From Planctomycetaceae bacterium (lineage in GTDB: Bacteria > Planctomycetota > Planctomycetia > Pirellulales > Pirellulaceae), in NCBI GenBank assembly GCA_002862205.1, contig PKCN01000072.1:1-64000 (forward strand): a stretch of DNA of 64,000 nucleotides, read 5' to 3'. Positions 1-64,000 of the stretch are shown in pieces. The notes beneath the pieces were generated by a model. That model was not told the origin of the DNA and made no database searches. It worked only from the letters and a program-made list of their open reading frames with translations. Numbering within the stretch: position 1 is the first letter of the stretch; each line of letters begins with the position of its first letter. A program made the translations under genes and the position numbers.

Positions 1-295
1 TGCAACTCTCAATCGCCGCAAGCAACTCATCAGTCATTGCACTTTGGCCCTGAATGCTCTTGATAACCGTTGATTTACGAGCAGCCAAAACGGTTGCTTT
101 TTCAGCCGCATCCTCGATTGCCCGCAGTGCAATCTCATCCAATCCCTGTGTCACTTCCTTTCGATATCTGGCAATGAAGGGAATCGTATTACCAGCTTCG
201 AGCAACTCTATCGCGGCCAATACTTGCCTTACTGGCAATTGCAAATCGACAGCGATGGCCTGTGCAAATTGTTTTCTACCCTTAATTTCTGGCAT
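1..295 (-). CDS. tex: Tex-family transcription accessory protein, N-terminal part
   Basis: Only the first 98 codons lie in the window; the gene continues past the left edge. Read on the minus strand from the ATG at 295, the protein starts MPEIKGRKQF and reaches the block ELLEAGNTIPFIARYRKEV followed by TQGLDEIALRAIED. This block (few-residue linker, NTIPFIARYRKE, then GLDE) is the signature of the N-terminal helical region of Tex, a large nucleic-acid-binding protein with YqgF-like, helix-hairpin-helix and C-terminal S1 domains that acts in transcription. Those later domains are outside the window. The start lies 17 bases after the stop of the upstream M41-like peptidase gene, with AGGGTGG before it, so the two genes are probably co-transcribed. 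Confidence 0.88.
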   Translation of the reverse strand, partial: MPEIKGRKQFAQAIAVDLQLPVRQVLAAIELLEAGNTIPFIARYRKEVTQGLDEIALRAIEDAAEKATVLAARKSTVIKSIQGQSAMTDELLAAIESC

Positions 296-312
296 CCCGA
301 AACCACCCTGTA

Positions 313-888
313 TCACGACGTTTGTTGAATCGCTTGTTGATAAAAGTGCCGAACGGCTCGGCCGCTAATCGTCTTTTTCTGCATCAGTTCTCGTGCGACC
401 AACTCGACGGCCAAGGCAGTTCCCTCGTCCCCCAAAAGATGTTCTGTACGGGCCAGCAAACGCCGCTTTAACCGTTCATGCTGTTTGTCACTACTGACAC
501 GACGGCAAAGCAACCGTCGAATCGCTCGAAGATCTTCCGCAGCACCGGCTTCACAATAGCGACCCGTAAAATGAGCCTCCGCAACCATTCCTGCAAATAG
601 GATCACGATCTCGTCGTCCAACAGGTTCTTGGCGTTTGCTGAACGACCTTTCTGGAGCTCACACTCACCAAGCCGGTACTGCCCAAGCCATGAGCGTCCT
701 GGAACAATGGTGACCTTTTTGATCAGGCAACCAAACGACAAAGCCATCACCGCATGCCCGGCTTCGTGATACGCCGTGGCAAGCATTTTAAAAGCTGCAT
801 CGTCAATCGCCCCGTTCCCGAAAGGCTCATCCTCGGCAATTTTTTTGCCAGTGCGTTCAGTCAATGGGATATCTTCGGGATTTGTCAT
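313..888 (-). CDS. Stand-alone M41-like (FtsH-type) zinc metallopeptidase domain protein
   Basis: A 191-residue protein (from the ATG at 888; an ATG at 921 is also possible) with the zinc-protease motif HEAGH at residues 41-45. About 75 residues later comes AGMVAEAHF...GAAEDL, which fits the part of the M41 peptidase fold of FtsH that supplies the third zinc ligand (Asp119 here). There is no AAA+ ATPase domain and no clear membrane segment, so this is the peptidase half alone, well below the roughly 600 residues of FtsH. The substrate is unknown. It sits 17 bases upstream of tex on the same strand. A related partial gene with HESGH lies at the right edge of the window. The family call is firm; whether it is an active protease is inferred from intact zinc ligands. 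Confidence 0.78.
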   Translation of the reverse strand: MTNPEDIPLTERTGKKIAEDEPFGNGAIDDAAFKMLATAYHEAGHAVMALSFGCLIKKVTIVPGRSWLGQYRLGECELQKGRSANAKNLLDDEIVILFAGMVAEAHFTGRYCEAGAAEDLRAIRRLLCRRVSSDKQHERLKRRLLARTEHLLGDEGTALAVELVARELMQKKTISGRAVRHFYQQAIQQTS

Positions 889-954
889 GGCTCGTAAGTA
901 TAACAACCGTATACTTTGCATCGATCTGTTCAACAGGACTCGCCAAAACCTGAA

Positions 955-2190
955 TCATTTGGCAGGGACAAATGGATTGCTAAACTTTGGATCATTAACG
1001 AAGTTTTGATCGGTTAGCGTTTTCAAGAATTCTGCCAAGGCAACTTTTTCAACCTCGGGCAATGCCAAGCCGTTTGCAGCAAAGTCTTTCAGTCGACTAT
1101 CAAGATTGCGATGTGGCTTGACACTCCAATTGTAATGTTCAATGACCTGATCCAATGTTCGAAAACGCCCATCGTGCATGTAGGGCGCCGTCAACTCAAC
1201 GTTTCTCAGAGATGTTGATTTAAAACGCCCCCAGTCTTCGGAACGTTGCGTCGACGCACCAACACCACCATCCACCTCAACGGAATCACTATCAATGCCA
1301 TTTACCAGCGGCTTTTCCAGCTGAAAGAATGCTGACTGACGGGCCGCACCGCGTCCACTCTCAATTTCTGGCAAATGACACTCAGAGCACTTCGCTCGTC
1401 CAAAAAACTGCTCCTTCCCGTAGTTTTCCTGCTCAGAGAAATTCGGAAACGGATCCAGTACTGATGTCACCTCGGCGCGGCCCAGATCATAGCGTGAGCG
1501 AACAGAAACCATCGATCGAATGAACTGCGCCAACGCTCTCCCCAACCTCTGTTCGGTGACTTTGGATGTTCCAAATGCTTTTCTGAACAGAGCTGGATAA
1601 ATAGGATCCTGCTGTAGTTGGGAAACAAGTGATGGCAAATGATGCCCCATCTCGACTTCATTCTCAATCGGCATCAATACCTGATCCTCCAAGGTAGCAG
1701 CGCGCTGGTCCCAAAAGAACTTCCCAGGGCGGTAATACCTCAGGTTCACCAGACTCATCGAGTTGCGATCAACTTCTCTTCCTTCAAATCCCTTACTGAA
1801 TCGTCGGGCGTCGGTGAAGGCAGTGGCCTGCGTGTGACAGGACGAACAGGCAGTGGAACCATTGGCGGACAACGTGGGGTCGTAGAATAACACCCGTCCC
1901 AAGGTGGCCCCGTCATTGCTGATTGGATTGGAATCCGGAGTATTGTCAAAAAGCTTCGAAACCTCTGAGATATGGTCCGGTAGAACCTGACCGGCGTAGC
2001 GAAACGCGGCCGATGGCAGAATCAATTTCCGCGCAGTGGTACCCTCAGGAAGGGTGGTCTGATCAAGACCCTGATCAAGACCCTGATCAAGACCCTGATC
2101 AAGACCCTGATCAAGACCCTGATCAAGACCCTGCCCAAGGGCCGGGACGGTGATCAGACAAAGAATGATGATTGAGGCTGGAATCCGCAT
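955..2190 (-). CDS. Di-heme cytochrome c peroxidase (CcpA/MauG family), exported
   Basis: A 411-residue exported protein with two c-type heme motifs: CSSCH at residues 115-119 (GSTACSSCHTQ, followed by AFTD) and CSECH in the second half (AKCSECHLPEI). The order signal peptide, N-terminal heme domain and C-terminal heme domain, with APYMHDGRF near the end, is typical of bacterial di-heme cytochrome c peroxidases and MauG-like proteins of the periplasm, which reduce hydrogen peroxide or oxidise a protein partner. I chose the ATG at 2190 because it starts a clean signal peptide (residues 1-19, ending VPALG); an extension to 2331 would bury it. Six copies of QGLD follow the signal peptide directly, encoded by a perfect 12-bp tandem repeat. 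The divergent neighbour starts 109 bases away. Confidence 0.88.
   Translation of the reverse strand: MRIPASIIILCLITVPALGQGLDQGLDQGLDQGLDQGLDQGLDQTTLPEGTTARKLILPSAAFRYAGQVLPDHISEVSKLFDNTPDSNPISNDGATLGRVLFYDPTLSANGSTACSSCHTQATAFTDARRFSKGFEGREVDRNSMSLVNLRYYRPGKFFWDQRAATLEDQVLMPIENEVEMGHHLPSLVSQLQQDPIYPALFRKAFGTSKVTEQRLGRALAQFIRSMVSVRSRYDLGRAEVTSVLDPFPNFSEQENYGKEQFFGRAKCSECHLPEIESGRGAARQSAFFQLEKPLVNGIDSDSVEVDGGVGASTQRSEDWGRFKSTSLRNVELTAPYMHDGRFRTLDQVIEHYNWSVKPHRNLDSRLKDFAANGLALPEVEKVALAEFLKTLTDQNFVNDPKFSNPFVPAK
2061..2132. repeat. 12-bp tandem repeat, six perfect copies, inside the cytochrome peroxidase gene
   Basis: The unit gatcaagaccct is present six times without a mismatch. It is read on the minus strand as QGLD and places (QGLD)6 directly behind the predicted signal peptide. 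The unit length is a multiple of three, so copy-number change would keep the frame. Identical third positions in all copies point to recent expansion. Confidence 0.95.
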
Positions 2191-2299
2191 GAACCAAAGG
2201 ATAACTTGAGTTGTTGGAATTGTCGAAACCATGTGCGTGGAATCGGTAATTGTTCTTTGAAACCACGTCATCCTCTCGCTGCGAAGACCGTCACAACTA

Positions 2300-3112
2300 A
2301 TGATGATTAACCGATTTCTGGTGTGCTTCACCGTTTGCTTTCTAGGCTCCGGAACCTCAGCTGCCCAGCAAAGCGGGATTCCAACTGATCAGACACAGTT
2401 TCATCTATTCCTCCTGGCAGGCCAATCGAATATGGCAGGACGTGGAAAAGTATCAAGCAGCGACAAGAAGATCAGCCCTCGTATTCTGACACTGAACAAG
2501 CAAGACGCATGGATCGCCGCGGTTGACCCGATTCATTTTGATAAGCCCGGCATTGTGGGCGTCGGACTCGGCAAAACCTTTGCCAAACAATATGCGGCAG
2601 CCCATCCTGATATCACCGTTGGTTTGATTCCCTGTGCAGTAGGAGGTTCCCCAATTTCCTCATGGGAACCCGGTGGTTTTCACAAGTCAACAAAAACACA
2701 CCCCTACGACACGGCAATCCAAAGAACGCACCGTGCAATGCAAGACGGCACCCTGAAAGGTGTACTCTGGCATCAGGGTGAATCTGATTGCAAACCTGAA
2801 CTATCCGGCCTCTACAAAACAAGGCTTCATCGTTTGATCAAGCGATTCCGCTCAGAATTTGAAGATCGAAATCTCCCATTCATTGCCGGACAAATGGGGC
2901 AATTCAAAGAGCGACCCTGGAACGCAGATAAGAACCTCGTGAATTCGGTCCATAAAAATCTGCCGGCGCAGGTTAAGCTGACTGGCTTCGTGAACTCAGA
3001 TGGACTGTCACACAAAGGTGATAAGATCCATTTTGACAGTGATTCATATCGAGAGCTTGGACAGCGATATTTTGCCACCTTTGGTGCGCTCCAATCGCCG
3101 ACGCAAAATTGA
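2300..3112 (+). CDS. Secreted sialate O-acetylesterase-like (SASA/DUF303) protein
   Basis: A 270-residue protein with an N-terminal signal peptide (about residues 1-22, ending SAAQQ). The block FLLAGQSNMAGRG carries the nucleophile Ser43 of the SGNH-like sialic-acid-specific acetylesterase (SASA) family, and GVLWHQGESD is its second conserved block. The expected catalytic His is probably in the GDKIHFD segment near the C-terminus. Such enzymes remove acetyl groups from polysaccharides and are abundant in planctomycetes that degrade algal sugars; the actual substrate here is unknown. The gene runs divergently from the cytochrome peroxidase and converges with the next gene, with two bases between the stops. 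Confidence 0.82.
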   Translation: MMINRFLVCFTVCFLGSGTSAAQQSGIPTDQTQFHLFLLAGQSNMAGRGKVSSSDKKISPRILTLNKQDAWIAAVDPIHFDKPGIVGVGLGKTFAKQYAAAHPDITVGLIPCAVGGSPISSWEPGGFHKSTKTHPYDTAIQRTHRAMQDGTLKGVLWHQGESDCKPELSGLYKTRLHRLIKRFRSEFEDRNLPFIAGQMGQFKERPWNADKNLVNSVHKNLPAQVKLTGFVNSDGLSHKGDKIHFDSDSYRELGQRYFATFGALQSPTQN

Positions 3113-3114
3113 CG

Positions 3115-3984
3115 CTATAGCAATATTTCAAACAAGAACTTGAGCGTGAGCGCGTCATCGGTCCCGATGGAAACCGGTGCGTCGACGTTGTGCTCAATCA
3201 TCGGCATGTCGGTAAGGTACATCAGGCCCAGAGTGGCGCCGACTTGGATATCGCGAAAGTCCCGACGTGTTGTGAAGTTAGCCTCGATGGTTGTGACATT
3301 CTTTGTCATTTCGCGTTGTATGGTGCCAACAGCATCGTAGTCAGCGTTCATGTCGTAGAAACCAACCAGCAAGTCGAGATTGGCCGGGTTTCCACGAAAA
3401 CATCCGTCCCACCCAAGAAAGGCTTTCCCGCCGCGGTAGTCCGCGTCGAGTTCTTCGCGAAGAAGCGGGCTATTATCGATTGTTAAGTTGAAAGTTTGAT
3501 CCAACGCGATGTAACTGAAAGCACATCCAGCCGATAAACCACCAAATCTTGTCACCCATGTGTCGCGCAATGAGAGATCAAAACCATAGTTCTCTACATC
3601 ACTCCGAAGCCGCCATGTGCTATCGACGTTGCCCACAACTTCAGGTGCGCCTGAAACCAAACTCGGCAATACTGATACATTCGCACCACTTGCAGTTGAT
3701 TCTGCGGTGGCGTAGAAGACTCGGCTCTCAAAGCTCGTGCGAGTTCCCAAGAATCGACGCACAAGTTTCAAATCACCGTGATAGCCGGCCAAGTCCATGT
3801 CATCAACAATGCCTGCTCCATTGTTCAATCTTTCACCCCATGCATACTTCGGTAGCCATGCACCCCACAGACCTTGGCCAGTGGAGAGTTCGAGGGGGCG
3901 ACTGGAAATCGTACTTTGCCCGTGGACCTTGCACGTACCAATGACGCAGAAAACTAACGCTAGACTTAAAGCTGCTCGGCTCAT
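3115..3984 (-). CDS. Exported protein, possible outer-membrane beta-barrel, function unknown
   Basis: A 289-residue protein with a signal peptide (about residues 1-22, ending KVHGQ). The mature part has alternating hydrophobic and polar residues, many aromatic and Gly residues, short turns (WGERLNNGAGIVDDMD, DADYRGG) and ends in a strand-like LKFLFEILL. This suits a small beta-barrel outer-membrane protein, but I do not recognise a named family. The last residue is Leu, not the Phe typical of proteobacterial barrels. Convergent with the esterase gene. The exported state is well supported; the barrel is inference. Confidence 0.6.
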   Translation of the reverse strand: MSRAALSLALVFCVIGTCKVHGQSTISSRPLELSTGQGLWGAWLPKYAWGERLNNGAGIVDDMDLAGYHGDLKLVRRFLGTRTSFESRVFYATAESTASGANVSVLPSLVSGAPEVVGNVDSTWRLRSDVENYGFDLSLRDTWVTRFGGLSAGCAFSYIALDQTFNLTIDNSPLLREELDADYRGGKAFLGWDGCFRGNPANLDLLVGFYDMNADYDAVGTIQREMTKNVTTIEANFTTRRDFRDIQVGATLGLMYLTDMPMIEHNVDAPVSIGTDDALTLKFLFEILL

Positions 3985-4351
3985 TCCTCGAAACCATCCG
4001 TACTCAGGCGGTGAACATATAGTTGTTTATCGTTCTACCTATCGCTTGTTTTCCTACTTATTAAGAAGCATAGGCCTAGAAAATGTGAGATGACGTTGGT
4101 TCGACGCGCAAGTGATTCCGCCTAGGCAAGATAGAAAGAACGGGCAACGTGGGTCGAAAAAAAGAATTAGAACACCACTCAAGGGTAACTGGGGCAACTT
4201 GGGTATTGTGTTTGCCAATGATTCTTTAAATCACAACAAATTTTGTGATGAAGACCTAAATCTGCTACTGCCAAATCGAAGTCAGAGCTTGAAGCATGGG
4301 CAAAATCGATCGCCGATGGACGGTACTCGATGGACCATCAACCCGGACGGC
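3985..4351. other. Intergenic region, no gene seen; one imperfect operator-like palindrome
   Basis: Lies upstream of the exported protein gene and downstream of the SRAP gene. No reading frame here looks coding. The stretch 4230-4249 is an inverted repeat, ATCACAA-6-TTGTGAT, AT-rich and symmetrical; it could be a regulator site or just a small hairpin. The AT-rich stretch at about 4017-4090 is the likeliest place for the promoter of the minus-strand gene ending at 3115, but I cannot assign boxes with confidence. Confidence 0.5.
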
Positions 4352-5068
4352 TCATTCTCCACCCAAACCCATATCGTTGAGTGGCAGGACACACTGCCCA
4401 TCCTCGTGACGCGGACTATTGACGTACGTGGAAACCGCCGTCAATTTCAAAAGATCTTCTTGTGCAGGCCGCAGCAGCATCTTCAATCGTGCTAGATCTC
4501 GGCATTCAGGGTCGAGCCAGAGTGAGCGATGAGATTCACCGATGAGTGCTGGCATCCGCTGATGCACTTTCGCGGTCTTCGAGTTGGCGGGTGTGGTAAT
4601 GATGGTGCACGATCGGATCGCGGGGTGGCCTTCCAACTGCTTATTTTCTTCCCATAAGCCTGCCATGAATCTCACCCGACCATCTACAGGCTCGATCAGG
4701 AATGGTTGCTTGGGCTCGCCATCCGAAGCCTGGGCCCATTCGTAATATCCATCCATGGGGATCAAGCAGCGGCGACTCTCAAACGCATGCCGGAAGCTTG
4801 GTTTGGAATCCAATGTTTCGCTTCGGGCATTGATCATTCTGGAACCGATACGGAGATCGGTCGCCCAAGCTGGGATCAACCCCCACCGGTAGTTGGTGGC
4901 CATCAAACCGTTACTCGGCGAATCGTGATGAATGCATTTGATATTTTGTGTGGGTGCGATGTTAAATCGAGCCGGGCCCACAGAAATCTCTTCAGCTCCA
5001 TCCATGTTGGCAAAGAAAAGCTGTCCCCAGTCGATTGTCGGAACTCGCAGCGTAAACCGACCACACAA
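4352..5068 (-). CDS. yedK: SRAP-domain DNA-protein crosslink protein (YedK/HMCES family)
   Basis: A 238-residue protein beginning MCGRFTLR; Cys2, exposed after Met removal, is the residue that bonds to abasic sites in single-stranded DNA in this family. Other conserved blocks are NIAPTQN (about residues 37-43), NARSETL, RRCLIPMDGYYEW and KVHQRMPALI, which supply the Asn, Glu and His of the active site. The length matches the family. The protein shields abasic sites in ssDNA, consistent with a role in damage tolerance. It stands alone, with 465 bases of non-coding sequence upstream. Confidence 0.93.
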   Translation of the reverse strand: MCGRFTLRVPTIDWGQLFFANMDGAEEISVGPARFNIAPTQNIKCIHHDSPSNGLMATNYRWGLIPAWATDLRIGSRMINARSETLDSKPSFRHAFESRRCLIPMDGYYEWAQASDGEPKQPFLIEPVDGRVRFMAGLWEENKQLEGHPAIRSCTIITTPANSKTAKVHQRMPALIGESHRSLWLDPECRDLARLKMLLRPAQEDLLKLTAVSTYVNSPRHEDGQCVLPLNDMGLGGE

Positions 5069-5533
5069 AGCGAAAGCCTCCCGAATCTGGCCATTTCAAA
5101 ATGTTGCAATTTGCATCATGCCGATGCGGCAGAATCATACACTCTCGCCAACCTCATTCCCAGTTTTTTGTCATGAGCGTGCCAGCATCAGAAAAATCAT
5201 CCGCTGCCATGTTTCGATGGCTAAGCGAGCATTGCATTGAAAACATCCCGAAGGGGAGTGAATGATCGCAGAAAATGATGATCAAGAGCGGAGCGGCACC
5301 GCCTCCAGTGCCGCCCCGCAGAAAGGTGATCAAAGCCTCCATGAGGAACAGAGGCCGAGATCACCTTGAAAACGTCGGTGCAAAGCGAGTGCCAGTTACG
5401 GTGATTTTGCTGATGTTTTATCTGCCAAAGGGTGTTCAAGCCAACTCTATTTTGAAGTGGTGGTACGAAGCTCGCGGTGTAGTGGTTAAGCTTGCAGCAA
5501 CGGTTCTGCCCTTTGTCATGAAATGTTTGAGCA
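5069..5533. other. Intergenic region between divergent SRAP and trkH genes; one GC-rich hairpin
   Basis: No supported gene. Short frames on both strands lack recognisable motifs and overlap trkH in part. At 5293-5314 there is an inverted repeat, GCGGCAC-8-GTGCCGC, without a T-run on either side, so it is not an obvious terminator. The segment must contain promoters for both flanking genes. Confidence 0.5.
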
Positions 5534-7153
5534 TTGAATTTCCCACTTCTACTCCGCTTGTTGGGTACGATTTGCCTGTTGATCGGTGGGTCGATGCTTG
5601 CCAGTCTGCCATTCGCAGTACCGCTTTTTGCAAATCGAACCGACTTGGAACCCGCCACATCGTTTGAGACGCGGGGGGCGGTCGCTCTCCTTGAGAGTTT
5701 CCTGATTTGCATGGTGACCGGTGGTGTCCTGCGTTGGATTGGGAGGCGACATCGTGGCGGTCCCTTCTATCAGAAAGAGGCGATGGCGATCGTGGGACTC
5801 AGTTGGGTGATGGCCACGGTATTGGGTGCCCTGCCCTACTACCTTAGTGGGACCTGCACGAGTCTTGATCAGCCGATCACGTTTGTTGAAGCGATGTTCG
5901 AATCGCAATCGGGTTTCAGCACCACGGGTGCCACAGTGCTTACCAATGTGGAATCACCCGAATTGGTTCCCAATTGCATTCTGTTTTGGCGTTCATGGAC
6001 ACACTTTCTTGGTGGCCTGGGAATCGTCGTTCTGTTCGTTGCGATTCTGGGGCAGGGATCGGCTGGCAAAGCAATGATGCGAGCTGAAATGCCTGGCCCT
6101 ACCAAGGACGGCAGCCTGCCCCGCATGCAGAACACTGCGTTGGTATTTGCGTCCATCTACGCCACCTTCAACATTTTGCTGACAATCATTTACAAGCTCG
6201 AAGGCATGACGATGTTCGATGCCATGTGTCACGCCTTTGGAACGATGGCAACCGGAGGATTCAGCACTTACAACTCAAGCCTTGGCCAATTCAACAGTCC
6301 ACTGATTGAGTACACCACAATCATATTCATGATTCTGGCAGGCACAAATTTCACATTGCTGTATCTGGTCCTTCTCCGCCGCCCCGGCAAACTGTTCCAG
6401 GATCTCGAATTCCGCACCTACTTGGGGATCATTCTGGTTGTTACCTCTGCTGTAATTTTCTTCGGCCTGCGGGCTGATGATGGTGGCTTTGAGTCCTTTG
6501 GCAATTCGGCGCGATATGGCCTGTTCCAAGTGGTTTCAATACTCACAACAACGGGATATGGGACGGCTGACTTCAACGGTTGGAATAACTTTGGCCGCGG
6601 CATTCTGCTGTTACTGATGTTTGTGGGCGGATGCGCTGGCAGCACTGGAGGTGGAATGAAGGTCATTCGCCACATCCTGCTTTATAAAATCCTGCGATTG
6701 GAAATTGAAAAAGCTCATCGCCCCAGAGTCGTCCGTTTGATTCGGATCAGCGGTGCATCGATTGATGACCCGGCATTACCTCACCGCATTGTGGTTTACT
6801 TTGCGATGATTCTGGCAATTTTTGTCTTTTCATGGCTGCTCCTTGTCACTTTCGAACCCAATGAAACTTGGTCAGCTAAAAATCCTGTTCCAGTGACCAA
6901 CTCTGAGTTGACCGAAGCTGGCTCGGTGACGCAGCAATTAAGAGCAAATGAAGAGTTGCTGGATGCTGCCAGTGCCGTCGCAGCAACCCTGAATAACATT
7001 GGGCCAGGCCTAGGTGTCGTTGGCCCTACAAATAATTACGCCCATTTCAGTCAGGGAGCAAAACTGCTGTTTGTATGGCTGATGATGCTAGGCAGAGTGG
7101 AAGTATTCAGTGTTTTAGTTCTCTTTTTCCCTTCGTTTTGGCGCCGCGTATAA
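5534..7153 (+). CDS. trkH: TrkH-family potassium uptake membrane protein
   Basis: A 539-residue integral membrane protein with about ten hydrophobic segments. The four pore loops of the Trk/Ktr family are visible in order: FSTTGATVL, GTMATGGFSTY, ILTTTGYGTAD and NNIGPGLGVVG, each with the filter Gly. GGCAGSTGGGMKVIR before the last repeat is typical of the flexible segment of TrkH. It would form the ion-conducting subunit for K+ uptake; it needs a cytosolic TrkA/KtrA partner, which is not in this window. The start is a TTG at 5534, six bases after an in-frame stop; the first hydrophobic segment begins at once, so a later start would cut it. An Asn/Glu-rich extracellular insertion (about residues 440-480) precedes the fourth pore loop. 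Confidence 0.92.
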   Translation: MNFPLLLRLLGTICLLIGGSMLASLPFAVPLFANRTDLEPATSFETRGAVALLESFLICMVTGGVLRWIGRRHRGGPFYQKEAMAIVGLSWVMATVLGALPYYLSGTCTSLDQPITFVEAMFESQSGFSTTGATVLTNVESPELVPNCILFWRSWTHFLGGLGIVVLFVAILGQGSAGKAMMRAEMPGPTKDGSLPRMQNTALVFASIYATFNILLTIIYKLEGMTMFDAMCHAFGTMATGGFSTYNSSLGQFNSPLIEYTTIIFMILAGTNFTLLYLVLLRRPGKLFQDLEFRTYLGIILVVTSAVIFFGLRADDGGFESFGNSARYGLFQVVSILTTTGYGTADFNGWNNFGRGILLLLMFVGGCAGSTGGGMKVIRHILLYKILRLEIEKAHRPRVVRLIRISGASIDDPALPHRIVVYFAMILAIFVFSWLLLVTFEPNETWSAKNPVPVTNSELTEAGSVTQQLRANEELLDAASAVAATLNNIGPGLGVVGPTNNYAHFSQGAKLLFVWLMMLGRVEVFSVLVLFFPSFWRRV

Positions 7154-7385
7154 TGGGCACCTGGGCCTAGTCCAATAGCGTCGAAAATGAGACGTTGTAG
7201 AATGGGTTGGCCGGTATGAAACTGCCGCTTTCCCTTCCTGACTTCCCACAGGTGTTTGATGGAAAATCACTCGTTGTCGACTTCCACATGAATTGACCTT
7301 TGAGGCCCAATAACCTCCATGCACGAGCCAACGGCGGATACTTTCTGCGTTGGATCATCAGCAATCGAATCCAGGCACGATACAG
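7154..7385. other. Intergenic region between trkH and nfeD-like gene
   Basis: A 27-codon frame at 7216-7299 (starting MKLPLSLPDF) has no ribosome-binding site and I do not consider it a gene. Otherwise nothing is seen beyond the expected promoter for the gene at 7386. Confidence 0.4.
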
Positions 7386-8885
7386 ATGCGTCATTTTGCA
7401 TTGATCTTCATCGCTATTCTCTGCTCCATCGCTGCTAGCCCAGCATTCGCACAAGTGGTCAATCGTGACGCACCATCGAGAACTGGTGTGGTGATTCCTC
7501 TTCACGAAGACATCAATCCACTCAGTGGGGAATTACTCAAAACAAAATTCCAACAGGCGATTGATTCCGGCGTTGATGTAATCGTGCTCGACATCAACAG
7601 CCCGGGTGGTTTTACCTATGTGACCTTCGAATTGATGGACATGGTTTTGGATGCGAAAGAGGTAGAGACGGTTGCATTCATCGAAAAAGACGCGATCAGT
7701 GGTGCTGCCCTGCTGTCACTTGCATGTGATCGAATCATCATGCTGCCAGCCGCCAGAATCGGTGATGCTGGTGAAATCGTGATGGGTGAAGATGGAAAAT
7801 ATCGCTACACGGAAGCCAAGAGTCGTAGTGTGCTGGCACAAAAAGTACGTGACACGGCAGAAGCCCGGGGCAGACCCATCGCGTTGGCCGAAAAAATGGT
7901 TGATAAGGACCTAGTTGTCTTCTCAGCGACTAACAAGAGCACAGGAGAACAGCAATACATCTCCAACAAAGAATGGGATTCGCTCAAAAATCGGGATGAC
8001 TGGGAGAAAGGAAACCCTGTCCGTGAAGCTGGCAAAGAAATGTTCTTCACCGTGAATGGCAAGCGTGCTGTCGAGCTCGGATTCGCGGACGAAGTGATTG
8101 AAAATCGCGCTGATCTTGCCAAGGCACTCGATGTTCGTGAACCTATGCAGGTGATGAAACGGACATGGAGTGATACCTTTGTTTTTCTTCTTAACACAGG
8201 ATTTGTCACATTTCTGCTGATCGCGATTGGACTCATTGCATTGGTGATTGAGCTAAGTGCACCAGGCATCAGCGTGGGTGGACTGACGTCATTACTTTGC
8301 TTCAGCCTGTTTTTCTGGAGCCGTTTTTTGGGGGGAACCTCTGGCTGGCTTGAAGTCTTGCTCTTTGCCATGGGACTGATTTTCATTGCGATGGAATTCT
8401 TTGTGATTCCGGGATTCGGCTTCGCAGGGATTGGTGGAATTCTTCTTGTGCTAGTTTCACTCGTGATGGCGTCGTCAAGAGGTTTTTTCCCTGAGACAAA
8501 TGAAGAACTCAATGGGCTTGGAGGCGATGTCCTGACGGTGATTGGCGCGTTTCTATGCTTTCTGGTCGCCCTGTTTTTTCTGGCTCGCTACATCGGTGAA
8601 ATTCCCGGCTTAAGTCGCCTCACACTCAAGCCGGGAATAGCAGTTCCCGCCGCAACAGGAAACTCACTGCTGGGTGGTAATCAGGGAGACAAACTTCCCC
8701 CATGGCAACTGGTCAATGTGGGAGATGTGGGAACAACTGCGTCACCATTACGCCCCAGTGGAAAGATCCAAATCAGGGACCTGATCATCGACGTTGTCAC
8801 CGAGGGTGACTTCATCGACACTGACTGCGAAGTTTGCATCGTCGATAAACAGGGAGCAAAAGTTACCGTGCGTAGGTTGTCCTGA
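7386..8885 (+). CDS. NfeD-family membrane-bound ClpP-class serine protease
   Basis: A 499-residue protein: signal peptide (residues 1-23, ending SPAFAQ), a ClpP/SppA-like protease domain with DINSPGGF and the region DAISGAALLSLACDRIIMLP, then a hydrophobic block of about four membrane segments (residues about 265-420) and a C-terminal NfeD OB-fold-like domain starting near GDVGTTASPLRPSGKIQI. The usual order of long NfeD proteins (protease, membrane, soluble OB domain) is complete. In the family the nucleophile Ser lies in this SGA/SAGA region and a Lys completes the dyad; I cannot assign the Lys by eye. These proteins act at the membrane with SPFH/flotillin partners, none of which is adjacent. 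I chose the ATG at 7386 because it starts the signal peptide; a TTG at 7350 would add 12 polar residues. Confidence 0.88.
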   Translation: MRHFALIFIAILCSIAASPAFAQVVNRDAPSRTGVVIPLHEDINPLSGELLKTKFQQAIDSGVDVIVLDINSPGGFTYVTFELMDMVLDAKEVETVAFIEKDAISGAALLSLACDRIIMLPAARIGDAGEIVMGEDGKYRYTEAKSRSVLAQKVRDTAEARGRPIALAEKMVDKDLVVFSATNKSTGEQQYISNKEWDSLKNRDDWEKGNPVREAGKEMFFTVNGKRAVELGFADEVIENRADLAKALDVREPMQVMKRTWSDTFVFLLNTGFVTFLLIAIGLIALVIELSAPGISVGGLTSLLCFSLFFWSRFLGGTSGWLEVLLFAMGLIFIAMEFFVIPGFGFAGIGGILLVLVSLVMASSRGFFPETNEELNGLGGDVLTVIGAFLCFLVALFFLARYIGEIPGLSRLTLKPGIAVPAATGNSLLGGNQGDKLPPWQLVNVGDVGTTASPLRPSGKIQIRDLIIDVVTEGDFIDTDCEVCIVDKQGAKVTVRRLS

Positions 8886-8906
8886 TTTCATCGGACAAAC
8901 GCCGTT

Positions 8907-9386
8907 TCATCCCGTGATGCTTGTCTTCTGGTTTTGCTCATCCACCTGTTCATTCAAAGTACACAGGTCATAGAGGATTCCAAATCCGAATAATCCGGCT
9001 GTTAAAAGGTAGAGCAGACCCGTGCCAATCTTGCCAAGATAAAACCGGTGGGCCCCAAAGATTCCCAGCAGGACCAGCAACACCCAAGCAATCGCATGAT
9101 CGTATTCACCCCTGCTTGAGTTGCGATCTGCCTCATCAGCCATGGCCGGGATCAGAAACAGGTCGATGATCCAGCCCACCAGCAACAATCCGCCGGTAAA
9201 AAACCAAATCGCACCGGTCAGCGGTTTTCCAAAGTAGAAGCGATGCAAACCACTAAAGCCAATCAGCCAAAATAGATACCCGATCGAACGTGGGTGGCTG
9301 GAGGCAATTCTTCCCTGAATGTCACTTCCCTGCATGTCACTGGTTGATTGAATGGGTGTGTTGGAGCGTGTGTCCATTGTCGTCAT
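8907..9386 (-). CDS. TM2-domain membrane protein with two TM2-like units
   Basis: A 159-residue protein (from the ATG at 9386; one at 9377 is also possible). It has two copies of the TM2 pattern: FSGLHRFYFGKPLTGAIWFF with GWIIDLFLIP, and FGAHRFYLGKIGTGLLYLL with GILYDLCTL. Each copy is two hydrophobic segments joined by a short turn, with the conserved G-x-HRFY-x-GK and D-x-F/C residues, so there are about four membrane segments. TM2 proteins are widespread; their role in bacteria is unclear. Convergent with the nfeD-like gene, 21 bases between the stops. Confidence 0.82.
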   Translation of the reverse strand: MTTMDTRSNTPIQSTSDMQGSDIQGRIASSHPRSIGYLFWLIGFSGLHRFYFGKPLTGAIWFFTGGLLLVGWIIDLFLIPAMADEADRNSSRGEYDHAIAWVLLVLLGIFGAHRFYLGKIGTGLLYLLTAGLFGFGILYDLCTLNEQVDEQNQKTSITG

Positions 9387-9592
9387 GAATCGAGGGGGAA
9401 CTGGAGCGGATGCTGAACGCAAAATAGCGTGCATGGAATCTAGCACCAGCACGACCAACCATCCTGCTGACAGCGGGATTTCCTGGATCCGTTGAGAAAA
9501 AAACTCTGATTGCGACCAACCCATTCAGTCGATAGAGTGTACATAGTTACACCATTCATTGGGATCCTCGACAGCCTCAGCAGCAAAAGCCC

Positions 9593-12500
9593 ATGCAGTA
9601 CGTCGAATTGCATTGCAAAAGCAACTTCTCGTTTCTGACTGGCGCTTCCCACCCGGACGAACTGGTGGAAAGGGCATCAGAACTAGGCTACCACGGGCTC
9701 GCTTTGACTGACGAATCATCAGTAGCTGGTGTGGTGCGTGGTTACGCGGCTGCCAAAGATCTGGGAATGCAGTACATCGTTGGGACAGAGGTTCATCTGA
9801 CCGATGCTCCATCGATGGTACTATGGCCAACTGACCGCGCTGCCTATGGTCAGATGTGTCGTCTGATCTCTCGTGGTCGGATGAGGGCAGAGAAAGGTGG
9901 CTGCCAACTTGTTTGGCAGGATGTTGTCGAGTTCAGCAGTGGTATGCTCGCGGGGCTAATACCACCTGAAAAGAAGAAACAGCTGGATTCCAATACAGCT
10001 AAACCGCTGAGTCACTTTCTGAGAACCGAATTCCGTGATGTGTTCAATGACAGTGGTTACCTACTCTGCGAAGTCCATCGCGGCGTAGACGATCAGGCGC
10101 ATCTACAGCGTCTACGGGAACTTTCCATCGGCAATGATGTTCCGCTTGTAGTGGGAGGGGACGTTCATTACCACACTGCCGAACGGATGTTGATGCATGA
10201 TTGCATCTCAGCGATTCAAAGTGGAACCAACATCGACAAGGCCCACGGAAAACGTTTCTGTAACGGCCAGCGGCACCTCCGTTCACTGGAAGAAATCAGG
10301 GACTTGTATCGGGATGTCCCTGAAGCCATAGAAAGAACCGTTGAGATAGCAGATCGTTGTCAATTCAAACTATCCGAGCTTCGCTATGAATACCCAGTGG
10401 AAATTGCCCCGCCAGGCATGTCATTGCTCGAACATCTGCGACGTTTGACATGGGAAGGTGCAAAAGCAAGATGGCCTGACGAGGTTCCTGAAAAGGTAAT
10501 TGACCTGCTTCGACATGAAATCCAGATCATTCAGGAGCTCAGCTATGAGGCGTATTTTCTGACCGTCTGGGACATGGTCCGCTTTGCACGCCAACGCAAC
10601 ATTCTATGTCAGGGGCGAGGCTCTGCTGCAAACTCTGCCGTCTGCTATTGCCTTGGCATTACCAATGTTGATCCCAGTCAATCCGACCTGCTCTTTGAGC
10701 GGTTCGTCAGCCGTGAGCGTGATGAGGCGCCCGACATCGACGTTGACTTTGAGCATCAGCGGCGTGAAGAAGTGCTGCAATATCTTTATGAAAAATATGG
10801 CCGTGATCGTGCGGGGTTAACAGCAACAGTCACCAGCTATCGAACCAAGAGTGCTATCCGGGATGTTGGCAAAGCACTGAGTATCTCCGCAGATACGCTC
10901 GACTCCATTGCCAAGCTCAGTGGCAGTGGTGCAACCTTTCTGGAACGTTGCATTGAAGGTGGACTGGATCCGAATTCAGAGTTGGGGCAACGGTTCATCT
11001 ATCTGGTGACGACGCTGGCTGGTTTTCCAAGGCACTTGTCACAGCATGTCGGTGGGATGGTGATGACCGCAGGCAGCCTATGCGAGTTGTGTCCCATCGA
11101 GAATGCAGCGATGGAGGGTCGTACCGTTATCCAATGGAACAAAGATGATCTGGATGAACTTGGGATTCTCAAGGTAGATGTCTTGGCCCTGGGCATGCTC
11201 TCGGCGCTACACCGATGCTTTGAGCTTGTTGCTGAACATCATGGATGCACATTGTCTCTTGGCACGATGCCTCAAGGTGATAAAGCAACCTACGATATGA
11301 TCTGCAAAGCAGATACTGTTGGTGTTTTCCAGATCGAAAGCCGCGCGCAAATGAGCATGTTGCCACGGCTACAGCCACGCTGTTACTACGATCTGGTTGT
11401 CGAAGTAGCAATCGTGCGCCCCGGCCCCATTCAAGGCAACATGGTGCACCCTTACCTGAAAGCTCGTGAAAATCCCCAATCTGTTGTTTATCCCAATGAT
11501 GCCATCCGGAGTGTCTTGGAAAAAACACTCGGTGTCCCAATTTTTCAGGAGCAAGCAATGCGGTTGGCAGTCGTTGCGGCTGGCTTTACGCCGGGTGAGG
11601 CTGACCAGCTGCGCAGAGCAATGGCAGCCTGGCGACGCCCAGGACTGATTGACCGATTCCGGACAAAACTTCTCGAGGGCATGCGGAAAAAAAACTTCAC
11701 TGCTGCCTTTGCTGAACATGTATTCAATCAAATTCGTGGTTTTGGAGAATACGGATTCCCTGAATCCCATGCGGCCAGCTTTGCTCTGCTGGTGTACGCA
11801 TCCTGCTACTTGAAATGTCATTATCCAGACGCTTTCTGTGTCGCGCTGCTGAATAGCCAGCCCATGGGATTTTATGCACCTGCCCAGCTGATCGCTGATG
11901 CCCAAAAACATGGAGTGGAAGTCCGTGGCGTGGACATCAACCTCAGTGAATGGGAGTCAACATTGGAGCCAACACCAAATACTGAACCTGAAATAAAACA
12001 TCTAAATGCCATCCGCCTGGGACTCACAACCATTCGCGGACTTCATTCCAAAATTGCGGTGCAAATCATTAACGAGCGGCGATCGCGAGGTCCCTACAGC
12101 AGTATGGACGAACTTGTCGCAAGGACAGGTCTTGGAAAAACACCTCTGGCAACACTTGCTGATGCGGATGCATTTGAATCACTTCACGTCGATCGTCGTG
12201 CCGCTGTTTGGCATTCTCTTGGTCAAGATCACAGCCCCAACCAACAACCCTTATTTGACGACCTGAATGAAATCGAACCAACACCATCCACACTGATCCC
12301 AATGACACCGATGGAAGAAGTCCATGCAGACTACCACATGACAGGACTAAGTCTGAAAGCACACCCGGTTTCATTTGTTCGCGAGGAGCTCGTGGCTCAA
12401 CGATGCGTCACAGCAAAAGACCTCAGCAACCTTCGGGAAGGACGACATATTCGAGTCGCCGGGTTGATTCTCCTGAGACAAAAACCCTCGACAGCAAAAG

Positions 12501-12724
12501 GCATTGTCTTTGCGACAATGGAAGACGAAACAGGATCAATCAATCTAGTCATCTTCAAAGCGGTTTGGGAACGCTTCTTTCGCATTGCTCGAACCAGTAA
12601 CGCCTGGTTGGTTGATGGGAAACTGGAGAACCGAAAAGGAGTCATTCACGTCATCGTTGGAAGAATTACCGACCTTAGCGAGGAAGTGTCGGGACTGGCA
12701 GTTTCTTCGAGAGACTTCCATTGA
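9593..12724 (+). CDS. dnaE2: Error-prone DNA polymerase III alpha-type DnaE2
   Basis: A 1043-residue C-family polymerase. It starts with a PHP domain (ELHCKSNFSFLTGASHPDEL, residues 5-24), has the catalytic Asp pair in APDIDVDFEHQRREEV and the third Asp in LGILKVDVLALGML, then a helix-hairpin-helix segment and a C-terminal OB domain (IRVAGLILLRQ...FATMEDETG). The length and the start MQYVELHCKSNFSFL match DnaE2 rather than the longer replicative DnaE1. DnaE2 carries out damage-induced translesion synthesis, normally with ImuA/ImuB, whose genes are often adjacent but are absent here. I see no LexA box in the short upstream interval. Confidence 0.95.
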   Translation: MQYVELHCKSNFSFLTGASHPDELVERASELGYHGLALTDESSVAGVVRGYAAAKDLGMQYIVGTEVHLTDAPSMVLWPTDRAAYGQMCRLISRGRMRAEKGGCQLVWQDVVEFSSGMLAGLIPPEKKKQLDSNTAKPLSHFLRTEFRDVFNDSGYLLCEVHRGVDDQAHLQRLRELSIGNDVPLVVGGDVHYHTAERMLMHDCISAIQSGTNIDKAHGKRFCNGQRHLRSLEEIRDLYRDVPEAIERTVEIADRCQFKLSELRYEYPVEIAPPGMSLLEHLRRLTWEGAKARWPDEVPEKVIDLLRHEIQIIQELSYEAYFLTVWDMVRFARQRNILCQGRGSAANSAVCYCLGITNVDPSQSDLLFERFVSRERDEAPDIDVDFEHQRREEVLQYLYEKYGRDRAGLTATVTSYRTKSAIRDVGKALSISADTLDSIAKLSGSGATFLERCIEGGLDPNSELGQRFIYLVTTLAGFPRHLSQHVGGMVMTAGSLCELCPIENAAMEGRTVIQWNKDDLDELGILKVDVLALGMLSALHRCFELVAEHHGCTLSLGTMPQGDKATYDMICKADTVGVFQIESRAQMSMLPRLQPRCYYDLVVEVAIVRPGPIQGNMVHPYLKARENPQSVVYPNDAIRSVLEKTLGVPIFQEQAMRLAVVAAGFTPGEADQLRRAMAAWRRPGLIDRFRTKLLEGMRKKNFTAAFAEHVFNQIRGFGEYGFPESHAASFALLVYASCYLKCHYPDAFCVALLNSQPMGFYAPAQLIADAQKHGVEVRGVDINLSEWESTLEPTPNTEPEIKHLNAIRLGLTTIRGLHSKIAVQIINERRSRGPYSSMDELVARTGLGKTPLATLADADAFESLHVDRRAAVWHSLGQDHSPNQQPLFDDLNEIEPTPSTLIPMTPMEEVHADYHMTGLSLKAHPVSFVREELVAQRCVTAKDLSNLREGRHIRVAGLILLRQKPSTAKGIVFATMEDETGSINLVIFKAVWERFFRIARTSNAWLVDGKLENRKGVIHVIVGRITDLSEEVSGLAVSSRDFH

Positions 12725-12731
12725 CGCAACT

Positions 12732-13472
12732 TTAGAGAACATTCTCAGCAACCAGCCGAGTACGCAGTGGCTGAACGATTTTCATTTGCCACTGTCCCCT
12801 TCCCCTACTGTCGACCCGATAGTCCATGAACATCTGGATCGTCAAAGAGCTGTCACCGGACGGATCCGACCATATCACCTCGGCATGATCCTGACCGAAC
12901 TGGTAGTAAACATTGACGGGCCGATTAAGCGTCCAATCTGCGTCAGCGCCAAGTCGCTTCAATTCGCGATTGACGGCGTCGGTCTTGAACTGCACCAATG
13001 ACTCGGCAACACGCTGGTCTGACAAATAATGTTCCGCAAGATTCATGTCAGTTGACAGTCGGTTGTACCATTCCTTCTGCAACTCCATTGCATGCTCATC
13101 ATGCCCCAGAGCCACAAGCTTCATGTACTGTCCTGCAAACTCTTCAGCCTGACGACCGAGTGTGCTGCGTTTCATCATATCAACGGTGTAACCACACGTT
13201 CCGAAAGCCACGCCCAACAACATTCCCAAAAAGGCCGCACGCATCCCTGCCGGTCGTGGACCGTCGTACTTCCTCAGAGCAATTAGCCCAAACACAAGTG
13301 CCATCAATGGCATCAAGAGCATCGCCTTGAAAATGATACTGAAGATACTCAGCACACCCAACAAGAGGCAGATAAAACCGGAGACACGTAGTGGTGGTGC
13401 CACTTCTTCCAACTCGAATCCATTCCCCGAACTCATTCCGCGCATGTTCTTTTCATCACGTTCTTCGGTCAT
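12732..13472 (-). CDS. Membrane protein of unknown function, DUF4190-like N-terminus
   Basis: A 246-residue protein. Residues about 28-70 form two hydrophobic segments separated by a short turn (VSGFICLLLGVLSIFSI and LLMPLMALVFGLIALRKY), and a third follows (AAFLGMLLGVAFGTCGY), a pattern like the DUF4190 membrane module. The remaining 140 residues are soluble, probably outside the cytoplasm, with many charged residues and a beta-rich end (VIWSDPSGDSSLTIQMF). I do not recognise the soluble part. Convergent with dnaE2, seven bases between the stops. Starts at 10 and 13 codons further in are also possible. Confidence 0.65.
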   Translation of the reverse strand: MTEERDEKNMRGMSSGNGFELEEVAPPLRVSGFICLLLGVLSIFSIIFKAMLLMPLMALVFGLIALRKYDGPRPAGMRAAFLGMLLGVAFGTCGYTVDMMKRSTLGRQAEEFAGQYMKLVALGHDEHAMELQKEWYNRLSTDMNLAEHYLSDQRVAESLVQFKTDAVNRELKRLGADADWTLNRPVNVYYQFGQDHAEVIWSDPSGDSSLTIQMFMDYRVDSRGRGQWQMKIVQPLRTRLVAENVL

Positions 13473-13850
13473 TTGGCAATCGTTTGGCAGGAGAAGAATT
13501 GAGGTTACTGGCCAATCTGCAGGGCAATCATCAGGGGAGTTCTGTCAAAAGAATCCGTCCAACAACCACAGATGTTGTCGAAACGACAGCATTTTCCGCA
13601 GCATGATTGTGATAGGCAGGACTGAATTTACCAGCCTACTGGCTAACAGTTTGGCACCACAAATCACGTGTTTTTTGCCTAAAAAAAGACGATTACCCTC
13701 GATCTTGGGCACACGTCTGAGGCAGGCAGAACGGTGGAAAACGCAGTCCTTGCGTTGCTGATACGCAGTCTGACTCAACCTGGTTTTGAAAAAAGGCTGA
13801 TTTCGCATCCAAACACAAAAATAGTCTCGCCCTGATTCAGCAGTTGACTA
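13473..13850. other. Intergenic region downstream of lpxB; nothing recognised
   Basis: Contains the promoter region of the minus-strand membrane protein gene and the end of lpxB transcription. No reading frame here shows family motifs, and no clean hairpin with a T-run was found by eye. Confidence 0.4.
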
Positions 13851-15065
13851 TCACGCGGCCCGCTTGGGTAAATCCTGATAATTTCCATGCTCCGCAGGCA
13901 ACCCTGCGTGATTCGCAAGTTGGCAATGAATGAACTCGGCAGCCCGCTGGGACGCGCCGGGCTGGGCATATTGACCACGTAGACCATCCAGACTTTCCAA
14001 TAAGCCTCGGAAATAAAAATGGTCATTCAGCATCGCATTGATGGACTGAGTCAGAAAATCAATTGCTGGCTCCGTTTTGCCAACAGAGACCATCTCTGGA
14101 AACACTTTTCGATCGCTCATCAGATTGGGAAGAGTAATGCTATCGAGGTTCAGCAGGTATTTGCCAACGCTATGCAACACGCGACCAACTCGATAGACGA
14201 CAGCAGCAGGTGTCCGTCTTGCCATCAATTCGAGACTGACACTACCGCTCACCATCATGGCACAACGTGCAGCCTCCACCACCTCACTGGTTCGACCAAC
14301 AAAGAACTCAATTGGCAGGTCTTGATCCTGTTGCGTCATTTGATCGCGGCACCAAAGACATTGTCGATCGCGATAGGCTGCCACAAGAAAACGTGCTCTC
14401 GGATTGGTACGATTGAGCCTGCGTATCGCTTCCAGCATCAACGGCCAGTTGGAATGCACTTCGTGCTCTCTCGAGCCAGGCAGAACAGCAACCAGATGCT
14501 CACCACTGAGGTTCGTCCCACGAAATTGATCAAGTAACTGGTGATCCAGACTCTGGCAGTCCACTGCATCGAAAAAGGGATGCCCCACGAAAGTGGTAGG
14601 AATCCCATGCCCTTCGAAGTAGTCCTGTTCAACGGGAAGCACGGCTAAAACATGATCCACCGTGCGTTTCATCTTCTTGATACGCCACCCGCCCCAAGCC
14701 CACAATTGCGGTGGGCAGTAGTAGTAGACGGGAATTCCGTACTTTTTAGCTCGTTTGGCGACATGCCAATTGAAACCGGGAAAATCGACGAGCACGACCG
14801 CATCGACATTGCCTTGGCGAAAAATTTCTTCAGCTTCGTCAGCAAAGCTGAAAAACTGACGCAATTTGGGAATCACTTCCACCAACCCTACAACCGCATG
14901 CTGCGTCAAATCACGATCAAGGTGACAGCCCGCATCCCTCATCGCTTGGCCTCCAAATCCTCGCACTTGGATCGTTGAATCCAATGCTAAGATCTGTGAA
15001 ACCATTCGGGCAGCGTGCTGGTCACCGCTTGGTTCACCGACAGAAAAAAATATGTTTGCTGACAT
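13851..15065 (-). CDS. lpxB: Lipid-A-disaccharide synthase
   Basis: A 404-residue GT19 glycosyltransferase. The N-terminal FFSVGEPSGDQHAARMV, the GFGGQAMRDAGCHLD block, HAVVGLVEVIPKL, DFPGFNWHVAKRAKK and YYYCPPQLWAWGGWRIKKMK are all classic LpxB motifs, as is LPGSREHEV in the second half and the final SVSLELMA region. The enzyme joins UDP-2,3-diacylglucosamine and lipid X to form the disaccharide of lipid A at the inner membrane. Its presence implies that the organism makes lipid A. No other lpx gene is in the window. The last 20 residues are polar and not conserved in my memory of the family. Confidence 0.95.
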   Translation of the reverse strand: MSANIFFSVGEPSGDQHAARMVSQILALDSTIQVRGFGGQAMRDAGCHLDRDLTQHAVVGLVEVIPKLRQFFSFADEAEEIFRQGNVDAVVLVDFPGFNWHVAKRAKKYGIPVYYYCPPQLWAWGGWRIKKMKRTVDHVLAVLPVEQDYFEGHGIPTTFVGHPFFDAVDCQSLDHQLLDQFRGTNLSGEHLVAVLPGSREHEVHSNWPLMLEAIRRLNRTNPRARFLVAAYRDRQCLWCRDQMTQQDQDLPIEFFVGRTSEVVEAARCAMMVSGSVSLELMARRTPAAVVYRVGRVLHSVGKYLLNLDSITLPNLMSDRKVFPEMVSVGKTEPAIDFLTQSINAMLNDHFYFRGLLESLDGLRGQYAQPGASQRAAEFIHCQLANHAGLPAEHGNYQDLPKRAA

Positions 15066-15513
15066 TCAGATCTCCGGGCCTCGAACCTTCCCGCTGGCTT
15101 CCCTTACCCCTCAAGGGTAGCGAGTTTTCCAGTGACAGGAATCTCGATTCAGGAAGCCGGAATCATGTGTGATCCGAGAACATCAGTAGAGAAATCCGGT
15201 GCTGAGCGTCAACGCTAATTCAATGCTAGCATCTCACAATTGACGTTTGATTTGAGCAGCCGAGGTTTGGCAAAGACTTGGTTGGTAAGGTTCCCGATTC
15301 TGCCAGCGACGGGTGAGCTTTGGAAAGCCGTAAACTGCGGGCTGATTTCCAGTCTTCGAATCGCCAGAAAGATATCCCGTACTGAACGAGCTGTACGAGC
15401 TGTACGAGCTTGAAAGTGAACAGAGAATAAAAAAACGACCCGTCAAGGAAATCCTCGACGGGTCGTTTGTAGGTCACGTCTGAAAGGTTTTCAGAGCATT
15501 TCCGTTACGCAAT
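15066..15513. other. Intergenic region between lpxB and the cysteine-rich protein gene
   Basis: Holds a 9-bp triplicated repeat (acgagctgt, acgagctgt, acgagcttg at 15386-15412) and the terminator at 15433-15468. Short minus-strand frames crossing the repeat translate to low-complexity VQLVQ/YSS and run through the terminator, so I do not call them. Confidence 0.55.
15433..15468 (-). terminator. Rho-independent terminator of the cysteine-rich repeat protein gene
   Basis: A perfect 12-bp stem (AAACGACCCGTC at 15433-15444 pairing with 15457-15468) with a 12-base loop. On the minus strand the stem is followed by a run of seven T. It lies about 45 bases past the stop codon at 15514, so it ends transcription of that gene. 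Confidence 0.93.
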
Positions 15514-16251
15514 TCAGCGAACGAAAACGGCACTGGCCTGAACGACGCGACGCTTGCTGGTCGCTTGAGCACTTGGATCAACAACTGGTGCTGGCATCGG
15601 TGCTGCTTCCATGCCGCCTTCGCAGCCGCAAGCTGGCTCGCAGCCACAGGCTGGTTCGCAAGCATCACAACCACCGTCGCAGCTCTTTCTTGTAAGCTTG
15701 CCGAACAGCTTCTCGAGCAGTCCGCAAGATTTCTTAGGAGCACAACCGCTGTCGCAACCTGAGTCGCAGCAATCGCTTTCGCAACCGCATGCTGGCTCTT
15801 CGCAACCACAAGCTGGCTCTTCACATCCGCATGCTGGCTCTTCACAGCCACAAGCTGGCTCGCATCCGTCGCAGCAGTTGCTTTTCTTAGCGAAAAGTTT
15901 CGCCAAAAGTCCGCATCCACGCTCCTTGCTGCAAGCACTGTCGCAACCTGAGTCGCAACCATCGCTCTCGCAACCACATGCAGGCTCTTCACAACCACAA
16001 GCAGGTTCTTCACAACCACAAGCAGGTTCTTCACAGCCACAAGCTGGCTCTTCGCACCCACAAGCTGGTTCTTCGCACCCACAAGCTGGCTCTTCACAGC
16101 CGCAAGCTGGTTCACATCCGGAGTCACAACACTCGGCGGAGCTTCCACAGCCCTTCACACCAAGCATACGATCTAAAAGGTCAAACCCGAAACTCTGGCT
16201 GCACATAGTACAACCAAGAACGAGCGCCATTGTCATTATTGTCCGCTTCAT
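15514..16251 (-). CDS. Exported cysteine-rich repeat protein (CGCEEPA repeats)
   Basis: A 245-residue protein with a signal peptide (about residues 1-22, ending SQSFGF). The mature part begins DLLDRMLGVKGCGSSAECCDSGC, followed by two blocks of the 7-residue unit CGCEEPA (about six copies, then about four), separated by a linker with DSGCDSACSKERGCGLLAKLFAKK. After the second block a related GLLEKLFGK module appears, then CEPACGCE again and the basic end KRRVVQASAVFVR. It is extremely rich in Cys, Glu, Pro and Ala. The ATG at 16251 has a good ribosome-binding site (AGGGAGAA) and starts the signal peptide. Cys density suggests metal binding or disulfide cross-linking at the cell surface, as in planctomycete wall proteins, but this is inference and I know no named family. 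Confidence 0.85.
   Translation of the reverse strand: MKRTIMTMALVLGCTMCSQSFGFDLLDRMLGVKGCGSSAECCDSGCEPACGCEEPACGCEEPACGCEEPACGCEEPACGCEEPACGCEEPACGCESDGCDSGCDSACSKERGCGLLAKLFAKKSNCCDGCEPACGCEEPACGCEEPACGCEEPACGCESDCCDSGCDSGCAPKKSCGLLEKLFGKLTRKSCDGGCDACEPACGCEPACGCEGGMEAAPMPAPVVDPSAQATSKRRVVQASAVFVR
15775..16125. repeat. 21-bp coding repeats in two blocks (CGCEEPA units)
   Basis: Imperfect 21-bp units, seen on the plus strand as variants of cacaaccacaagcaggttct, occur in a proximal block (about 15965-16120) and a distal block (about 15780-15870). Synonymous differences between units (gctggctct, gcaggttct) show that the repeats are older or under selection, unlike the perfect repeat at 2061-2132. 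Confidence 0.85.
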
Positions 16252-16973
16252 TGGAGCCACTTCTCCCTTAATCTCAACTTGGCGGTTAAGTCGGTATGGC
16301 GTCGCCGTCGATGAACCGGTTCCACTTTTGCAGCGTGACAGAGCCTCCTGTGGAGGTGCATTCGATGGACGAAGTCGCCGTCGAGCACACCTCGAGTCCG
16401 CTCCAACAAACACAAACGGGTCGGGTGCGGACACCCGGCCCGCCGACTTCGTTCAGTTTGTCGTTCCCGCTGCCGGCAACGGTTAGGTTGCCGTGGAACC
16501 ACTCAAGTTTGGTGACGCCATGTGATCCTGACATCCCATGTCAGGTTCCCTGGGTCTATCGCAGTGAGTTGGTATTTGGCGTTGAGCCAAGCCCAATCTC
16601 ATTCGCGATCTGTATCCGTATCGACGCTGACCGGGCTTTCAATCACTGTTCCATGGGATTTTCACACTGTTGGAAAGCTTTGCCGATTACGGGATTTTTG
16701 CGGTTTTTCACGAGGAATAGCGTTCCTCTGCTTCTGCGCGTGGCGTATTTGGTCCAATCGGTATAAAATCAACCTTAGTGCGTGGCTTGCGAGTGCCGGC
16801 CACACCCGACTCAATGCGTCGGCACTGAACCCAAGTGGAACATTCACAACGGGTTAGCGAGTAAAACAGGGCTGCTGACAGGGAACCCATGAGGATTTCG
16901 GTCGGCTTCCCTTCGTATCGAACCCGCAAACTTGGACCACAAGGGCCATTCCCCCCCTCGGTAACGCCTGATC
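16252..16973. other. Long intergenic region (722 bases) upstream of the cysteine-rich gene
   Basis: No convincing gene. A plus-strand frame at 16296-16766 has no family motif. Two structures stand out: a hairpin near 16422-16443 (stem GGGTG/CACCC, extendable, loop of four) and a perfect 8-bp inverted repeat CCTGACAT-3-ATGTCAGG at 16527-16545. Neither has a T-run. The promoter of the cysteine-rich gene must lie in the first part. Confidence 0.55.
16527..16545. promoter_or_regulatory. Perfect 8-bp inverted repeat of unknown role
   Basis: CCTGACAT and ATGTCAGG flank a three-base loop. Its place, about 280 bases upstream of the cysteine-rich gene and 430 bases upstream of the cupin gene, does not show which gene it might control. 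It could be an operator or an RNA hairpin. Confidence 0.35.
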
Positions 16974-17342
16974 TTGCCAGCCAAGCCAACAGTTGTCGAT
17001 TTGACTGCCCTGCCGGGGGTCACCTGCCCGTGTGGCATCGCCCGTCGGGCTTTTGCTGACCAAGACGAGTTTCCTGGCACGGTACACCTGACTGAAATCA
17101 GCACCGACGCACGCGAGCATTACCACAAGAAGCATACTGAAATTTACGTCATTCTGGCTTGCCAGCCGGATGCTGCCATCGTCCTGGACGGAAAAGAGGT
17201 CCCGGTGGCACCACAACATGCCATTCTGATTCCCCCAGGAGTCCGGCATCGTGCCGTCGGCCAGATGACTGTTTTGATACTGTGTACACCAAATTTTGAT
17301 CCTGCAGATGAACATTTCGATGCTTCAACTGTACCCACGTAG
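16974..17342 (+). CDS. Small cupin-domain protein
   Basis: A 122-residue single-domain cupin. The first motif is HYHKKHTEIYVIL (residues about 46-58) with the His and Glu metal ligands; the second is VPVAPQHAILIPPGVRHRAVG with the last His. The conserved-length spacer suits a small beta-barrel metal-binding cupin; the metal and substrate cannot be read from sequence. An unusual CPCG lies before the barrel. No ATG is available: an in-frame stop at 16962 precedes the TTG at 16974, which I take as the start. It lies 64 bases upstream of the PQQ-like protein gene on the same strand. Confidence 0.72.
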   Translation: MPAKPTVVDLTALPGVTCPCGIARRAFADQDEFPGTVHLTEISTDAREHYHKKHTEIYVILACQPDAAIVLDGKEVPVAPQHAILIPPGVRHRAVGQMTVLILCTPNFDPADEHFDASTVPT

Positions 17343-17406
17343 TTGGTTGGATGGTTTGACAACTGCCTGCAACTGCCTGAATAGCCCCCGAGTTTAGAGA
17401 ATCCAA

Positions 17407-19653
17407 ATGCAACTGAGTTTCGACTTCGTAGGCCGCCGTATAGCACTTGCAATGCTTGTCCTTGCATGTGGTGTCACGTCCGCTGCCGCTGCTGATTGGC
17501 CTTACTGGCGTGGTCCTTCCTTTGATGGAAAGGCAGAAGCAACAGGCCTACCAGATGACTGGGATCCTGCTGGTGGCGAAGACAGCAATGTGCTCTGGAA
17601 AAGGGAGGACATCGGTGGTCCCTGCACACCGATCGCAATGGATGGGCGGATCTACATGATTCAGCGTGCCCTGCCCTCAACCGATCGTGAAGGAGAAAAA
17701 GTCGTTTGTCTCGATGCGGTCACTGGAAAGACGTTGTGGGAAAACGCCTACAACGTATGGCTATCGGATGTTCCAGCTGAACGCGTTGGCTGGAGCAGCG
17801 TTGTGGGTGATCCTGAGACTGGAAATGTCTACACGCTGGGGGCATGTGATATTTTCCAGTGCATGGATGGTAAGACAGGTGAAACATTGTGGAGCATTCC
17901 ACTGCATGAACAGTTCGGCATGCTCAGCACCTATGGCGGGCGAACCAACTTTCCAGTCATTCACGAAAATCTGGTAATTATCAGCGGGATCATTATCAAC
18001 TGGGGCGATGCCGCCAAACCCAACCACAGGCTGATCGCGATGGACAAGAACACCGGCGAGGTGATCTGGTTTAGCGGAACCCGTGATCTTCCCTTCGATA
18101 CCACCTACTCAGCACCCAGCCTGGTCACCATTGATGGTCAACGGCAGTTGGTGATGGGTGCAGGCGACGGGGCTATCTGGGGGTTTCAACCTCGCACGGG
18201 CAAACCCTTGTGGCACTACAACCTTTCCCGTCGTGGAATTTTTGCCACACCACTGGTCGTTGGCAATCAGGTGTTCGCGAGTCACAGCGAAGAAAACGTT
18301 ACTCCCAACAATAATGTGATGGGGGCCGTCGCAGGCTTGCGTGTTACAGGCACTGGTGAGGACACAAAAGTCGAAGAACTCTGGAAGCAGATGGAAGTTG
18401 TAGCGGGCTATAGCGAACCGGTGCTGATCGGTGATCGTCTTTACGTCGTTGATGATCGTTGCAAAATGTGGATTTTTGATGCTGAGACTGGCGAACCGCT
18501 CCTTGAACGCAAGTCCTTCGTGGGAAGTCGTCAACGTTCTGCCCTGCTCCACGCGGATGGAAAGATCTATGTGCTAACAGAGAACGGTCGTTGGGCCGTG
18601 GTCGTCCCCAACGAAGAGGATGGCTTTGAAGTCCTCAACAAAGGCCGTGTCCGGAATACAGGATTTGCCGGATCACCCATCGTTGCCGATGGTCGGCTGT
18701 ATTTCCCAAGTACCACGGGACTGTATTGCGTTGCGACTCAAGGCAGCAGCCAAACCCCCGTCGTCATGGCGGATTCCATGGGCACCGAAACGCCAATATC
18801 AGAGAACCCAACCATCACTCAGGTCCAGATCGTTCCAGCCGAATCAGTCGTCAAACCCGGTGAAAGAATTGAACTCAAAATAAATGTGTTCAACGTATTG
18901 GGACAGCAACTCGAAACCCCGGACAATGTGACATTTGAATTATCAGGCCCCGGAAAAATTGAGGGTTCAACCTTCATCGCGCCGCAAGATGCGGCACATA
19001 CGGGAACGACCATCATTGCCAAAGTGGGTGATGCCAGTGGCAAAACACGAACGCGGATTGTGCCTCCCTTGCCATGGAAGTTCACGTTTGACGATCTGAA
19101 AAACCCTCCTTTGTCTTGGGTTGGTGCCCGCTATCGGCACGTCATCCGCGAAGTTGATGGTTCGCCTGCATTGACCAAAATCTCAACCATTCCCAAAGGA
19201 GCCCGTAGCCGGGCATGGATGGGATACAGTGACCTGTCCGAGTACACCATCAGTGCTGACGCGCGCGGTACTCGCATGAGCGATCAACTCCCGGATATCG
19301 GACTCACAGCACACGGCTATGTCCTGGACCTGATGGGCGAAAGTCAACAATTGCAGATCCGCACATGGTCTGCACAACTTCGAATGGCAGAAACCATCAA
19401 GTTTCCATGGAAGGAAGATACCTGGTACCGCATGAAGTTCCGTGTGGACATTGAAAGTGAGCCGCCAGCGGCAATCGCCGTGCTGCGGGGCAAAGTGTGG
19501 CCCCGCGATCAAGAAGAACCAAAAGAATGGACCATCACCGCACGAGATGAATCTCCAAACCTCGCAGCCAGTCCCGGGTTATATGGCAACGCCAAGGTAG
19601 CAGAATTGTACCTCGACAATGTCGAAGTCACAGCCAATACCCAAGAGCCCTGA
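17407..19653 (+). CDS. Exported PQQ-like beta-propeller repeat protein
   Basis: A 748-residue protein with a signal peptide (about residues 1-28, ending SAAAA). It opens with DWPYWRGPSFDGKAEATGLP, the usual start of planctomycete outer PQQ-like propellers, and has several blades of the pattern LDAVTGKTLWE, MDGKTGETLWS, MDKNTGEVIWF, FDAETGEPLLE. These W-containing motifs form an 8-blade propeller as in quinoprotein dehydrogenases, but I see no clear catalytic PQQ site, so an enzyme role is unproven. After residue about 460 comes an Ig-like segment (IVPAESVVKPGERIELKI) and a beta-sandwich C-terminal part that I cannot name. It is followed at 107 bases by a second propeller gene. Confidence 0.85.
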   Translation: MQLSFDFVGRRIALAMLVLACGVTSAAAADWPYWRGPSFDGKAEATGLPDDWDPAGGEDSNVLWKREDIGGPCTPIAMDGRIYMIQRALPSTDREGEKVVCLDAVTGKTLWENAYNVWLSDVPAERVGWSSVVGDPETGNVYTLGACDIFQCMDGKTGETLWSIPLHEQFGMLSTYGGRTNFPVIHENLVIISGIIINWGDAAKPNHRLIAMDKNTGEVIWFSGTRDLPFDTTYSAPSLVTIDGQRQLVMGAGDGAIWGFQPRTGKPLWHYNLSRRGIFATPLVVGNQVFASHSEENVTPNNNVMGAVAGLRVTGTGEDTKVEELWKQMEVVAGYSEPVLIGDRLYVVDDRCKMWIFDAETGEPLLERKSFVGSRQRSALLHADGKIYVLTENGRWAVVVPNEEDGFEVLNKGRVRNTGFAGSPIVADGRLYFPSTTGLYCVATQGSSQTPVVMADSMGTETPISENPTITQVQIVPAESVVKPGERIELKINVFNVLGQQLETPDNVTFELSGPGKIEGSTFIAPQDAAHTGTTIIAKVGDASGKTRTRIVPPLPWKFTFDDLKNPPLSWVGARYRHVIREVDGSPALTKISTIPKGARSRAWMGYSDLSEYTISADARGTRMSDQLPDIGLTAHGYVLDLMGESQQLQIRTWSAQLRMAETIKFPWKEDTWYRMKFRVDIESEPPAAIAVLRGKVWPRDQEEPKEWTITARDESPNLAASPGLYGNAKVAELYLDNVEVTANTQEP

Positions 19654-19760
19654 ATACGGCCCTGATGAATTTCCCGTTAGCGCACATCGCAACCTGCGAT
19701 CGGCTCTGACATTCCTGAATTTTACCTGACACAAAACCTCCACAACATCCCTAGTGAGTC

Positions 19761-21980
19761 ATGCGTAATAACGAACTTTCCGCCTGGACTTTATTGATTG
19801 CATCTGCCGTTATCGGCAGCGTCACCATGCTTTCTCTGAGCGGCTGCAAGCCGCCAGCTCCGGCTAGTGTCGACATCTCGACAGGTCAATACGCTGAAAG
19901 CAACACAAAGACCAACAACAACGTTACTGCCTCTTCATCACAAGCTGTAGAGACTCCCTTACCTGCAAACGACGTGGCAGCCGAAGATTCAACAGCCGCT
20001 GCCGAACAACCAGCCGCTGCCGAACAACCAGCCGCTGCCGAACAACCAGCCGCTGCCGAACAACCAGCCGCCGCTGCGGTCACTAACAATTCAGCAGAGG
20101 TCGTTTCCGCTGGAGGTGACTGGCCTCAGTGGGGTGGTACGCGAGAGCGAAACAATACTCCGGGAGTCAAGAACCTTCCGCTGGAGTGGGACATTGGAAA
20201 ATTCGATCGACGCTCAGGTGCATGGGATGACTCAAAAGCAAAGAACATTCGCTGGTTCTCGAATCTTGGCAGCCAGACCTATGGCAACCCGGTAATCGCC
20301 GGCGGTCAGGTCTATGTCGGAACCAATAACGGGGCAGGTCACCTCAAACGATTTCCTTCCAAAGTGGACCTTGGTTGTCTGCTTGCCTTTGACGAGAAGA
20401 GTGGCGACTTTAAATGGCAGCACAGCAGTGAAAAGCTGATCACTGGCCGTGTTCATGACTGGCCGCTTCAGGGTGTGTGCTGCTCTCCACTGGTTGAGGG
20501 AAACCGACTTTGGTTTGTCACCAGTCGGGGTGAAGTACGTTGCCTTGATACCGAAGGATTTTACGACAATGAAGATGACGGTCCAGTAAAAGACGAAATG
20601 GTCTCTTTAGCTGCCATCATGAAAACTGCTCCCCCCGCCGGTGCAGCGGAGGGTGAGGCATCGGCTTTTGAGCTGGCATTGGCTGGCTTGGCCGAAGGTA
20701 AACTGACCGATGCCGCCAAAGCAGCATTAGCAGCTTCCGGAGCAGAAGTCGAAGGTGATGTCAAAATCGAAACGGTTACTGACGGCAAAGCATGGAAGGC
20801 GACCGGCAAATTCGGTGGCGTCGATCGAGAACTTACGATCAAACAGATCGGACCCCGCATCAAGTTCTTCAAAAAACTTGGCGCTTCGGATAAGCGAGAT
20901 GCAGATGTAATCTGGGTTTACAACATGATGGGTTCCGAAATGGGAATCAGCCAACACAACATGTGCTCATGCAGCGTGACCAGCTATGGCGACCTGCTAT
21001 TCGTGAACACAGGCAATGGGCTGGATGAGTCGCACTACAACCTGCCCGCTCCGGATGCTCCCAGTTTCATCTGCATGAATAAGAACACCGGCGAAGTCCT
21101 GTGGACCAACGGCGCGCCGGCAAAGAACATTCTGCACGGCCAGTGGTCGAGCCCAACCGTGGGAACATTCAAGGGTGTCCCGCAGGCGTTGTTTGCTGGT
21201 GGAGACGGAATTCTTTACAGTTTCCGTGCTGACGAAGGCAAAGATGGCAATCCTGAATTGCTTTGGAAATTCGACTGCAATCCCAAAACCAGCAAGTGGA
21301 TCCTTGGCGGTGAAGGTACTCGAAATAATCTGATTGCCACGCCTGTGGTTTACGATGGCCTCGTATATATCGCTGTCGGTCAGGATCCTGAACATGGGGA
21401 GGGTCAAGGGCATCTTTGGTGCATCAACCCGAACATGCGAGGTGACATTTCGCCGACACTTGCGATGAAGCTTGGTGACGATGGAAAGCGGACTCCCATT
21501 CCCCACCGGCGAATTCAAGCCGTCGAGCCCGAGAATGGTGAAGTCGTAGTTGACAACCCCAACTCGGGTGTGGTTTGGCACTACAGCATCATGGACACGA
21601 ATGGCGACGAAGAAATTGACTTTGAGGAAGAAATGCACCGCTCCATTGGAACTTGTGCAATCAAAGACGATGTTCTGTATGTCGCTGACTTCTCAGGACT
21701 CGTCCACTGCCTTGATGCCAAAGGCACGAAAGACGGTAAACCCATTGTCCACTTCACCTATGACATGCTCGCCCAAAGCTGGGGAAGCCCGTTGATTGCA
21801 GATGGACACGTATTCATTGGTGATGAAGATGGAGATGTTGCGATTTTCGAATTTGGAAAGGACAATGTTGAGCCTATCGATGAAATCAACATGGGTAGCA
21901 GTGTTTACAGTACACCCGTGGGTGCAAATGACTCGATCTTCATTAGCACCAAAGACAAATTATTCTCAATCGGAAAATAA
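19761..21980 (+). CDS. PQQ-like beta-propeller lipoprotein
   Basis: A 739-residue protein with a lipoprotein signal (lipobox LSGC, Cys29), so it is probably anchored in a membrane. A low-complexity linker follows, with four AAAEQP units, before the propeller begins at about residue 119 (DWPQWGGTRERNNTPGVKNLP). Blades such as FDEKSGDFKWQ, MNKNTGEVLWT and LDAKGTKDGKP are visible. In the middle (about residues 285-375) is a non-propeller insertion rich in Ala, Glu and Lys with AAPPAG-like repeats. The start and the linker differ from the upstream propeller although the blades are alike, so the two are paralogs but not recent duplicates. A hairpin terminator follows the stop at 38 bases. Confidence 0.85.
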   Translation: MRNNELSAWTLLIASAVIGSVTMLSLSGCKPPAPASVDISTGQYAESNTKTNNNVTASSSQAVETPLPANDVAAEDSTAAAEQPAAAEQPAAAEQPAAAEQPAAAAVTNNSAEVVSAGGDWPQWGGTRERNNTPGVKNLPLEWDIGKFDRRSGAWDDSKAKNIRWFSNLGSQTYGNPVIAGGQVYVGTNNGAGHLKRFPSKVDLGCLLAFDEKSGDFKWQHSSEKLITGRVHDWPLQGVCCSPLVEGNRLWFVTSRGEVRCLDTEGFYDNEDDGPVKDEMVSLAAIMKTAPPAGAAEGEASAFELALAGLAEGKLTDAAKAALAASGAEVEGDVKIETVTDGKAWKATGKFGGVDRELTIKQIGPRIKFFKKLGASDKRDADVIWVYNMMGSEMGISQHNMCSCSVTSYGDLLFVNTGNGLDESHYNLPAPDAPSFICMNKNTGEVLWTNGAPAKNILHGQWSSPTVGTFKGVPQALFAGGDGILYSFRADEGKDGNPELLWKFDCNPKTSKWILGGEGTRNNLIATPVVYDGLVYIAVGQDPEHGEGQGHLWCINPNMRGDISPTLAMKLGDDGKRTPIPHRRIQAVEPENGEVVVDNPNSGVVWHYSIMDTNGDEEIDFEEEMHRSIGTCAIKDDVLYVADFSGLVHCLDAKGTKDGKPIVHFTYDMLAQSWGSPLIADGHVFIGDEDGDVAIFEFGKDNVEPIDEINMGSSVYSTPVGANDSIFISTKDKLFSIGK
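19995..20066. repeat. 18-bp tandem repeat, four perfect copies (AAAEQP)
   Basis: The unit gccgctgccgaacaacca occurs four times in frame in the linker of the lipoprotein gene. Identical copies suggest recent slippage or duplication; the repeat would tune the distance between lipid anchor and propeller. Confidence 0.95.
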
Positions 21981-22017
21981 AGAACTGAAGTCGCCGTCGA
22001 GAATCTCTGCACGACCG

Positions 22018-22055
22018 ACAACCCTTTGGGACTTGTAAAGTAACCAAAGGGTTGT
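22018..22055 (+). terminator. Hairpin terminator or leader structure after the propeller lipoprotein gene
   Basis: A 12-bp perfect stem (ACAACCCTTTGG pairing with CCAAAGGGTTGT) with a 14-base loop, 38 bases past the stop at 21980 and only 21 bases before the receiver gene start at 22077. The T-run after it is poor (tccg), so it may weaken rather than stop transcription. Confidence 0.65.
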
Positions 22056-22076
22056 TCCGAATCTTTGAAATACACC

Positions 22077-22460
22077 ATGTCAAAAACTCTCTTGGACTGC
22101 GGAAATTGTGGTCCCGACTTTCACGCTATCAGACAAATGGTTTCGAATCACTTCGGAGCTTCTGTCGTCCAATCTCATGGCGTCGAAGACACCCTGGAAA
22201 TCCTCCGTAACCAATCAGTCGATCTTGTGACCGTTAATCGTAAACTTGATCGGGACTACAGTGATGGCCTTGATGTGGCTGTCGCAATCAAATCGGATCC
22301 GGAACTGGGCTCGGTGCCTGTGATGCTGGTCACCAATTACGACGAGCATCAGGAAACGGCAATCGCAGCCGGTTGTGTCAGGGGCTTCGGAAAGCTTGCC
22401 ATCAAAGATCCAGAGACCCGACAGCTCATGGAGCCGTTTTTGGCATCCGAGACAGAATGA
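22077..22460 (+). CDS. Receiver-like (CheY-fold) protein without phospho-acceptor Asp
   Basis: A 127-residue protein with the overall pattern of a response-regulator receiver: VTVNRKLDRDYSDGLDVAVAIK (in place of DLVLLD...DG...), VPVMLVTNYDEHQETAIAAG, and a late Lys in GFGKLAIKD. The residue equal to the phospho-acceptor Asp57 of CheY is Asn54. The start MSKTLLDCGNCGPDFHAI also lacks the usual acidic pair. I therefore read it as a degenerate receiver that is not phosphorylated in the normal way, perhaps a protein-protein adaptor. No output domain and no histidine kinase next to it. The ATG at 22077 is preferred; a TTG at 22065 is in frame. Confidence 0.72.
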   Translation: MSKTLLDCGNCGPDFHAIRQMVSNHFGASVVQSHGVEDTLEILRNQSVDLVTVNRKLDRDYSDGLDVAVAIKSDPELGSVPVMLVTNYDEHQETAIAAGCVRGFGKLAIKDPETRQLMEPFLASETE

Positions 22461-22604
22461 GTCAGTGCTCCGGAATCGGTCCCCGGAATACGCCCTCCAA
22501 GCCTCCTGTTCGTAGACCGCTATCAAGGTAAGGTTCGATTGATGGCCTTCTCTTGAACTTCAAGGCGGGTAGGATGGAGACCAACCCGAGCACAGAAAGA
22601 GTCG

Positions 22605-23015
22605 ATGAACGGTAAGTATCGCAAACTTCTCGCAGCTAAGATCCACCGAGCCACAGTCACGGCGGCAGACGTCGACTATGAGGGAAGTGTAACCATTCCG
22701 CCTGAACTGCTTGAAGCGGCGTGCATTCACCCCTACGAGTCAATTCACGTCTGGAACACCACGCGTGGCACACGTCTTGAAACTTATGCCATTGCAGGCC
22801 TGAAGGATTCAAATGACATCTGCGCTAATGGAGCAGCTGCGCACCTGATTCGTCCGGGTGATCAGGTCATTTTGGCGGCCTACACGATGGTTGCCGAGGA
22901 AGACATCCAATCCCATCGGCCCCAATTGATTTTTGTGAATGAGGCAAATCGAGTCGTTCGTTCGGGGCCAGAAATACCGGGTCCGCAACGACGTAACGTC
23001 ACGAAAGGCTATTGA
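22605..23015 (+). CDS. panD: Aspartate 1-decarboxylase
   Basis: A 136-residue protein with LLAAKIHRATVTAADVDYEGS: Lys12 and Tyr25 are present and self-cleavage would occur between Gly27 and Ser28, giving the pyruvoyl cofactor on Ser28. The later NGAAAHLIRPGDQVIL is also conserved. The enzyme makes beta-alanine from aspartate in the pantothenate/CoA pathway. The stop codon overlaps the start of the next gene (TTGA), so the two are translationally coupled or at least one operon. No other pan gene is nearby. Confidence 0.95.
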   Translation: MNGKYRKLLAAKIHRATVTAADVDYEGSVTIPPELLEAACIHPYESIHVWNTTRGTRLETYAIAGLKDSNDICANGAAAHLIRPGDQVILAAYTMVAEEDIQSHRPQLIFVNEANRVVRSGPEIPGPQRRNVTKGY

Positions 23016-23557
23016 ATCACGTGCAAGGATTCGGAATCGTAATTGTGGCCATCCTGATCGGCTTGGTAGCGGGATGCCTGCTGGGAACCCAACCCAGCGT
23101 GAATGGCCAGTTAGCGAAGTACCTCGAGCATCCCCTGCAAGCTTCACTCATTTCCTTTGTTAGCGGAACACTGATCATTTTGGTGCTTTCAGCGGTGACC
23201 GGGACATTTCCGCCAGTTTTTACGTCGCCACCGCGAGATTTCCCGTGGTGGATATGGTGCGGGGGTGCCATTGGCGTGATTCTGGTGACCAGTTCGCTGA
23301 TTTTCGTGCCCCGGGTGGGCTCACTGCCCTGGTTTGCTGCGGTCATGACCGGTCAAACCGTCGCCGCAATGCTATTGGATCATTTTGGATTATTGGGTAA
23401 TCCCCGAGCTGTGGCGTCCCCCCTGAGACTACTGGGGGCCAGTTTGTTGATTGCCGGGGTGCTGGTGATCGTCCAAGCCAAGCGTACAGAACATTCACAA
23501 GGCGTCGGATCCTCCGGACCCGAAGTAAAAGAATCGAATTCGAACCCGCGGAATTGA
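23012..23557 (+). CDS. YdcZ/DUF606-type small membrane transporter
   Basis: A 181-residue protein with about five hydrophobic segments (residues about 7-25, 43-65, 80-98, 110-128, 140-155). The pattern GTQPSVNGQLAKYLEHPLQASLISFVSGT is the N-terminal block of the YdcZ (DUF606) branch of drug/metabolite transporters, and the PWWIWCGGAIGV segment fits it too. The C-terminal 25 residues are polar. Substrate unknown. It starts with TTG overlapping the panD stop, or with GTG at 23021. The overlap suggests joint transcription, but no functional link to pantothenate is shown. Confidence 0.8.
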   Translation: MNHVQGFGIVIVAILIGLVAGCLLGTQPSVNGQLAKYLEHPLQASLISFVSGTLIILVLSAVTGTFPPVFTSPPRDFPWWIWCGGAIGVILVTSSLIFVPRVGSLPWFAAVMTGQTVAAMLLDHFGLLGNPRAVASPLRLLGASLLIAGVLVIVQAKRTEHSQGVGSSGPEVKESNSNPRN

Positions 23558-23716
23558 CCCACAGCCAGCCACCCCCCCTGAGAATGGCGTATCAGGCCCG
23601 AAATTGCTAATCTTTCGGTCTACACGTCCCCAAAAGCAAGGAAACCTTGATGATCCGCACAATCCACGGTTGAGGCAAATTTTAACCGTGCCTATTGTAG
23701 TGAGGTGAAAGCAGCC

Positions 23717-24229
23717 ATGAGTTCAGCCCCCCCACAGATGAAATACCGTCAAATTGACAAAATCACCTCCATTGAACCGGGAAAACGGCTCACGGCGGAG
23801 AGGACGTTACGCGCGGACGAGGAGTACCTGAAGGATCATTTCCCAAGATTTCCGGTGATGCCCGGGGTGATGATGCTGGAAGCCCTCCATCAAGCAGCTG
23901 TATGGCTGGTGAGAGCTGACGACGAATTCAAAACACCTTTGGTATTGCTTCGAGAGACGCGAGGCGTCAAATTCGGCGACTTTCTGGCTCCGGGCGAAAC
24001 CCTGCAAATCGCGGTGGACGTCGTCAAACAGGATGGAAATAGAACAACTCTGAAGGCATCCGCGACCAAACAGGGGCGAGTAACCGTTTCTGCACGATTG
24101 ATACTGGAACGCTGTTGGACCGGTGATCCCGAGCATTTCGGCACGGATGCAAAGGTTTTGGAATCCACCAAACGGCAGTTTCTGGAACTTACAAAACAAC
24201 TTACTGGGCAAGTCGCTCTCAGCGACTAA
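23717..24229 (+). CDS. FabZ-like 3-hydroxyacyl-ACP dehydratase
   Basis: A 170-residue hot-dog-fold protein. DHFPRFPVMPGVMMLEALHQ carries the catalytic His41 and Glu55 at the FabZ spacing. The start is fixed by a good ribosome-binding site (TGAGGTGA) eight bases before the ATG at 23717. It is somewhat longer than FabZ (about 150) because of a C-terminal helix-like extension. The enzyme would dehydrate 3-hydroxyacyl-ACP. It is the first gene of a cluster with an ACP, a second FabZ-like protein and FabF, so a role in making or modifying a special acyl chain is likely, in addition to or in place of general fatty acid synthesis. Confidence 0.82.
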   Translation: MSSAPPQMKYRQIDKITSIEPGKRLTAERTLRADEEYLKDHFPRFPVMPGVMMLEALHQAAVWLVRADDEFKTPLVLLRETRGVKFGDFLAPGETLQIAVDVVKQDGNRTTLKASATKQGRVTVSARLILERCWTGDPEHFGTDAKVLESTKRQFLELTKQLTGQVALSD

Positions 24230-24283
24230 CTCGATCCATATCACTACACTCAAATTACGACACGTTCGCAAAAGGATTCACTG

Positions 24284-24679
24284 ATGGGCCTTTCCCAAGA
24301 CGAGATTTTCGAAAAGGTACAAGAAGCTCTGGTTGACGCTCTGGGCGTTGATGATGATGAAGTCAATCGTGAGGCTACCTTGGTAGGCGATCTCGGAGCC
24401 GAATCCATCGACTTTCTGGATATCGTTTTCAAGCTCGAGAAGTCTTTCGAAATCAATATCGAGCGAACAGAATTGGCACCCGAAGACATTTTGACTGATG
24501 GGAATTATGTCCAAGATGGGGTCGTAACAGCCGACGGCATGGCAGAACTGAAACGCCGAATGCCATGGGCGAATATGAGTGAGTTCGAGCAGAATCCTCG
24601 AGTTCAGGACTTCGGCAACCTGCTGACGGTGGGTGATCTTTGCAGTTATGTTGGCAGTAAAATCGGCAGTGACGCCTGA
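24284..24679 (+). CDS. Acyl carrier protein with an unusual insertion
   Basis: A 131-residue acyl carrier protein; the usual length is about 78. DLGAESIDFLDIVFKLE carries the phosphopantetheine Ser41. Helix I and II are normal. Between helix III (about residue 66) and the last helix (LLTVGDLCSYV, about residue 113) there are about 45 extra residues (NYVQDGVVTADGMAELKRRMP...). The gene is the second of the fatty-acid-type cluster, 54 bases after the dehydratase. An ACP dedicated to this cluster would separate its acyl pool from general lipid synthesis; this is inference. Confidence 0.88.
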   Translation: MGLSQDEIFEKVQEALVDALGVDDDEVNREATLVGDLGAESIDFLDIVFKLEKSFEINIERTELAPEDILTDGNYVQDGVVTADGMAELKRRMPWANMSEFEQNPRVQDFGNLLTVGDLCSYVGSKIGSDA

Positions 24680-24759
24680 ATCTAACATCCAAAAGCGTTG
24701 CTCACAGGAAATGATCAACGATCGGTTTCCAAGTTTTTCTCTTTGTGGTTGATGAATCA

Positions 24760-25266
24760 ATGCGATGGTTTTGGATTGATCGATTCACCGAATTTGTAAG
24801 CGGCAGTCATGCCCGTGGGTACAAAAATGTAACGCTTGCCGAAGAAGCATTAGATGAATACTGCCCGGGCTACCCCATGCTGCCACCGACTTTGATCATT
24901 GAGGGCATGGCTCAGATGGGAGGAATTCTGGTATCCGAGCACTTCCAATTTGACAAGCATGTTGTCCTTGCCAAAGTTGGCAAAGCCAAGTTTCACCAAC
25001 CTGCAAGAAATGGTGACCAGCTTTCATTGGCAGTCGACTTGGATGCTGTTCAAGACACGGGAGCAACCGTAACTTGCCTCAGTCACTCAGGAGACCAACT
25101 ACAAGCGGAAATCGATTTGATGTTCGCTTTTTTGGAGGATGGTCGGTTCACGGACGGTCCACTTTTCAATCCGGGCATGCTGAGAGACATGCTCCGAATG
25201 ATGAATTTTTTCCACGTGGCAGTCGATCCTGATGGAAACCCTGTTCAGGAATACACAAACATCTAG
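24760..25266 (+). CDS. FabZ-like hot-dog protein lacking the catalytic His
   Basis: A 168-residue protein of the FabZ/FabA-like hot-dog family. At the active site it reads DEYCPGYPMLPPTLIIEGMAQ: aligned to [20 protein letters not shown] the catalytic His is Tyr34, while Glu48 is kept. PG of the P-G-V turn is PP-T. It probably cannot dehydrate in the usual way. It may bind acyl-ACP, act as a thioesterase-like or isomerase partner, or form a heterodimer with the intact FabZ-like protein two genes upstream. I chose the ATG at 24760 (MRWFWIDRFTEF) over a GTG at 24745. Third gene of the cluster. Confidence 0.78.
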   Translation: MRWFWIDRFTEFVSGSHARGYKNVTLAEEALDEYCPGYPMLPPTLIIEGMAQMGGILVSEHFQFDKHVVLAKVGKAKFHQPARNGDQLSLAVDLDAVQDTGATVTCLSHSGDQLQAEIDLMFAFLEDGRFTDGPLFNPGMLRDMLRMMNFFHVAVDPDGNPVQEYTNI

Positions 25267-25337
25267 TTCCCACACTCACAGCGGTAAGTCAAACTCGATC
25301 GCTAGCCGCTTCCCCCACTTCTTAGAAAGCTCGCCTG

Positions 25338-26621
25338 ATGCGTCGCCGTGTAGTCGTCACCGGAATCGGAATGGTCAACCCAATGGGGCACGACCCGGAA
25401 ACCGTCTGGTCGGGCTTGAAAGAGGGTCAAAGTGGTGTGGCGAAGACCACACTCTTTGATGCCAGTGGCTTCCCCACCAAGATCAGTGCGGAAGTCAAGA
25501 ATTGGGACATCACCGATTCCGGAGAATCTGCTGAAGAATGGAAAGATCGAGGCAGGCATACCAAATTCGCTGCCGGTGCGGCAAAGCAGGCAATCGCTGA
25601 CAGTGGCGTCCTGGATTCCATCAGCGACCCCGTCCGCTTTGGTATCTATCTAGGCAGTGGCGAAGGCAATCAGGATTTCAGAACATTCAGCCGGATGATG
25701 GCTGCCGCCTTGGCTGATGGCGAATATGACGCATCCAAATTCATCAGTTCAGGCATCGAACTTTTAAACCCTGCCAAGGAGCTTGAGCAGGAACCGAATA
25801 TGCCTGCGGCACATCTGGCAACAATGTTCAATGCACAAGGCCCAAACCTCAATTGCCTCACCGCATGCGCAGCAAGTAGCCAAGCAGTTGGAGAAGCGAC
25901 CGAAATCATTCGCCGTGGTGACGCCGATACCATGCTCGCCGGCGGAACACACAGCATGATTCACCCGTTTGGCGTGACCGGGTTCAATCTGCTGACAGCA
26001 CTCAGCGAGAGCAATGATGAGCCGACCAAAGCCAGCCGACCTTTCGACCGCCTTCGGAATGGCTTTGTGCTGGGTGAAGGATCGGCCATGGTCATCCTCG
26101 AAGAACTCGAGGCTGCCAAGGCTCGGGGGGCGAACATCTACGGTGAAATTGCTGGTTATGGGACCACCGCAGACGCCTATCGAATCACTGACATCCCCCC
26201 CGATGGACACGGTGGCATAGCTGCCATGCGAATGTCGATTGCCGATGCTGGTTTGAAGCCCTCAGATATCCAATACGTCAACGCCCACGGAACAAGTACC
26301 ACGGTCAACGACAAGGTTGAATCCAAGGCGTGTCGTGATGTTTTTGGGGAACACGCTGCCAAGATTCCTGTCAGTAGCACGAAAAGTATGATGGGACACC
26401 TGATTGCCGCAGCGGGAGTCACCGAAATGATCGTATGCCTGCTGGCCATGCGAGACTCGGTACTGCCACCGACAATCAATTACGAGAATCCCGATCCTGA
26501 ATGCGATCTTGATTACGTCCCCAATCAGGCACGAGAAGCCGAGATTCAGTACGCCCTCAACAACAGCTTTGGCTTTGGTGGGCAGAATGTCACCCTCTGT
26601 CTGAGTCGCTATGCCGGCTGA
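25338..26621 (+). CDS. fabF: 3-oxoacyl-ACP synthase II (FabF-type ketosynthase)
   Basis: A 427-residue condensing enzyme. It starts MRRRVVVTGIGMVNPMG, has the nucleophile Cys177 in CLTACAASS, the His residues in NAHGTST and STKSMMGHL (with the Lys between) and the C-terminal NNSFGFGGQN. All active-site residues of KAS II are present. It elongates acyl-ACP with malonyl-ACP. It is the fourth gene of the cluster, 71 bases after the degenerate FabZ-like gene, and may serve a specific chain, since a ketosynthase with its own ACP and dehydratase but without reductase is typical of a dedicated pathway. The ketoreductase and enoyl reductase must come from elsewhere. Confidence 0.92.
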   Translation: MRRRVVVTGIGMVNPMGHDPETVWSGLKEGQSGVAKTTLFDASGFPTKISAEVKNWDITDSGESAEEWKDRGRHTKFAAGAAKQAIADSGVLDSISDPVRFGIYLGSGEGNQDFRTFSRMMAAALADGEYDASKFISSGIELLNPAKELEQEPNMPAAHLATMFNAQGPNLNCLTACAASSQAVGEATEIIRRGDADTMLAGGTHSMIHPFGVTGFNLLTALSESNDEPTKASRPFDRLRNGFVLGEGSAMVILEELEAAKARGANIYGEIAGYGTTADAYRITDIPPDGHGGIAAMRMSIADAGLKPSDIQYVNAHGTSTTVNDKVESKACRDVFGEHAAKIPVSSTKSMMGHLIAAAGVTEMIVCLLAMRDSVLPPTINYENPDPECDLDYVPNQAREAEIQYALNNSFGFGGQNVTLCLSRYAG

Positions 26622-26656
26622 TCTCGAAACAAAGTGGATGATTACAAGAACGTGCC

Positions 26657-27058
26657 ATGAATCACTTCAGCGATGCGGAACTCAGTGCATTTTTTGATGA
26701 GGCTCTGTCTCCTGCACGCTGTTCGCAACTTGAACATGAACTCCGTAGCAACACAAAGCTACGTCAACGTCTGATTGAGGTTCGTGGAAGGGAATCAGCA
26801 GGACTTCACACGCTGGGGGCAATCTGGAGAAGAAATCGTCTCTCCTGCCCGAATCGCTCCGAACTGGGCCGATTCGTTTTGGGAACGCTGGAAACTGAGC
26901 AACGCAATTACATTGAATTCCATCTTAAAAAGATTGGATGTCGATACTGCCAAGCCAACCTGGCCGATATTGATCCAGCCGAAAAAACACCAGAGCAAGC
27001 GACAACACGACGTAGTCGCTATTTCCAGACCAGTGCCGGATACTTGAAAAAAGACTGA
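26657..27058 (+). CDS. Anti-sigma/zinc-finger-like protein with two tandem HC2-type halves
   Basis: A 133-residue protein without membrane segments. The first half (FSDAELSAFFDEALSPARCSQLEHELR) has the shape of an anti-sigma zinc-finger (zf-HC2) module but lacks the CxxC. The second half (CPNRSELGRFVLGTLE...FHLKKIGCRYCQANL) has H-x5-C-x2-C in the position expected for zinc. A polar Lys/Arg/Thr tail follows. No sigma factor gene is adjacent. It lies 35 bases after fabF on the same strand, and its stop codon forms part of a hairpin with that of the convergent next gene. Function unknown; regulator by analogy only. Confidence 0.6.
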   Translation: MNHFSDAELSAFFDEALSPARCSQLEHELRSNTKLRQRLIEVRGRESAGLHTLGAIWRRNRLSCPNRSELGRFVLGTLETEQRNYIEFHLKKIGCRYCQANLADIDPAEKTPEQATTRRSRYFQTSAGYLKKD

Positions 27059-27073
27059 TACCATGGGGTATCA
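27056..27073. terminator. Small hairpin formed by the stop codons of two convergent genes
   Basis: TGATACC-4-GGTATCA is a perfect 7-bp inverted repeat. Its left arm starts with the stop codon of the plus-strand gene, its right arm ends with the stop codon (as TCA) of the minus-strand gene. There is no T-run, so termination in either direction is uncertain. Confidence 0.5.
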
Positions 27074-27394
27074 CTTGGCTCGATAGAGCATTTTCTCAAG
27101 CCGGTCGAGTGTCACGACCATATCATTCCACTCGGTGACAACCTCCATCGTTGGCAGTGATGTTGAGTCATTCCGATCAAAACCTCGTTCGCTGATGCTA
27201 ACGCGCTGCGAAAGCACCGAGACGCCGGTTGCACCGGCACTCTCGGTTTTTAACATGCTCGAGTCGGTCAGGTTACCTTCTATCGGTAACACCTGTTGCA
27301 TCGCCTGATGGACCGCCCACAGGGCAGCCTTACGACTGGTATCAGCTTGAACAACGGTCCGCATCGTGCCGGATTGAACGTAATACTTGGACAT
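27071..27394 (-). CDS. Small protein of unknown function
   Basis: A 107-residue soluble protein starting MSKYYVQSGTMRTVVQADTSRKAALWAVHQAMQQVLP. The ribosome-binding site AAGAGGAAG lies before the ATG at 27394, so I do not use the upstream start at 27430. There is no signal peptide, membrane segment or Cys. The first half looks like a mixed beta-alpha domain, the last 30 residues are helical (WNDMVVTLDRLEKMLYR). I recall similar small proteins in other planctomycetes but cannot name a family. Convergent with the zinc-finger-like gene. Confidence 0.68.
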   Translation of the reverse strand: MSKYYVQSGTMRTVVQADTSRKAALWAVHQAMQQVLPIEGNLTDSSMLKTESAGATGVSVLSQRVSISERGFDRNDSTSLPTMEVVTEWNDMVVTLDRLEKMLYRAK

Positions 27395-27730
27395 GCAAGT
27401 CTTCCTCTTGAAAATCATTGATTGGAACAATAGTTTTTGTCACAGTGGGGTGAGCGGGATGACCAATGTCTGCCCGCCGACAACACTGGTATCGCTATCC
27501 CTCTGACACGTCTGGTCAGACCCCCAAAAACAACCCAGAAAACAATCAGAAAACACGAAATGCCACTGGGCACTCCCGTACCGAGTCCCGCAGCCCCGAC
27601 AACAACCCTTCCGCACTCGGGCTGTCGGCACGGCAGTTCAAGCCTGCTAGGCTGACCACCGGCCAGCCATGGAACATCGTTATTTCTCGCAGCATGACGC
27701 AACACCAACTCTAACCCGTCGTAACCAATC
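27395..27730. other. Intergenic region between the small protein gene and the beta-CASP gene
   Basis: Divergent promoters are expected here. The middle is rich in A and C on the plus strand. No frame has a recognisable product and no strong hairpin was found. Confidence 0.4.
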
Positions 27731-29065
27731 ATGAAGCTGATTCATCATGGTGCACACGAAGGTGTCACGGGTTCTTGCCACCAGTTGAACTGGGGTGATG
27801 GCCACGGTCTGCTGGTGGACTGTGGAATTTTCCAGGGGGATGAAGCCAAAAAACACCCAACCCCTGAAGTCAATTTCCCGCTCACCAATATTGAAAGCCT
27901 ATTACTCACACATGTGCATATCGATCACGCTGGTCGTATACCGTATTTGCTCGCGGCGGGATTTGAACAACCTATTTACTGCAGTTACCCAACGGCGAAA
28001 CTACTGCCGCTGGTAATGGAAGATGCGTTGAAAATCGGATTCACTCGATCACGCAAACTGATCAGCAAGTTTCTAAAGCAGGTCAAGCATCTGTTACGGC
28101 CAGTTGAGTATGACACATGGCATCCCATCTCTGGCGCGGCGTCCATCCGTCTGCGTCCTGCAGGGCATGTGCTCGGCTCCACCATTTTTGATCTCCGACT
28201 ACCTGATGGGAAAACGGTCGTATTCACTGGTGATATTGGAACAGGGAAAGATCCGTTATTACGCAAACCAGTGAGCCCACCCAAGGCAGATTTGCTCGTT
28301 CTCGAAAGTACCTACGGTGATAAACTCCATGACAGCCCGGAGAACCGCCAGCAGGCGTTGGAAAAAGTATTGCGACGAACCTTGCAAGATCGGGGCGTGA
28401 CCATCATTCCTGCTTTCAGTCTGGGACGCACACAGTCCATCCTGTATGAGATGAATGGTATTTTCGAGCGATTACAGAAAGAAAGTGGCCGTTCTCTTTT
28501 GAAGCAAGTGGACGTGATTGTCGACTCACCGCTTGCATCAAGGTTCACTGAACTTTACAAGAGCATGAGTGCATATTGGGGGCGGGAAGCGCAGCAGTTG
28601 ATGCAAACCGATGACCAACCGCTTGTGTTTGAAAATTTGACAACCGTGGGCAGTCACAGCGAACACAAAGAAACACTCGCCTATCTTGAAAAGCAGGAAT
28701 TACCGGCGATTGTGATTGCAGGCAGCGGGATGTGTACCGGGGGTCGCGTCATGAACTACCTCAAACGGTTTCTGGGTAACTCCACCACGGATATTGTCTT
28801 TGTCGGCTATCAGGCAAATGGCACACCGGGGCATTTTCTCAGTCGTGGCAGTGACTGGGTCCGCCTGAATGGTCGAAAATATGATGTCGCGGCCAAGGTT
28901 CATCAGATGCAAGGTTACTCTGCTCACGCTGATCAAGCTGAACTGATTGAATTTGTACAGAATATGGAAACGCCTCCAAATCAGATTCGTCTTGTGCATG
29001 GCAACTACCAACCCAAATTGATCCTCGCTGAAGAACTGAAAAAACTCGGTTATCAAGTCGTTTAA
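27731..29065 (+). CDS. Beta-CASP metallo-beta-lactamase RNA/DNA-processing exonuclease-like protein
   Basis: A 444-residue protein. The metal site HVHIDHAGR (about residues 58-66), GHVLGST, FTGDIG and ESTYGD are the MBL-fold motifs. The inserted beta-CASP domain follows with IIPAFSLGRTQ, VDSPLA and SGMCTGGRVMNYLKRF; the end has YSAHADQ and RLVHGN (RMMBL domain). This order is that of the archaeal/bacterial CPSF-like nucleases (YSH1/Rv-type), which cut or degrade RNA. All ligands look intact. Alone in its transcription unit or with the FAD oxidoreductase that begins about 135 bases downstream. Confidence 0.9.
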   Translation: MKLIHHGAHEGVTGSCHQLNWGDGHGLLVDCGIFQGDEAKKHPTPEVNFPLTNIESLLLTHVHIDHAGRIPYLLAAGFEQPIYCSYPTAKLLPLVMEDALKIGFTRSRKLISKFLKQVKHLLRPVEYDTWHPISGAASIRLRPAGHVLGSTIFDLRLPDGKTVVFTGDIGTGKDPLLRKPVSPPKADLLVLESTYGDKLHDSPENRQQALEKVLRRTLQDRGVTIIPAFSLGRTQSILYEMNGIFERLQKESGRSLLKQVDVIVDSPLASRFTELYKSMSAYWGREAQQLMQTDDQPLVFENLTTVGSHSEHKETLAYLEKQELPAIVIAGSGMCTGGRVMNYLKRFLGNSTTDIVFVGYQANGTPGHFLSRGSDWVRLNGRKYDVAAKVHQMQGYSAHADQAELIEFVQNMETPPNQIRLVHGNYQPKLILAEELKKLGYQVV

Positions 29066-29201
29066 AACTTGAATCCCGTCTGAACAGCTTTCACATAGCC
29101 TTAGTCACCAAAGCAACTTGGGCAATGTGATTGCCGCCCAATTACAGTTACCACTGATCCCTACGCTTCACACCCTCATCCCCAAACAAACGAGAAAGTC
29201 C

Positions 29202-30464
29202 TTGTCGAACGAAGGTCATCACGAAGTCATTATTATTGGTGGAGGTTTAGCGGGACTTTCGTGTGCGGTCCAGTTGGCAAAAGCAGGCGTTGGCTCCAAA
29301 GTCCTCGAAGCCACTGACCGTGTGGGTGGCCGAGTACGGTCCGACGTCATCAATGGCTTCACCTTGGATGTAGGCTTCCAGGTCTTGTTAACTGCGTATC
29401 CAAGCTGTCAACAACTTCTGGACTATCCTGCCCTCCGTTTGCGGTACTTCGATCCAGGTGCACTTATCAGGCACTCAGGTCGATTCACGGAGTTATCAGA
29501 CCCATGGCGAAAACCGGTAAAAATATGGACAACGGCTACAAATCCAGTTGGCTCTCTTGCAGACAAATTTCGAATTTGGCGTCTCAGAAGAAACACCTGT
29601 CGCGGCACACTAACCGAACTTTACACGCGACCGCACACGACCAGTGAGCAATACCTGCGCGATTTTGGATTTTCCGATCGCATGGTCGATCAATTCTTTC
29701 GACCGTTCATCGGTGGTGTCTTTCTCGACGAAAGCCTCTCCGTTTCCAGTCGAATGCTTGAGTTCGTGTTTCGGATGTTCTCCCAAGGTGGCATTGCTGT
29801 CCCGGCAGATGGGATGGCAGCGATCCCAAGACAATTGGCCGAACAGTTACCACGTGGATCGATCAGCCTACAGTCGTCCGCTGTACAACTGGATGGAAAT
29901 AATATCACTCTGGCCAATGGCAATTCGCTATCAGGTGACCATGTTGTCATTGCCACTGAAAGCAATGCAGCAGCACGCTTACTTGAGCTGCCACAGGTCC
30001 AGACCAATTGGAATCAAACCACAACGCTGTACTACTCCAGTCCCATGTGCAATGAACGTTACAAGAGTTTGATTCTCCGCGGGGACGAGAACGGGCCGAT
30101 TCAGACAGCCACCATTATCAGCAATGTTGCCGCAGAATATGCACCAGAACAAAAATCATTGATTTCCGTATCGCTCAGCCCAAGCGAAGATAAAAGCAGC
30201 CATGAAATGGAAAAACACGCAAAGCAGCAATTAACAAGTTGGTTCGGTGACCAGGTCAACCAATGGGAGTTAGTGCAGACCTACAAGATTCCCTATGGTC
30301 TTCCCAAAATGGACATTGATCCGGTCATCAGGTCACCCGAAGTTGATGGTCGGGAAACAACGTATCTCTGCGGAGATCATTTTCAAACCCCGAGTATCGA
30401 AGGGGCCATGGACAGTGGTTTGCGCGCAGCGACAGCAATTCTCGCGAAACGTGCATCTACCTGA
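29202..30464 (+). CDS. FAD-dependent amine oxidase-like oxidoreductase
   Basis: A 420-residue flavoprotein. The FAD-binding Rossmann motif IIIGGGLAGLSCAVQL lies at residues 10-25 and is followed by EATDRVGGRVRSD, the second GG motif of the amine-oxidase/protoporphyrinogen-oxidase/phytoene-desaturase superfamily. The C-terminal LCGDHFQTPSIEGAMDSGLRAA closes the FAD site. The substrate is not evident. I chose the TTG at 29202 because GAGAAAG lies before it and the FAD motif then starts at the usual distance from the N-terminus; a TTG at 29118 is also open. The stop overlaps by 8 bases with the end of the convergent TPR protein gene. Confidence 0.85.
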   Translation: MSNEGHHEVIIIGGGLAGLSCAVQLAKAGVGSKVLEATDRVGGRVRSDVINGFTLDVGFQVLLTAYPSCQQLLDYPALRLRYFDPGALIRHSGRFTELSDPWRKPVKIWTTATNPVGSLADKFRIWRLRRNTCRGTLTELYTRPHTTSEQYLRDFGFSDRMVDQFFRPFIGGVFLDESLSVSSRMLEFVFRMFSQGGIAVPADGMAAIPRQLAEQLPRGSISLQSSAVQLDGNNITLANGNSLSGDHVVIATESNAAARLLELPQVQTNWNQTTTLYYSSPMCNERYKSLILRGDENGPIQTATIISNVAAEYAPEQKSLISVSLSPSEDKSSHEMEKHAKQQLTSWFGDQVNQWELVQTYKIPYGLPKMDIDPVIRSPEVDGRETTYLCGDHFQTPSIEGAMDSGLRAATAILAKRAST

Positions 30465-32361
30465 TAAATGGAAATAGCGTTCGCCAACCGATCCGCGGCT
30501 TCGATTTCGAGTCCGATTCCTTTTCTTTCTCAACCGTTGACACTGTCACTCGGGCAGCATCGCTGTTACCGTCGTCATTTCGAAAATCCCGAGCGATTGC
30601 TTCCGTACTGGGTGCTATCTCATTCAATTGAGCTCGCAGCGTTTCAACCAAAGCCTGATCACCGGAATGCATTGCCAGCTCAATCAAACCCTGATAACCC
30701 TTACGAGTCGGCCTGATTTCTATGCTACGCTGCAACGACAAACGAGCTTGTTCAGGCAAACCCTGCCTCAACAATGTGATACCCAAAGCCAAGTGTCGTT
30801 CGTAATCAGCAGGGCAGATTTCTATCGCGGCCCGCTGCAACATCACGGCGATTGCGTTTCGGTAGGATGCATCCCCATCCATCCTCTCGGCCTCGGCGGC
30901 ACCAAGTAGCATCAATGCTTCGCTTGCCTCGGGAATTCCCTTAGCAGCTTTGACCAGTTCGCACCTCGCGAAGGTCAAGTAGTGAAAAGCTGCTTCATGC
31001 CCAGACAAACCTGCGAATGGTCGTGTTTTCAGTACAGCTGTTTTATGCTTCAAAATTGTCTGCTGAACCTGCTGTTCACCCATGGACTCTACCGTCACAC
31101 AGAAATCATGGGACTCACGCACTGCATCCACAGCAGCCTTGAATGAGTCAATACAAGAATGTGTCTGCTCTGCCACATCGAGGGCGGTCACACACAACCG
31201 GAATGCTTCCAGTGCGGAAGCCCTTGACTCAAGCGTGTTTCCATCTCTTGCGGAATGCCTTGCTTGCTGCAGGGTTAGTTGGGCCAACTCCCACAACTCT
31301 GCGGCCCTGCGAAGTGGATCAACTGGATCAACCGACGCTACCTCAGTGCTTTCAATCAACCCGTGAGGCTCGGCGACTGCCACCTTGGACTCTGGTGGAA
31401 CACCACGCGTGGGCTGCTCTGACTCTGGGAGCGACAACTTTGCAGTATTCGGTGGCAACACTGCAGTCGTCGGTGTTTGCAGGCTATCACCATTTTTCGC
31501 ATTACAGTCCTGATCGTCCGCAACCTGCAATTCGTTGAAGAACGACGCCACTGCATCCAACTCTGGCAAACCTTCAGTACTGCTCAATCCCGCTGGACTG
31601 GTAGCATCCTTTGATTCTGCTGACTTATGCTTCCAGCCATTCTGTGAAAGACGTGTTGAGTCGGGTGCATCCACATCGACCAAATCACAGACGGTATCTG
31701 TGGTACCCGTGTTTTCAACCTCAACCATGACCGGCGAAGCACCCGCCAAAGCCCGGGATGGTAATCCGTCTGCATCGATTGGATTTGCAACAACCACACG
31801 AGCTTGGCTCTCGACGTCAAAAATCCCGCGCTGGTATTCCTTCTCGATCGGTCGACGCGGTTGCAATCGTGGTACAGACGGAGCACGCTCGATTTGCAAC
31901 GTTTCAAAATCTGGCCGATGATGCAAGCGACCAACTTCTGGATTGCCTGCAGCAGTCGTTTGAGCCGTTTTGTGTGATCGTTGTCCGCTGCTGGGCACAT
32001 CAGGTCGATCAACTTTTTCAGAATCTAGCTCACTGCCTTTGGAAGCCCGAACGGGGTTACTGATTGTCGAGGCTCCACGTGCAGCAGCAGGCAGGGGTGT
32101 TCCAACTGCTCCACGATTCACTGCCCGCCGGATCAGAGGAGTCTGATCGACAGGTCCCTGCATCACGGGCGGCACGGAATGAGCCACTGGCGGAACAACA
32201 ACGGTATCCTGGACCACGGTCGAATCTTCGACCATGGAAGACAACCCCCAGCCGCTTTTCAGTAAATTGCCAAGTTGGGGCAGTTTCGCAGGCTCAGTAG
32301 CAACTGCTTGGGTACACCAAGCCAAAACTCCTGCAACAATGGCTTCTCTAGATCTACTCAT
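30457..32361 (-). CDS. Exported TPR-type protein with long unstructured region
   Basis: A 634-residue protein (ATG at 32361) with a signal peptide (about residues 1-22, ending TQAVA). The region from about 60 to 350 is low-complexity, rich in Pro, Ser, Thr, Val and Asp, and looks unstructured. From about residue 360 the sequence becomes helical: DPLRRAAELWELAQLTLQQARHS, EAFRLCVTALDVAEQT, and the last part (YRNAIAVMLQRAAIEICPADYERHLALGITLLRQGLPEQARLSLQRSIEI) is clearly tetratricopeptide-like. The end KPRIGWRTLFPFIR is basic and aromatic. Role unknown; such proteins often serve in envelope assembly. Other in-frame ATG codons at 32388 and 32421 would spoil the signal peptide. Confidence 0.62.
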   Translation of the reverse strand: MSRSREAIVAGVLAWCTQAVATEPAKLPQLGNLLKSGWGLSSMVEDSTVVQDTVVVPPVAHSVPPVMQGPVDQTPLIRRAVNRGAVGTPLPAAARGASTISNPVRASKGSELDSEKVDRPDVPSSGQRSHKTAQTTAAGNPEVGRLHHRPDFETLQIERAPSVPRLQPRRPIEKEYQRGIFDVESQARVVVANPIDADGLPSRALAGASPVMVEVENTGTTDTVCDLVDVDAPDSTRLSQNGWKHKSAESKDATSPAGLSSTEGLPELDAVASFFNELQVADDQDCNAKNGDSLQTPTTAVLPPNTAKLSLPESEQPTRGVPPESKVAVAEPHGLIESTEVASVDPVDPLRRAAELWELAQLTLQQARHSARDGNTLESRASALEAFRLCVTALDVAEQTHSCIDSFKAAVDAVRESHDFCVTVESMGEQQVQQTILKHKTAVLKTRPFAGLSGHEAAFHYLTFARCELVKAAKGIPEASEALMLLGAAEAERMDGDASYRNAIAVMLQRAAIEICPADYERHLALGITLLRQGLPEQARLSLQRSIEIRPTRKGYQGLIELAMHSGDQALVETLRAQLNEIAPSTEAIARDFRNDDGNSDAARVTVSTVEKEKESDSKSKPRIGWRTLFPFIR

Positions 32362-32758
32362 GCTCTCGCACTCATCCGTGAGATTCATCGTACTGAATTC
32401 GGGTCTCTCCACTGCATCCATGCGGCGGATCCCGTCCTTCTGTGAATCGACTGCGAGGCCGCCAAGGCACAGGCATAACCTCCATCAAGAAGTGAATGTT
32501 GTGGTCCGAGCCCGAATCAAAGCAATCACTGCAATGAAAGGTAGAACTGCTTTCAACGTAATAGTCGTTGCTATTTACCCAAGCAGATCATTGTGAAACC
32601 CCACCGATGAAAGTGACGATTGACGGCATTCAGCTCCTGCCAAAGCGCCCAGCGGGTTTGCCTTGACAGTGCCGAGAAACATGGGCAAGCAGACCTGAAG
32701 GCGAATGCGGCTTATCCACCGGTGAATGACCGTTGAGGGAACAAGTCACGTCTCAGCC
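32362..32758. other. Intergenic region between TPR protein and ThuA-DUF1080 genes; nothing recognised
   Basis: The segment includes the promoter of the TPR protein gene and the end of the ThuA-DUF1080 gene. A plus-strand frame overlapping it lacks family features. No strong hairpin with T-run seen by eye. Confidence 0.4.
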
Positions 32759-34279
32759 TCATTTCAGTTCACGCACTCGTATATCACGCCAACGAACTTC
32801 AAACGGGCCTTTATCCTTTTTGATGCCATGAACCTGTAGACCAATGAATCCCTTCTTGCTTGATTCAGGATCACGGATATCAGCGATTTTTTTCCCGTTC
32901 ACCCATGTTTGAATGCGGTCACCATTGGCACGTACAACGAATCGGTTCCATTTACCATTCTGGTAGGCATCCTTGACTGGCTGCGGCTTTGTAATCCAGC
33001 CTCGTCCGGTTCCTTCGCTGTAGATATAACCACTTTCCCCAGGTGCATTCTCGATCTCAATCTGCGGCCCATGCACGCGTCCATTATTAAAATCTGCTTT
33101 ACTGAGTGATCGGATCTGAACGCCACTATTCAATCCAGAATCATCATTGACCTCGAACGTCAGTTCAAAGTTTTCGTAATCCCGAATAGTGCACATGAAT
33201 GAGTTGGGACTGCCTTGCGCTGTTTTGCCGACAATCATTCCATTGTCGACTCGGTAGGTTGCTGTCCCATTTTTCTGCGACCACCCGTTGAGGTCTTTTC
33301 CATTGAACAAAGTCACCCAGCCTTTGGTTTTCACGTCGGGAATTGCCGCAAATTCGTCCGGTTTGACTTCGGCAGGATCACGAGTTGCGGGCTTATCGCT
33401 GGTCAAAACCTGCCCATCGACCGCTGGCTGCTTCACGTTCCCCGTGGCAGCCCACTCAGTGCCCCGTTGCAAAGTCACCTGAAACGCGATTCCTTTCATG
33501 GCCTTATCATCGTGACCGAGAGTCGTGTGAAAAACTCGTCCTTCGCCAAACTGAATCGTCATCAAGAGTGGTTCGTGTTCGCCGGTCCCCCCTGTTGCTG
33601 GTGCACTGAATCCTGTTGCAAGCACATGCATATTTTCAGCTGGCCCGCGCAACTTGCCGTACAGTTCGTCTGCTGTCTGCATGAAAGTGGCAGGTAAATC
33701 TGCGGTGATGGGGTGTTCTGAATCTCGAACAACCACCAGAAATGGGACACGTTTCCCATGAGCACCGCCCCGACCTGGGGTAAGGTCACGGGTGAAACGT
33801 TTTTGATCATCTTTCCATCGGACGTAAGGTCCACTCTTCTCTGAACGGCCTCCCCAACCACCAAGCCCGATCATTCTGTTGTAGGCACCCCATCGAGGAA
33901 ACGAGTTGTCTGCGGCGTGGACACTCACAAAACCACCGCCACCTGCCACAAATGTTTCGAATGCTTTTTGCGTGGGGCCGCTCCACGATTGCCCGTTGTA
34001 GTTCGAAACGACGACATCATACTTCGAGAAGTCGGGACCAAACGAATCCATGCTTTCGCCCGGCCCGGGTGATGTGTTCACCTCAACCTCAAATTTCCCA
34101 CTCCCCTCCAGTATCTGTTGAATCAGCGGAGTCGTCGCTTTCCAGTTGTGATTATTCTGCCCATCAATCAATAACACCGAAATCTTCTCATCTTGCTGAG
34201 CCCGCAATTGGACTACCTGCAATGGAGAAAGGGTCAGAAGCAAAAAAAACACGTTTCGAACGGATGCAACCATGGTCAT
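32759..34279 (-). CDS. Exported ThuA-like plus 3-keto-disaccharide hydrolase (DUF1080) fusion protein
   Basis: A 506-residue exported protein. After an N-terminal hydrophobic signal (about residues 5-25) comes a ThuA-like domain (ISVLLIDGQNNHNWKATTPLI, VVSNYNGQSW, GGGGFVSVHAADNSF, and TTLGHDD), a trehalose-utilisation-type Rossmann-like fold. From about residue 320 follows a DUF1080 jelly roll (GWVTLFNGKDLNGW, NGMIVG, GLNSGVQIRS, ENAPGESGYIY, FIGLQVHG), now named 3-keto-disaccharide hydrolase. The pair is very common in planctomycetes and acts on oxidised sugars outside the cytoplasm. Start chosen at 34279, since it gives a signal peptide; 34405 would add a 42-residue leader. Confidence 0.86.
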   Translation of the reverse strand: MTMVASVRNVFFLLLTLSPLQVVQLRAQQDEKISVLLIDGQNNHNWKATTPLIQQILEGSGKFEVEVNTSPGPGESMDSFGPDFSKYDVVVSNYNGQSWSGPTQKAFETFVAGGGGFVSVHAADNSFPRWGAYNRMIGLGGWGGRSEKSGPYVRWKDDQKRFTRDLTPGRGGAHGKRVPFLVVVRDSEHPITADLPATFMQTADELYGKLRGPAENMHVLATGFSAPATGGTGEHEPLLMTIQFGEGRVFHTTLGHDDKAMKGIAFQVTLQRGTEWAATGNVKQPAVDGQVLTSDKPATRDPAEVKPDEFAAIPDVKTKGWVTLFNGKDLNGWSQKNGTATYRVDNGMIVGKTAQGSPNSFMCTIRDYENFELTFEVNDDSGLNSGVQIRSLSKADFNNGRVHGPQIEIENAPGESGYIYSEGTGRGWITKPQPVKDAYQNGKWNRFVVRANGDRIQTWVNGKKIADIRDPESSKKGFIGLQVHGIKKDKGPFEVRWRDIRVRELK

Positions 34280-34511
34280 GTTTGCTGCGGCAAGTGCTTG
34301 GATGAACGGCGACGCGAGTCCAAAACATCGAAATAGACTCGTCAAAAACGTGATTCTAGCATTTCCATTGGTGTGTGCTGCCCTGTTAACTCGCTCAGTC
34401 ATCACGATTCATCAAGATTGATGAGTGACGCTCATTCAGCAATTCTCAGGTCCAGCGGTTCTAAAAGCTCCGTCAGCCTTTTAACATGGTGTTTCCCAAA
34501 GGAGCAAAAGA

Positions 34512-35516
34512 ATGTCAGAGTTTTTACGCGGATCATTCCCCGCAACTCGGATGCGGCGAGTACGACGTCACGACTGGTCAAGGCGACTTGTCACCGAAAC
34601 GACACTCAGCACGAATGACCTGATCTGGCCGCTTTTCGTATTCGACGGCAAAGGGCGGCAAGCAGTAGCCAGCCTGCCGGGTGTTGACCGCCTTGGCGAG
34701 GACGAAATCTGCCGTGAAGCAATCCGGGCGTGCAAGCTCGGACTACCGGCAATTGCAATCTTTCCCGCCACCGATCCCTCCTTGAAAACCGAAGATGCAG
34801 CTGAAGCCGTCAACCCGGATAATCTTGTCTGTCGGACAGTTCGGCGAGTCAAACAGGAAATTGGAGACAGTATCGGAATCATTTGTGACGTTGCACTTGA
34901 TCCATACAGCAGCCATGGGCAGGACGGCATTGTGCGTAATGGGGATGTCGCTAATGACGAGACACTGGCCATACTCTGCCAACAATCATTAGTGCAGGCC
35001 GAGGCTGGATGTGACATCATTGCCCCCAGCGACATGATGGATGGTCGAGTCGCCGCGATCCGGTCCGCATTGGACGAACGCGACTTTTCGCATGTTCAAA
35101 TCATGTCCTATGCGGCCAAATATGCCAGCTCTTTTTATGGCCCGTTCCGTGACGCAGTAGGTTCATCCAGCAGTCTTGGTGGTGCGAGCAAAAACACATA
35201 TCAGCAAGCACCATCTCAGACCGATGAAGCACTGCACGAAGTCGCGCTTGATTTGCAGGAAGGTGCAGACAGCGTGATGGTCAAACCTGGCATGCCTTAT
35301 CTGGATATTGTGCAACGTGTAAAACAGACGTTCGCGGTTCCAACTTTTGCCTATCAGGTGAGTGGTGAATACGCGATGTTGTCTGCAGCGGCCGAAAATG
35401 GATGGCTTGATCGCCGTCAAACTGTTCTTGAAAGTCTGCTCGCATTCAAACGTGCTGGTGCAGATGGCATTCTCACGTACTTTGCTGCTGACGTTGCGCA
35501 ATGGCTCAGTGAGTGA
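34512..35516 (+). CDS. hemB: Porphobilinogen synthase (delta-aminolevulinic acid dehydratase), Mg-type
   Basis: A 334-residue enzyme with both Schiff-base lysines: SYAAKYASSFYGPFRDA and VMVKPGMPYLD. The block SLGGASKNTYQ and FAYQVSGEYAML are also diagnostic. It condenses two ALA to porphobilinogen, the first common step toward heme, siroheme and cobalamin. The metal loop reads DVALDPYSSHGQDG, with Asp where zinc-type enzymes have Cys, so the enzyme depends on Mg rather than structural Zn. The start MSEFLRGSFPATRMRR keeps the normal N-terminus; AAAGGAGC lies upstream. The next gene begins nine bases downstream. Confidence 0.96.
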   Translation: MSEFLRGSFPATRMRRVRRHDWSRRLVTETTLSTNDLIWPLFVFDGKGRQAVASLPGVDRLGEDEICREAIRACKLGLPAIAIFPATDPSLKTEDAAEAVNPDNLVCRTVRRVKQEIGDSIGIICDVALDPYSSHGQDGIVRNGDVANDETLAILCQQSLVQAEAGCDIIAPSDMMDGRVAAIRSALDERDFSHVQIMSYAAKYASSFYGPFRDAVGSSSSLGGASKNTYQQAPSQTDEALHEVALDLQEGADSVMVKPGMPYLDIVQRVKQTFAVPTFAYQVSGEYAMLSAAAENGWLDRRQTVLESLLAFKRAGADGILTYFAADVAQWLSE

Positions 35517-35525
35517 AAATCCACG

Positions 35526-36239
35526 ATGAACGAGACAAACGAATCCAGTACCGAATCTCTAGAGAATGGTTGCCCTGAAGCACTGGCGATTGAGGCATCA
35601 GGCCGATTTCAGTGGCATTGGGAGGAGGTAAACATTGCGGGTAAAATTCGCAAGTTGGCAGTTGCATCGGATCCAGAGGGCATGCTGATTGATGCCTGTG
35701 AACGACAGGATGCCGGGGAAAAGGGCGTCATTGATCCCTTCTGGGCAACGACATGGCGTGCCGCCTCTGGTCTTGATCGTTACCTGAACCACCTCTCGCT
35801 GGAAAACCTTCGAGTCTTGGAACTTGGCTGCGGAACTGGACATGCGGGACTTGCCGCAGCGTGTCGCGGAGCACAGGTTGTACTGACCGATGGCGTGATC
35901 GATCCATTGCTTCTGGTGAAAATGAGCACATGGGAACTCCGAGAACACTGCGAAGTGCGGCAACTACGATTTGGAATCGATCACATTGAGGGAGGTGGAT
36001 TCCCGCTTATCCTTGGCAGTGACATCACCTATCTCAGAATACTTTGGCCAGAGTTGGACCGTTGCCTTCGAGAACACTTGTCTGATGGTGGCCAAGTCTT
36101 ACTGAGCGACCCCTATCGGATCATTGCCAATGAATTCCGGGACTGGATCCAAGAGCGTGGATGGTCCTATTGTGAACACAAAGTGGACTTGGAAGACGAT
36201 CCTGCTCACCCCATTCGGGTAATGCAATTAACGGCATAG
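35526..36239 (+). CDS. Class I SAM-dependent methyltransferase (METTL21/Nnt1-like)
   Basis: A 237-residue protein with SAM motif I VLELGCGTGHAGLAAA at about residues 98-113, the acidic residue of motif II in VVLTDG, and IILGSDITYLRILWPELD-like strand (LILGSDITY) typical of the METTL21/protein-lysine methyltransferase branch. FWATTWRAASGLDRYL before motif I is the usual 'W-x-x-G-x-x-L' block of that branch. The target is unknown. It lies nine bases after hemB, so it is probably in that operon. Confidence 0.78.
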   Translation: MNETNESSTESLENGCPEALAIEASGRFQWHWEEVNIAGKIRKLAVASDPEGMLIDACERQDAGEKGVIDPFWATTWRAASGLDRYLNHLSLENLRVLELGCGTGHAGLAAACRGAQVVLTDGVIDPLLLVKMSTWELREHCEVRQLRFGIDHIEGGGFPLILGSDITYLRILWPELDRCLREHLSDGGQVLLSDPYRIIANEFRDWIQERGWSYCEHKVDLEDDPAHPIRVMQLTA

Positions 36240-36269
36240 TGACTCTGCAGATGCCAAAGTTCGCTGGCG

Positions 36270-36722
36270 TCAAACAGTTACTGGTGGTGGATCAGACATG
36301 AATGCCTTTGCGTCTGGATCGTGTTGCAACAACAGAATTGCTCCGACTTCATAACAATTGCTGTTGATCCGCCGTGTGCGAGCCACCCTCACCTGCACCC
36401 AAAAAGTTGGCAGCACAATTCGCACCTGCTCTTCCGGATAGATTTCGCAGGGAGAAAGAAAGCCTGTACCCTGACGAGAGAAATCGCGTGTGTAGATACC
36501 AACGGGTTCTTTTGCGCGAGGCCTGATTGGGATGGACTTCTCAAACCACATGACGCCGCAAGTGCGGATTTTCAGCCTTTGATTATGTCGTTGATCATCG
36601 GCGAAGAAGGCAGGTCGCCCTGTGTCTTCAAAGTAGTCAGACCACTCGTCTGGAATTTCGATCTTCCAGCTCAATGAATGGAGCAACTGCTCTAACTTTG
36701 TTTGATAATCGACTGCCAGCAT
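36270..36722 (-). CDS. PilZ-domain protein, candidate cyclic-di-GMP receptor
   Basis: A 150-residue protein. RHNQRLKIRTCG and, 30 residues later, YTRDFSRQGTGFLSP match the PilZ pattern (RxxxR then D-x-S-x-x-G), which binds cyclic-di-GMP. It has no transmembrane segment. Its start codon lies 31 bases inside the 3' end of the HD-GYP gene upstream, so the two are translated from one message. The pair (a phosphodiesterase and a receptor for the same messenger) supports the call. Confidence 0.78.
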   Translation of the reverse strand: MLAVDYQTKLEQLLHSLSWKIEIPDEWSDYFEDTGRPAFFADDQRHNQRLKIRTCGVMWFEKSIPIRPRAKEPVGIYTRDFSRQGTGFLSPCEIYPEEQVRIVLPTFWVQVRVARTRRINSNCYEVGAILLLQHDPDAKAFMSDPPPVTV

Positions 36723-37639
36723 CGAAATAACTCCGGATCGAATGCTTTACCAATCTCACGTTCCATAATCTGCAAAGCCTTCTTTCGAGGCATGGCTTTC
36801 CGATAGGGTCGATTGCTTGTCAAAGCCTCATACACATCAACCACCGAACAGATTTTCGCCCAAGGATGAATTTCATCTTCAACACAACCAACAGGGTAAC
36901 CTTTGCCATCAAGTCGCTCATGATGCTGATAGGTCATCATGAGTTGCCCCTCAATAAGGTCTTCCCGATGAGCCAACTTTTTGAAGCCCAAAGTTGGATG
37001 CATACGAATTTCGCGAAACTCCAACTCCGTCAACTTCCCAGGTTTCCGCAATAACTCATCACGGATTTCCAACTTTCCCAAATCGTGAAGCAGACCCCCA
37101 GCGGTAATGTCCTCAACGACTTCGCTTGAATGACCCAATTCAGTCGCAAGCATTCCACAATAAAATGCAACATTAGCTGAATGAGTGAAGGTTGCATAAT
37201 CGTGATGCAACACCTTCAACATGTCTTTAACTGCGAACTGATCATTCGTCAAAATATCCGCAGTGAGCTTACCGAGTTGGCTTGCCGCATCCACTGTCTG
37301 GTCGACATCTTCCTCGGTAAACGACTCTTGCAGAATCTGCCGAACGACCTCTGTCACAGCCTCCGTACGCACCGCCAGCGGTATCTCGTCCTGATCAGTC
37401 GCAGTCGCAATCTCACGCAGGTAATCCTTGTATAAGGTCTGCGACTCTCTTGAAATGAACAGATGCTCAATGCCACGTCCCCGCAAACGCTCCAAATCAT
37501 CCAGCGTCAACGGATACTCTCCACCTCGGTAGAGTACGTAGTCTTCGCTCTCGACCTCGGCTTGATACAAGTCGAGCCCAAGATGAGAACTGGGCATCAA
37601 GGTAGCGATGCTGATTGGAATGAAGTCAAAGCAGTGCAT
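36692..37639 (-). CDS. HD-GYP domain phosphodiesterase (cyclic-di-GMP)
   Basis: A 315-residue protein. The N-terminal region (FIPISIATLMPSSHLGLDLYQAE, residues 6-28, and YPLTLDDLERLRGRGIEHLFIS) is the small domain common in planctomycete HD-GYP proteins. The catalytic part has the HD in GLLHDLGKLE, the HHERLDGKGYP motif, and VVDVYEALTSNRPYRKAM. All metal-binding residues of an active HD-GYP enzyme seem present, so it would hydrolyse cyclic-di-GMP. No membrane segment. Overlaps the PilZ gene by 31 bases. Confidence 0.9.
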   Translation of the reverse strand: MHCFDFIPISIATLMPSSHLGLDLYQAEVESEDYVLYRGGEYPLTLDDLERLRGRGIEHLFISRESQTLYKDYLREIATATDQDEIPLAVRTEAVTEVVRQILQESFTEEDVDQTVDAASQLGKLTADILTNDQFAVKDMLKVLHHDYATFTHSANVAFYCGMLATELGHSSEVVEDITAGGLLHDLGKLEIRDELLRKPGKLTELEFREIRMHPTLGFKKLAHREDLIEGQLMMTYQHHERLDGKGYPVGCVEDEIHPWAKICSVVDVYEALTSNRPYRKAMPRKKALQIMEREIGKAFDPELFRCWQSIIKQS

Positions 37640-37872
37640 TGAGCTGGCACGACTGTTTGAGAAACATAAGGGTACGTAGAGAGTCTAGAACACCACATTG
37701 GGGGGGCGATAAAGTTACTTCAACCAAATCGCTCCGTTCTGGTTGATCTCGATGGCATAACCGTCAAAATCGCTTTACACGTTCAAAAAACAAGAAAATC
37801 AAATCGTGTAGGAAATGGACGGCTAGATAAGTCAACCGTGCACTCTCATCCAAAAGTCAGCCAAGAAACGAT

Positions 37873-40800
37873 CTACTCAGTTTTAAATTCTTCAGGCAGC
37901 TCATATTTGCCTGCTGCCGAGTTGCGTGTCGTGATAAGAATCTCCTTCACTCCTGGTGTTGCGGCATCCTCGGCAACCACCCAGATCAATGACTGCTTCT
38001 CATCGTTGGCTCCCGTTGCTGTCTTATCAGGATTGGCACGTCTGACCAACTCAGTGAGCACCTTTCGCAGCGCGACGTTTGCCTGTTTGAAATCCCGGAC
38101 TTGTTGATTCTGCGTAATCCCCATCAACTGCAAATCACCGCCAATGATTCGGATCTCTGGCATTTTGGAGCCACTGGGCAAATCTCGTTCAAAGGCGGTC
38201 ACGATATTGTCGACCGCAAATTCCAATGATTCCTGCTCGAAAGTAACCGACATTTTCCGATCCAACAAATCATCAACAGACAAGACCTTAGCCGCTGTCG
38301 GGGCTCCGGTCGCAACGGCTACACCCTTGGGAGTATTGAGAGCAAAGGCTGTCGCCAAAACAACTTGGGGAACTGCTTGTGCAGGTAGGTAAACATTGGC
38401 AACGGCCATCTCATCGGAGACACCGAAACGCACGCGTTGAGCGACAAAACTGACCATTGACCTCAAGCGATTGGCAAGCAAACGCCACGAAGCATCAGGT
38501 ACCGAATTAATAATAAAATCGTCAGCCCATTCAGTCCAAGCGTTAATCTTTTCCTGAAGCATTCGAACAATCGCAGCAGCACTTGTTCCACCACTTGGTG
38601 CCATACGGGTTTCGACAAACATTTGCTCAGCACCAAAATCCACCGTCACCACCAAAGCTGAAACATCAGGCTGTAGTGCTGATTTCAAAGGATCTACAAA
38701 TCCTGGCAACGATTTTGACAACACCTCACGACCATCTGCGAACAGAAAATTGGGACTGGCGAACAGAACGACAATATCAGCTTCCCCACTCGTAGCATCC
38801 CAAAGCGACTGGGAATTTCTTGGAAGAAGAATCCCTCCTCCCTCGACTTCCGCAACTTCACTTATCTTTGTTACTGAGCCGATCGCAAAACGACTTACGG
38901 GTTCCTCGCCTTTGCCCTCAAAGTAAAAGGCATCTGATTCAAGTGCGTCACCTGCGTAGATAGTGACGCCATCGGCAGTACGTGAAGCCGCTACCCCCCA
39001 TTTCTCAATCAGATCTTTTGCTGGAACGGCAGTTGTCAGTTGGATTGCCAACGACACTTCTGGCCACCCCTCTTTACCAGCATGCAATGCCAGGCCACAC
39101 GTTTGGATCGCTTCCATGGGCAGTTTTGTGCGTTCTGCGATACCCGAAAGCAGAGCCTCTAACTCAGGTGCAAATGCATCGATCAATTGACCACCAATGC
39201 CACTTTCCAAAATCGATGCCACGCGCAAAGATGCCACAATCGCTGGACCGGGTGGTAAATAATCCAGCAAAGGTTTTTCCGTATCTGCTGGATAGGGCGG
39301 CACGTAGAGTAATCGATCGTCATCGATCAGTTGGTATCCCGTGGTTTCACTACCCTTCTCCGGTGCCTTTCTCGGCGGTGGACTCTCGTCGTTCTTTTTC
39401 CCATTGGTAACTCTTGGAATGTTAGCAGGAACAGGCGGACGCCGGAGATCTTTATCAGCGGTCTCTTCTTCTGGACTTCTCGGAACCAGCAATCCAATGA
39501 TCAACAACAGGATGGCAACACACATCGCGCCAAGCACCAACGGAGCTTTTGACTGCTTTTTGCGCCGAGCGCGGAGTCCTGGGGCAGTCGCTTCACTCGC
39601 AACCGGAGGTGGACTTGGTGGCTCTGCCGAACGCTGCTCGACGCCCCCAGGCTTGCCAGGTTCGACAGTCTCCTTCGATGCAGTTTCCTCGGACAGGGAG
39701 GCAACCTGCTGCACAGAACCACTTGAATCACCCGCTGTCGGATCACTGGAATCAGATTTCCCTACATTCTGTTTTTCCTTTACCGGAGTCTCAGCTACCC
39801 GAGACTGGACAGCATCGGTAACGCTGGCCGATTTGATTTTCGTTTCCTGTGCCACTTCCACAACAGGAATTTCTTTGATGACAGGAGGTTCAGATTTTGT
39901 AGTCGTGGGGTCAGTCGCACCAGCCGATTGAATTTTATTGCTGGTTGCACTCTCTGTTGTCCCTGCACTGCCGGAGCCCTCCTGCACTGGCACCTCGGCC
40001 GAGGCCAATGGCAAAATCGTCGTCAACGCATGAGACAACTGCTCCACCGCGGCAAATCGTGATGCTGGAGTCTTTGCCATTGCGAATGCCAAGACTCGGT
40101 ACAGCGGATCACCGCTTTCACCCTTGTTGACTGCTTCAGCCAATTCAGGAGGTGTCACCGAAGCATGAGCTTTGATGAGCTGCGCGGTCGATTTACCTTC
40201 GACCGGAAATCTTCCACTAGCCAATCGAAACAGCAAACATCCCAAAGCGTAAATATCAGTCGCCGCACTGCATTCCTGATTTGCGTGACTGAACTCAGGT
40301 GCAGCATACAGCCCGACCTCTTCACTGCCATCAAACCAACCAGATTGGCTTTCATCAATTCCTGCAGGAGGGCCGGACGGGTCTCTCAAAAGCATGGCCT
40401 TGCCATCTTGACCAAGCCAAACCTGCTCTGCCCTGACCGCTCCATGCACCAATGGCCTCTCATGCATGGCTGTCAATGCACTCGCCAACGAAATACCGAG
40501 CTCACAGACCTGACGATGACTGAAGCTGCCCCCACCCGATAGAAAAGACGAGAGAGCTTGACCCTCGGGCAGTTCGGAGAAAATAAGTGTCCAAGCTTGT
40601 TGCGTCTCGTCATCAAAGGCTTGCAGTTCGACAGCTTCAACTTCCTGATGAGCCTGCAACCACTGGTCACGACCACCAATGAACTGATCAACGGCAACCC
40701 GAAACAATACACCAACCCGGCCATCGTCGACCCGAGAAACAGGAATCCAGCGACGCACAGGCTCTGGACCGACCTGCGCCCGAACCACGAAGTTTCCCGA

Positions 40801-41016
40801 CCGGATTTCCCGCGGCGGATCCGCCAAAAGTGCCTCCGCCTGGAAATCAGTCAGAATCCCAGAATTCACGAGAAAGCTGGCCAACTCGCTGCTGTCATTT
40901 GGCGGGGTCCCCGCATTCGCATCGGCATAGTCACTAGCGATCTGCTTGCAACCCGATGCATCAGCAACACCCGACTTGACCAGCCCTTTCCAAAATTCGC
41001 CCAACGCGATCGACAT
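37873..41016 (-). CDS. Membrane-anchored pseudokinase with secretin/STN-like C-terminal domain
   Basis: A 1047-residue protein. Residues 1-70 are the short helical domain often ahead of planctomycete kinases (FLVNSGILTDFQAEALL). A kinase-fold domain follows (about 75-330): LGISLASALTAMHERPLVHGAVRAEQVWL, YAAPEFSH, DIYALGCLLFRLASG. The catalytic loop HRDxKxxN is HGAVRAEQV and DFG is RDP, and the VAIK Lys and glycine loop are missing, so it is a pseudokinase. A Thr/Ser/Lys/Pro-rich linker leads to a membrane segment at about 488-508 (LVLGAMCVAILLLIIGLLVP). The outer 530 residues contain an unknown domain and, near the end, a region like short N-terminal secretin (STN) domains (KMSVTFEQESLEFAVDNIV...GITQNQQVRDF...LRKVLTELV). 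Function unknown; a signal-linked scaffold is one option. Confidence 0.75.
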   Translation of the reverse strand: MSIALGEFWKGLVKSGVADASGCKQIASDYADANAGTPPNDSSELASFLVNSGILTDFQAEALLADPPREIRSGNFVVRAQVGPEPVRRWIPVSRVDDGRVGVLFRVAVDQFIGGRDQWLQAHQEVEAVELQAFDDETQQAWTLIFSELPEGQALSSFLSGGGSFSHRQVCELGISLASALTAMHERPLVHGAVRAEQVWLGQDGKAMLLRDPSGPPAGIDESQSGWFDGSEEVGLYAAPEFSHANQECSAATDIYALGCLLFRLASGRFPVEGKSTAQLIKAHASVTPPELAEAVNKGESGDPLYRVLAFAMAKTPASRFAAVEQLSHALTTILPLASAEVPVQEGSGSAGTTESATSNKIQSAGATDPTTTKSEPPVIKEIPVVEVAQETKIKSASVTDAVQSRVAETPVKEKQNVGKSDSSDPTAGDSSGSVQQVASLSEETASKETVEPGKPGGVEQRSAEPPSPPPVASEATAPGLRARRKKQSKAPLVLGAMCVAILLLIIGLLVPRSPEEETADKDLRRPPVPANIPRVTNGKKNDESPPPRKAPEKGSETTGYQLIDDDRLLYVPPYPADTEKPLLDYLPPGPAIVASLRVASILESGIGGQLIDAFAPELEALLSGIAERTKLPMEAIQTCGLALHAGKEGWPEVSLAIQLTTAVPAKDLIEKWGVAASRTADGVTIYAGDALESDAFYFEGKGEEPVSRFAIGSVTKISEVAEVEGGGILLPRNSQSLWDATSGEADIVVLFASPNFLFADGREVLSKSLPGFVDPLKSALQPDVSALVVTVDFGAEQMFVETRMAPSGGTSAAAIVRMLQEKINAWTEWADDFIINSVPDASWRLLANRLRSMVSFVAQRVRFGVSDEMAVANVYLPAQAVPQVVLATAFALNTPKGVAVATGAPTAAKVLSVDDLLDRKMSVTFEQESLEFAVDNIVTAFERDLPSGSKMPEIRIIGGDLQLMGITQNQQVRDFKQANVALRKVLTELVRRANPDKTATGANDEKQSLIWVVAEDAATPGVKEILITTRNSAAGKYELPEEFKTE

Positions 41017-41465
41017 ACAAATTTTTCAATCAAACGAATATTTCTACGTGTCCTATCCCAGTTTCTATTCTACGACATGATCTGGCTTTCGCCGACCTCA
41101 TCCCAAAAGCAGTCCGAACTTCATCGCTCTATCGTCGAATAATGGGTTTTTTGCAGCCACACGGCTCACAACGGCAGGAAAAGACCATCTTTGAGGACTG
41201 AGCTTGCGGCAGTAAACTAGAAGTGACACGAAAGTACGTGCATCAATGAACTGCTTTTGACGCTGTATAGCAGTGCGTTGTGGGAACATCACCACACAAT
41301 GAGTCGAGTGCGCAAGCATGTTGTGCGGGGCGAGCGACAAAGTTTTCCAGTCACTGACACAGCAATTGCGACCAGTTGTGTTCATTGTCAATCAGCACAA
41401 TCGCTCTATCTCTCCCATCCATACCCGATCAGATCCTCGCGTCATAACCGATACCAGCAACAGCA
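41017..41465. other. Intergenic region between the pseudokinase and glgA genes (divergent)
   Basis: Divergent promoters for both genes are expected. No frame here has recognisable motifs; a minus-strand frame at 41098-41391 was considered and not accepted. No clear hairpin or repeat. Confidence 0.4.
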
Positions 41466-42974
41466 GTGAACATCGTCTACCTCACCACCGAAGTTGTTCC
41501 ATTCGCGAAAACGGGTGGTCTGGCAGACGTTTGCGGCACTCTTCCTTCGCGAGTTGCAGCATTGGGGCATCGCACAGCGATCATCATGCCGGCTTTCCGC
41601 AGTGTCTACCAAAGCCACGCGGGAGTTGAACCGACAGATATCAGTTTCGCGATCCCAATGGGTCCTCGGAAACTCGTCGGCTGCCGGCTTCTCAGAGGAC
41701 GACTTCCCAGTGCTCATGATGTACCGGTCTGGTTCATTGACCAACCACAATATTTTGATCGCGAGTCGCTCTACGGGACAGCCACAGGGGATTACCCTGA
41801 CAATGCTGAAAGGTTCTCGTTCTTTTGCCGTGCCGCCATTCAGGCAATCCAGAGAATTGGCTGGAACGTTGACATCGTTCATTGCAATGACTGGCAAACC
41901 GGCCCGATACCATCGCTGCTTGCAGCGGACAATGATCTTTCTCCTGCGCTGAAGAATCATGCGACGTTCATGACGATTCACAACTTGGCGTACCAAGGGA
42001 ACTTTCCCAAATCAGAGTTTGGGTGGCTGGGACTTGATTGGACACATTTCAATCACGATGAATTCGAGTTTTTTGACCACGTTAATTTCCTGAAAGCCGG
42101 AATTGCGGCAGCAGATACCATCACCACTGTCAGCCCCAGATACTCGGAAGAGATTCGAACAGCAAAGCATGGTTGTGGCCTGGAAGCAGTGCTCGAAAAC
42201 GTTGCCGACCGTGTCTCAGGAATTACCAATGGCATTGATCAGAGCATCTGGAATCCAAAGACCGATACAAAATTGGCTGCCAACTACGATGCAAAATCCT
42301 GGCAGCATGGAAAACTGGCCAACAAACGTGCGTTGCAACAACAATTCGCGCTTGAGCAAAGTGATGACGTACCAATGATTGGTCTGGTCGGACGCTTGGC
42401 TGAACAAAAAGGCTGGGATCTCATTCTTCCGGTCTTACGATGGCATCTTCGTGAGAATCGTCCCACACAGTGGATTGTGCTGGGCAGCGGAGACGCACAA
42501 TATGAGCGTGAACTTCGTGAATTGAAAGAAGAACACCCGAATCGCTTCGCGTTGCATATTGGATTCAGTGACATGCTCGCACACCGCATCGAAGCTGGAT
42601 CTGATATTTTCTTGATGCCAAGTCACTACGAACCGTGTGGGCTGAACCAACTCTACAGCATTCGATACGGAACAGTTCCCATCGTGACACCCACCGGTGG
42701 CTTGGCTGACACCGTGGTTGACTGCAGTGATCAGTCACTTGCCAGTACAACGGCAACAGGATTTCATCTTCATACCATTTCACCCCAAGGACTCGATGAT
42801 GCAATCGGCAGGGCATTGCATCTCCGCTACCATCAACCCCAGCAGTGGGCACAATTGATTGAAACGGGGATGGCACAAGATTGGTCTTGGAAGAAAAGTG
42901 CAATCGAATATGAATCGCTCTATGCGAAAACCTTAGCCCTTAAGTCTGCTGCAAAGCGAACTGAATCACACTAG
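41466..42974 (+). CDS. glgA: Glycogen synthase (ADP-glucose type, GT5)
   Basis: A 502-residue GT5 enzyme. It begins MNIVYLTTEVVPFAKTGGLADV; the KTGGL Lys (residue 15) binds ADP-glucose. IVHCNDWQTG, TIHNLAYQG, ITNGIDQSIWNP, GLVGRLAEQKGWDL and LMPSHYEPCGLNQLYSIRYGTVPIVTPTGGL follow in the usual order. It elongates alpha-1,4-glucan at the start of glycogen storage. The start is GTG at 41466; no ATG gives the full N-terminal motif. It is followed by galT and a GH57 enzyme, so the locus handles alpha-glucan and sugar-phosphate metabolism; glgB and glgC are not here. Confidence 0.93.
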   Translation: MNIVYLTTEVVPFAKTGGLADVCGTLPSRVAALGHRTAIIMPAFRSVYQSHAGVEPTDISFAIPMGPRKLVGCRLLRGRLPSAHDVPVWFIDQPQYFDRESLYGTATGDYPDNAERFSFFCRAAIQAIQRIGWNVDIVHCNDWQTGPIPSLLAADNDLSPALKNHATFMTIHNLAYQGNFPKSEFGWLGLDWTHFNHDEFEFFDHVNFLKAGIAAADTITTVSPRYSEEIRTAKHGCGLEAVLENVADRVSGITNGIDQSIWNPKTDTKLAANYDAKSWQHGKLANKRALQQQFALEQSDDVPMIGLVGRLAEQKGWDLILPVLRWHLRENRPTQWIVLGSGDAQYERELRELKEEHPNRFALHIGFSDMLAHRIEAGSDIFLMPSHYEPCGLNQLYSIRYGTVPIVTPTGGLADTVVDCSDQSLASTTATGFHLHTISPQGLDDAIGRALHLRYHQPQQWAQLIETGMAQDWSWKKSAIEYESLYAKTLALKSAAKRTESH

Positions 42975-43023
42975 TGGGAAAAGCGATGCCAATTCCTTGT
43001 TCTCGCTGCGATGACTCAAGCAA

Positions 43024-44316
43024 ATGGGTTACGATTTTGTCAAAGAATCCAGTGCATCACGATTGAGCGACACGGCTGTTAGCTCAGCATCTGCGGAGTG
43101 CCCCATGATCGAGGCAACCAAGCCCAACGTACAAACCAATTCAGCCAGCCCTTCATCGCAGCACGCTGGAGAATCGCGATTTGACCCTGTGACTGGTAAC
43201 TGGACGCTATTTGCTCCCCACCGCTCGGAACGTCCTGACGAATTTGTGGAGTCCCGTGAACGCATTCGCAATGAGGTCGAATGCCCATTTTGCCCGGGAA
43301 ACGAAACCACAACCCCACCCGCTGTCTGGATTGGTCAGTCAGACAGTGACATACCAATCACTGATAAGCTCCAACAAGCCAGTACATTGTTGCCCCTAGA
43401 GAATGCATCACAAGAAGCTGCATCACAAGTAGCTGCATCACAAGAAGCCTGGGCTGTTCGTGTTGTACCCAACAAATTCCCAGCAGTTACCAGCGTCAAG
43501 GAATCAAGCAGCAAGTCGTGCACTGTTCCGGAAAGAACAACTGCGAAATCAGCATCCCAGTCAGGTCTTTTCCAGCGTCGTCCAATCGCGGGTGGTCACG
43601 AAGTCATCATTGAATCTCGCAATCATGTTCAGTCGATCACTGATCTGGATGTCGCCGAGGCGGCCCTTGTGTTCAAGGCATACAGAGATCGGCTGCTGTA
43701 TTGGCGCGATGTACCTGGCATTGCTTACATCAGCATCTTCAAAAATGTCGGTAGCAAAGCTGGTGCATCCTTGCGGCACACACACAGCCAACTGATCGCG
43801 ACTGATCGAATGCCTCCCATGGTGTCTGCCGCAGCGGAGCGAATGTCAAATTACCGCCTGACACAAGGTAGCTGTTTACACTGTGATCTTGTTCGAGCCG
43901 AATTGAAGGCAAAAGAACGAATCATTTGGCGAGATGACGACCTCGTCGCTTTTTGCCCATTTTCGAGTCATCTCCCCTTTTTGGTTCGCATCACAACGAT
44001 GGAACACCAGTCCTGCTATGCGGATCTCAGTGACTCCATCATCGAATCAGTTTCACGCCTGGTCAGACGAGTTGTTTCATGGATAGAACAACTTCATCCC
44101 GGAACTGCCTACAACTTCTGCCTCCACACCCGACCACCGGCCTGCAACGACCCGTCTGATGCCTATCACTGGGGGATCGAGATTTTCCCTCGGATAACTC
44201 AAATTGCAGGATTTGAGTTCAGTAGTCACTGCATGATCAATCCAATTCTGCCAGAAGATGCGGCGACCAAACTACGGGGCTGTGCCTTGGCAGAAGATCC
44301 GCGACTGATCCTCTGA
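43024..44316 (+). CDS. galT: Galactose-1-phosphate uridylyltransferase-like protein (GalT)
   Basis: A 430-residue HIT-superfamily nucleotidyltransferase. The start of the core is FDPVTGNWTLFAPHRSERPDEF (about residue 52), with the zinc Cys pair in CPFCPGNE, VRVVPNKFPAV, GGHEVIIESRNH and the active-site HTHSQ in SLRHTHSQLIA. The last domain has FCLHTRPP. It exchanges UMP between UDP-glucose and galactose-1-phosphate, or a related nucleotide sugar. An insertion rich in Ala, Ser and Gln (three 15-bp repeats) lies at about residues 124-140. The ATG at 43105, preceded by GGAG, is an alternative start that would remove 27 residues outside the domain. Downstream neighbour: GH57 enzyme. Confidence 0.88.
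   Translation: MGYDFVKESSASRLSDTAVSSASAECPMIEATKPNVQTNSASPSSQHAGESRFDPVTGNWTLFAPHRSERPDEFVESRERIRNEVECPFCPGNETTTPPAVWIGQSDSDIPITDKLQQASTLLPLENASQEAASQVAASQEAWAVRVVPNKFPAVTSVKESSSKSCTVPERTTAKSASQSGLFQRRPIAGGHEVIIESRNHVQSITDLDVAEAALVFKAYRDRLLYWRDVPGIAYISIFKNVGSKAGASLRHTHSQLIATDRMPPMVSAAAERMSNYRLTQGSCLHCDLVRAELKAKERIIWRDDDLVAFCPFSSHLPFLVRITTMEHQSCYADLSDSIIESVSRLVRRVVSWIEQLHPGTAYNFCLHTRPPACNDPSDAYHWGIEIFPRITQIAGFEFSSHCMINPILPEDAATKLRGCALAEDPRLIL
43405..43449. repeat. 15-bp coding repeat, three near-identical copies in galT
   Basis: Units of gcatcacaagaagct (the second with gta, the third ending gcc) encode ASQEA, ASQVA, ASQEA, giving an Ala/Ser/Gln-rich insertion ahead of the VRVVPNKFPAV block. 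The insertion sits in a surface position of the GalT fold as far as motif spacing tells. Confidence 0.8.
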
Positions 44317-44687
44317 TCGACAAGACAAGCCCCTGATTGAGACACACTGGGATGAGAAACGCGGGGATGAGACACACTGGGAGATGGATTCCTGGAATCA
44401 GCAAGGCTTAAAATAGAGGTCACCCATTCGGGTCTCAAAACTTGCCTTCACACGCTGACAGACCGTACAAATCAAATGAACTTTGATGGCTGTCGAATCC
44501 GATAGGTAAGTTACGGAAATACGCGCAACTGCGCAATTGAAACGGATCATGCCAATCACGTTCTGTTTTAGCGACCAGGTTTGTGAGGTGAGCGGACAAT
44601 ACCCACAAAATCGCCATTCGGCAATGAACCAGATACGCCTACAATCAGCGGTTGTCGAATAACCGTCCCAAACTTACACCAAAAAAA
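44317..44687. other. Intergenic region between galT and the GH57 gene; 15-bp direct repeat
   Basis: The sequence TGAGACACACTGGGA occurs twice, at 44338-44352 and 44368-44382, 30 bases apart. No gene or terminator hairpin is apparent. The A-tract immediately before the ATG at 44688 takes the place of a ribosome-binding site. Confidence 0.55.
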
Positions 44688-46853
44688 ATGACGTTGCACG
44701 CATCTCTCTGCCTTGTTCTGCATAACCACCAACCGATCGGCAATTTCGACGGGGTCTTTGAACAAGCCTATCAGGACAGCTATTTGCCATTCCTGAACGT
44801 ATTCGAACCCTACGAGCCATTACGGATATCGCTGCACACTTCTGGCCCCCTGATGATGTGGCTCGCCGAGCGGCATCCCGAGTATCTGGATCGCATCCGA
44901 ATGCTGGTGGACGCCGGTCGAATTGAGATCATTGGTGGACCCCAATATGAGCCAATTCTGACCATGCTACCATCGCGTGACAGAATTGGTCAGATTCAGG
45001 CCTACAGTGCATGGCTTGAACGGAATTTGGGTGCGGCTCCTTCGGGAATGTGGATGCCAGAGCGGGTTTGGGAATCATCCTTGGCCAAGGACATTGTAGA
45101 TTCCGGCATCAGCTACACAGTTCTGGATGACTTTCATTTCCGGGCCGCCGGTCTCGAAGACGACGAACTGTCCAGCTACTATCTGACAGAAGACGATGGC
45201 CGTGTCCTGAAAATTTTTCCGGGTTCAGAGCATCTGCGTTACACCATTCCTTTTCAGCCAGCCCAAAAGACAATTGATTACTGCCGTCAGGTTGCGGAAA
45301 AATCTCCGGGTGCAATCCTCACTTTTGGTGATGATGGAGAAAAATTCGGTACTTGGCCAGACACCAAATCACATGTCTATGACGATGGCTGGCTGCGTTC
45401 ATTCTTTGACTCGCTTGTGGAAAACGCAGCGTGGCTCCACACCACGACACTCGGACAAGCCATTGAAAAAGTTGCTCCGGCAGGAAAAGTCTATCTACCA
45501 GACTGCAGTTATCGGGAGATGACCGAGTGGGCATTGCCAGTCAAGGCTCAAACAAAATTCGAAAATGTCATTCATGCGGTGGAAGACCATCAGAGATGGA
45601 AAGATCTCAAGTCGTTTGTGCGTGGTGGGTATTGGCGCAACTTCAAGACCAAGTATGACGAAACCAACGAGATGTATGCTCGCATGATGCACGTCAGCAA
45701 ACGGCTGGCTGAAGCAGAAGAAGCAGGTGCTGATGCGGGTGAGCTGTCTGTGATTAGAGATCATCTGTATCGCGGGCAATGCAATTGTCCTTACTGGCAT
45801 GGTGCGTTTGGCGGCATCTACCTCCCCCACTTGCGAAATGCGATTTTCAATCACCTGATCGATGCAGATACTCGACTCGATAAGGTCATGGACGCTGAGC
45901 TTACGGCTGTTCAAGCCACTGCCGAAGATTACAACTTTGACGGGTTACAAGAAGTCCGTTTGAGTAACAATCAACTCTGTGTGTGGCTAGCTCCAGCACA
46001 TGGTGGTCGAATGTATGAACTTGATATCCGAACCATCGGACACAATCTGCTGGCTACCCTGCAGCGTCGACCAGAAAACTATCACCAGAAAGTACTCAAC
46101 GGTCCGAGCAAGGATGGTGAAGATGTCGCCAGCATCCATGATCGTGTGGTGTTCAAACAGGAAAATCTTGATCAGCGTCTGCACTACGACAAGTTTCCCA
46201 GAAAAAGTTTGATGGATCATTTTTATGATGATCAGGTGACTCTGCAGACAGTTGCTAACGGCCAAGCCATGGAACGAGGCGACTTTGTTGATCTTCCTTA
46301 CGAAACCAAACTTCGACGAGGCTCTGATCGGGTGCAAGTGCAGATGCGACGTGATGGAAACGCTTGGGGTATTCCCATCACCATCACCAAAGCTGTCACG
46401 ATGGTCGCAGGCAGTAATCGTGTATTGCTTACCTACCTGCTTGAGAATCTACCCCCTGAAAAACCACTTCACTTTGCCATTGAAATGAACTTTGCGGGGA
46501 TGCCAGCGGGTGCCGATGATCGATACTTCAGTGACATGGAAGGCAATAGCCTCGGCCAACTCGGAACCCAACTCGATTTGTCAGACGTCCAAGGGCTCAG
46601 TCTCTCCGACCGATGGCTGGGAATGGACGTTTCCCTGGAAATTGACCGACCTAGCGGCATTTGGGCTTTTCCAGTGGAAACGGTAAGCCAAAGTGAAGCT
46701 GGTTTTGAACTGGTACATCAGAGTGTGTGCGTCCAACCTCATTGGCTCGTCACTGGAGATGCCGACGGACGTTGGTCCGTCGAGATCGAAATGACAACTG
46801 CCTGCGAAGAGAAAACAGAAATACTTTCAGAAGAACAAGTCATCCGCTTGTAA
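44688..46853 (+). CDS. GH57 family 4-alpha-glucanotransferase/alpha-amylase-like protein
   Basis: A 721-residue GH57 enzyme. Conserved regions: LVLHNHQPIGNF (residues 9-20), GGPQYEPIL, GMWMPERVWES with the putative nucleophile Glu125, and ILTFGDDGEKFGTWP with the acid/base Asp. After the catalytic barrel (about 1-380) come the DUF1925/DUF1926-type beta domains typical of 4-alpha-glucanotransferases. It would rearrange or hydrolyse alpha-1,4-glucans in the cytoplasm; no signal peptide is present. The ATG at 44688 starts the protein directly at the first domain; a TTG at 44652 would add 12 residues. It fits the preceding glgA and galT genes. Confidence 0.88.
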   Translation: MTLHASLCLVLHNHQPIGNFDGVFEQAYQDSYLPFLNVFEPYEPLRISLHTSGPLMMWLAERHPEYLDRIRMLVDAGRIEIIGGPQYEPILTMLPSRDRIGQIQAYSAWLERNLGAAPSGMWMPERVWESSLAKDIVDSGISYTVLDDFHFRAAGLEDDELSSYYLTEDDGRVLKIFPGSEHLRYTIPFQPAQKTIDYCRQVAEKSPGAILTFGDDGEKFGTWPDTKSHVYDDGWLRSFFDSLVENAAWLHTTTLGQAIEKVAPAGKVYLPDCSYREMTEWALPVKAQTKFENVIHAVEDHQRWKDLKSFVRGGYWRNFKTKYDETNEMYARMMHVSKRLAEAEEAGADAGELSVIRDHLYRGQCNCPYWHGAFGGIYLPHLRNAIFNHLIDADTRLDKVMDAELTAVQATAEDYNFDGLQEVRLSNNQLCVWLAPAHGGRMYELDIRTIGHNLLATLQRRPENYHQKVLNGPSKDGEDVASIHDRVVFKQENLDQRLHYDKFPRKSLMDHFYDDQVTLQTVANGQAMERGDFVDLPYETKLRRGSDRVQVQMRRDGNAWGIPITITKAVTMVAGSNRVLLTYLLENLPPEKPLHFAIEMNFAGMPAGADDRYFSDMEGNSLGQLGTQLDLSDVQGLSLSDRWLGMDVSLEIDRPSGIWAFPVETVSQSEAGFELVHQSVCVQPHWLVTGDADGRWSVEIEMTTACEEKTEILSEEQVIRL

Positions 46854-46915
46854 CCCGCCTGGTATCCAGTATTCATGCGGTTGCAATTGAACTCTTGTCA
46901 TGACAGCAACTCCGA

Positions 46916-47641
46916 TCAGGAGAGGCGTTTGGGTACGGGGAACTCGAGCACAAACTTCGTGCCCCGCCCGACTTCACTCTGAACACTGATTCGCCCACCA
47001 TGTGCCTCAATGATCTTGCGGGCTGTCGGTAAGCCCAAGCCTGAGCCGCCATCTTTCGTGCTGTAGAACGGTTCAAACATGTGAAGCACCGTATTGTCAT
47101 CAACGCCGCTGCCAGTGTCGATCAGATCCAATGCAACACTCTTGCGGGTGGTGTACGTCCGCACCATCAATTGCCCGCCAGAATCCATGGATTCCAAAGC
47201 ATTCTTGACCAGATTCATCAAGGCCGCCTGCAACGAGTCACTGTGCAGAAGAATTGCCGGTAAATCCGGATCAAGATACTTTTCAACATCAATTCCATCA
47301 GCATCCGCCTGCGCCTGATAAGCACGCAGCACCATCAGGATTTGGTCGTTCAGACTACCGGGAAGCAAATCGATATCGCGAAGACGGGTGTACTTGAGAA
47401 AATCACGTAAAAGTCCCTCCATCCGCTCACACTGACCTCGGACGATATCGACCCGCTCAAGCGATCTTCGACTACCCGGTGAATCCAATTCCACCAAATC
47501 CTCACTCAGCAAATCGATATTCATATGAATCACGGACAACGGATTCTTGATCTCATGCGCGAGAGACCCAGCTAATTCGGCCAATTCCTCATATCGAGCC
47601 CGCATGGGGTCAACTTCGCTATCGTTTTCGATACTGGACAT
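46916..47641 (-). CDS. Soluble sensor histidine kinase, transmitter domains only
   Basis: A 241-residue protein with a dimerisation/phosphoacceptor region (ELAGSLAHEIKNPLSVI, His29) and an ATPase domain (LVKNALESMDSGG N-box, LIDTGSGVDD G1, FEPFYSTKDGGSGLGLP F and G2 boxes). No sensor or membrane segment is present, so it must sense through a partner protein or a domain supplied by another protein. No response regulator is adjacent; the Asp-less receiver 25 kb away is a speculative partner only. Start at 47641 chosen because the frame upstream is not conserved in character. Confidence 0.88.
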   Translation of the reverse strand: MSSIENDSEVDPMRARYEELAELAGSLAHEIKNPLSVIHMNIDLLSEDLVELDSPGSRRSLERVDIVRGQCERMEGLLRDFLKYTRLRDIDLLPGSLNDQILMVLRAYQAQADADGIDVEKYLDPDLPAILLHSDSLQAALMNLVKNALESMDSGGQLMVRTYTTRKSVALDLIDTGSGVDDNTVLHMFEPFYSTKDGGSGLGLPTARKIIEAHGGRISVQSEVGRGTKFVLEFPVPKRLS

Positions 47642-48167
47642 TTGGACTCGATAACAAGGAGTACGATACGGATGACCATGAATTGTAGCGACCATCGCAT
47701 CGAGTGAAATGATGTACGTGCCACCTTCTTTTCACGCCAGTTCAGGCTTCCTGTTCAGGCTTCCTGTTCAGGCATCCTGTTCAGGCTTCCAGTATTCTGG
47801 TTACATGACCTCGTTATACCCGCCAGCGTAGACCCATCCGGTGGCTCGACAGCCTTTGGACGTGCCACCGGAACCCCCACTGAGTCGGGGTCCGTTCAAC
47901 TGTCGCGTCACCCTCAATGCACCGTTGCACGTGAGAATTCCTTCTCCAACGAATCGTCGCAGAATGTACTGGAATAGGCCCAAGCGGGGTTTGCAAACAG
48001 ATTTTCAACGGTTCACGGAGCATTCCACGGGCGAGGCCTGCTGGATTCTCACCGCTGGTTTTCACACAACGAAGGTTTTTGCATTAGCACGCCACCTTGC
48101 CGAGATACGTGATTCAACCGTAATCTGGACCAGCCTGCTTACTTCCCTCACTCCCTGACAGACCACC
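47642..48167. other. Intergenic region between the histidine kinase and dapL genes (divergent), with a minisatellite
   Basis: Holds four tandem copies of a 13-bp unit at 47740-47791. The rest of the segment has only unsupported frames. The promoters of the divergent histidine kinase and dapL genes must lie here. Confidence 0.55.
47740..47791. repeat. 13-bp tandem repeat, four copies, non-coding
   Basis: Unit GTTCAGGCTTCCT; copies 1 and 2 are identical, copy 3 has one change (catcct), copy 4 ends with A instead of T. The unit is not a multiple of three and lies outside genes, about 100 bases upstream of the histidine kinase start on the minus strand. Confidence 0.92.
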
Positions 48168-49430
48168 ATGTCCACTGCAAGCCAAGACAAATCTTCGACT
48201 GCCGATCCCTATTTTCAGTCTCTTTTTGCCGAGCGAATCGGCGGAGCGAATTACGGGAAAGACACCGAAATCTACAAGTTTGAAAAAATCAAGCGTGCCA
48301 AGCGTAAAGCACTCACCGATCATCCTGACCGTGAGCTACTGGATTTTGGCATTGGCGAAAATGACGCCATGGCCGATCAATCGATTCGCGATGTGATGTC
48401 GCAGGAAATCAATCAACCGGAAAACCGCGGATACGCGGACAACGGTGTTTCAGAATTCAAACAAGCCGCCAGTCGGTTCATGGAACGCCGATTCGGTGTG
48501 CAACTTGACCCAGACACCCAAATCAACCACTGCATCGGTAGCAAACCAGCATACGCGATGCTTCCTGCATGCTTCATCAACCCCGGCGACATCACGCTAA
48601 TCACAGTACCAGGCTACCCTGTCGCGGCAACTCACACGCGGTATTACGGTGGCGAAGTATTCAACCTGCCACTGCTGGCAGAAAACAACTTCATGCCAGA
48701 CCTCGATGCGGTTCCTGACGACATTTATCGCAGAACCAAAATTCTAGTTCTCAATTATCCAAACTCACCAACAGGAAGAACCGCGACCGCAGACTTTTAC
48801 GCCAAGGTTGTGGCTCTTGCCAAAGAAAAGCAATTTGTGGTCGTGCAAGACGCAGCCCACATCGTGCTGACATTCGACGGTGAACCGCTCAGCTTTCTGC
48901 AAACACCAGGTGCCATGGATGTTGGTGTCGAAGTCCACTCAATGAGCAAGGGCTATGACATGATTGGTTGGCGGATGGGCTTTGTTTGTGGCCATCCCCA
49001 AATCGTTTCTGCATTCGCTGATGTCAAAGACAACAGTGACAGTGGTCAATTTATCGCTACCCAAAAGGCTGCGGCAACTGCTTTGGACAACGACGCAATT
49101 CCTGACCGGGTCAACAAGAAGTATCGTCGCAGACTGGAAAAACTCGTCACCACTCTCAATCAATGTGGCTTCGAATGTGAAATGCCGGGTGGTACTTATT
49201 TCTTGTACGCGAAATCACCTGTGGGCACTCAAGCGGGAAAATCTTTCGCTGCTGCGGAAGACGCCACACGCTATCTGATCGAAGAATTTGGCATCGTGAC
49301 AGTTCCTTGGGACAATGCAGGGGCATATCTGCGGTTCAGTGTCACGTATGTCGCGGCAACGGAAGCTGAAGAAGACACCCTGATGGCTGAGACTAAACGT
49401 CGTCTGGGTGACGCAGGCTTGAGTTGGTAG
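48168..49430 (+). CDS. dapL: LL-diaminopimelate aminotransferase
   Basis: A 420-residue class I/II PLP aminotransferase. LLDFGIGENDAMADQSI, YADNGVSEFKQAASRFM, NHCIGSKPAYAMLPACFINPGD, VLNYPNSPTGRTAT, DAAHIVLTFDG and SMSKGYDMIGWRMGF (PLP Lys in SMSKG) are present. The pattern GIGENDAMADQ is of the DapL type. It converts tetrahydrodipicolinate directly to LL-diaminopimelate, the route for lysine and, where present, peptidoglycan. The start MSTASQDKSSTADPYF has a short polar leader. A strong shared terminator lies downstream, between dapL and rpsT. Confidence 0.9.
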   Translation: MSTASQDKSSTADPYFQSLFAERIGGANYGKDTEIYKFEKIKRAKRKALTDHPDRELLDFGIGENDAMADQSIRDVMSQEINQPENRGYADNGVSEFKQAASRFMERRFGVQLDPDTQINHCIGSKPAYAMLPACFINPGDITLITVPGYPVAATHTRYYGGEVFNLPLLAENNFMPDLDAVPDDIYRRTKILVLNYPNSPTGRTATADFYAKVVALAKEKQFVVVQDAAHIVLTFDGEPLSFLQTPGAMDVGVEVHSMSKGYDMIGWRMGFVCGHPQIVSAFADVKDNSDSGQFIATQKAAATALDNDAIPDRVNKKYRRRLEKLVTTLNQCGFECEMPGGTYFLYAKSPVGTQAGKSFAAAEDATRYLIEEFGIVTVPWDNAGAYLRFSVTYVAATEAEEDTLMAETKRRLGDAGLSW

Positions 49431-49533
49431 CCGTCTTGAGAGAGACACAACGCAACAATGCAGTTCCGTCCGATGAGCGATCCCTGCATTGTCGCGACTG
49501 ATATTTTTCGTTCGCGAGATGATGTCAAATAAA

Positions 49534-49563
49534 AAAGCCGCTCGATAACTTACGAGCGGCTTT
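49534..49563 (-). terminator. Rho-independent terminator of rpsT
   Basis: An 11-bp perfect stem (AAAGCCGCTCG at 49534-49544 with CGAGCGGCTTT at 49553-49563) and an 8-base loop. On the minus strand the stem is followed by TTTTTTATTT, so it ends rpsT transcription 28 bases after its stop. It could serve dapL from the other side too, but the T-run there is short. Confidence 0.92.
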
Positions 49564-49591
49564 CAGTGGATTGTACGTTGTCAGGAATGAA

Positions 49592-49855
49592 TCAGCTGAC
49601 ACTTTTCAACATGGCGACCAAACGACTCTTCGTGCGTGCAGCAGCATTTCGATGGATCAAGTTCTTGCTCGCCGCACGATCAATTTTCTTCTGCGCGACA
49701 ATGTACTCGGACTGTGCCAAATCACTATCACCCGCCGCAACCGCCTCCCGCACTTTGCGGATCTGCGTCCGCATGCTGCTTTTTCCGGTTCGATTGTTTA
49801 TCCGACGCTTGTCGTTCTGGCGAAGTCGTTTCTTGGCGCTGGCTGTATTTGGCAT
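49592..49855 (-). CDS. rpsT: 30S ribosomal protein S20
   Basis: An 87-residue, highly basic protein: MPNTASAKKRLRQNDKRRI, the central TQIRKVREAV and ending NAAARTKSRLVAML, all typical of S20. Length matches the family. S20 binds 16S rRNA early in 30S assembly. It is monocistronic, with its own terminator, and diverges from the cobA-hemD gene. Confidence 0.96.
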   Translation of the reverse strand: MPNTASAKKRLRQNDKRRINNRTGKSSMRTQIRKVREAVAAGDSDLAQSEYIVAQKKIDRAASKNLIHRNAAARTKSRLVAMLKSVS

Positions 49856-49984
49856 ATTTCAGGCGGACGCGGATCAGGCGTCGAAGACAGGGTTGGGGGT
49901 ATATCAGTTTTTTTCCGGCCGCGTAGTATGGCAATCTATGAGTCATCTGTCCAGAGTCGATCTGCAAAGCGCACAATGCTATTT

Positions 49985-51481
49985 ATGAATGGCGCCGTTT
50001 ACCTAATCGGAGCAGGCCCGGGAGATCCCGGCCTGCTAACCGTCCGAGGAGCTGAGTTGTTAGCCCAGGCTGACGTAGTCCTGTATGACGGGCTCAGCAA
50101 CCCGGACCTGCTAAAGCATGCCCCCCAAGCAGAGCAAATTTGCGTTGGAAAACATGGTAAATCACGTATTTGGAAGCAAAATGAGATCATCGACGAGATT
50201 CTGAGTCACGCAAAGGCGGGCAAAATCGTGGTCCGACTCAAGGGCGGTGACCCCGCAATCTTCGCTCGCACAGCAGAAGAAGTTGAAGCGGTCAAAGCAG
50301 CTGGCCTGGCCTTGGAAATCGTTCCCGGCATCACAGCCGCATTGGCCGCTGGCTCATTTGCTGGAATTCCCATCACCCACCGCGGCCTCGCCTCAGCAGT
50401 CGCTTTGGTCACTGGACACGAAGAACCCTCCAAATCCGAATCAACGCTCGACTGGGAGGCTTTGGCAAGATTTCCGGGCACCTTGGTCATTTATATGGGT
50501 GTAACGACTGCTGAATCGTGGACCCAAGCCCTGCTCAAAGCAGGAAAAGCGGCTGACACTCCCGCAGCCTTGGTCAGACGCTGTAGTCTTCCTGATCAGC
50601 AAACCATTCATTGCCGATTGGATGAAATAACGGCTCACCTGAGTCCTGCCAGCCGCTTCCGCCCACCCGTGATCGTGATTCTCGGTGCAGTTACACAATT
50701 AGCAGAAACCATGAATTGGATTCAGGACCGCCCACTTTTGGGCCAAACGATACTCGTCACGCGTCCCGAAGGACAAGCTGAGGCCTTGGCTAAACCTCTG
50801 CAAAATCTGGGCGCTCGCGTCCTCCAACAACCAGCCATCGCGATCGAACCACCAACACACTGGCAATCAGTCGATTCAGCAATCGCCCAACTTGGTGAGT
50901 ATGATTTTTTGATCTTCTGCAGCCACAATGGCGTCAAGTCTTTTCTCAACCGCATCGAACAACGCGGCGGAGATATGCGATCGCTTGCCGGGCTTGAAAT
51001 CGGATGCGTTGGGAAAAAGACAGCTGCTGCGCTTCGCCCATTCCACCTCCACTGTGACCTGCTGCCAGACACATTTCATTCAGAAGCGATGGCAAAACAT
51101 ATTGGTCCACGTGCCAATGAAAAACGTATCATGGTGATCCGAGCGAGCCGCGGCAGTGATGAATTAGCCACACAATTAAAAATACTCGGCGGCAATGTAA
51201 CGCAAGTGATCGCATACCAGCACAGCGACGTAGCAGAATGTGACCCAAGTATCAGAGCGGCTGTTTTGATGGGAGAAGTTGATTGGGTCACCGTAACCAG
51301 CAGTGCCACAGCAGAAAGTTTGCATCACATGTTTGCTGGCTCAATGAACAAAATGAAAATCGCCAGCCTTAGTCCCGTCACCTCAAAAAAAATCAGCGAG
51401 CTTGGTTACTCGGTCGAGGCAGAGGCGAATCCCTACACCATTGAGGCATTAGTCGAAGCACTAGTGGACGCAGAAACATGA
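49985..51481 (+). CDS. cobA-hemD: Uroporphyrinogen-III C-methyltransferase/uroporphyrinogen-III synthase fusion
   Basis: A 498-residue bifunctional protein. Residues 1-245 are a SUMT/CobA methyltransferase: VYLIGAGPGDPGLLTVRGAELL, DVVLYDGL, VVRLKGGDPAIFARTAEE, VPGITAALAAGSFAGIPITHRG. From about 250 to the end is a HemD-type uroporphyrinogen-III synthase (ILVTRPEGQAEALAKPLQNLGARVLQQPAIAIEPP, FLIFCSHNGVKSFL, WVTVTSSATAESL). Together they make uroporphyrinogen III and methylate it to precorrin-2, feeding siroheme and cobalamin. The ATG at 49985 follows an alternative one at 49976; the long open frame upstream belongs to the opposite strand of rpsT. The next gene overlaps its stop by four bases. 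Confidence 0.9.
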   Translation: MNGAVYLIGAGPGDPGLLTVRGAELLAQADVVLYDGLSNPDLLKHAPQAEQICVGKHGKSRIWKQNEIIDEILSHAKAGKIVVRLKGGDPAIFARTAEEVEAVKAAGLALEIVPGITAALAAGSFAGIPITHRGLASAVALVTGHEEPSKSESTLDWEALARFPGTLVIYMGVTTAESWTQALLKAGKAADTPAALVRRCSLPDQQTIHCRLDEITAHLSPASRFRPPVIVILGAVTQLAETMNWIQDRPLLGQTILVTRPEGQAEALAKPLQNLGARVLQQPAIAIEPPTHWQSVDSAIAQLGEYDFLIFCSHNGVKSFLNRIEQRGGDMRSLAGLEIGCVGKKTAAALRPFHLHCDLLPDTFHSEAMAKHIGPRANEKRIMVIRASRGSDELATQLKILGGNVTQVIAYQHSDVAECDPSIRAAVLMGEVDWVTVTSSATAESLHHMFAGSMNKMKIASLSPVTSKKISELGYSVEAEANPYTIEALVEALVDAET

Positions 51482-51795
51482 TTCCAAAACGTTATCAACA
51501 GATGCATCAGTCGCATCCCGATCTGATGCAGGCATACGAATCCTTTGGGCAAGCTGCCAGGGAAGCGGGGCCATTGTCTGCAAGGGAGATTGCATTGGTA
51601 AAATTGGCGATATCGCTGGGAGCAGGCTTGGAAGGTGCATCTCATTCGCACTGTCGCAAAGCCTTGGAGACCGGCTGTGAGCAGGAAGACCTGAGGCATG
51701 TTGCCATTCTTACTGCACCAACACTCGGCTTTCCATCCATGATGCGATCAAAGTCATGGGTCGAGTCCATCACGGCCAAACAGGACAGTGACTGA
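51478..51795 (+). CDS. Carboxymuconolactone decarboxylase-like protein (AhpD fold)
   Basis: A 105-residue protein of the CMD/AhpD-like family: LSAREIALVKLAISLGAGLEGASHSHCRKALETG and EDLRHVAILTAPTLGFPSMM. The AhpD-type redox CxxC is reduced to HSHC with one Cys, so peroxidase activity by disulfide exchange is doubtful. Start ATGA overlaps the stop of the fusion gene, so it is in the same operon. The link to tetrapyrrole or molybdenum metabolism is unclear; such proteins are frequent next to molybdenum cofactor genes in some planctomycetes only as far as I recall. Confidence 0.8.
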   Translation: MIPKRYQQMHQSHPDLMQAYESFGQAAREAGPLSAREIALVKLAISLGAGLEGASHSHCRKALETGCEQEDLRHVAILTAPTLGFPSMMRSKSWVESITAKQDSD

Positions 51796-51802
51796 TCTCA
51801 TC

Positions 51803-52369
51803 ATGAAGTCTATTTTGGGCGTTGTTCTATGCGGTGGAAAGTCGTCTCGCATGGGACGAGACAAAGGGACGATGCGACTCCAAAATGGCATGAGCTTCAT
51901 CGATCATGCGATTGAAAGATTGAAACCCATCTGTGACGAAGTGTGCCTCGCGGGAAGGCTGGCCCCTTCCCCCAATCTGGTCATGCTGCCTGACCCGACT
52001 CCGCATCAAGGTCCTATTTTCGGAGTACTTGAGGCCATCCAGTATGCAGCCAAGCAAGCACACGCGAGCAAACAATTTCAGGCATGCCTCATTACTCCCG
52101 TCGACATGCCATATCTGACCACAGCTGATCTTCGTGCGATTCTGATTGGCTGGCAAACCCATCAGCAGCTCACTTATGCGGTCAGTGGCCCAAAACAGAC
52201 CCCCCAGCCTCTGGTCGGTGTCTATCCTGTCCATCACCATGCTGCTATTTCACTCCACGCAAAAACAGACTCAAGTCTAAGACGTTGGATCGAGCATCAA
52301 CCTGCTGCACAAGTGGCTCTCGAGGAATCCCATTGCCGGAACATCAATCGCCCAGAGGATCTGATCTGA
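51803..52369 (+). CDS. mobA: Molybdenum cofactor guanylyltransferase
   Basis: A 188-residue nucleotidyltransferase with LCGGKSSRMGRDKG near residues 9-22 (MobA GTP-binding motif), LPDPTPHQGPIFGVLEAI, ITPVDMPYL with the Mg-binding Asp, and PQPLVGVYP. It adds GMP to molybdopterin to form the bis-MGD precursor. The ATG at 51803 starts directly at the motif strand; a GTG at 51788 overlaps the previous stop. Operon with cobA-hemD and the CMD protein; moeA follows after a gap of 427 bases. Confidence 0.88.
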   Translation: MKSILGVVLCGGKSSRMGRDKGTMRLQNGMSFIDHAIERLKPICDEVCLAGRLAPSPNLVMLPDPTPHQGPIFGVLEAIQYAAKQAHASKQFQACLITPVDMPYLTTADLRAILIGWQTHQQLTYAVSGPKQTPQPLVGVYPVHHHAAISLHAKTDSSLRRWIEHQPAAQVALEESHCRNINRPEDLI

Positions 52370-52796
52370 TGATAAACCTCCGGAAGTGGACACATCTCAC
52401 GAAGTATTCTTACGACGCATGCAATGCATCGTCGAAATACTTCCAAACCAAGCTCGCTCCAGGTCACTGCTTCGCTTCAACTGTTCGGCGGTCTGGCAAT
52501 CAATCCAGAAAAACAGCTCCATCACTTTGCGGCCCACGCTTACACCCAGCTTTCCTTTCTCGTGGAAAACAAAGTGTGTGGTAGCGGTGGGAGAACGTAA
52601 AAAGTCAACAAGATTAATCGAAACCCCCAAGCCAACTACGCCGGCCGGAATACTACCGTTCATCATCTGCATTCAGCAAACACAAGGAAACCCAACGATG
52701 CATCGATTAACGCTTGTACCGATTGACAGTATTTCTTAAGTTCGCATCGCTTCTGCTCAGTGAAGTGCCCATCCCGATCCATGGAAGCCCCACAAC
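52370..52796. other. Gap between mobA and moeA with an unassigned minus-strand frame
   Basis: The minus strand has an open frame of 91 codons at 52397-52672 (starting MQMMNGSIPAGVVGLG). It has no ribosome-binding site, no neighbour on its strand, and no motif that I recognise. A gene remnant or an untranslated spacer is possible. The moeA promoter probably lies near the end. Confidence 0.45.
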
Positions 52797-53987
52797 ATGA
52801 AATTCAACTGCCCCAACGATGCTCTGATGGCTCTTTCGAAAGAGTTGCAGCTGGTTGCGACCGAGTCACTCGATACGAACCACCAAGGCAGAATTCTGGC
52901 GAGCACAGTGACCGCTGACCGCGACAGTCCAGCGGCGGATGTATCGGCCATGGATGGTTACGCAATTCGCATGACTCAAGTGCAGCACGAAGCATCGCTG
53001 CCCATCATGGGTGAATCAGCTGCCGGTTCGCCAGCTCCGGAGATGCCATCCCATGGGGTGTTGCGCATTTTCACTGGAGCGATTGTGCCTCAGGGATGTG
53101 ATGCCGTTGTCAAACGTGAAGATACCGAAGAGTTGAACTCAGAAATTCGGCTCAAATTGGATCCAGCTGAAATATCCAAAGGCCAACATATTCGCCGAGC
53201 TGGCGAAAATGCTTCCAGGAATTCAACCGTCCTCGAACCCGGCATCGAGATCCATGGCGCACACAAAGCGACCATGGCTAACTTTGGTTGCTCGAACATT
53301 GATACTTACCAACCGATTCGAGTCACCATTCTGACCACTGGAGACGAGGTCGGAACCTTTCAACAAAAAGCTCCCATGCCATGGCAACTCAGAAACAGCA
53401 ATCGTGAATCAATCGCAACTCTGCTTGCCGCACGCAACTGGATATCGATCATCTCAGTCGAACACTGCATCGATGACCAAAAGCAACTGCACGATACACT
53501 CGCTGACCGTCTGGACACCTCAGATGCCATCCTGATGACAGGCGGGGTATCCATGGGAGACTATGACTATGTTCCCGATGTGATAAGAGACCTTGGTGGC
53601 AAGGTGGTTTTTCATGGTCTCCCAATCCGGCCTGGCAAACCTGTCCTTGGTGCCGCAACCAATGACGGAAAATTACTTTTAGGATTACCGGGAAATCCGG
53701 TCAGCGCCACCATTGGATGCCAACGCTTGGGCATTCCTCTACTTGCCTACATGGCAGGAAAACGCGATTGGCTATCCAAAGTACCGGCAGTACAACTTGA
53801 GAACCGTGGAAACAAGTCCATCCCGTTGACTTGGCTGCGTTTGGTAAAGCTGGTTGACAATGGGGTGGCTGAACCTGTCATTACCCAAGGCTCAGGAGAC
53901 CTGGTGTCACTCGGTAACAGTGACGGCTTTGTTGAGGTTCCACCTCAACAGAATGGGGAAGGCCCTTGGCCATTTTATGCCTGGTAA
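52797..53987 (+). CDS. moeA: Molybdopterin molybdotransferase
   Basis: A 396-residue protein with the MoeA motifs SAMDGYAIR (residues about 49-57), FTGAIVPQGCDAVVKREDTE, RRAGENA, TTGDEVG, GGVSMGDYDYV and LPGNPVSA in order. It inserts molybdate into adenylylated molybdopterin. It is short of the typical 410 residues mainly at the C-terminus. Same strand as mobA, 427 bases downstream. With MobA and CobA-HemD it points to a nitrate/nitrite or other molybdoenzyme pathway in this organism. Confidence 0.93.
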   Translation: MKFNCPNDALMALSKELQLVATESLDTNHQGRILASTVTADRDSPAADVSAMDGYAIRMTQVQHEASLPIMGESAAGSPAPEMPSHGVLRIFTGAIVPQGCDAVVKREDTEELNSEIRLKLDPAEISKGQHIRRAGENASRNSTVLEPGIEIHGAHKATMANFGCSNIDTYQPIRVTILTTGDEVGTFQQKAPMPWQLRNSNRESIATLLAARNWISIISVEHCIDDQKQLHDTLADRLDTSDAILMTGGVSMGDYDYVPDVIRDLGGKVVFHGLPIRPGKPVLGAATNDGKLLLGLPGNPVSATIGCQRLGIPLLAYMAGKRDWLSKVPAVQLENRGNKSIPLTWLRLVKLVDNGVAEPVITQGSGDLVSLGNSDGFVEVPPQQNGEGPWPFYAW

Positions 53988-54184
53988 AGCAGAATATGCT
54001 GAGGAAACACAAAGAAAAAACCGCGACTTGCACCAATACCAAGAAGCCAAGTGTAAGCTCAGCGTAGTACTTGGGATCCACTTCTGGACGATGCCAAACC
54101 ATTAAGAAATACGCCGGATTTTCAAAATCGCCATGATCTACACTGGTTGACTTCTCAACATTTGCACGCTGTAACCAACAAGCC

Positions 54185-54802
54185 ATGACTCAGGAACCCA
54201 TCAATCCCTATCAGCCAGTGGCCTCGGTAACTGATGTAAATGAGCATGAGCTATCCGAGATACAGTTCCAACTGACACGGCGTATCCTTCGATCGGGTGA
54301 ATCGAAATACCTAACCCATTCGTCTTCAAACCGCCGGCTCATCGATTCACTGGTCATCATTGCTCTGAGCACCATGATCTTCATCGTAGCTCTGTCCTAC
54401 GGCAAGTATACGTTTATCACTTCGATGATCATGACGCTGGCTGGCGCGACGTTTGTTTTTTCGGCTTTGTTGCACCGATCCAAAATTGAAGCTCGCCAAA
54501 ACCTGAGCCGATACGGAATGGTCGATGGCGCGGTCTGTACAGTCTCCATGTCGGCAGGCGAAGTCACCTTTACGACTCCCGCAGGTAAATTTGATTGGCC
54601 GGCCAGCAGCCTGAAAATCTACAGGACTCCGAAAGGTCACCTGCTGTTGCCACGCGAACGGGTCTTCCTGATCATTCCGAAAGCAAACGACTCTACACGG
54701 GCCGAGTACAAACAATTGATCAAAGCGATCAAAAGCCATCGAGGCCGGATCACAAACCACAGCACGGGCCCGGTCAGCAGCAAGATGCAGGCATCAGGCT
54801 AG
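54185..54802 (+). CDS. Membrane protein with NPYQP N-terminus and YcxB-like C-terminal part
   Basis: A 205-residue protein starting MTQEPINPYQPVASV; the NPYQP start is characteristic of a group of planctomycete membrane proteins. Two hydrophobic segments lie at about residues 57-76 and 79-97, followed by a soluble domain with FTTPAGKFDWPASSLKIYRTPKGHLLL, similar to YcxB-type domains with a single beta-sheet. Function unknown. Its end overlaps the end of the convergent DUF1501 gene by nine bases. Confidence 0.65.
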   Translation: MTQEPINPYQPVASVTDVNEHELSEIQFQLTRRILRSGESKYLTHSSSNRRLIDSLVIIALSTMIFIVALSYGKYTFITSMIMTLAGATFVFSALLHRSKIEARQNLSRYGMVDGAVCTVSMSAGEVTFTTPAGKFDWPASSLKIYRTPKGHLLLPRERVFLIIPKANDSTRAEYKQLIKAIKSHRGRITNHSTGPVSSKMQASG

Positions 54803-56170
54803 AATATCGGTTGCAATGTTGCCATGAACATCCGTCAGACGAAAATCACGGCCCGCATACCGATAAGTCAATTGCTCATGATCGAGTCCCATTAGATGCA
54901 GAATGGTTGCGTGCCAGTCATGGATGTGGCATTTATTCTCGACGGCTTCATAACCATGCTCATCGGTTGCTCCATAGCTATAACCACCCTTCACACCTCC
55001 ACCAGCCATCCATGTGGTATAGCCTTTGTTGTTGTGATTACGACCATCCCCGCCCTGTGCCGCTGGTGTCCGTCCGAACTCCCCACCCCAAATCACCAGA
55101 GTATCCTTCAACAAGTCGCGCTGTTTCAAGTCTCGTAAGAGTCCGGCAATTGGCAGATCACAGGCTTCGGCACGAGCCTTGTGATCGGTTGTCAAATTCA
55201 CATGCTGATCCCAATTGCCATGTGTGATCTCAACGAATCGCACCCCCGCCTCCACAAAACGTCGTGCCAACAGGCATTGCTTGCCAAAATTGGACGTCGC
55301 AGTTTCATTGACTCCATACATGTCGAGCGTCTTTTCGCTCTCCCTGGAGGTGTCCATTAACTCCGGCATTGCATCCTGCATTCGAAATGCAAGTTCGTAC
55401 GATTCGATCACACCCTCAACTCCAGGATGATACTGCTCTCGTTGCAACTTCCCCCGATTCAAGGACTGGATGTAATCCAATTGCCTTCGTTGTTGTTTAT
55501 CGGAGAGCTTCGGATTCTTGATATCCGGCACAGATTCGCCTCCCCCTTCTCTCGAGAAACGCGGGATACTGCGTCCACTGCGTCCAACCTTTGTACCGCC
55601 ATAAATGGCGGGCAAAAAAGAACTGCCGTAATTCCGAGATGTTCCTGATGGCGGACTCAATGATACAAATCCAGGCAAACTGTTGTTCTCTGTTCCGAGA
55701 CCATAGAGCGTCCAAGCGCCCAACGAGGGGCGAATGAACTGCGCCGTTCCCGTATGCATCTGCGTCATGGCGCCTGGGTGCACTGGCTGATCGCATTGCA
55801 TGGAACGGATCAGGCAGAGGTCATCGGCCTGTTTTGCGACCTCTGGAAAAACATCGGAAATCCACAATCCACTGTCACCTCGTTGCCGGAATTGCCAAGG
55901 TGATTTGAGCAACGAACCACCATATTTACCGCGTTTCCCATGATCCTTGGCCAACTGCGGTTTGTAGTCGAAGGTATCAACATGGGAGGGTCCTCCCTGC
56001 ATGCACAGGAAAATCACCCTCTTGGCTCGGGGAGCAAAGTGTGGCGATTTCGGTGAAAGCGGATTAAGTTCGCTTGCTCCCTCTGCATTCGCACGGTTTG
56101 CCAAGCCAGCGAAAGCAAGATAACCGAATCCGGCAGAAACAGTTTTCAGCAAATTTCGACGAGAATGCAT
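54794..56170 (-). CDS. DUF1501 protein with Tat signal, exported
   Basis: A 458-residue protein. It starts MHSRRNLLKTVSAGFGYLAFAG with the twin-Arg of a Tat signal. The body has FLCMQGGPSHVDTFDYKP, GLWISDVFPEVAKQADDLCLIRSM, HPGAMTQMHTG, FVEITHGNWDQHVN, VIWGGEFGRTPAAQG and GRNHNNKGYTTWMAGGGVKGG, the sulfatase-like DUF1501 pattern. It is always found downstream of DUF1553 genes in planctomycetes, as here (58 bases apart), and acts outside the cytoplasm. The start at 56170 is supported by the Tat signal; a frame to 56296 is too long. Confidence 0.9.
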   Translation of the reverse strand: MHSRRNLLKTVSAGFGYLAFAGLANRANAEGASELNPLSPKSPHFAPRAKRVIFLCMQGGPSHVDTFDYKPQLAKDHGKRGKYGGSLLKSPWQFRQRGDSGLWISDVFPEVAKQADDLCLIRSMQCDQPVHPGAMTQMHTGTAQFIRPSLGAWTLYGLGTENNSLPGFVSLSPPSGTSRNYGSSFLPAIYGGTKVGRSGRSIPRFSREGGGESVPDIKNPKLSDKQQRRQLDYIQSLNRGKLQREQYHPGVEGVIESYELAFRMQDAMPELMDTSRESEKTLDMYGVNETATSNFGKQCLLARRFVEAGVRFVEITHGNWDQHVNLTTDHKARAEACDLPIAGLLRDLKQRDLLKDTLVIWGGEFGRTPAAQGGDGRNHNNKGYTTWMAGGGVKGGYSYGATDEHGYEAVENKCHIHDWHATILHLMGLDHEQLTYRYAGRDFRLTDVHGNIATDILA

Positions 56171-56228
56171 GAGAAAGATCCAAAAGCGTTTCCAGAAAAG
56201 GACTTCGAAGCGAGCCCTCAAAGTAGCA

Positions 56229-59042
56229 TCAGTCGATATAACGAAATTCGGCAGATGCAAATAAACTCTGACACAAAACCGATCGAGTGGAATCACTCAA
56301 AGAACGTGCCTGGCCCCCGTACGATCTGACAAGTCCCTCGGTTGCCCGACGTTCACCCGACGTAGGGGACCGTCCATAGGCAAGCACGAACATGAATTCA
56401 ATTTGATCGTTCACATTTCCACCGCTGCGTTTCACTCGGTTCGCAAACCCATTACTTTGCCGGATCACAAAGGGATTATTCATCATGTACAACGCCTGAT
56501 TCGCTGTATTGGATGCCTCCCGCACACCGGTCACTGTGCTGGCATCAGCGAAGTCAAAGACATCCAACGAGCGTGGCGTCTGATCACGAACGATTGGCAA
56601 ATAAACACTTCGGTACTTCGCATTTTCCATATCCAGCCCACCACCGATCTGGGCAGTTGCTTCACGCACAGCAGACTCAAACATTGCCTTTTGGCTGCTT
56701 GTCGCTCCGTCCATGCTAAACCGCCCATTACGCTGACCCATGGGCAGATTCCCACGACCTCGCTGGACACCATTTCGCGAATTGGAATTCATTTGCCGCT
56801 CCCGCGATCCTAAACCAGGTCGCCCCATTCCTTTGCGGAAATCATTCGACTGAATATTCCCACGCGAATTCGAGCGGCTTCCATTCCCACCCGCTGCAGA
56901 TCGGTTCTCCCTCTGTAAAGCATCCATCACTTTTTTCTTTGCTAACTCAACCACTTCCCTCGCTTTTGCTCGCGAGTCTCCAAGCGAGCCATCTCGGACT
57001 CGTACATAGCCGGCCTTCGCCACCTCGGAGCCTCGCGGACGATCCACGTCAATCTCTCCACTGATGCTCAACATTGCGTCACGTATCGCCTCCGCATCAA
57101 GTCGGCGAGGATTGGCCCGCCACAACAGGGCATTCTCTGGATCATACTCATGGTGATGAGCGTCGTAGGCGGTGCTCATGCGATAGACACGTGAAGTTGC
57201 GATCTGACGTATCAACCCCTTGACGGACCAACCAGATTCCATGAATTCCACCGCCAAATGGTCAAGCAAGACTGGATGACTGGGCGGCTGTCCCGTCACA
57301 CCGAAATTCTCGGTCGAAGTTACGATACCCTGGCCAATCATGTGTTGCCAAATTCGATTAACCATCACCCGCGCTGTCAGTGGATTCTGTTCACTGCCCA
57401 GCCAGTTCGCAAACTCAAGGCGACCACTCGATCCACCCTCAATGCGGACAGGTGTGGAACACAACACCTGCGGAAATCCCCGAGGAACGGTTTGTGCAGG
57501 CTGATCAATCTCACCACGAACCAGAAGCTTCACATCGAATGGTTTACTATTCTCCTGGACACCCATGCAATAACTGTGTGGATCTCCATTTTCGTCAACC
57601 ACTGCAAGCTTCGTGGACAACGTTGCCAGACGGTTCGCAGTCCGCAATCGATTGCGCACGGCATCTTGAGCTTCAATTTTTCCCGACGCCCGATCCCGGC
57701 GTGACTGAGAAGCCTCTTCCATGGTGGAAGTGATCTCTGAGCGAAGATCCGCTAATTCCGTCGAGGTATAGCTGGGGTCGTAAGGGTTAGGATCATCAAT
57801 TGGCAGCAGCAGTAAACTGCTGTTTCTTCTCGCCTGTGCAGTGCTAAAGGTTCCAAATTCGGATGGTGGTGACCCCCAATAGGTACTCGAATTGGCAAAT
57901 ACACCCGCCAGTGCGTAATAATCGGTTTGTGGAATCGCATCGAATTTATGATCATGGCAACGTGCACATGCCACCGAAGTCCCCAGAAAAACTCTTGTGG
58001 TGGCATCAATCTGTTCGTCAATCTGATCTGCCGCAAACTGAACCCTATTCCGCTCATTCAAGTTCTTTGGCCCCATCGCCAGAAAAGTGGTGGCAACGAG
58101 ATTTGACGCCCACTGCTCATCACTGCTGGCTGGCAACAAATCTCCTGCTACCTGCTCCCTGACAAACTGGTTGAATGGTTTGTCTTCATTGAACGAGTCG
58201 ATGACATAATCGCGATAACGCCACGCATGGGGATAGGTCTGATTCACCTCGCGGCCGGAGGACTCAGCAAAACGGGCTACATCAAGCCAGTGTCGTCCCC
58301 ACCGCTCACCAAATTGTTTGTATCTCAAAAGGTTATCAACAACATGCGTGATCGCCTGCTCTGGACTCGACTGCCATTTCGCCTCGAAGTATTCGACTTG
58401 CTGGGGCGTCGGCGGCAAACCGATCAGGTCAAAACAAAGTCGACGCAATACCCGATACGCCTCTGCATCCTGTGCAGGCTCAATACCTGCCTGCTCCAAG
58501 TCGGCAAGAATGAAACGATCAATGGATGTTACTGGCCACTCATCATTCCCGACGCGCGGGGGTTGTTGCTGACGGGGCTCTCGATAGGCCCAAAATGTGT
58601 CACGCGCATTGTCAATGTCTTCGGTGGTAATTGTGGATTGGATCTTTGAAACCTTGTTGGCACGAGGATCTGGGGCCCCCATCTCAATCCACGACCGAAA
58701 ATCATTGATGACACTATCCGAAAGTTTTCGCTTTGGCGGCATGACAAAATCTTCATGCACCATCGCATTGAAAAGCAGACTCTCCTCAAGATTACCCGGC
58801 ACAATCGCGGGGCCACTGCTACCCCCGATCAACATGAGCTCCTTCGTATCAAGCCGCAGACCACCGCGAACATTTCCGGATTGATTCGAATGACATCCGT
58901 AACACTCCCTGATCAGTACGGGACGAATTTTAGCCTCAAAAAACTTCAGCTGATCTGGTGTCAATTGTTGCGCATAAGTCGGCACCACAGTGATTGCGGC
59001 AAGAATCAACAACACTTGGCGTAGAAAAATCATGGCTGGCAT
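56229..59042 (-). CDS. Exported DUF1549/DUF1553 protein with cytochrome-like N-terminus (PSD1 family)
   Basis: A 937-residue protein. After a signal peptide (about residues 1-25, ending PTYAQ) comes a PSC1-type cytochrome domain with ECYGCHSN (CxxCH) and VMPPKRKLSD. DUF1549 follows (VTSIDRFILADLEQAGIEPA..., ERWGRHWLDVARFAESSG, NEDKPFNQFVREQVAGDLLP, and a second CARCHDHKFDAI), then DUF1553 (GRLEFANWLGSEQNPLTARVMVNRIWQHMIGQGIVTSTENFGVTG). Inside DUF1553 there is a low-complexity Asn/Arg/Gly-rich insertion of about 60 residues (near 56720-56920). These proteins are planctomycete hallmarks; the reaction is unknown, thought to involve complex polysaccharide or electron transfer. It is the middle gene of an operon. 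Confidence 0.9.
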   Translation of the reverse strand: MPAMIFLRQVLLILAAITVVPTYAQQLTPDQLKFFEAKIRPVLIRECYGCHSNQSGNVRGGLRLDTKELMLIGGSSGPAIVPGNLEESLLFNAMVHEDFVMPPKRKLSDSVINDFRSWIEMGAPDPRANKVSKIQSTITTEDIDNARDTFWAYREPRQQQPPRVGNDEWPVTSIDRFILADLEQAGIEPAQDAEAYRVLRRLCFDLIGLPPTPQQVEYFEAKWQSSPEQAITHVVDNLLRYKQFGERWGRHWLDVARFAESSGREVNQTYPHAWRYRDYVIDSFNEDKPFNQFVREQVAGDLLPASSDEQWASNLVATTFLAMGPKNLNERNRVQFAADQIDEQIDATTRVFLGTSVACARCHDHKFDAIPQTDYYALAGVFANSSTYWGSPPSEFGTFSTAQARRNSSLLLLPIDDPNPYDPSYTSTELADLRSEITSTMEEASQSRRDRASGKIEAQDAVRNRLRTANRLATLSTKLAVVDENGDPHSYCMGVQENSKPFDVKLLVRGEIDQPAQTVPRGFPQVLCSTPVRIEGGSSGRLEFANWLGSEQNPLTARVMVNRIWQHMIGQGIVTSTENFGVTGQPPSHPVLLDHLAVEFMESGWSVKGLIRQIATSRVYRMSTAYDAHHHEYDPENALLWRANPRRLDAEAIRDAMLSISGEIDVDRPRGSEVAKAGYVRVRDGSLGDSRAKAREVVELAKKKVMDALQRENRSAAGGNGSRSNSRGNIQSNDFRKGMGRPGLGSRERQMNSNSRNGVQRGRGNLPMGQRNGRFSMDGATSSQKAMFESAVREATAQIGGGLDMENAKYRSVYLPIVRDQTPRSLDVFDFADASTVTGVREASNTANQALYMMNNPFVIRQSNGFANRVKRSGGNVNDQIEFMFVLAYGRSPTSGERRATEGLVRSYGGQARSLSDSTRSVLCQSLFASAEFRYID

Positions 59043-59113
59043 CCAAATTTGTCGGCCTGATGCGGGCGAACGTTCCATTGAAAGGTACCTCAGAATAGCT
59101 GATGAGGACGACT

Positions 59114-59674
59114 TCATTCTGCGGCAGGTCGCTCCGGACGAGCGCCGCCGGGGCGTTGCTTCTGCTCAGAACCGTCCGTTTGACCGGGAACGGGCCTTTT
59201 CCGACGTTTGTCGGCCTTCTCGCGGAGCTGCTGCTTCGAATTGGCTGGCGCAACGCCCTCAACGTTCGCTTGGATAGCACGCCCATCTGGGGGCTGATTC
59301 TGACCATTTTTGGCATTTCTCGCTCCCGGGCCCCGCCGGCCCGTATTCGGTCTGCCCTGCCCTGCTCTACCCTGCCCCTGCCTGCTCTGCCCGCTCTGCC
59401 CCTGCCCACTCTGCCCCGCTCTAGCCTGTAAGGACCTTTGCCTGATTGCTGTAAACATCGCAGTCAACTCACGCGTATTCAGAAGACTGTCACCATCACT
59501 GTCAAACTCGGACAGCATTTTCGCAACCATCTCTGCAGGATCTTTCGCAGCTGGCCCCCCCGGTTTCGCCTCCGAATTGCGACGCTCCGCCCGCTGAGGC
59601 TTCTCTTCGGCAGAAACCACTGGTGTTAACAGTCCGAGTGCCAGGCACGCTGATGCCATTTTGTAAAGCTTCAT
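59114..59674 (-). CDS. Exported EF-hand protein, Gly/Gln/Arg-rich
   Basis: A 186-residue protein with a signal peptide (about residues 1-22, ending VVSAEE) and one EF-hand, DSDGDSLLNTRE, about residues 55-66. The rest is low-complexity: Gln, Gly, Ser, Ala and Arg (AGQSGQGQSGQSRQGQGRAGQG) and a Lys/Arg/Pro-rich end. It is the first gene of the operon with DUF1549/DUF1553 and DUF1501 genes, 71 bases apart. A single calcium site may modulate the exported complex; the partner is inferred from position only. The ATG at 59674 starts the signal peptide. Confidence 0.7.
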   Translation of the reverse strand: MKLYKMASACLALGLLTPVVSAEEKPQRAERRNSEAKPGGPAAKDPAEMVAKMLSEFDSDGDSLLNTRELTAMFTAIRQRSLQARAGQSGQGQSGQSRQGQGRAGQGRPNTGRRGPGARNAKNGQNQPPDGRAIQANVEGVAPANSKQQLREKADKRRKRPVPGQTDGSEQKQRPGGARPERPAAE

Positions 59675-59911
59675 TGGATGAATAACCTCAATTCCTGAGT
59701 CCGAAATCGCGTTGATAGACCAGCCCCTGTGATAGAAACGGACGGTGTTGCTTTTTGAGGACCGAGAATCGTCAACTTTCTCATAAATCTCCGTTCTACT
59801 CGTATTCACAGGTAGTTCCTGAGATTAAATGGCGAAACCCAACCACATTTTGCGGTATTACATAGAAGCGTACCAATCATGCTTCTCTTCTAATTTCCGG
59901 TGGCACCCTCC

Positions 59912-60559
59912 ATGTCCGATACCTCCATTGGCGCCGAAACTGAGCTCACAGCTCGCATGAGAGAGGGGAATGAGGACGCTCTGGGGATCGTATTTTCCGA
60001 CTACCGAGAGCGGCTTCGCCGCATCATCCAGTTTCGGATTGACTACCGCATTGCCGCAAGAGTTTCTGATTCAGACGTATTGCAGGAAACGTACATCGCC
60101 GCAGCGAAACGGCTTTCCCATTTTTCGAAGCAAACCGAGATGTCTGCGTTCCTATGGCTCCGCCTACTGGTAAAGCAGCAGTTGGTGGATATTCACCGGC
60201 AACACCTGAAAGCAGAGAAAAGAGATGCCCGAAAAGAGATGGGCCTGCAACCACACGTAGCATCCGCTCAAACTTCCATGGCTCTGGCCGTTCAGTTGGC
60301 TGGGTCAATCACTGCCGCCAGCGAAGTGGTTGCCAGGGCTGAAACGATCGCTCTTTTGGAATCGTCGCTGAATGAAATGGATGAGATCGACCGCGAAGTA
60401 ATTGCATTACGACATTTTGAAGAGTTGACAAATAATGAAACTGCCAGCGTCTTGAATCTGCAACCTTCTGCAGCAAGTAAGCGATATCTTCGAGCGATGA
60501 GCCGTCTATCCCAAATGATGTCCAAGTTTGAGGAATCGCAAAATGGAGACGAAGCATGA
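59912..60559 (+). CDS. ECF-type RNA polymerase sigma factor
   Basis: A 215-residue protein. Region 2 is FSDYRERLRRIIQFRIDYRIAARVSDSDVLQETYIAAAKRL and region 4 is MDEIDREVIALRHFEELTNNETASVLNLQPSAASKRYLRAMSRL. This is the planctomycete ECF type whose gene overlaps a kinase gene. The start at 59912 (ATG) follows a GTG at 59900. The stop overlaps the kinase gene by four bases (ATGA), so both are expressed together and the kinase may control the sigma factor. No anti-sigma domain in either. Confidence 0.88.
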   Translation: MSDTSIGAETELTARMREGNEDALGIVFSDYRERLRRIIQFRIDYRIAARVSDSDVLQETYIAAAKRLSHFSKQTEMSAFLWLRLLVKQQLVDIHRQHLKAEKRDARKEMGLQPHVASAQTSMALAVQLAGSITAASEVVARAETIALLESSLNEMDEIDREVIALRHFEELTNNETASVLNLQPSAASKRYLRAMSRLSQMMSKFEESQNGDEA

Positions 60560-63366
60560 GCCAAAGTGATCACACTCAACCTGACTTGGACTCAAAACCA
60601 AAACAGTCGCCTGCTCCAACAAGAGCAGATCATTTCGATCTCGATAAACTTGGTGAACAGTTCTCGAAAGCGATCCGTGAAGGCAAATACCCGAACATTG
60701 ATGCCTACACAAATCTGTATCCCGAAAATGCGAATGAAATCCGCGAGTTATTGGAATCAATCTCGCTCATTGAAACATTCAAGCAATCAAGGATTGCAGT
60801 TTCAGATCCAACCGCGCGACAACCTGCTTTCACAGAACTCGACGACTACAAGATCATTCGTGAAATTGGTCGTGGCGGGATGGGCATCGTTTTTGAAGCC
60901 ATTCATGAACCGCTGGGCCGAAAAGTCGCCATCAAGGTATTGGCAAACAACCTACTAGGTGATTCGAAACATCTCATTCGATTTCGACGTGAGGCCCGTG
61001 CCGCAGCTAAGCTAAGACACACCAATATCGTGCCGGTGTTCGGGGTTGGAACCAGTGGAGAACATCACTACTACGTGATGGACTACATCGATGGGATGAG
61101 CCTGCATCAATGGTTGACTTGCAATGATAAAGATCGTGCCCATGCAGCAGCGACTGTCGATGCCAACACTTTCACAGATTCTGAAAGCGACCAGTTCGAA
61201 GAGACGGGAGGCCTGCATCAACCTGGCTCAGAGCGTGTACTTGCAGAAGATATGTCAACCTATCAGCGGTGGGTCGCAAAACTTGGCATCTCGGCATCTG
61301 ATGCATTGCATTATGCCCATGCACAAGGCGTCCTGCATCGTGACATCAAACCCGCCAATCTGCTTCTGGACCGGCACAATACCCTCTGGATTGCTGATTT
61401 TGGGTTAGCCAAGCTTGCAGAACAAAAGGCGGTCACTGCCACTGGTGACATCGTGGGTACGCCCCAGTACATGCCACCTGAATCATTTGAAGGCGACTAT
61501 GACATTCGCAGTGAGGTCTACGCGTTGGGCTTGACGCTCTATGAACTACTCACTTTGCGACCCGCTATCGAAGGCAATGGCACGGCAGACATCATCCGAA
61601 AAGCAACTCAGGGAGTCACTGTCCGCCCACGGAAACTGAATCCAAAGATCGCACCGGATTTTGAAACGATTCTTCTGAAGGCTTTGTCACATGATCCCGA
61701 GGACCGATACACCAATGCCGGGGAACTGCGTGACGACTTGACTTGTTTTCTTGCCGACCTTCCCATCGCGGCTCGCAAGACAAATCCGATAGAGCGGATG
61801 ATTCGCTGGTCTCGCCGCGAACCCAAAGTTGCAGCACTTACAATTGCTACGTTCACACTATTGGTTGCTCTGGCGGGTGTCTCAGCCGTTGGATTCTGGC
61901 AAACAAAAGAAGCCCTCCGTCGGGCACAAGCGTCCGAACAATCTTCCAAGCAGTCTCTTGTGCTCGAAACGAAGGCTAGAAATGACGCTGACCGACAACG
62001 ACAACTTGCACAGGACAATCTGCAAGTTGCAGTCACAGCACTCAACGAAGTCATGGAAAACATATCCCGTCGGGGAATCGAAGCGGGAGCTGAATTCCTC
62101 GGAGAAGTGACGGATACAACGTCGCCAAACGTCTCTGCAGAAGACGCCGAATTACTGAATTCCCTACTCGGCTTTTTCGACGAATTAGGTAAAAACAACA
62201 GCAAGGACCTGCTAGCTGAATCTGCCGTTGCAGCTAAATACGCCGGTGATATCAGCATGCGGTTTGGAGATTTACAAAGGGCAGAAGCAGCCTTCAACGA
62301 ATCGTTAAAAAGAACACGCGAACTGGCCGCATGCGACCCAGATGCTACAGCACACGTCGTCGCTCAGGCTGCTATTCTGAACGAACTGGCTCTGATCACT
62401 GGCCTGCGTGGACGACTCAAACACGCGGACAATATTTTTTTCCGAACCAAGAATTTATTGGAATCCTGCGCCGACGTCATGGCAACGGAGGAAGGACAAT
62501 TTCAGCATGCAATTGCACACCGTCTGGTCGCTTCTCACGCCACACGAATAGGACTCGACGACCCTAACCCTAACCAGAGGACAGGTCGCTTGTGGTTGTC
62601 ACGTCGAGTGCGATTACCTGAGTTCAAACTCGAAATTGAGATCACACGGGCCGTCCTCCAGGAATCCATTGATGTCCTAACCCAATTGACGCTGGAGCAT
62701 CCAGAGGATCAAAAATACCGTGTGGAATTGGCAAGGGCCTACCGGGACAAAGCAGTAACCGCTTCACTTGCTCGTAACCGTAACGAAGCAGAGAGGTCCA
62801 TTCAGAAGTCAATTACGCTGTTCCGTGAACTGCTCGCTGCAAATCCTAATTTGGACGCCGTCCGTTACGAACTTGCATTAACGCTGTGCAGCAGTGATAC
62901 CTTCAATATGAACTTCCTCCGCCGGTCGATTGAGGCCCATGAATTGTGCCTCAAGCTTCTGGAGAAATCTCCTGACCTGCCCCATTTCCAGGCATTGCAC
63001 GCCTCCATACGCGCGACGCTCGCCGCCCATCAAATGCGAACGGAAAAATACAAAGTTGCCGAAGCCACATGGCAGGAAGTTCTGGGAATTTACGAATCCC
63101 TGATTGCAAGCTCACCTAATGTGCTCCTCTACGAAAGACGTCACAGTGATACGTTGGAATCTCTTGCGGAACTGAAAATAAGACAAGGTGATCGAGATGC
63201 TGCTCGGAATTATCTTGACCAAGCCATCGAAGATTTGTCTCTTGCCATAAAACGTAATCCCAATTCACCAATCATTCGATTGCAATTAAATCGACTGATA
63301 AATCGGGCGAATCGGCAAGCAAACGCTGAAAAGACAAGTGGTTCCCAAGCGGCAACCGGTAAATAG
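60556..63366 (+). CDS. Membrane Ser/Thr protein kinase with C-terminal TPR-like region
   Basis: A 936-residue protein. The kinase domain starts at about residue 97: IIREIGRGGMGIVFEAIHEPLGRKVAIKVLA (ATP loop and Lys127), VLHRDIKPANLLLD, IADFGLAKL, GTPQYMPPESF, EVYALGLTLYELLTL. All catalytic residues are present. In the middle of the domain is a Asp/Glu/Ala-rich insertion (about 190-235). A membrane segment lies at about 428-446 (TIATFTLLVALAGVSAVGFW). The outer part has a helical coiled-coil segment and TPR-like repeats (LARAYRDKAVTASLARNRNEAERSIQKSITLFRELL, HEVLGIYESLIAS). Gene overlaps the sigma factor by four bases. A typical planctomycete signal pair. Confidence 0.92.
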   Translation: MSQSDHTQPDLDSKPKQSPAPTRADHFDLDKLGEQFSKAIREGKYPNIDAYTNLYPENANEIRELLESISLIETFKQSRIAVSDPTARQPAFTELDDYKIIREIGRGGMGIVFEAIHEPLGRKVAIKVLANNLLGDSKHLIRFRREARAAAKLRHTNIVPVFGVGTSGEHHYYVMDYIDGMSLHQWLTCNDKDRAHAAATVDANTFTDSESDQFEETGGLHQPGSERVLAEDMSTYQRWVAKLGISASDALHYAHAQGVLHRDIKPANLLLDRHNTLWIADFGLAKLAEQKAVTATGDIVGTPQYMPPESFEGDYDIRSEVYALGLTLYELLTLRPAIEGNGTADIIRKATQGVTVRPRKLNPKIAPDFETILLKALSHDPEDRYTNAGELRDDLTCFLADLPIAARKTNPIERMIRWSRREPKVAALTIATFTLLVALAGVSAVGFWQTKEALRRAQASEQSSKQSLVLETKARNDADRQRQLAQDNLQVAVTALNEVMENISRRGIEAGAEFLGEVTDTTSPNVSAEDAELLNSLLGFFDELGKNNSKDLLAESAVAAKYAGDISMRFGDLQRAEAAFNESLKRTRELAACDPDATAHVVAQAAILNELALITGLRGRLKHADNIFFRTKNLLESCADVMATEEGQFQHAIAHRLVASHATRIGLDDPNPNQRTGRLWLSRRVRLPEFKLEIEITRAVLQESIDVLTQLTLEHPEDQKYRVELARAYRDKAVTASLARNRNEAERSIQKSITLFRELLAANPNLDAVRYELALTLCSSDTFNMNFLRRSIEAHELCLKLLEKSPDLPHFQALHASIRATLAAHQMRTEKYKVAEATWQEVLGIYESLIASSPNVLLYERRHSDTLESLAELKIRQGDRDAARNYLDQAIEDLSLAIKRNPNSPIIRLQLNRLINRANRQANAEKTSGSQAATGK

Positions 63367-63517
63367 AAGGCTGACCTCCCCCGTGATAGCCAAGAGGGGG
63401 ACGTTGTCAAAACCGCCCCGGCCACCGATTTGCTGCTCCAACGCAACCACACGCAGGGCCGGATGCTCAACCTGTTCAGCCCCTGCTCTGAGCATTGCTA
63501 CATCTACCGAAGATTGG

Positions 63518-64000
63518 CTATTGAAACCAGAAGCTCAAGACATCCTCGACACGTTCTTCCTCCAACATTTCGTGGGCGACCAATTCGTCGGCCAGCGCGG
63601 CGACTGCCGCCCAAACTTGCTCCAACTGAATTCGCCGCTTGAGTTCAACAATGATGATTTCCAGCCCACGCATGCGTTGCCTCTCATCGCCCCACATTGG
63701 CGTTGCAGTTTTCCAAGCCTGCTCCCAATCATGCTTCCAAGGACCAAATACCGCTGGATGATAGGATTCTTCCCGGTAGACCATTTCCGCCACTGGCCCC
63801 GCAAGAACCGTCAAAATTTCGCGTTTTCGCTGCCAGTCGAGATTAGGGTCGACCCTTCCCCAATGAATCCGGCAGTCGCCAAAACGGGCTGGTAGACAGT
63901 CATCTTCTTCACCGCCAAGTTGCATCCCCTGAACAGTACCGCCCAACGCATAGCCAATGACCGCATGGCCGGACTCGTGGTAGGCGGTCAGCGTTTCTTC
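63518..64000 (-). CDS. M41-like zinc metallopeptidase domain protein, partial
   Basis: The gene runs off the right edge; 160 codons are visible, ending at 63518. The first residues in the window are EETLTAYHESGHAVIGYALGG, with the HESGH zinc motif at once. Then come VDPNLDWQRKREILTVLAGPVAEM and PWKHDWEQAWKTA, which suits the M41 segment with the third ligand (Asp of KHDWEQ). The C-terminus (HEMLEEERVEDVLSFW) is helical. No AAA+ domain can be present in the visible part. It resembles the short M41-like protein at 313-888, but the spacing and sequence differ much. Confidence 0.72.
   Translation of the reverse strand, partial: EETLTAYHESGHAVIGYALGGTVQGMQLGGEEDDCLPARFGDCRIHWGRVDPNLDWQRKREILTVLAGPVAEMVYREESYHPAVFGPWKHDWEQAWKTATPMWGDERQRMRGLEIIIVELKRRIQLEQVWAAVAALADELVAHEMLEEERVEDVLSFWFQ

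Follow-up and report, generated by a model that had tools for sequence, protein, structure and literature searches.

Why would a bacterium keep, in a large membrane protein, a protein kinase domain that has lost its catalytic residues? The question is raised by a gene within a 64,000-nucleotide stretch of a Planctomycetaceae genome (contig PKCN01000072.1; hereafter, the window), whose product joins a kinase-like head to a membrane span and a long outer region (Table 1). It concerns more than one genome, as this dead kinase is kept in most sampled lineages of one bacterial order. An initial annotation of the locus had proposed a signal scaffold across the membrane rather than an enzyme; it did not give the strand of the reading frame, which is minus.

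Table 1. Features of the pseudokinase gene and two neighboring genes, in window coordinates
Feature	Position	Strand	Basis
Whole coding sequence, 1047 aa, ATG start, stop codon included	37873..41016	minus	ORF and relatives
N-terminal leader, residues 1-70	40807..41016	minus	Conserved positions in alignments A1 and A5
Pseudokinase domain, residues 71-335	40012..40806	minus	Pfam Pkinase above cut-off; dN/dS of head
Degenerate catalytic loop HGAVRAEQVW (residues 191-200) replacing HRDxKxxN	40417..40446	minus	Sequence and family alignment
RDP (residues 211-213) replacing DFG; family alignment puts Asp at Phe position	40378..40386	minus	Alignment
Retained APE motif, residues 239-241	40294..40302	minus	Glu in 79/85 relatives
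Variable linker, residues 336-486	39559..40011	minus	dN/dS 0.09-0.68 (residues 345-485)
Membrane span, residues 491-511, RARRKKQSK on N-terminal side	39484..39546	minus	Sequence and coordinates
Conserved outer domain, residues 562-905, without Pfam family	38302..39333	minus	Alignment A6; Pfam scan of 78 members
C-terminal STN-like domain, residues 906-1035, most conserved part	37912..38301	minus	A3 identity; profile comparison
Downstream HD-GYP gene (HHERLDGKGYP), a neighbor only	36692..37639	minus	Pfam HD_5 5.3e-28
PilZ-like gene overlapping HD-GYP gene, a neighbor only	36270..36722	minus	Pfam PilZ 20.9 bits, below cut-off 22.5

The head is recognizable as a protein kinase. The window protein passes the curated cut-off of Pfam Pkinase (PF00069; 38.3 bits versus 31.7, E 1.3e-9, residues 139-329), and residues 1-345 alone score 41.4 bits. 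The match of the window protein begins at profile position 69, and its N-lobe is recognized only via relatives, of which L116 covers profile positions 1-252; among the heads in alignment A7, 63 of 67 match Pkinase at E 0.01. Within this fold, the family alignment assigns the window protein none of three catalytic residues, the VAIK Lys, the HRD Asp, and the DFG Asp. The VAIK position reads VLFR, HGAVRAEQVW and RDP stand in place of the catalytic loop and DFG, and no glycine loop was seen on reading the sequence; the APE motif and DIYALGC (residues 254-260) are kept, all of which bears out the motif reading of the initial annotation. The protein is thus a pseudokinase, in the sense of a kinase fold recognized by sequence with at least one catalytic residue missing. 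The leader that precedes this domain presumably resembles the leaders of active planctomycete kinases.

The catalytic loss extends to the relatives. After removal of 17 exact duplicates from 117 rows, 100 distinct sequences remained, and exclusion of 15 with too little of the head left 85 scored heads, which include the badly aligned L122, L147, L148, and L150 as well as the head that L111 encodes in a separate frame. The DFG Asp occurs in none of the 85, Lys at the VAIK position in two, and Asp at the HRD position in ten, and at least two of the three are never found together. Structural residues are retained, namely the APE Glu (79 of 85), the Asp at 254 (77), and the Arg at 320 (80). Judged by these motifs, the head is very probably unable to phosphorylate. 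The earlier statement that the protein is not an enzyme is accordingly well supported and falls short of proof, since many heads, chiefly from the window's clade, carry Arg where VAIK has its Lys (33 of 85) or RD where DFG would stand.

Further charged residues recur near the lost ones: of the 85 heads, 32 have Arg at the HRDxK position, 36 have Arg where the DFG Asp would be, and 42 have an Asp adjoining that site. SelO is a kinase fold that performs AMPylation. SidJ, as outlined in a 2025 review of bacterial pseudokinase families, is a kinase fold with glutamylation activity (PMC12599244). Another catalytic activity of this kind would suit both a fold under selection and the recurrent Arg at the VAIK and DFG Asp places, but we consider it very unlikely given the counts at the three catalytic positions. 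The Arg and RD replacements are found mostly in the window's clade and are not kept family-wide, and homologues manage with another head or with none.

Could the head instead be a relic in decay that persists because the outer domain attached to it is important? Such a reading would account for its absence from a clade of 10 headless forms and for its lower conservation among distant relatives (mean column identity of 28% in A7, versus 36% for the outer part in A6). The head (residues 1-330) is, however, under purifying selection, with dN/dS of 0.06-0.23 in 14 pairs that overlap, some sequences serving in two or three pairs and the window protein in three; the ratio is rough where head dS is high (above 1 in five of the 14 pairs, and 0.86 and 0.99 in two more). 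Head dN/dS is below that of the linker in 13 of 14 pairs, and relative to the outer domain it is lower in seven and higher in seven. These values, together with the presence of the head in 85 of the 100 distinct sequences, make a relic most improbable.

Between the head and the outer part lies a single hydrophobic stretch, APLVLGAMCVAILLLIIGLLV (residues 491-511), with RARRKKQSK just before it. By the positive-inside rule, the positively charged flank of a span marks its cytosolic side, which would place the kinase domain in the cytosol and 536 residues outside. The sequence as read agrees with the one membrane segment and approximately 530 outer residues described initially.

The conserved outer domain lacks a Pfam family, in that none appeared in more than four of the 78 members scanned at E up to 1. 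Conservation is higher toward the end of the outer region, with a mean column identity of 47% in the C-terminal profile A3 (25 sequences) versus 38% for the whole outer region. This C-terminus had been likened to the STN domain of secretins and TonB receptors, a claim that finds support in profile comparison by way of a partner protein. Pfam STN (PF07660) has no match in the window protein, and four of 78 members reach it at E up to 1 (best 7.3e-4). The likeness emerges through the STN domains of this partner: A3 aligns to partner domain STN-2 with an hhalign score of 61.9 (probability 97.2), whereas 60 column shuffles reached 16.4 at best and control chunks of kinase and outer domain no more than 14.7; with STN-1 the probability is 96.1, again far above shuffles. 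The partner STN domains score 38.5 against those of E. coli FecA, HofQ, GspD, and FecR (60-shuffle maximum 13.7), and of six partner proteins scanned, three have STN domains above the Pfam cut-off. A direct comparison between A3 and the same four E. coli domains gives a borderline result (score 21.5, probability 8.6, 60-shuffle maximum 20.6). Relative to PF07660, the family alignments display, by eye, a GITxNQ block and an insert, and the domain here lies at the C-terminus. When solved structures were searched by sequence, the STN and outer profiles returned chance matches only.

The partner protein consists of a zinc ribbon, a span, and two STN domains. Outside two clades, its gene comes next after the pseudokinase gene in 23 of the 25 named loci that could be tested; L118 represents a genome with the two genes side by side. 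The partner gene is non-adjacent in all 39 named loci of the Rhodopirellula clade, to which the window belongs, and in all 12 of a second clade; these three groups were named after the adjacency table had been seen, and the two clades agree with groupings in the tree, one of 33 rows (support 100) and the other of 12 (support 90). The L077 stretch, which shows no partner, was taken from the wrong place. In the window's genus, the partner is encoded elsewhere in the genome. The STN-1 profile picks up four partners from this genus as well as a piece from the window's own genome (domain E 2.5e-10 to 2.3e-6); the second STN domain is weak in partners of this genus (best domain E 1.6e-5 to 0.67), and Pfam STN was absent from the two of them that were scanned. 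Partner-like proteins are also present in all nine genomes of the order that lack a detectable outer domain. The partner in another order carries DUF1559.

The outer profile is found in 78 of the 87 sampled genomes of the order, usually with one match per genome; 20 of the 78 are short frames, which may be headless, split, or cut by a contig end. Subtraction adds 84 genomes from family f19 of the class. In all seven f19 homologues read, which belong to another order of the class, a zinc ribbon sits in place of the kinase head on the same outer region; an eighth f19 locus, L161, encodes a different, hydrolase-like protein with an STN-like stretch (by eye) and was dropped. Four f21 proteins in the tree likewise have a zinc-ribbon head, and what they have in common with the outer domain is confined to its first half. 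The headless forms make up one clade of 10 in a quick, midpoint-rooted tree (SH-aLRT 97). The position of this clade among the kinase-bearing forms depends on a fork with SH-aLRT 88, which includes a long zinc-headed branch as well. Together, the zinc-ribbon heads of another order and the headless forms suggest that the pseudokinase is a cytosolic head open to exchange; the headless forms also show that it can be done without.

The order of parts invites comparison with sigma regulators of the FecR/PupR type; in PupR, as outlined in PMC7186176, a cytosolic head, a single span, a juxtamembrane domain, and a C-terminal STN domain follow one another as they do here by sequence and profiles. That source describes the periplasmic part of PupR as binding the STN-type signaling domain of its transducer 1:1 (PMC7186176). 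By analogy, an STN protein of the outer membrane or periplasm might bind the C-terminal STN domain, and proteolysis or a change of shape might carry the signal to the cytosol. We regard such a relay as unlikely. The head is a pseudokinase or a zinc ribbon in place of an anti-sigma domain, which is absent from the window protein (only two kinase models match it in Pfam at E up to 10), and the outer domain is larger and lacks a Pfam family. A Pfam scan of the ten neighboring ORFs (30457 to 47695) detected neither sigma factor nor TonB receptor genes, and the usual single match per genome is more in keeping with a housekeeping part than with a switch for uptake.

Some dead kinases switch active kinases by pairing with them, and a receptor-type regulator, whose outer domain would sense a ligand or the state of the envelope while the pseudokinase turned an active kinase on or off, is possible, though we doubt it. 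At E 1e-5, Pkinase matches 54 times in the window's genome, with one gene accounting for two of the matches, and an HRD motif was found by pattern in 28 of the best 30 kinase loci. The layout of the window protein resembles that of a receptor kinase, and HD-GYP and PilZ-like genes lie downstream, with similar ORFs in 12 and 10, respectively, of 36 other loci compared. Homologues with a zinc-ribbon head, or without any head, would nevertheless be odd for a kinase-specific regulator.

On balance, we lean toward a non-catalytic connector across the inner membrane that docks through STN contacts, with the pseudokinase as its docking module, a reading drawn from sequence comparison; the signal scaffold proposed initially would also fit the anatomy. 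A cytosolic, very probably non-phosphorylating head of kinase fold would be kept for protein docking, and the single span would lead to the outer domain and to a C-terminal STN domain that may dock to an STN domain of a second protein, most likely the zinc ribbon-span-STN-STN partner. The zinc ribbon is probably the older head; the pseudokinase would have taken its place in an ancestor within the order (Pirellulales, judged from named relatives), and one clade would later have dropped the head. The connector may belong to a larger envelope complex. Several observations weigh against this reading: the non-adjacent partner genes of two clades, the weak second STN domain in partners of the window's genus, the partner-like proteins of genomes that lack the outer domain, the headless clade and the fork on which its placement depends, and the borderline direct likeness of the C-terminus to classical STN domains.

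PupR, described above, is one precedent for such a connector. Precedent for a docking role comes from two membrane pseudokinases with worked-out roles, EssB/YukC and MviN, both of which, as summarized in the 2025 review, act by partner recruitment (PMC12599244). EssB/YukC of type VIIb secretion is, like the window protein, a single-span membrane pseudokinase; its kinase fold is degraded in all three motifs, and it has a structural role in an envelope machine of Firmicutes (PMC12599244). It differs from the window protein, the outer part of which ends in an STN-like domain and which has no YukC-type Pfam match at E up to 10. MviN of mycobacteria (ActPs3) is described there as the pseudokinase of a membrane protein, one that works by partner recruitment and not by phosphorylation (PMC12599244), and differs in that the window protein has one span and the STN-like domain. 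Published families of bacterial pseudokinases include ActPs1-3, GLW, CP1, DYD, and DLHK. The main text of this review does not mention planctomycetes, and a literature search by title and start of abstract found nothing on such a planctomycete pseudokinase and nothing pairing planctomycetes with the STN domain. A study of essential genes in Planctopirus limnophila describes a type II secretion operon that includes six planctomycete-only genes (Plim_0406 to Plim_0401; PMC10632474), which could not be matched to the genes considered here. We tentatively suggest that the pseudokinase protein and its zinc-ribbon partner could be two inner-membrane subunits of a planctomycete-specific envelope machine, in which a dead kinase would have replaced a zinc ribbon as cytosolic docking head once, early in the order; it would be secretin-like or pseudopilus-like on account of the STN domains and the DUF1559 noted above.

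The zinc-ribbon and headless homologues amount to a natural experiment that makes the use of a dead kinase a testable question, and the pair of genes offers an entry point to an uncharacterized two-protein envelope module. Nothing in the window alone reveals the partner gene, the headless clade, or the existence of zinc-ribbon heads.

Several individual loci deserve comment. The tree omits the cut, split, or unsuitable L110, L126, L130, L152, and L157 and six close relatives of the window protein (L079-L082, L086, and L102). Within it, the zinc-headed L221 sits on a long branch among kinase-bearing rows, L111 is labeled headless and has a kinase part in an overlapping frame, and L127 falls in no group. 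For genome G036, L059 (6356-9046, minus) was rejected as the orthologue and dropped from the family because its HRDVKPSN motif marks an apparently active kinase; the orthologue is L159 8689-11943. L059 also contains two stretches that match the partner STN profiles and not A3, so that an inner kinase combined with an outer STN domain is not by itself the mark of a dead kinase.

Residues 139–329 of the window protein passed the Pfam Pkinase cut-off, and its top phmmer matches among solved structures were the Ser/Thr kinase 7naa (E 2.9e-9) and PknB chains. The initial annotation had described a kinase domain with degraded motifs and a retained APE, anchored by a single membrane segment with about 530 residues outside, and both parts of that description held. 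The catalytic loop reads HGAVRAEQVW, RDP occupies the place of DFG and VLFR lies in the VAIK stretch; no glycine loop is seen by eye, and APE is retained. A predicted span (residues 491–511, with RARRKKQSK just before it) would divide this head from 536 outside residues, which include an outer domain and a C-terminal STN-like domain.

Coordinates of the pseudokinase gene, its neighbours and variant forms at other loci
Feature	Location	Coordinates	Strand	Remarks
Pseudokinase membrane protein ORF	window	37873-41016	minus	1047 residues
HD-GYP gene overlapping PilZ-like gene	window	36270-37639	minus	HHERLDGKGYP; downstream of pseudokinase gene
Second kinase gene	window	60556-63366	plus	936 aa; apparently intact (HRDIKPANL, VAIKV, DFG); close to window end
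Partner piece, own genome	G000:C216	23-1207		contig edge; 78% identical over residues 293-687
Enlarged partner	L051	10621-14166	plus	DUF1559 stretch; segment resembling first half of outer domain (by eye)
Enlarged partner	L061	3453-7175	plus	as L051
Kinase with partner-type STN stretches	L059 (G036)	6356-9046	minus	HRDVKPSN; two stretches matching partner STN profiles
f21 protein	L225 (G533)	289-1917	plus	stretch like first half of outer domain, DUF1559-like part (by eye); no zinc ribbon
Split gene	L111	6001-9226		two overlapping frames in record (frame error or real break)
Split gene	L157	5980-8993		as L111; Blastopirellula marina DSM 3645
Second copy in one genome	L166 (G393)	6694-8616	minus	no kinase head; outer domain, then two consecutive STN-like domains

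Loss of catalytic residues extends across the relatives. Among 100 distinct sequences, the 85 with enough head were scored: none carries Asp at the DFG Asp place, 2 have Lys at the VAIK place and 10 have Asp at HRD; no sequence combines two of these three residues, and 73 have lost all three. Fold residues are retained (APE Glu in 79/85, Asp at 254 in 77/85, Arg at 320 in 80/85). The DFG column was fixed by the family alignment, so that the Asp of RDP is scored at the Phe place; even if it were taken as the DFG Asp, the other two catalytic residues, VAIK Lys and HRD Asp, would remain absent from the window protein. Charged residues recur at or near the lost positions, chiefly in the window's clade, and count against a wholly empty site: Arg at the VAIK (33/85), DFG Asp (36/85) and HRDxK (32/85) places, and Asp beside the DFG Asp place (42/85). 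Selection on the head was evident in 14 overlapping pairs, where dN/dS for residues 1–330 was 0.06–0.23 and lower for head than for linker in 13. The window protein scores lowest of 54 Pkinase matches in its own genome (E 1e-5; two are parts of one gene), and an HRD motif was found by pattern in 28 of the 30 best kinase loci there, the other two matching none of the patterns used.

Outside two clades, a partner gene commonly lies no more than a few hundred bases downstream of the pseudokinase gene and in the same orientation. Its product has a CxxC...CPxC zinc ribbon at the N-terminus, a single span and a pair of STN domains, with a further conserved stretch after each STN domain (by eye). The named-genome scan retained the best 80 of 105 loci, among them loci from Rhodopirellula, Rubripirellula, Stieleria, Roseimaritima, Blastopirellula, Lacipirellula, Aeoliella and further planctomycete bins. 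Among these 80, the partner adjoins in none of 39 loci of the Rhodopirellula clade (the window's own), in none of 12 of the second clade, where a DAHP-synthase-like gene comes next in several loci (by likeness to one Pfam-scanned copy), and in 23 of the 25 loci with at least 600 bases downstream in the remaining group (n = 29). The window's genus encodes a diverged partner at another genome position, with full-length open frames in four genomes and a piece in the window's own. The STN-1 profile matches all five (domain E 2.5e-10 to 2.3e-6), the STN-2 profile is weak in them (1.6e-5 to 0.67), and Pfam STN was not found in the two scanned.

The partner bears on the initial proposal of an STN-like end, which is well supported but not proven by sequence comparison. 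Pfam STN gave no match in the window protein and reached E up to 1 in only 4 of 78 relatives, but A3, a profile of this region from 25 sequences, scored 61.9 across 93 columns against partner STN-2 and 52.0 against STN-1 (best of 60 shuffles, 16.4 and 12.9), and control chunks from the kinase and outer domain scored at most 14.7. The partner STN domains pass Pfam in 3 of 6 proteins scanned and score 38.5 against E. coli FecA, HofQ, GspD and FecR (60-shuffle maximum, 13.7). The likeness runs through the partner; compared directly with the E. coli domains, A3 was borderline (21.5 versus a 60-shuffle maximum of 20.6, probability 8.6).

Each of 40 relatives searched gave a match, many lower matches being ordinary kinases, and 36 ORFs matched in 36 fetched loci, one (L053) without a kinase part. 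We dropped L059, an apparently active kinase; inner kinase and outer STN apparently also occur together in that form. A profile of the outer region matched 166 of 297 sampled genomes of the class (E 1e-10): 78 of 87 in the window's order (hand count), four weakly in family f21 and, by subtraction, 84 in f19, a family of another order. In 20 of the 78 the open frame is under 700 aa, including all 12 f7 genomes; each is a headless, split or contig-end-cut form. The nine order genomes without a detectable outer domain (eight of family f17, and G035) all encode a partner-like protein (E 1e-20), with both STN domains clear in three of four f17 proteins read and weaker in the fourth. In G035 the partner adjoins a gene that looks by eye like glutamate dehydrogenase, a neighbour in other loci too, with no pseudokinase gene between.

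The head differs among homologues. In f19, proteins homologous over span, outer domain and STN carry an N-terminal zinc ribbon and no kinase in 7 of 8 loci fetched; the eighth, L161, held another protein. Profiles place a partner-like gene beside them in three loci (L160, L164 and L206) and give a weak match in L163; in L219 one is seen by eye only, and none was found in L162 or L218; all three f19 partners scanned contain DUF1559. In f21, the outer domain is shared only over its first half, in six proteins, five of which show a CxxC...CxxC pair at the N-terminal side (by eye). In a quick tree of 83 rows, four of them from f21, the headless forms, including Lacipirellula and Aeoliella, make one clade of 10 (SH-aLRT 97) among kinase-bearing rows (fork support 88, the fork also holding a long zinc-headed branch, L221); the remaining zinc-headed rows fall outside. 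Most simply, the pseudokinase would have replaced the zinc ribbon once and the head would have been lost once. Because a zinc ribbon can stand in for the head, we infer that docking is a likelier role for it than catalysis.

Membrane pseudokinases serving as scaffolds are already known: YukC/EssB and MviN act by recruiting partners, according to PMC12599244. The sigma regulator PupR has the same layout as the window protein, with cytosolic head, span, juxtamembrane domain and C-terminal STN. PMC7186176 describes its periplasmic part as binding the transducer's STN-type domain 1:1, and the C-terminal STN as a new arrangement. From this layout and such recruitment, we therefore propose that the window protein could be a connector across the membrane: the head would bind a cytosolic client, and outside the STN-like domain would dock to another STN protein, with the partner gene product the likeliest candidate. 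No earlier account of this architecture with head exchange was found in the literature searched, most subscription journals lying outside its scope. Similar HD-GYP and PilZ-like ORFs occur in 12 and 10, respectively, of 36 other loci compared, and these neighbours hint at a cyclic-di-GMP link in the window's clade.
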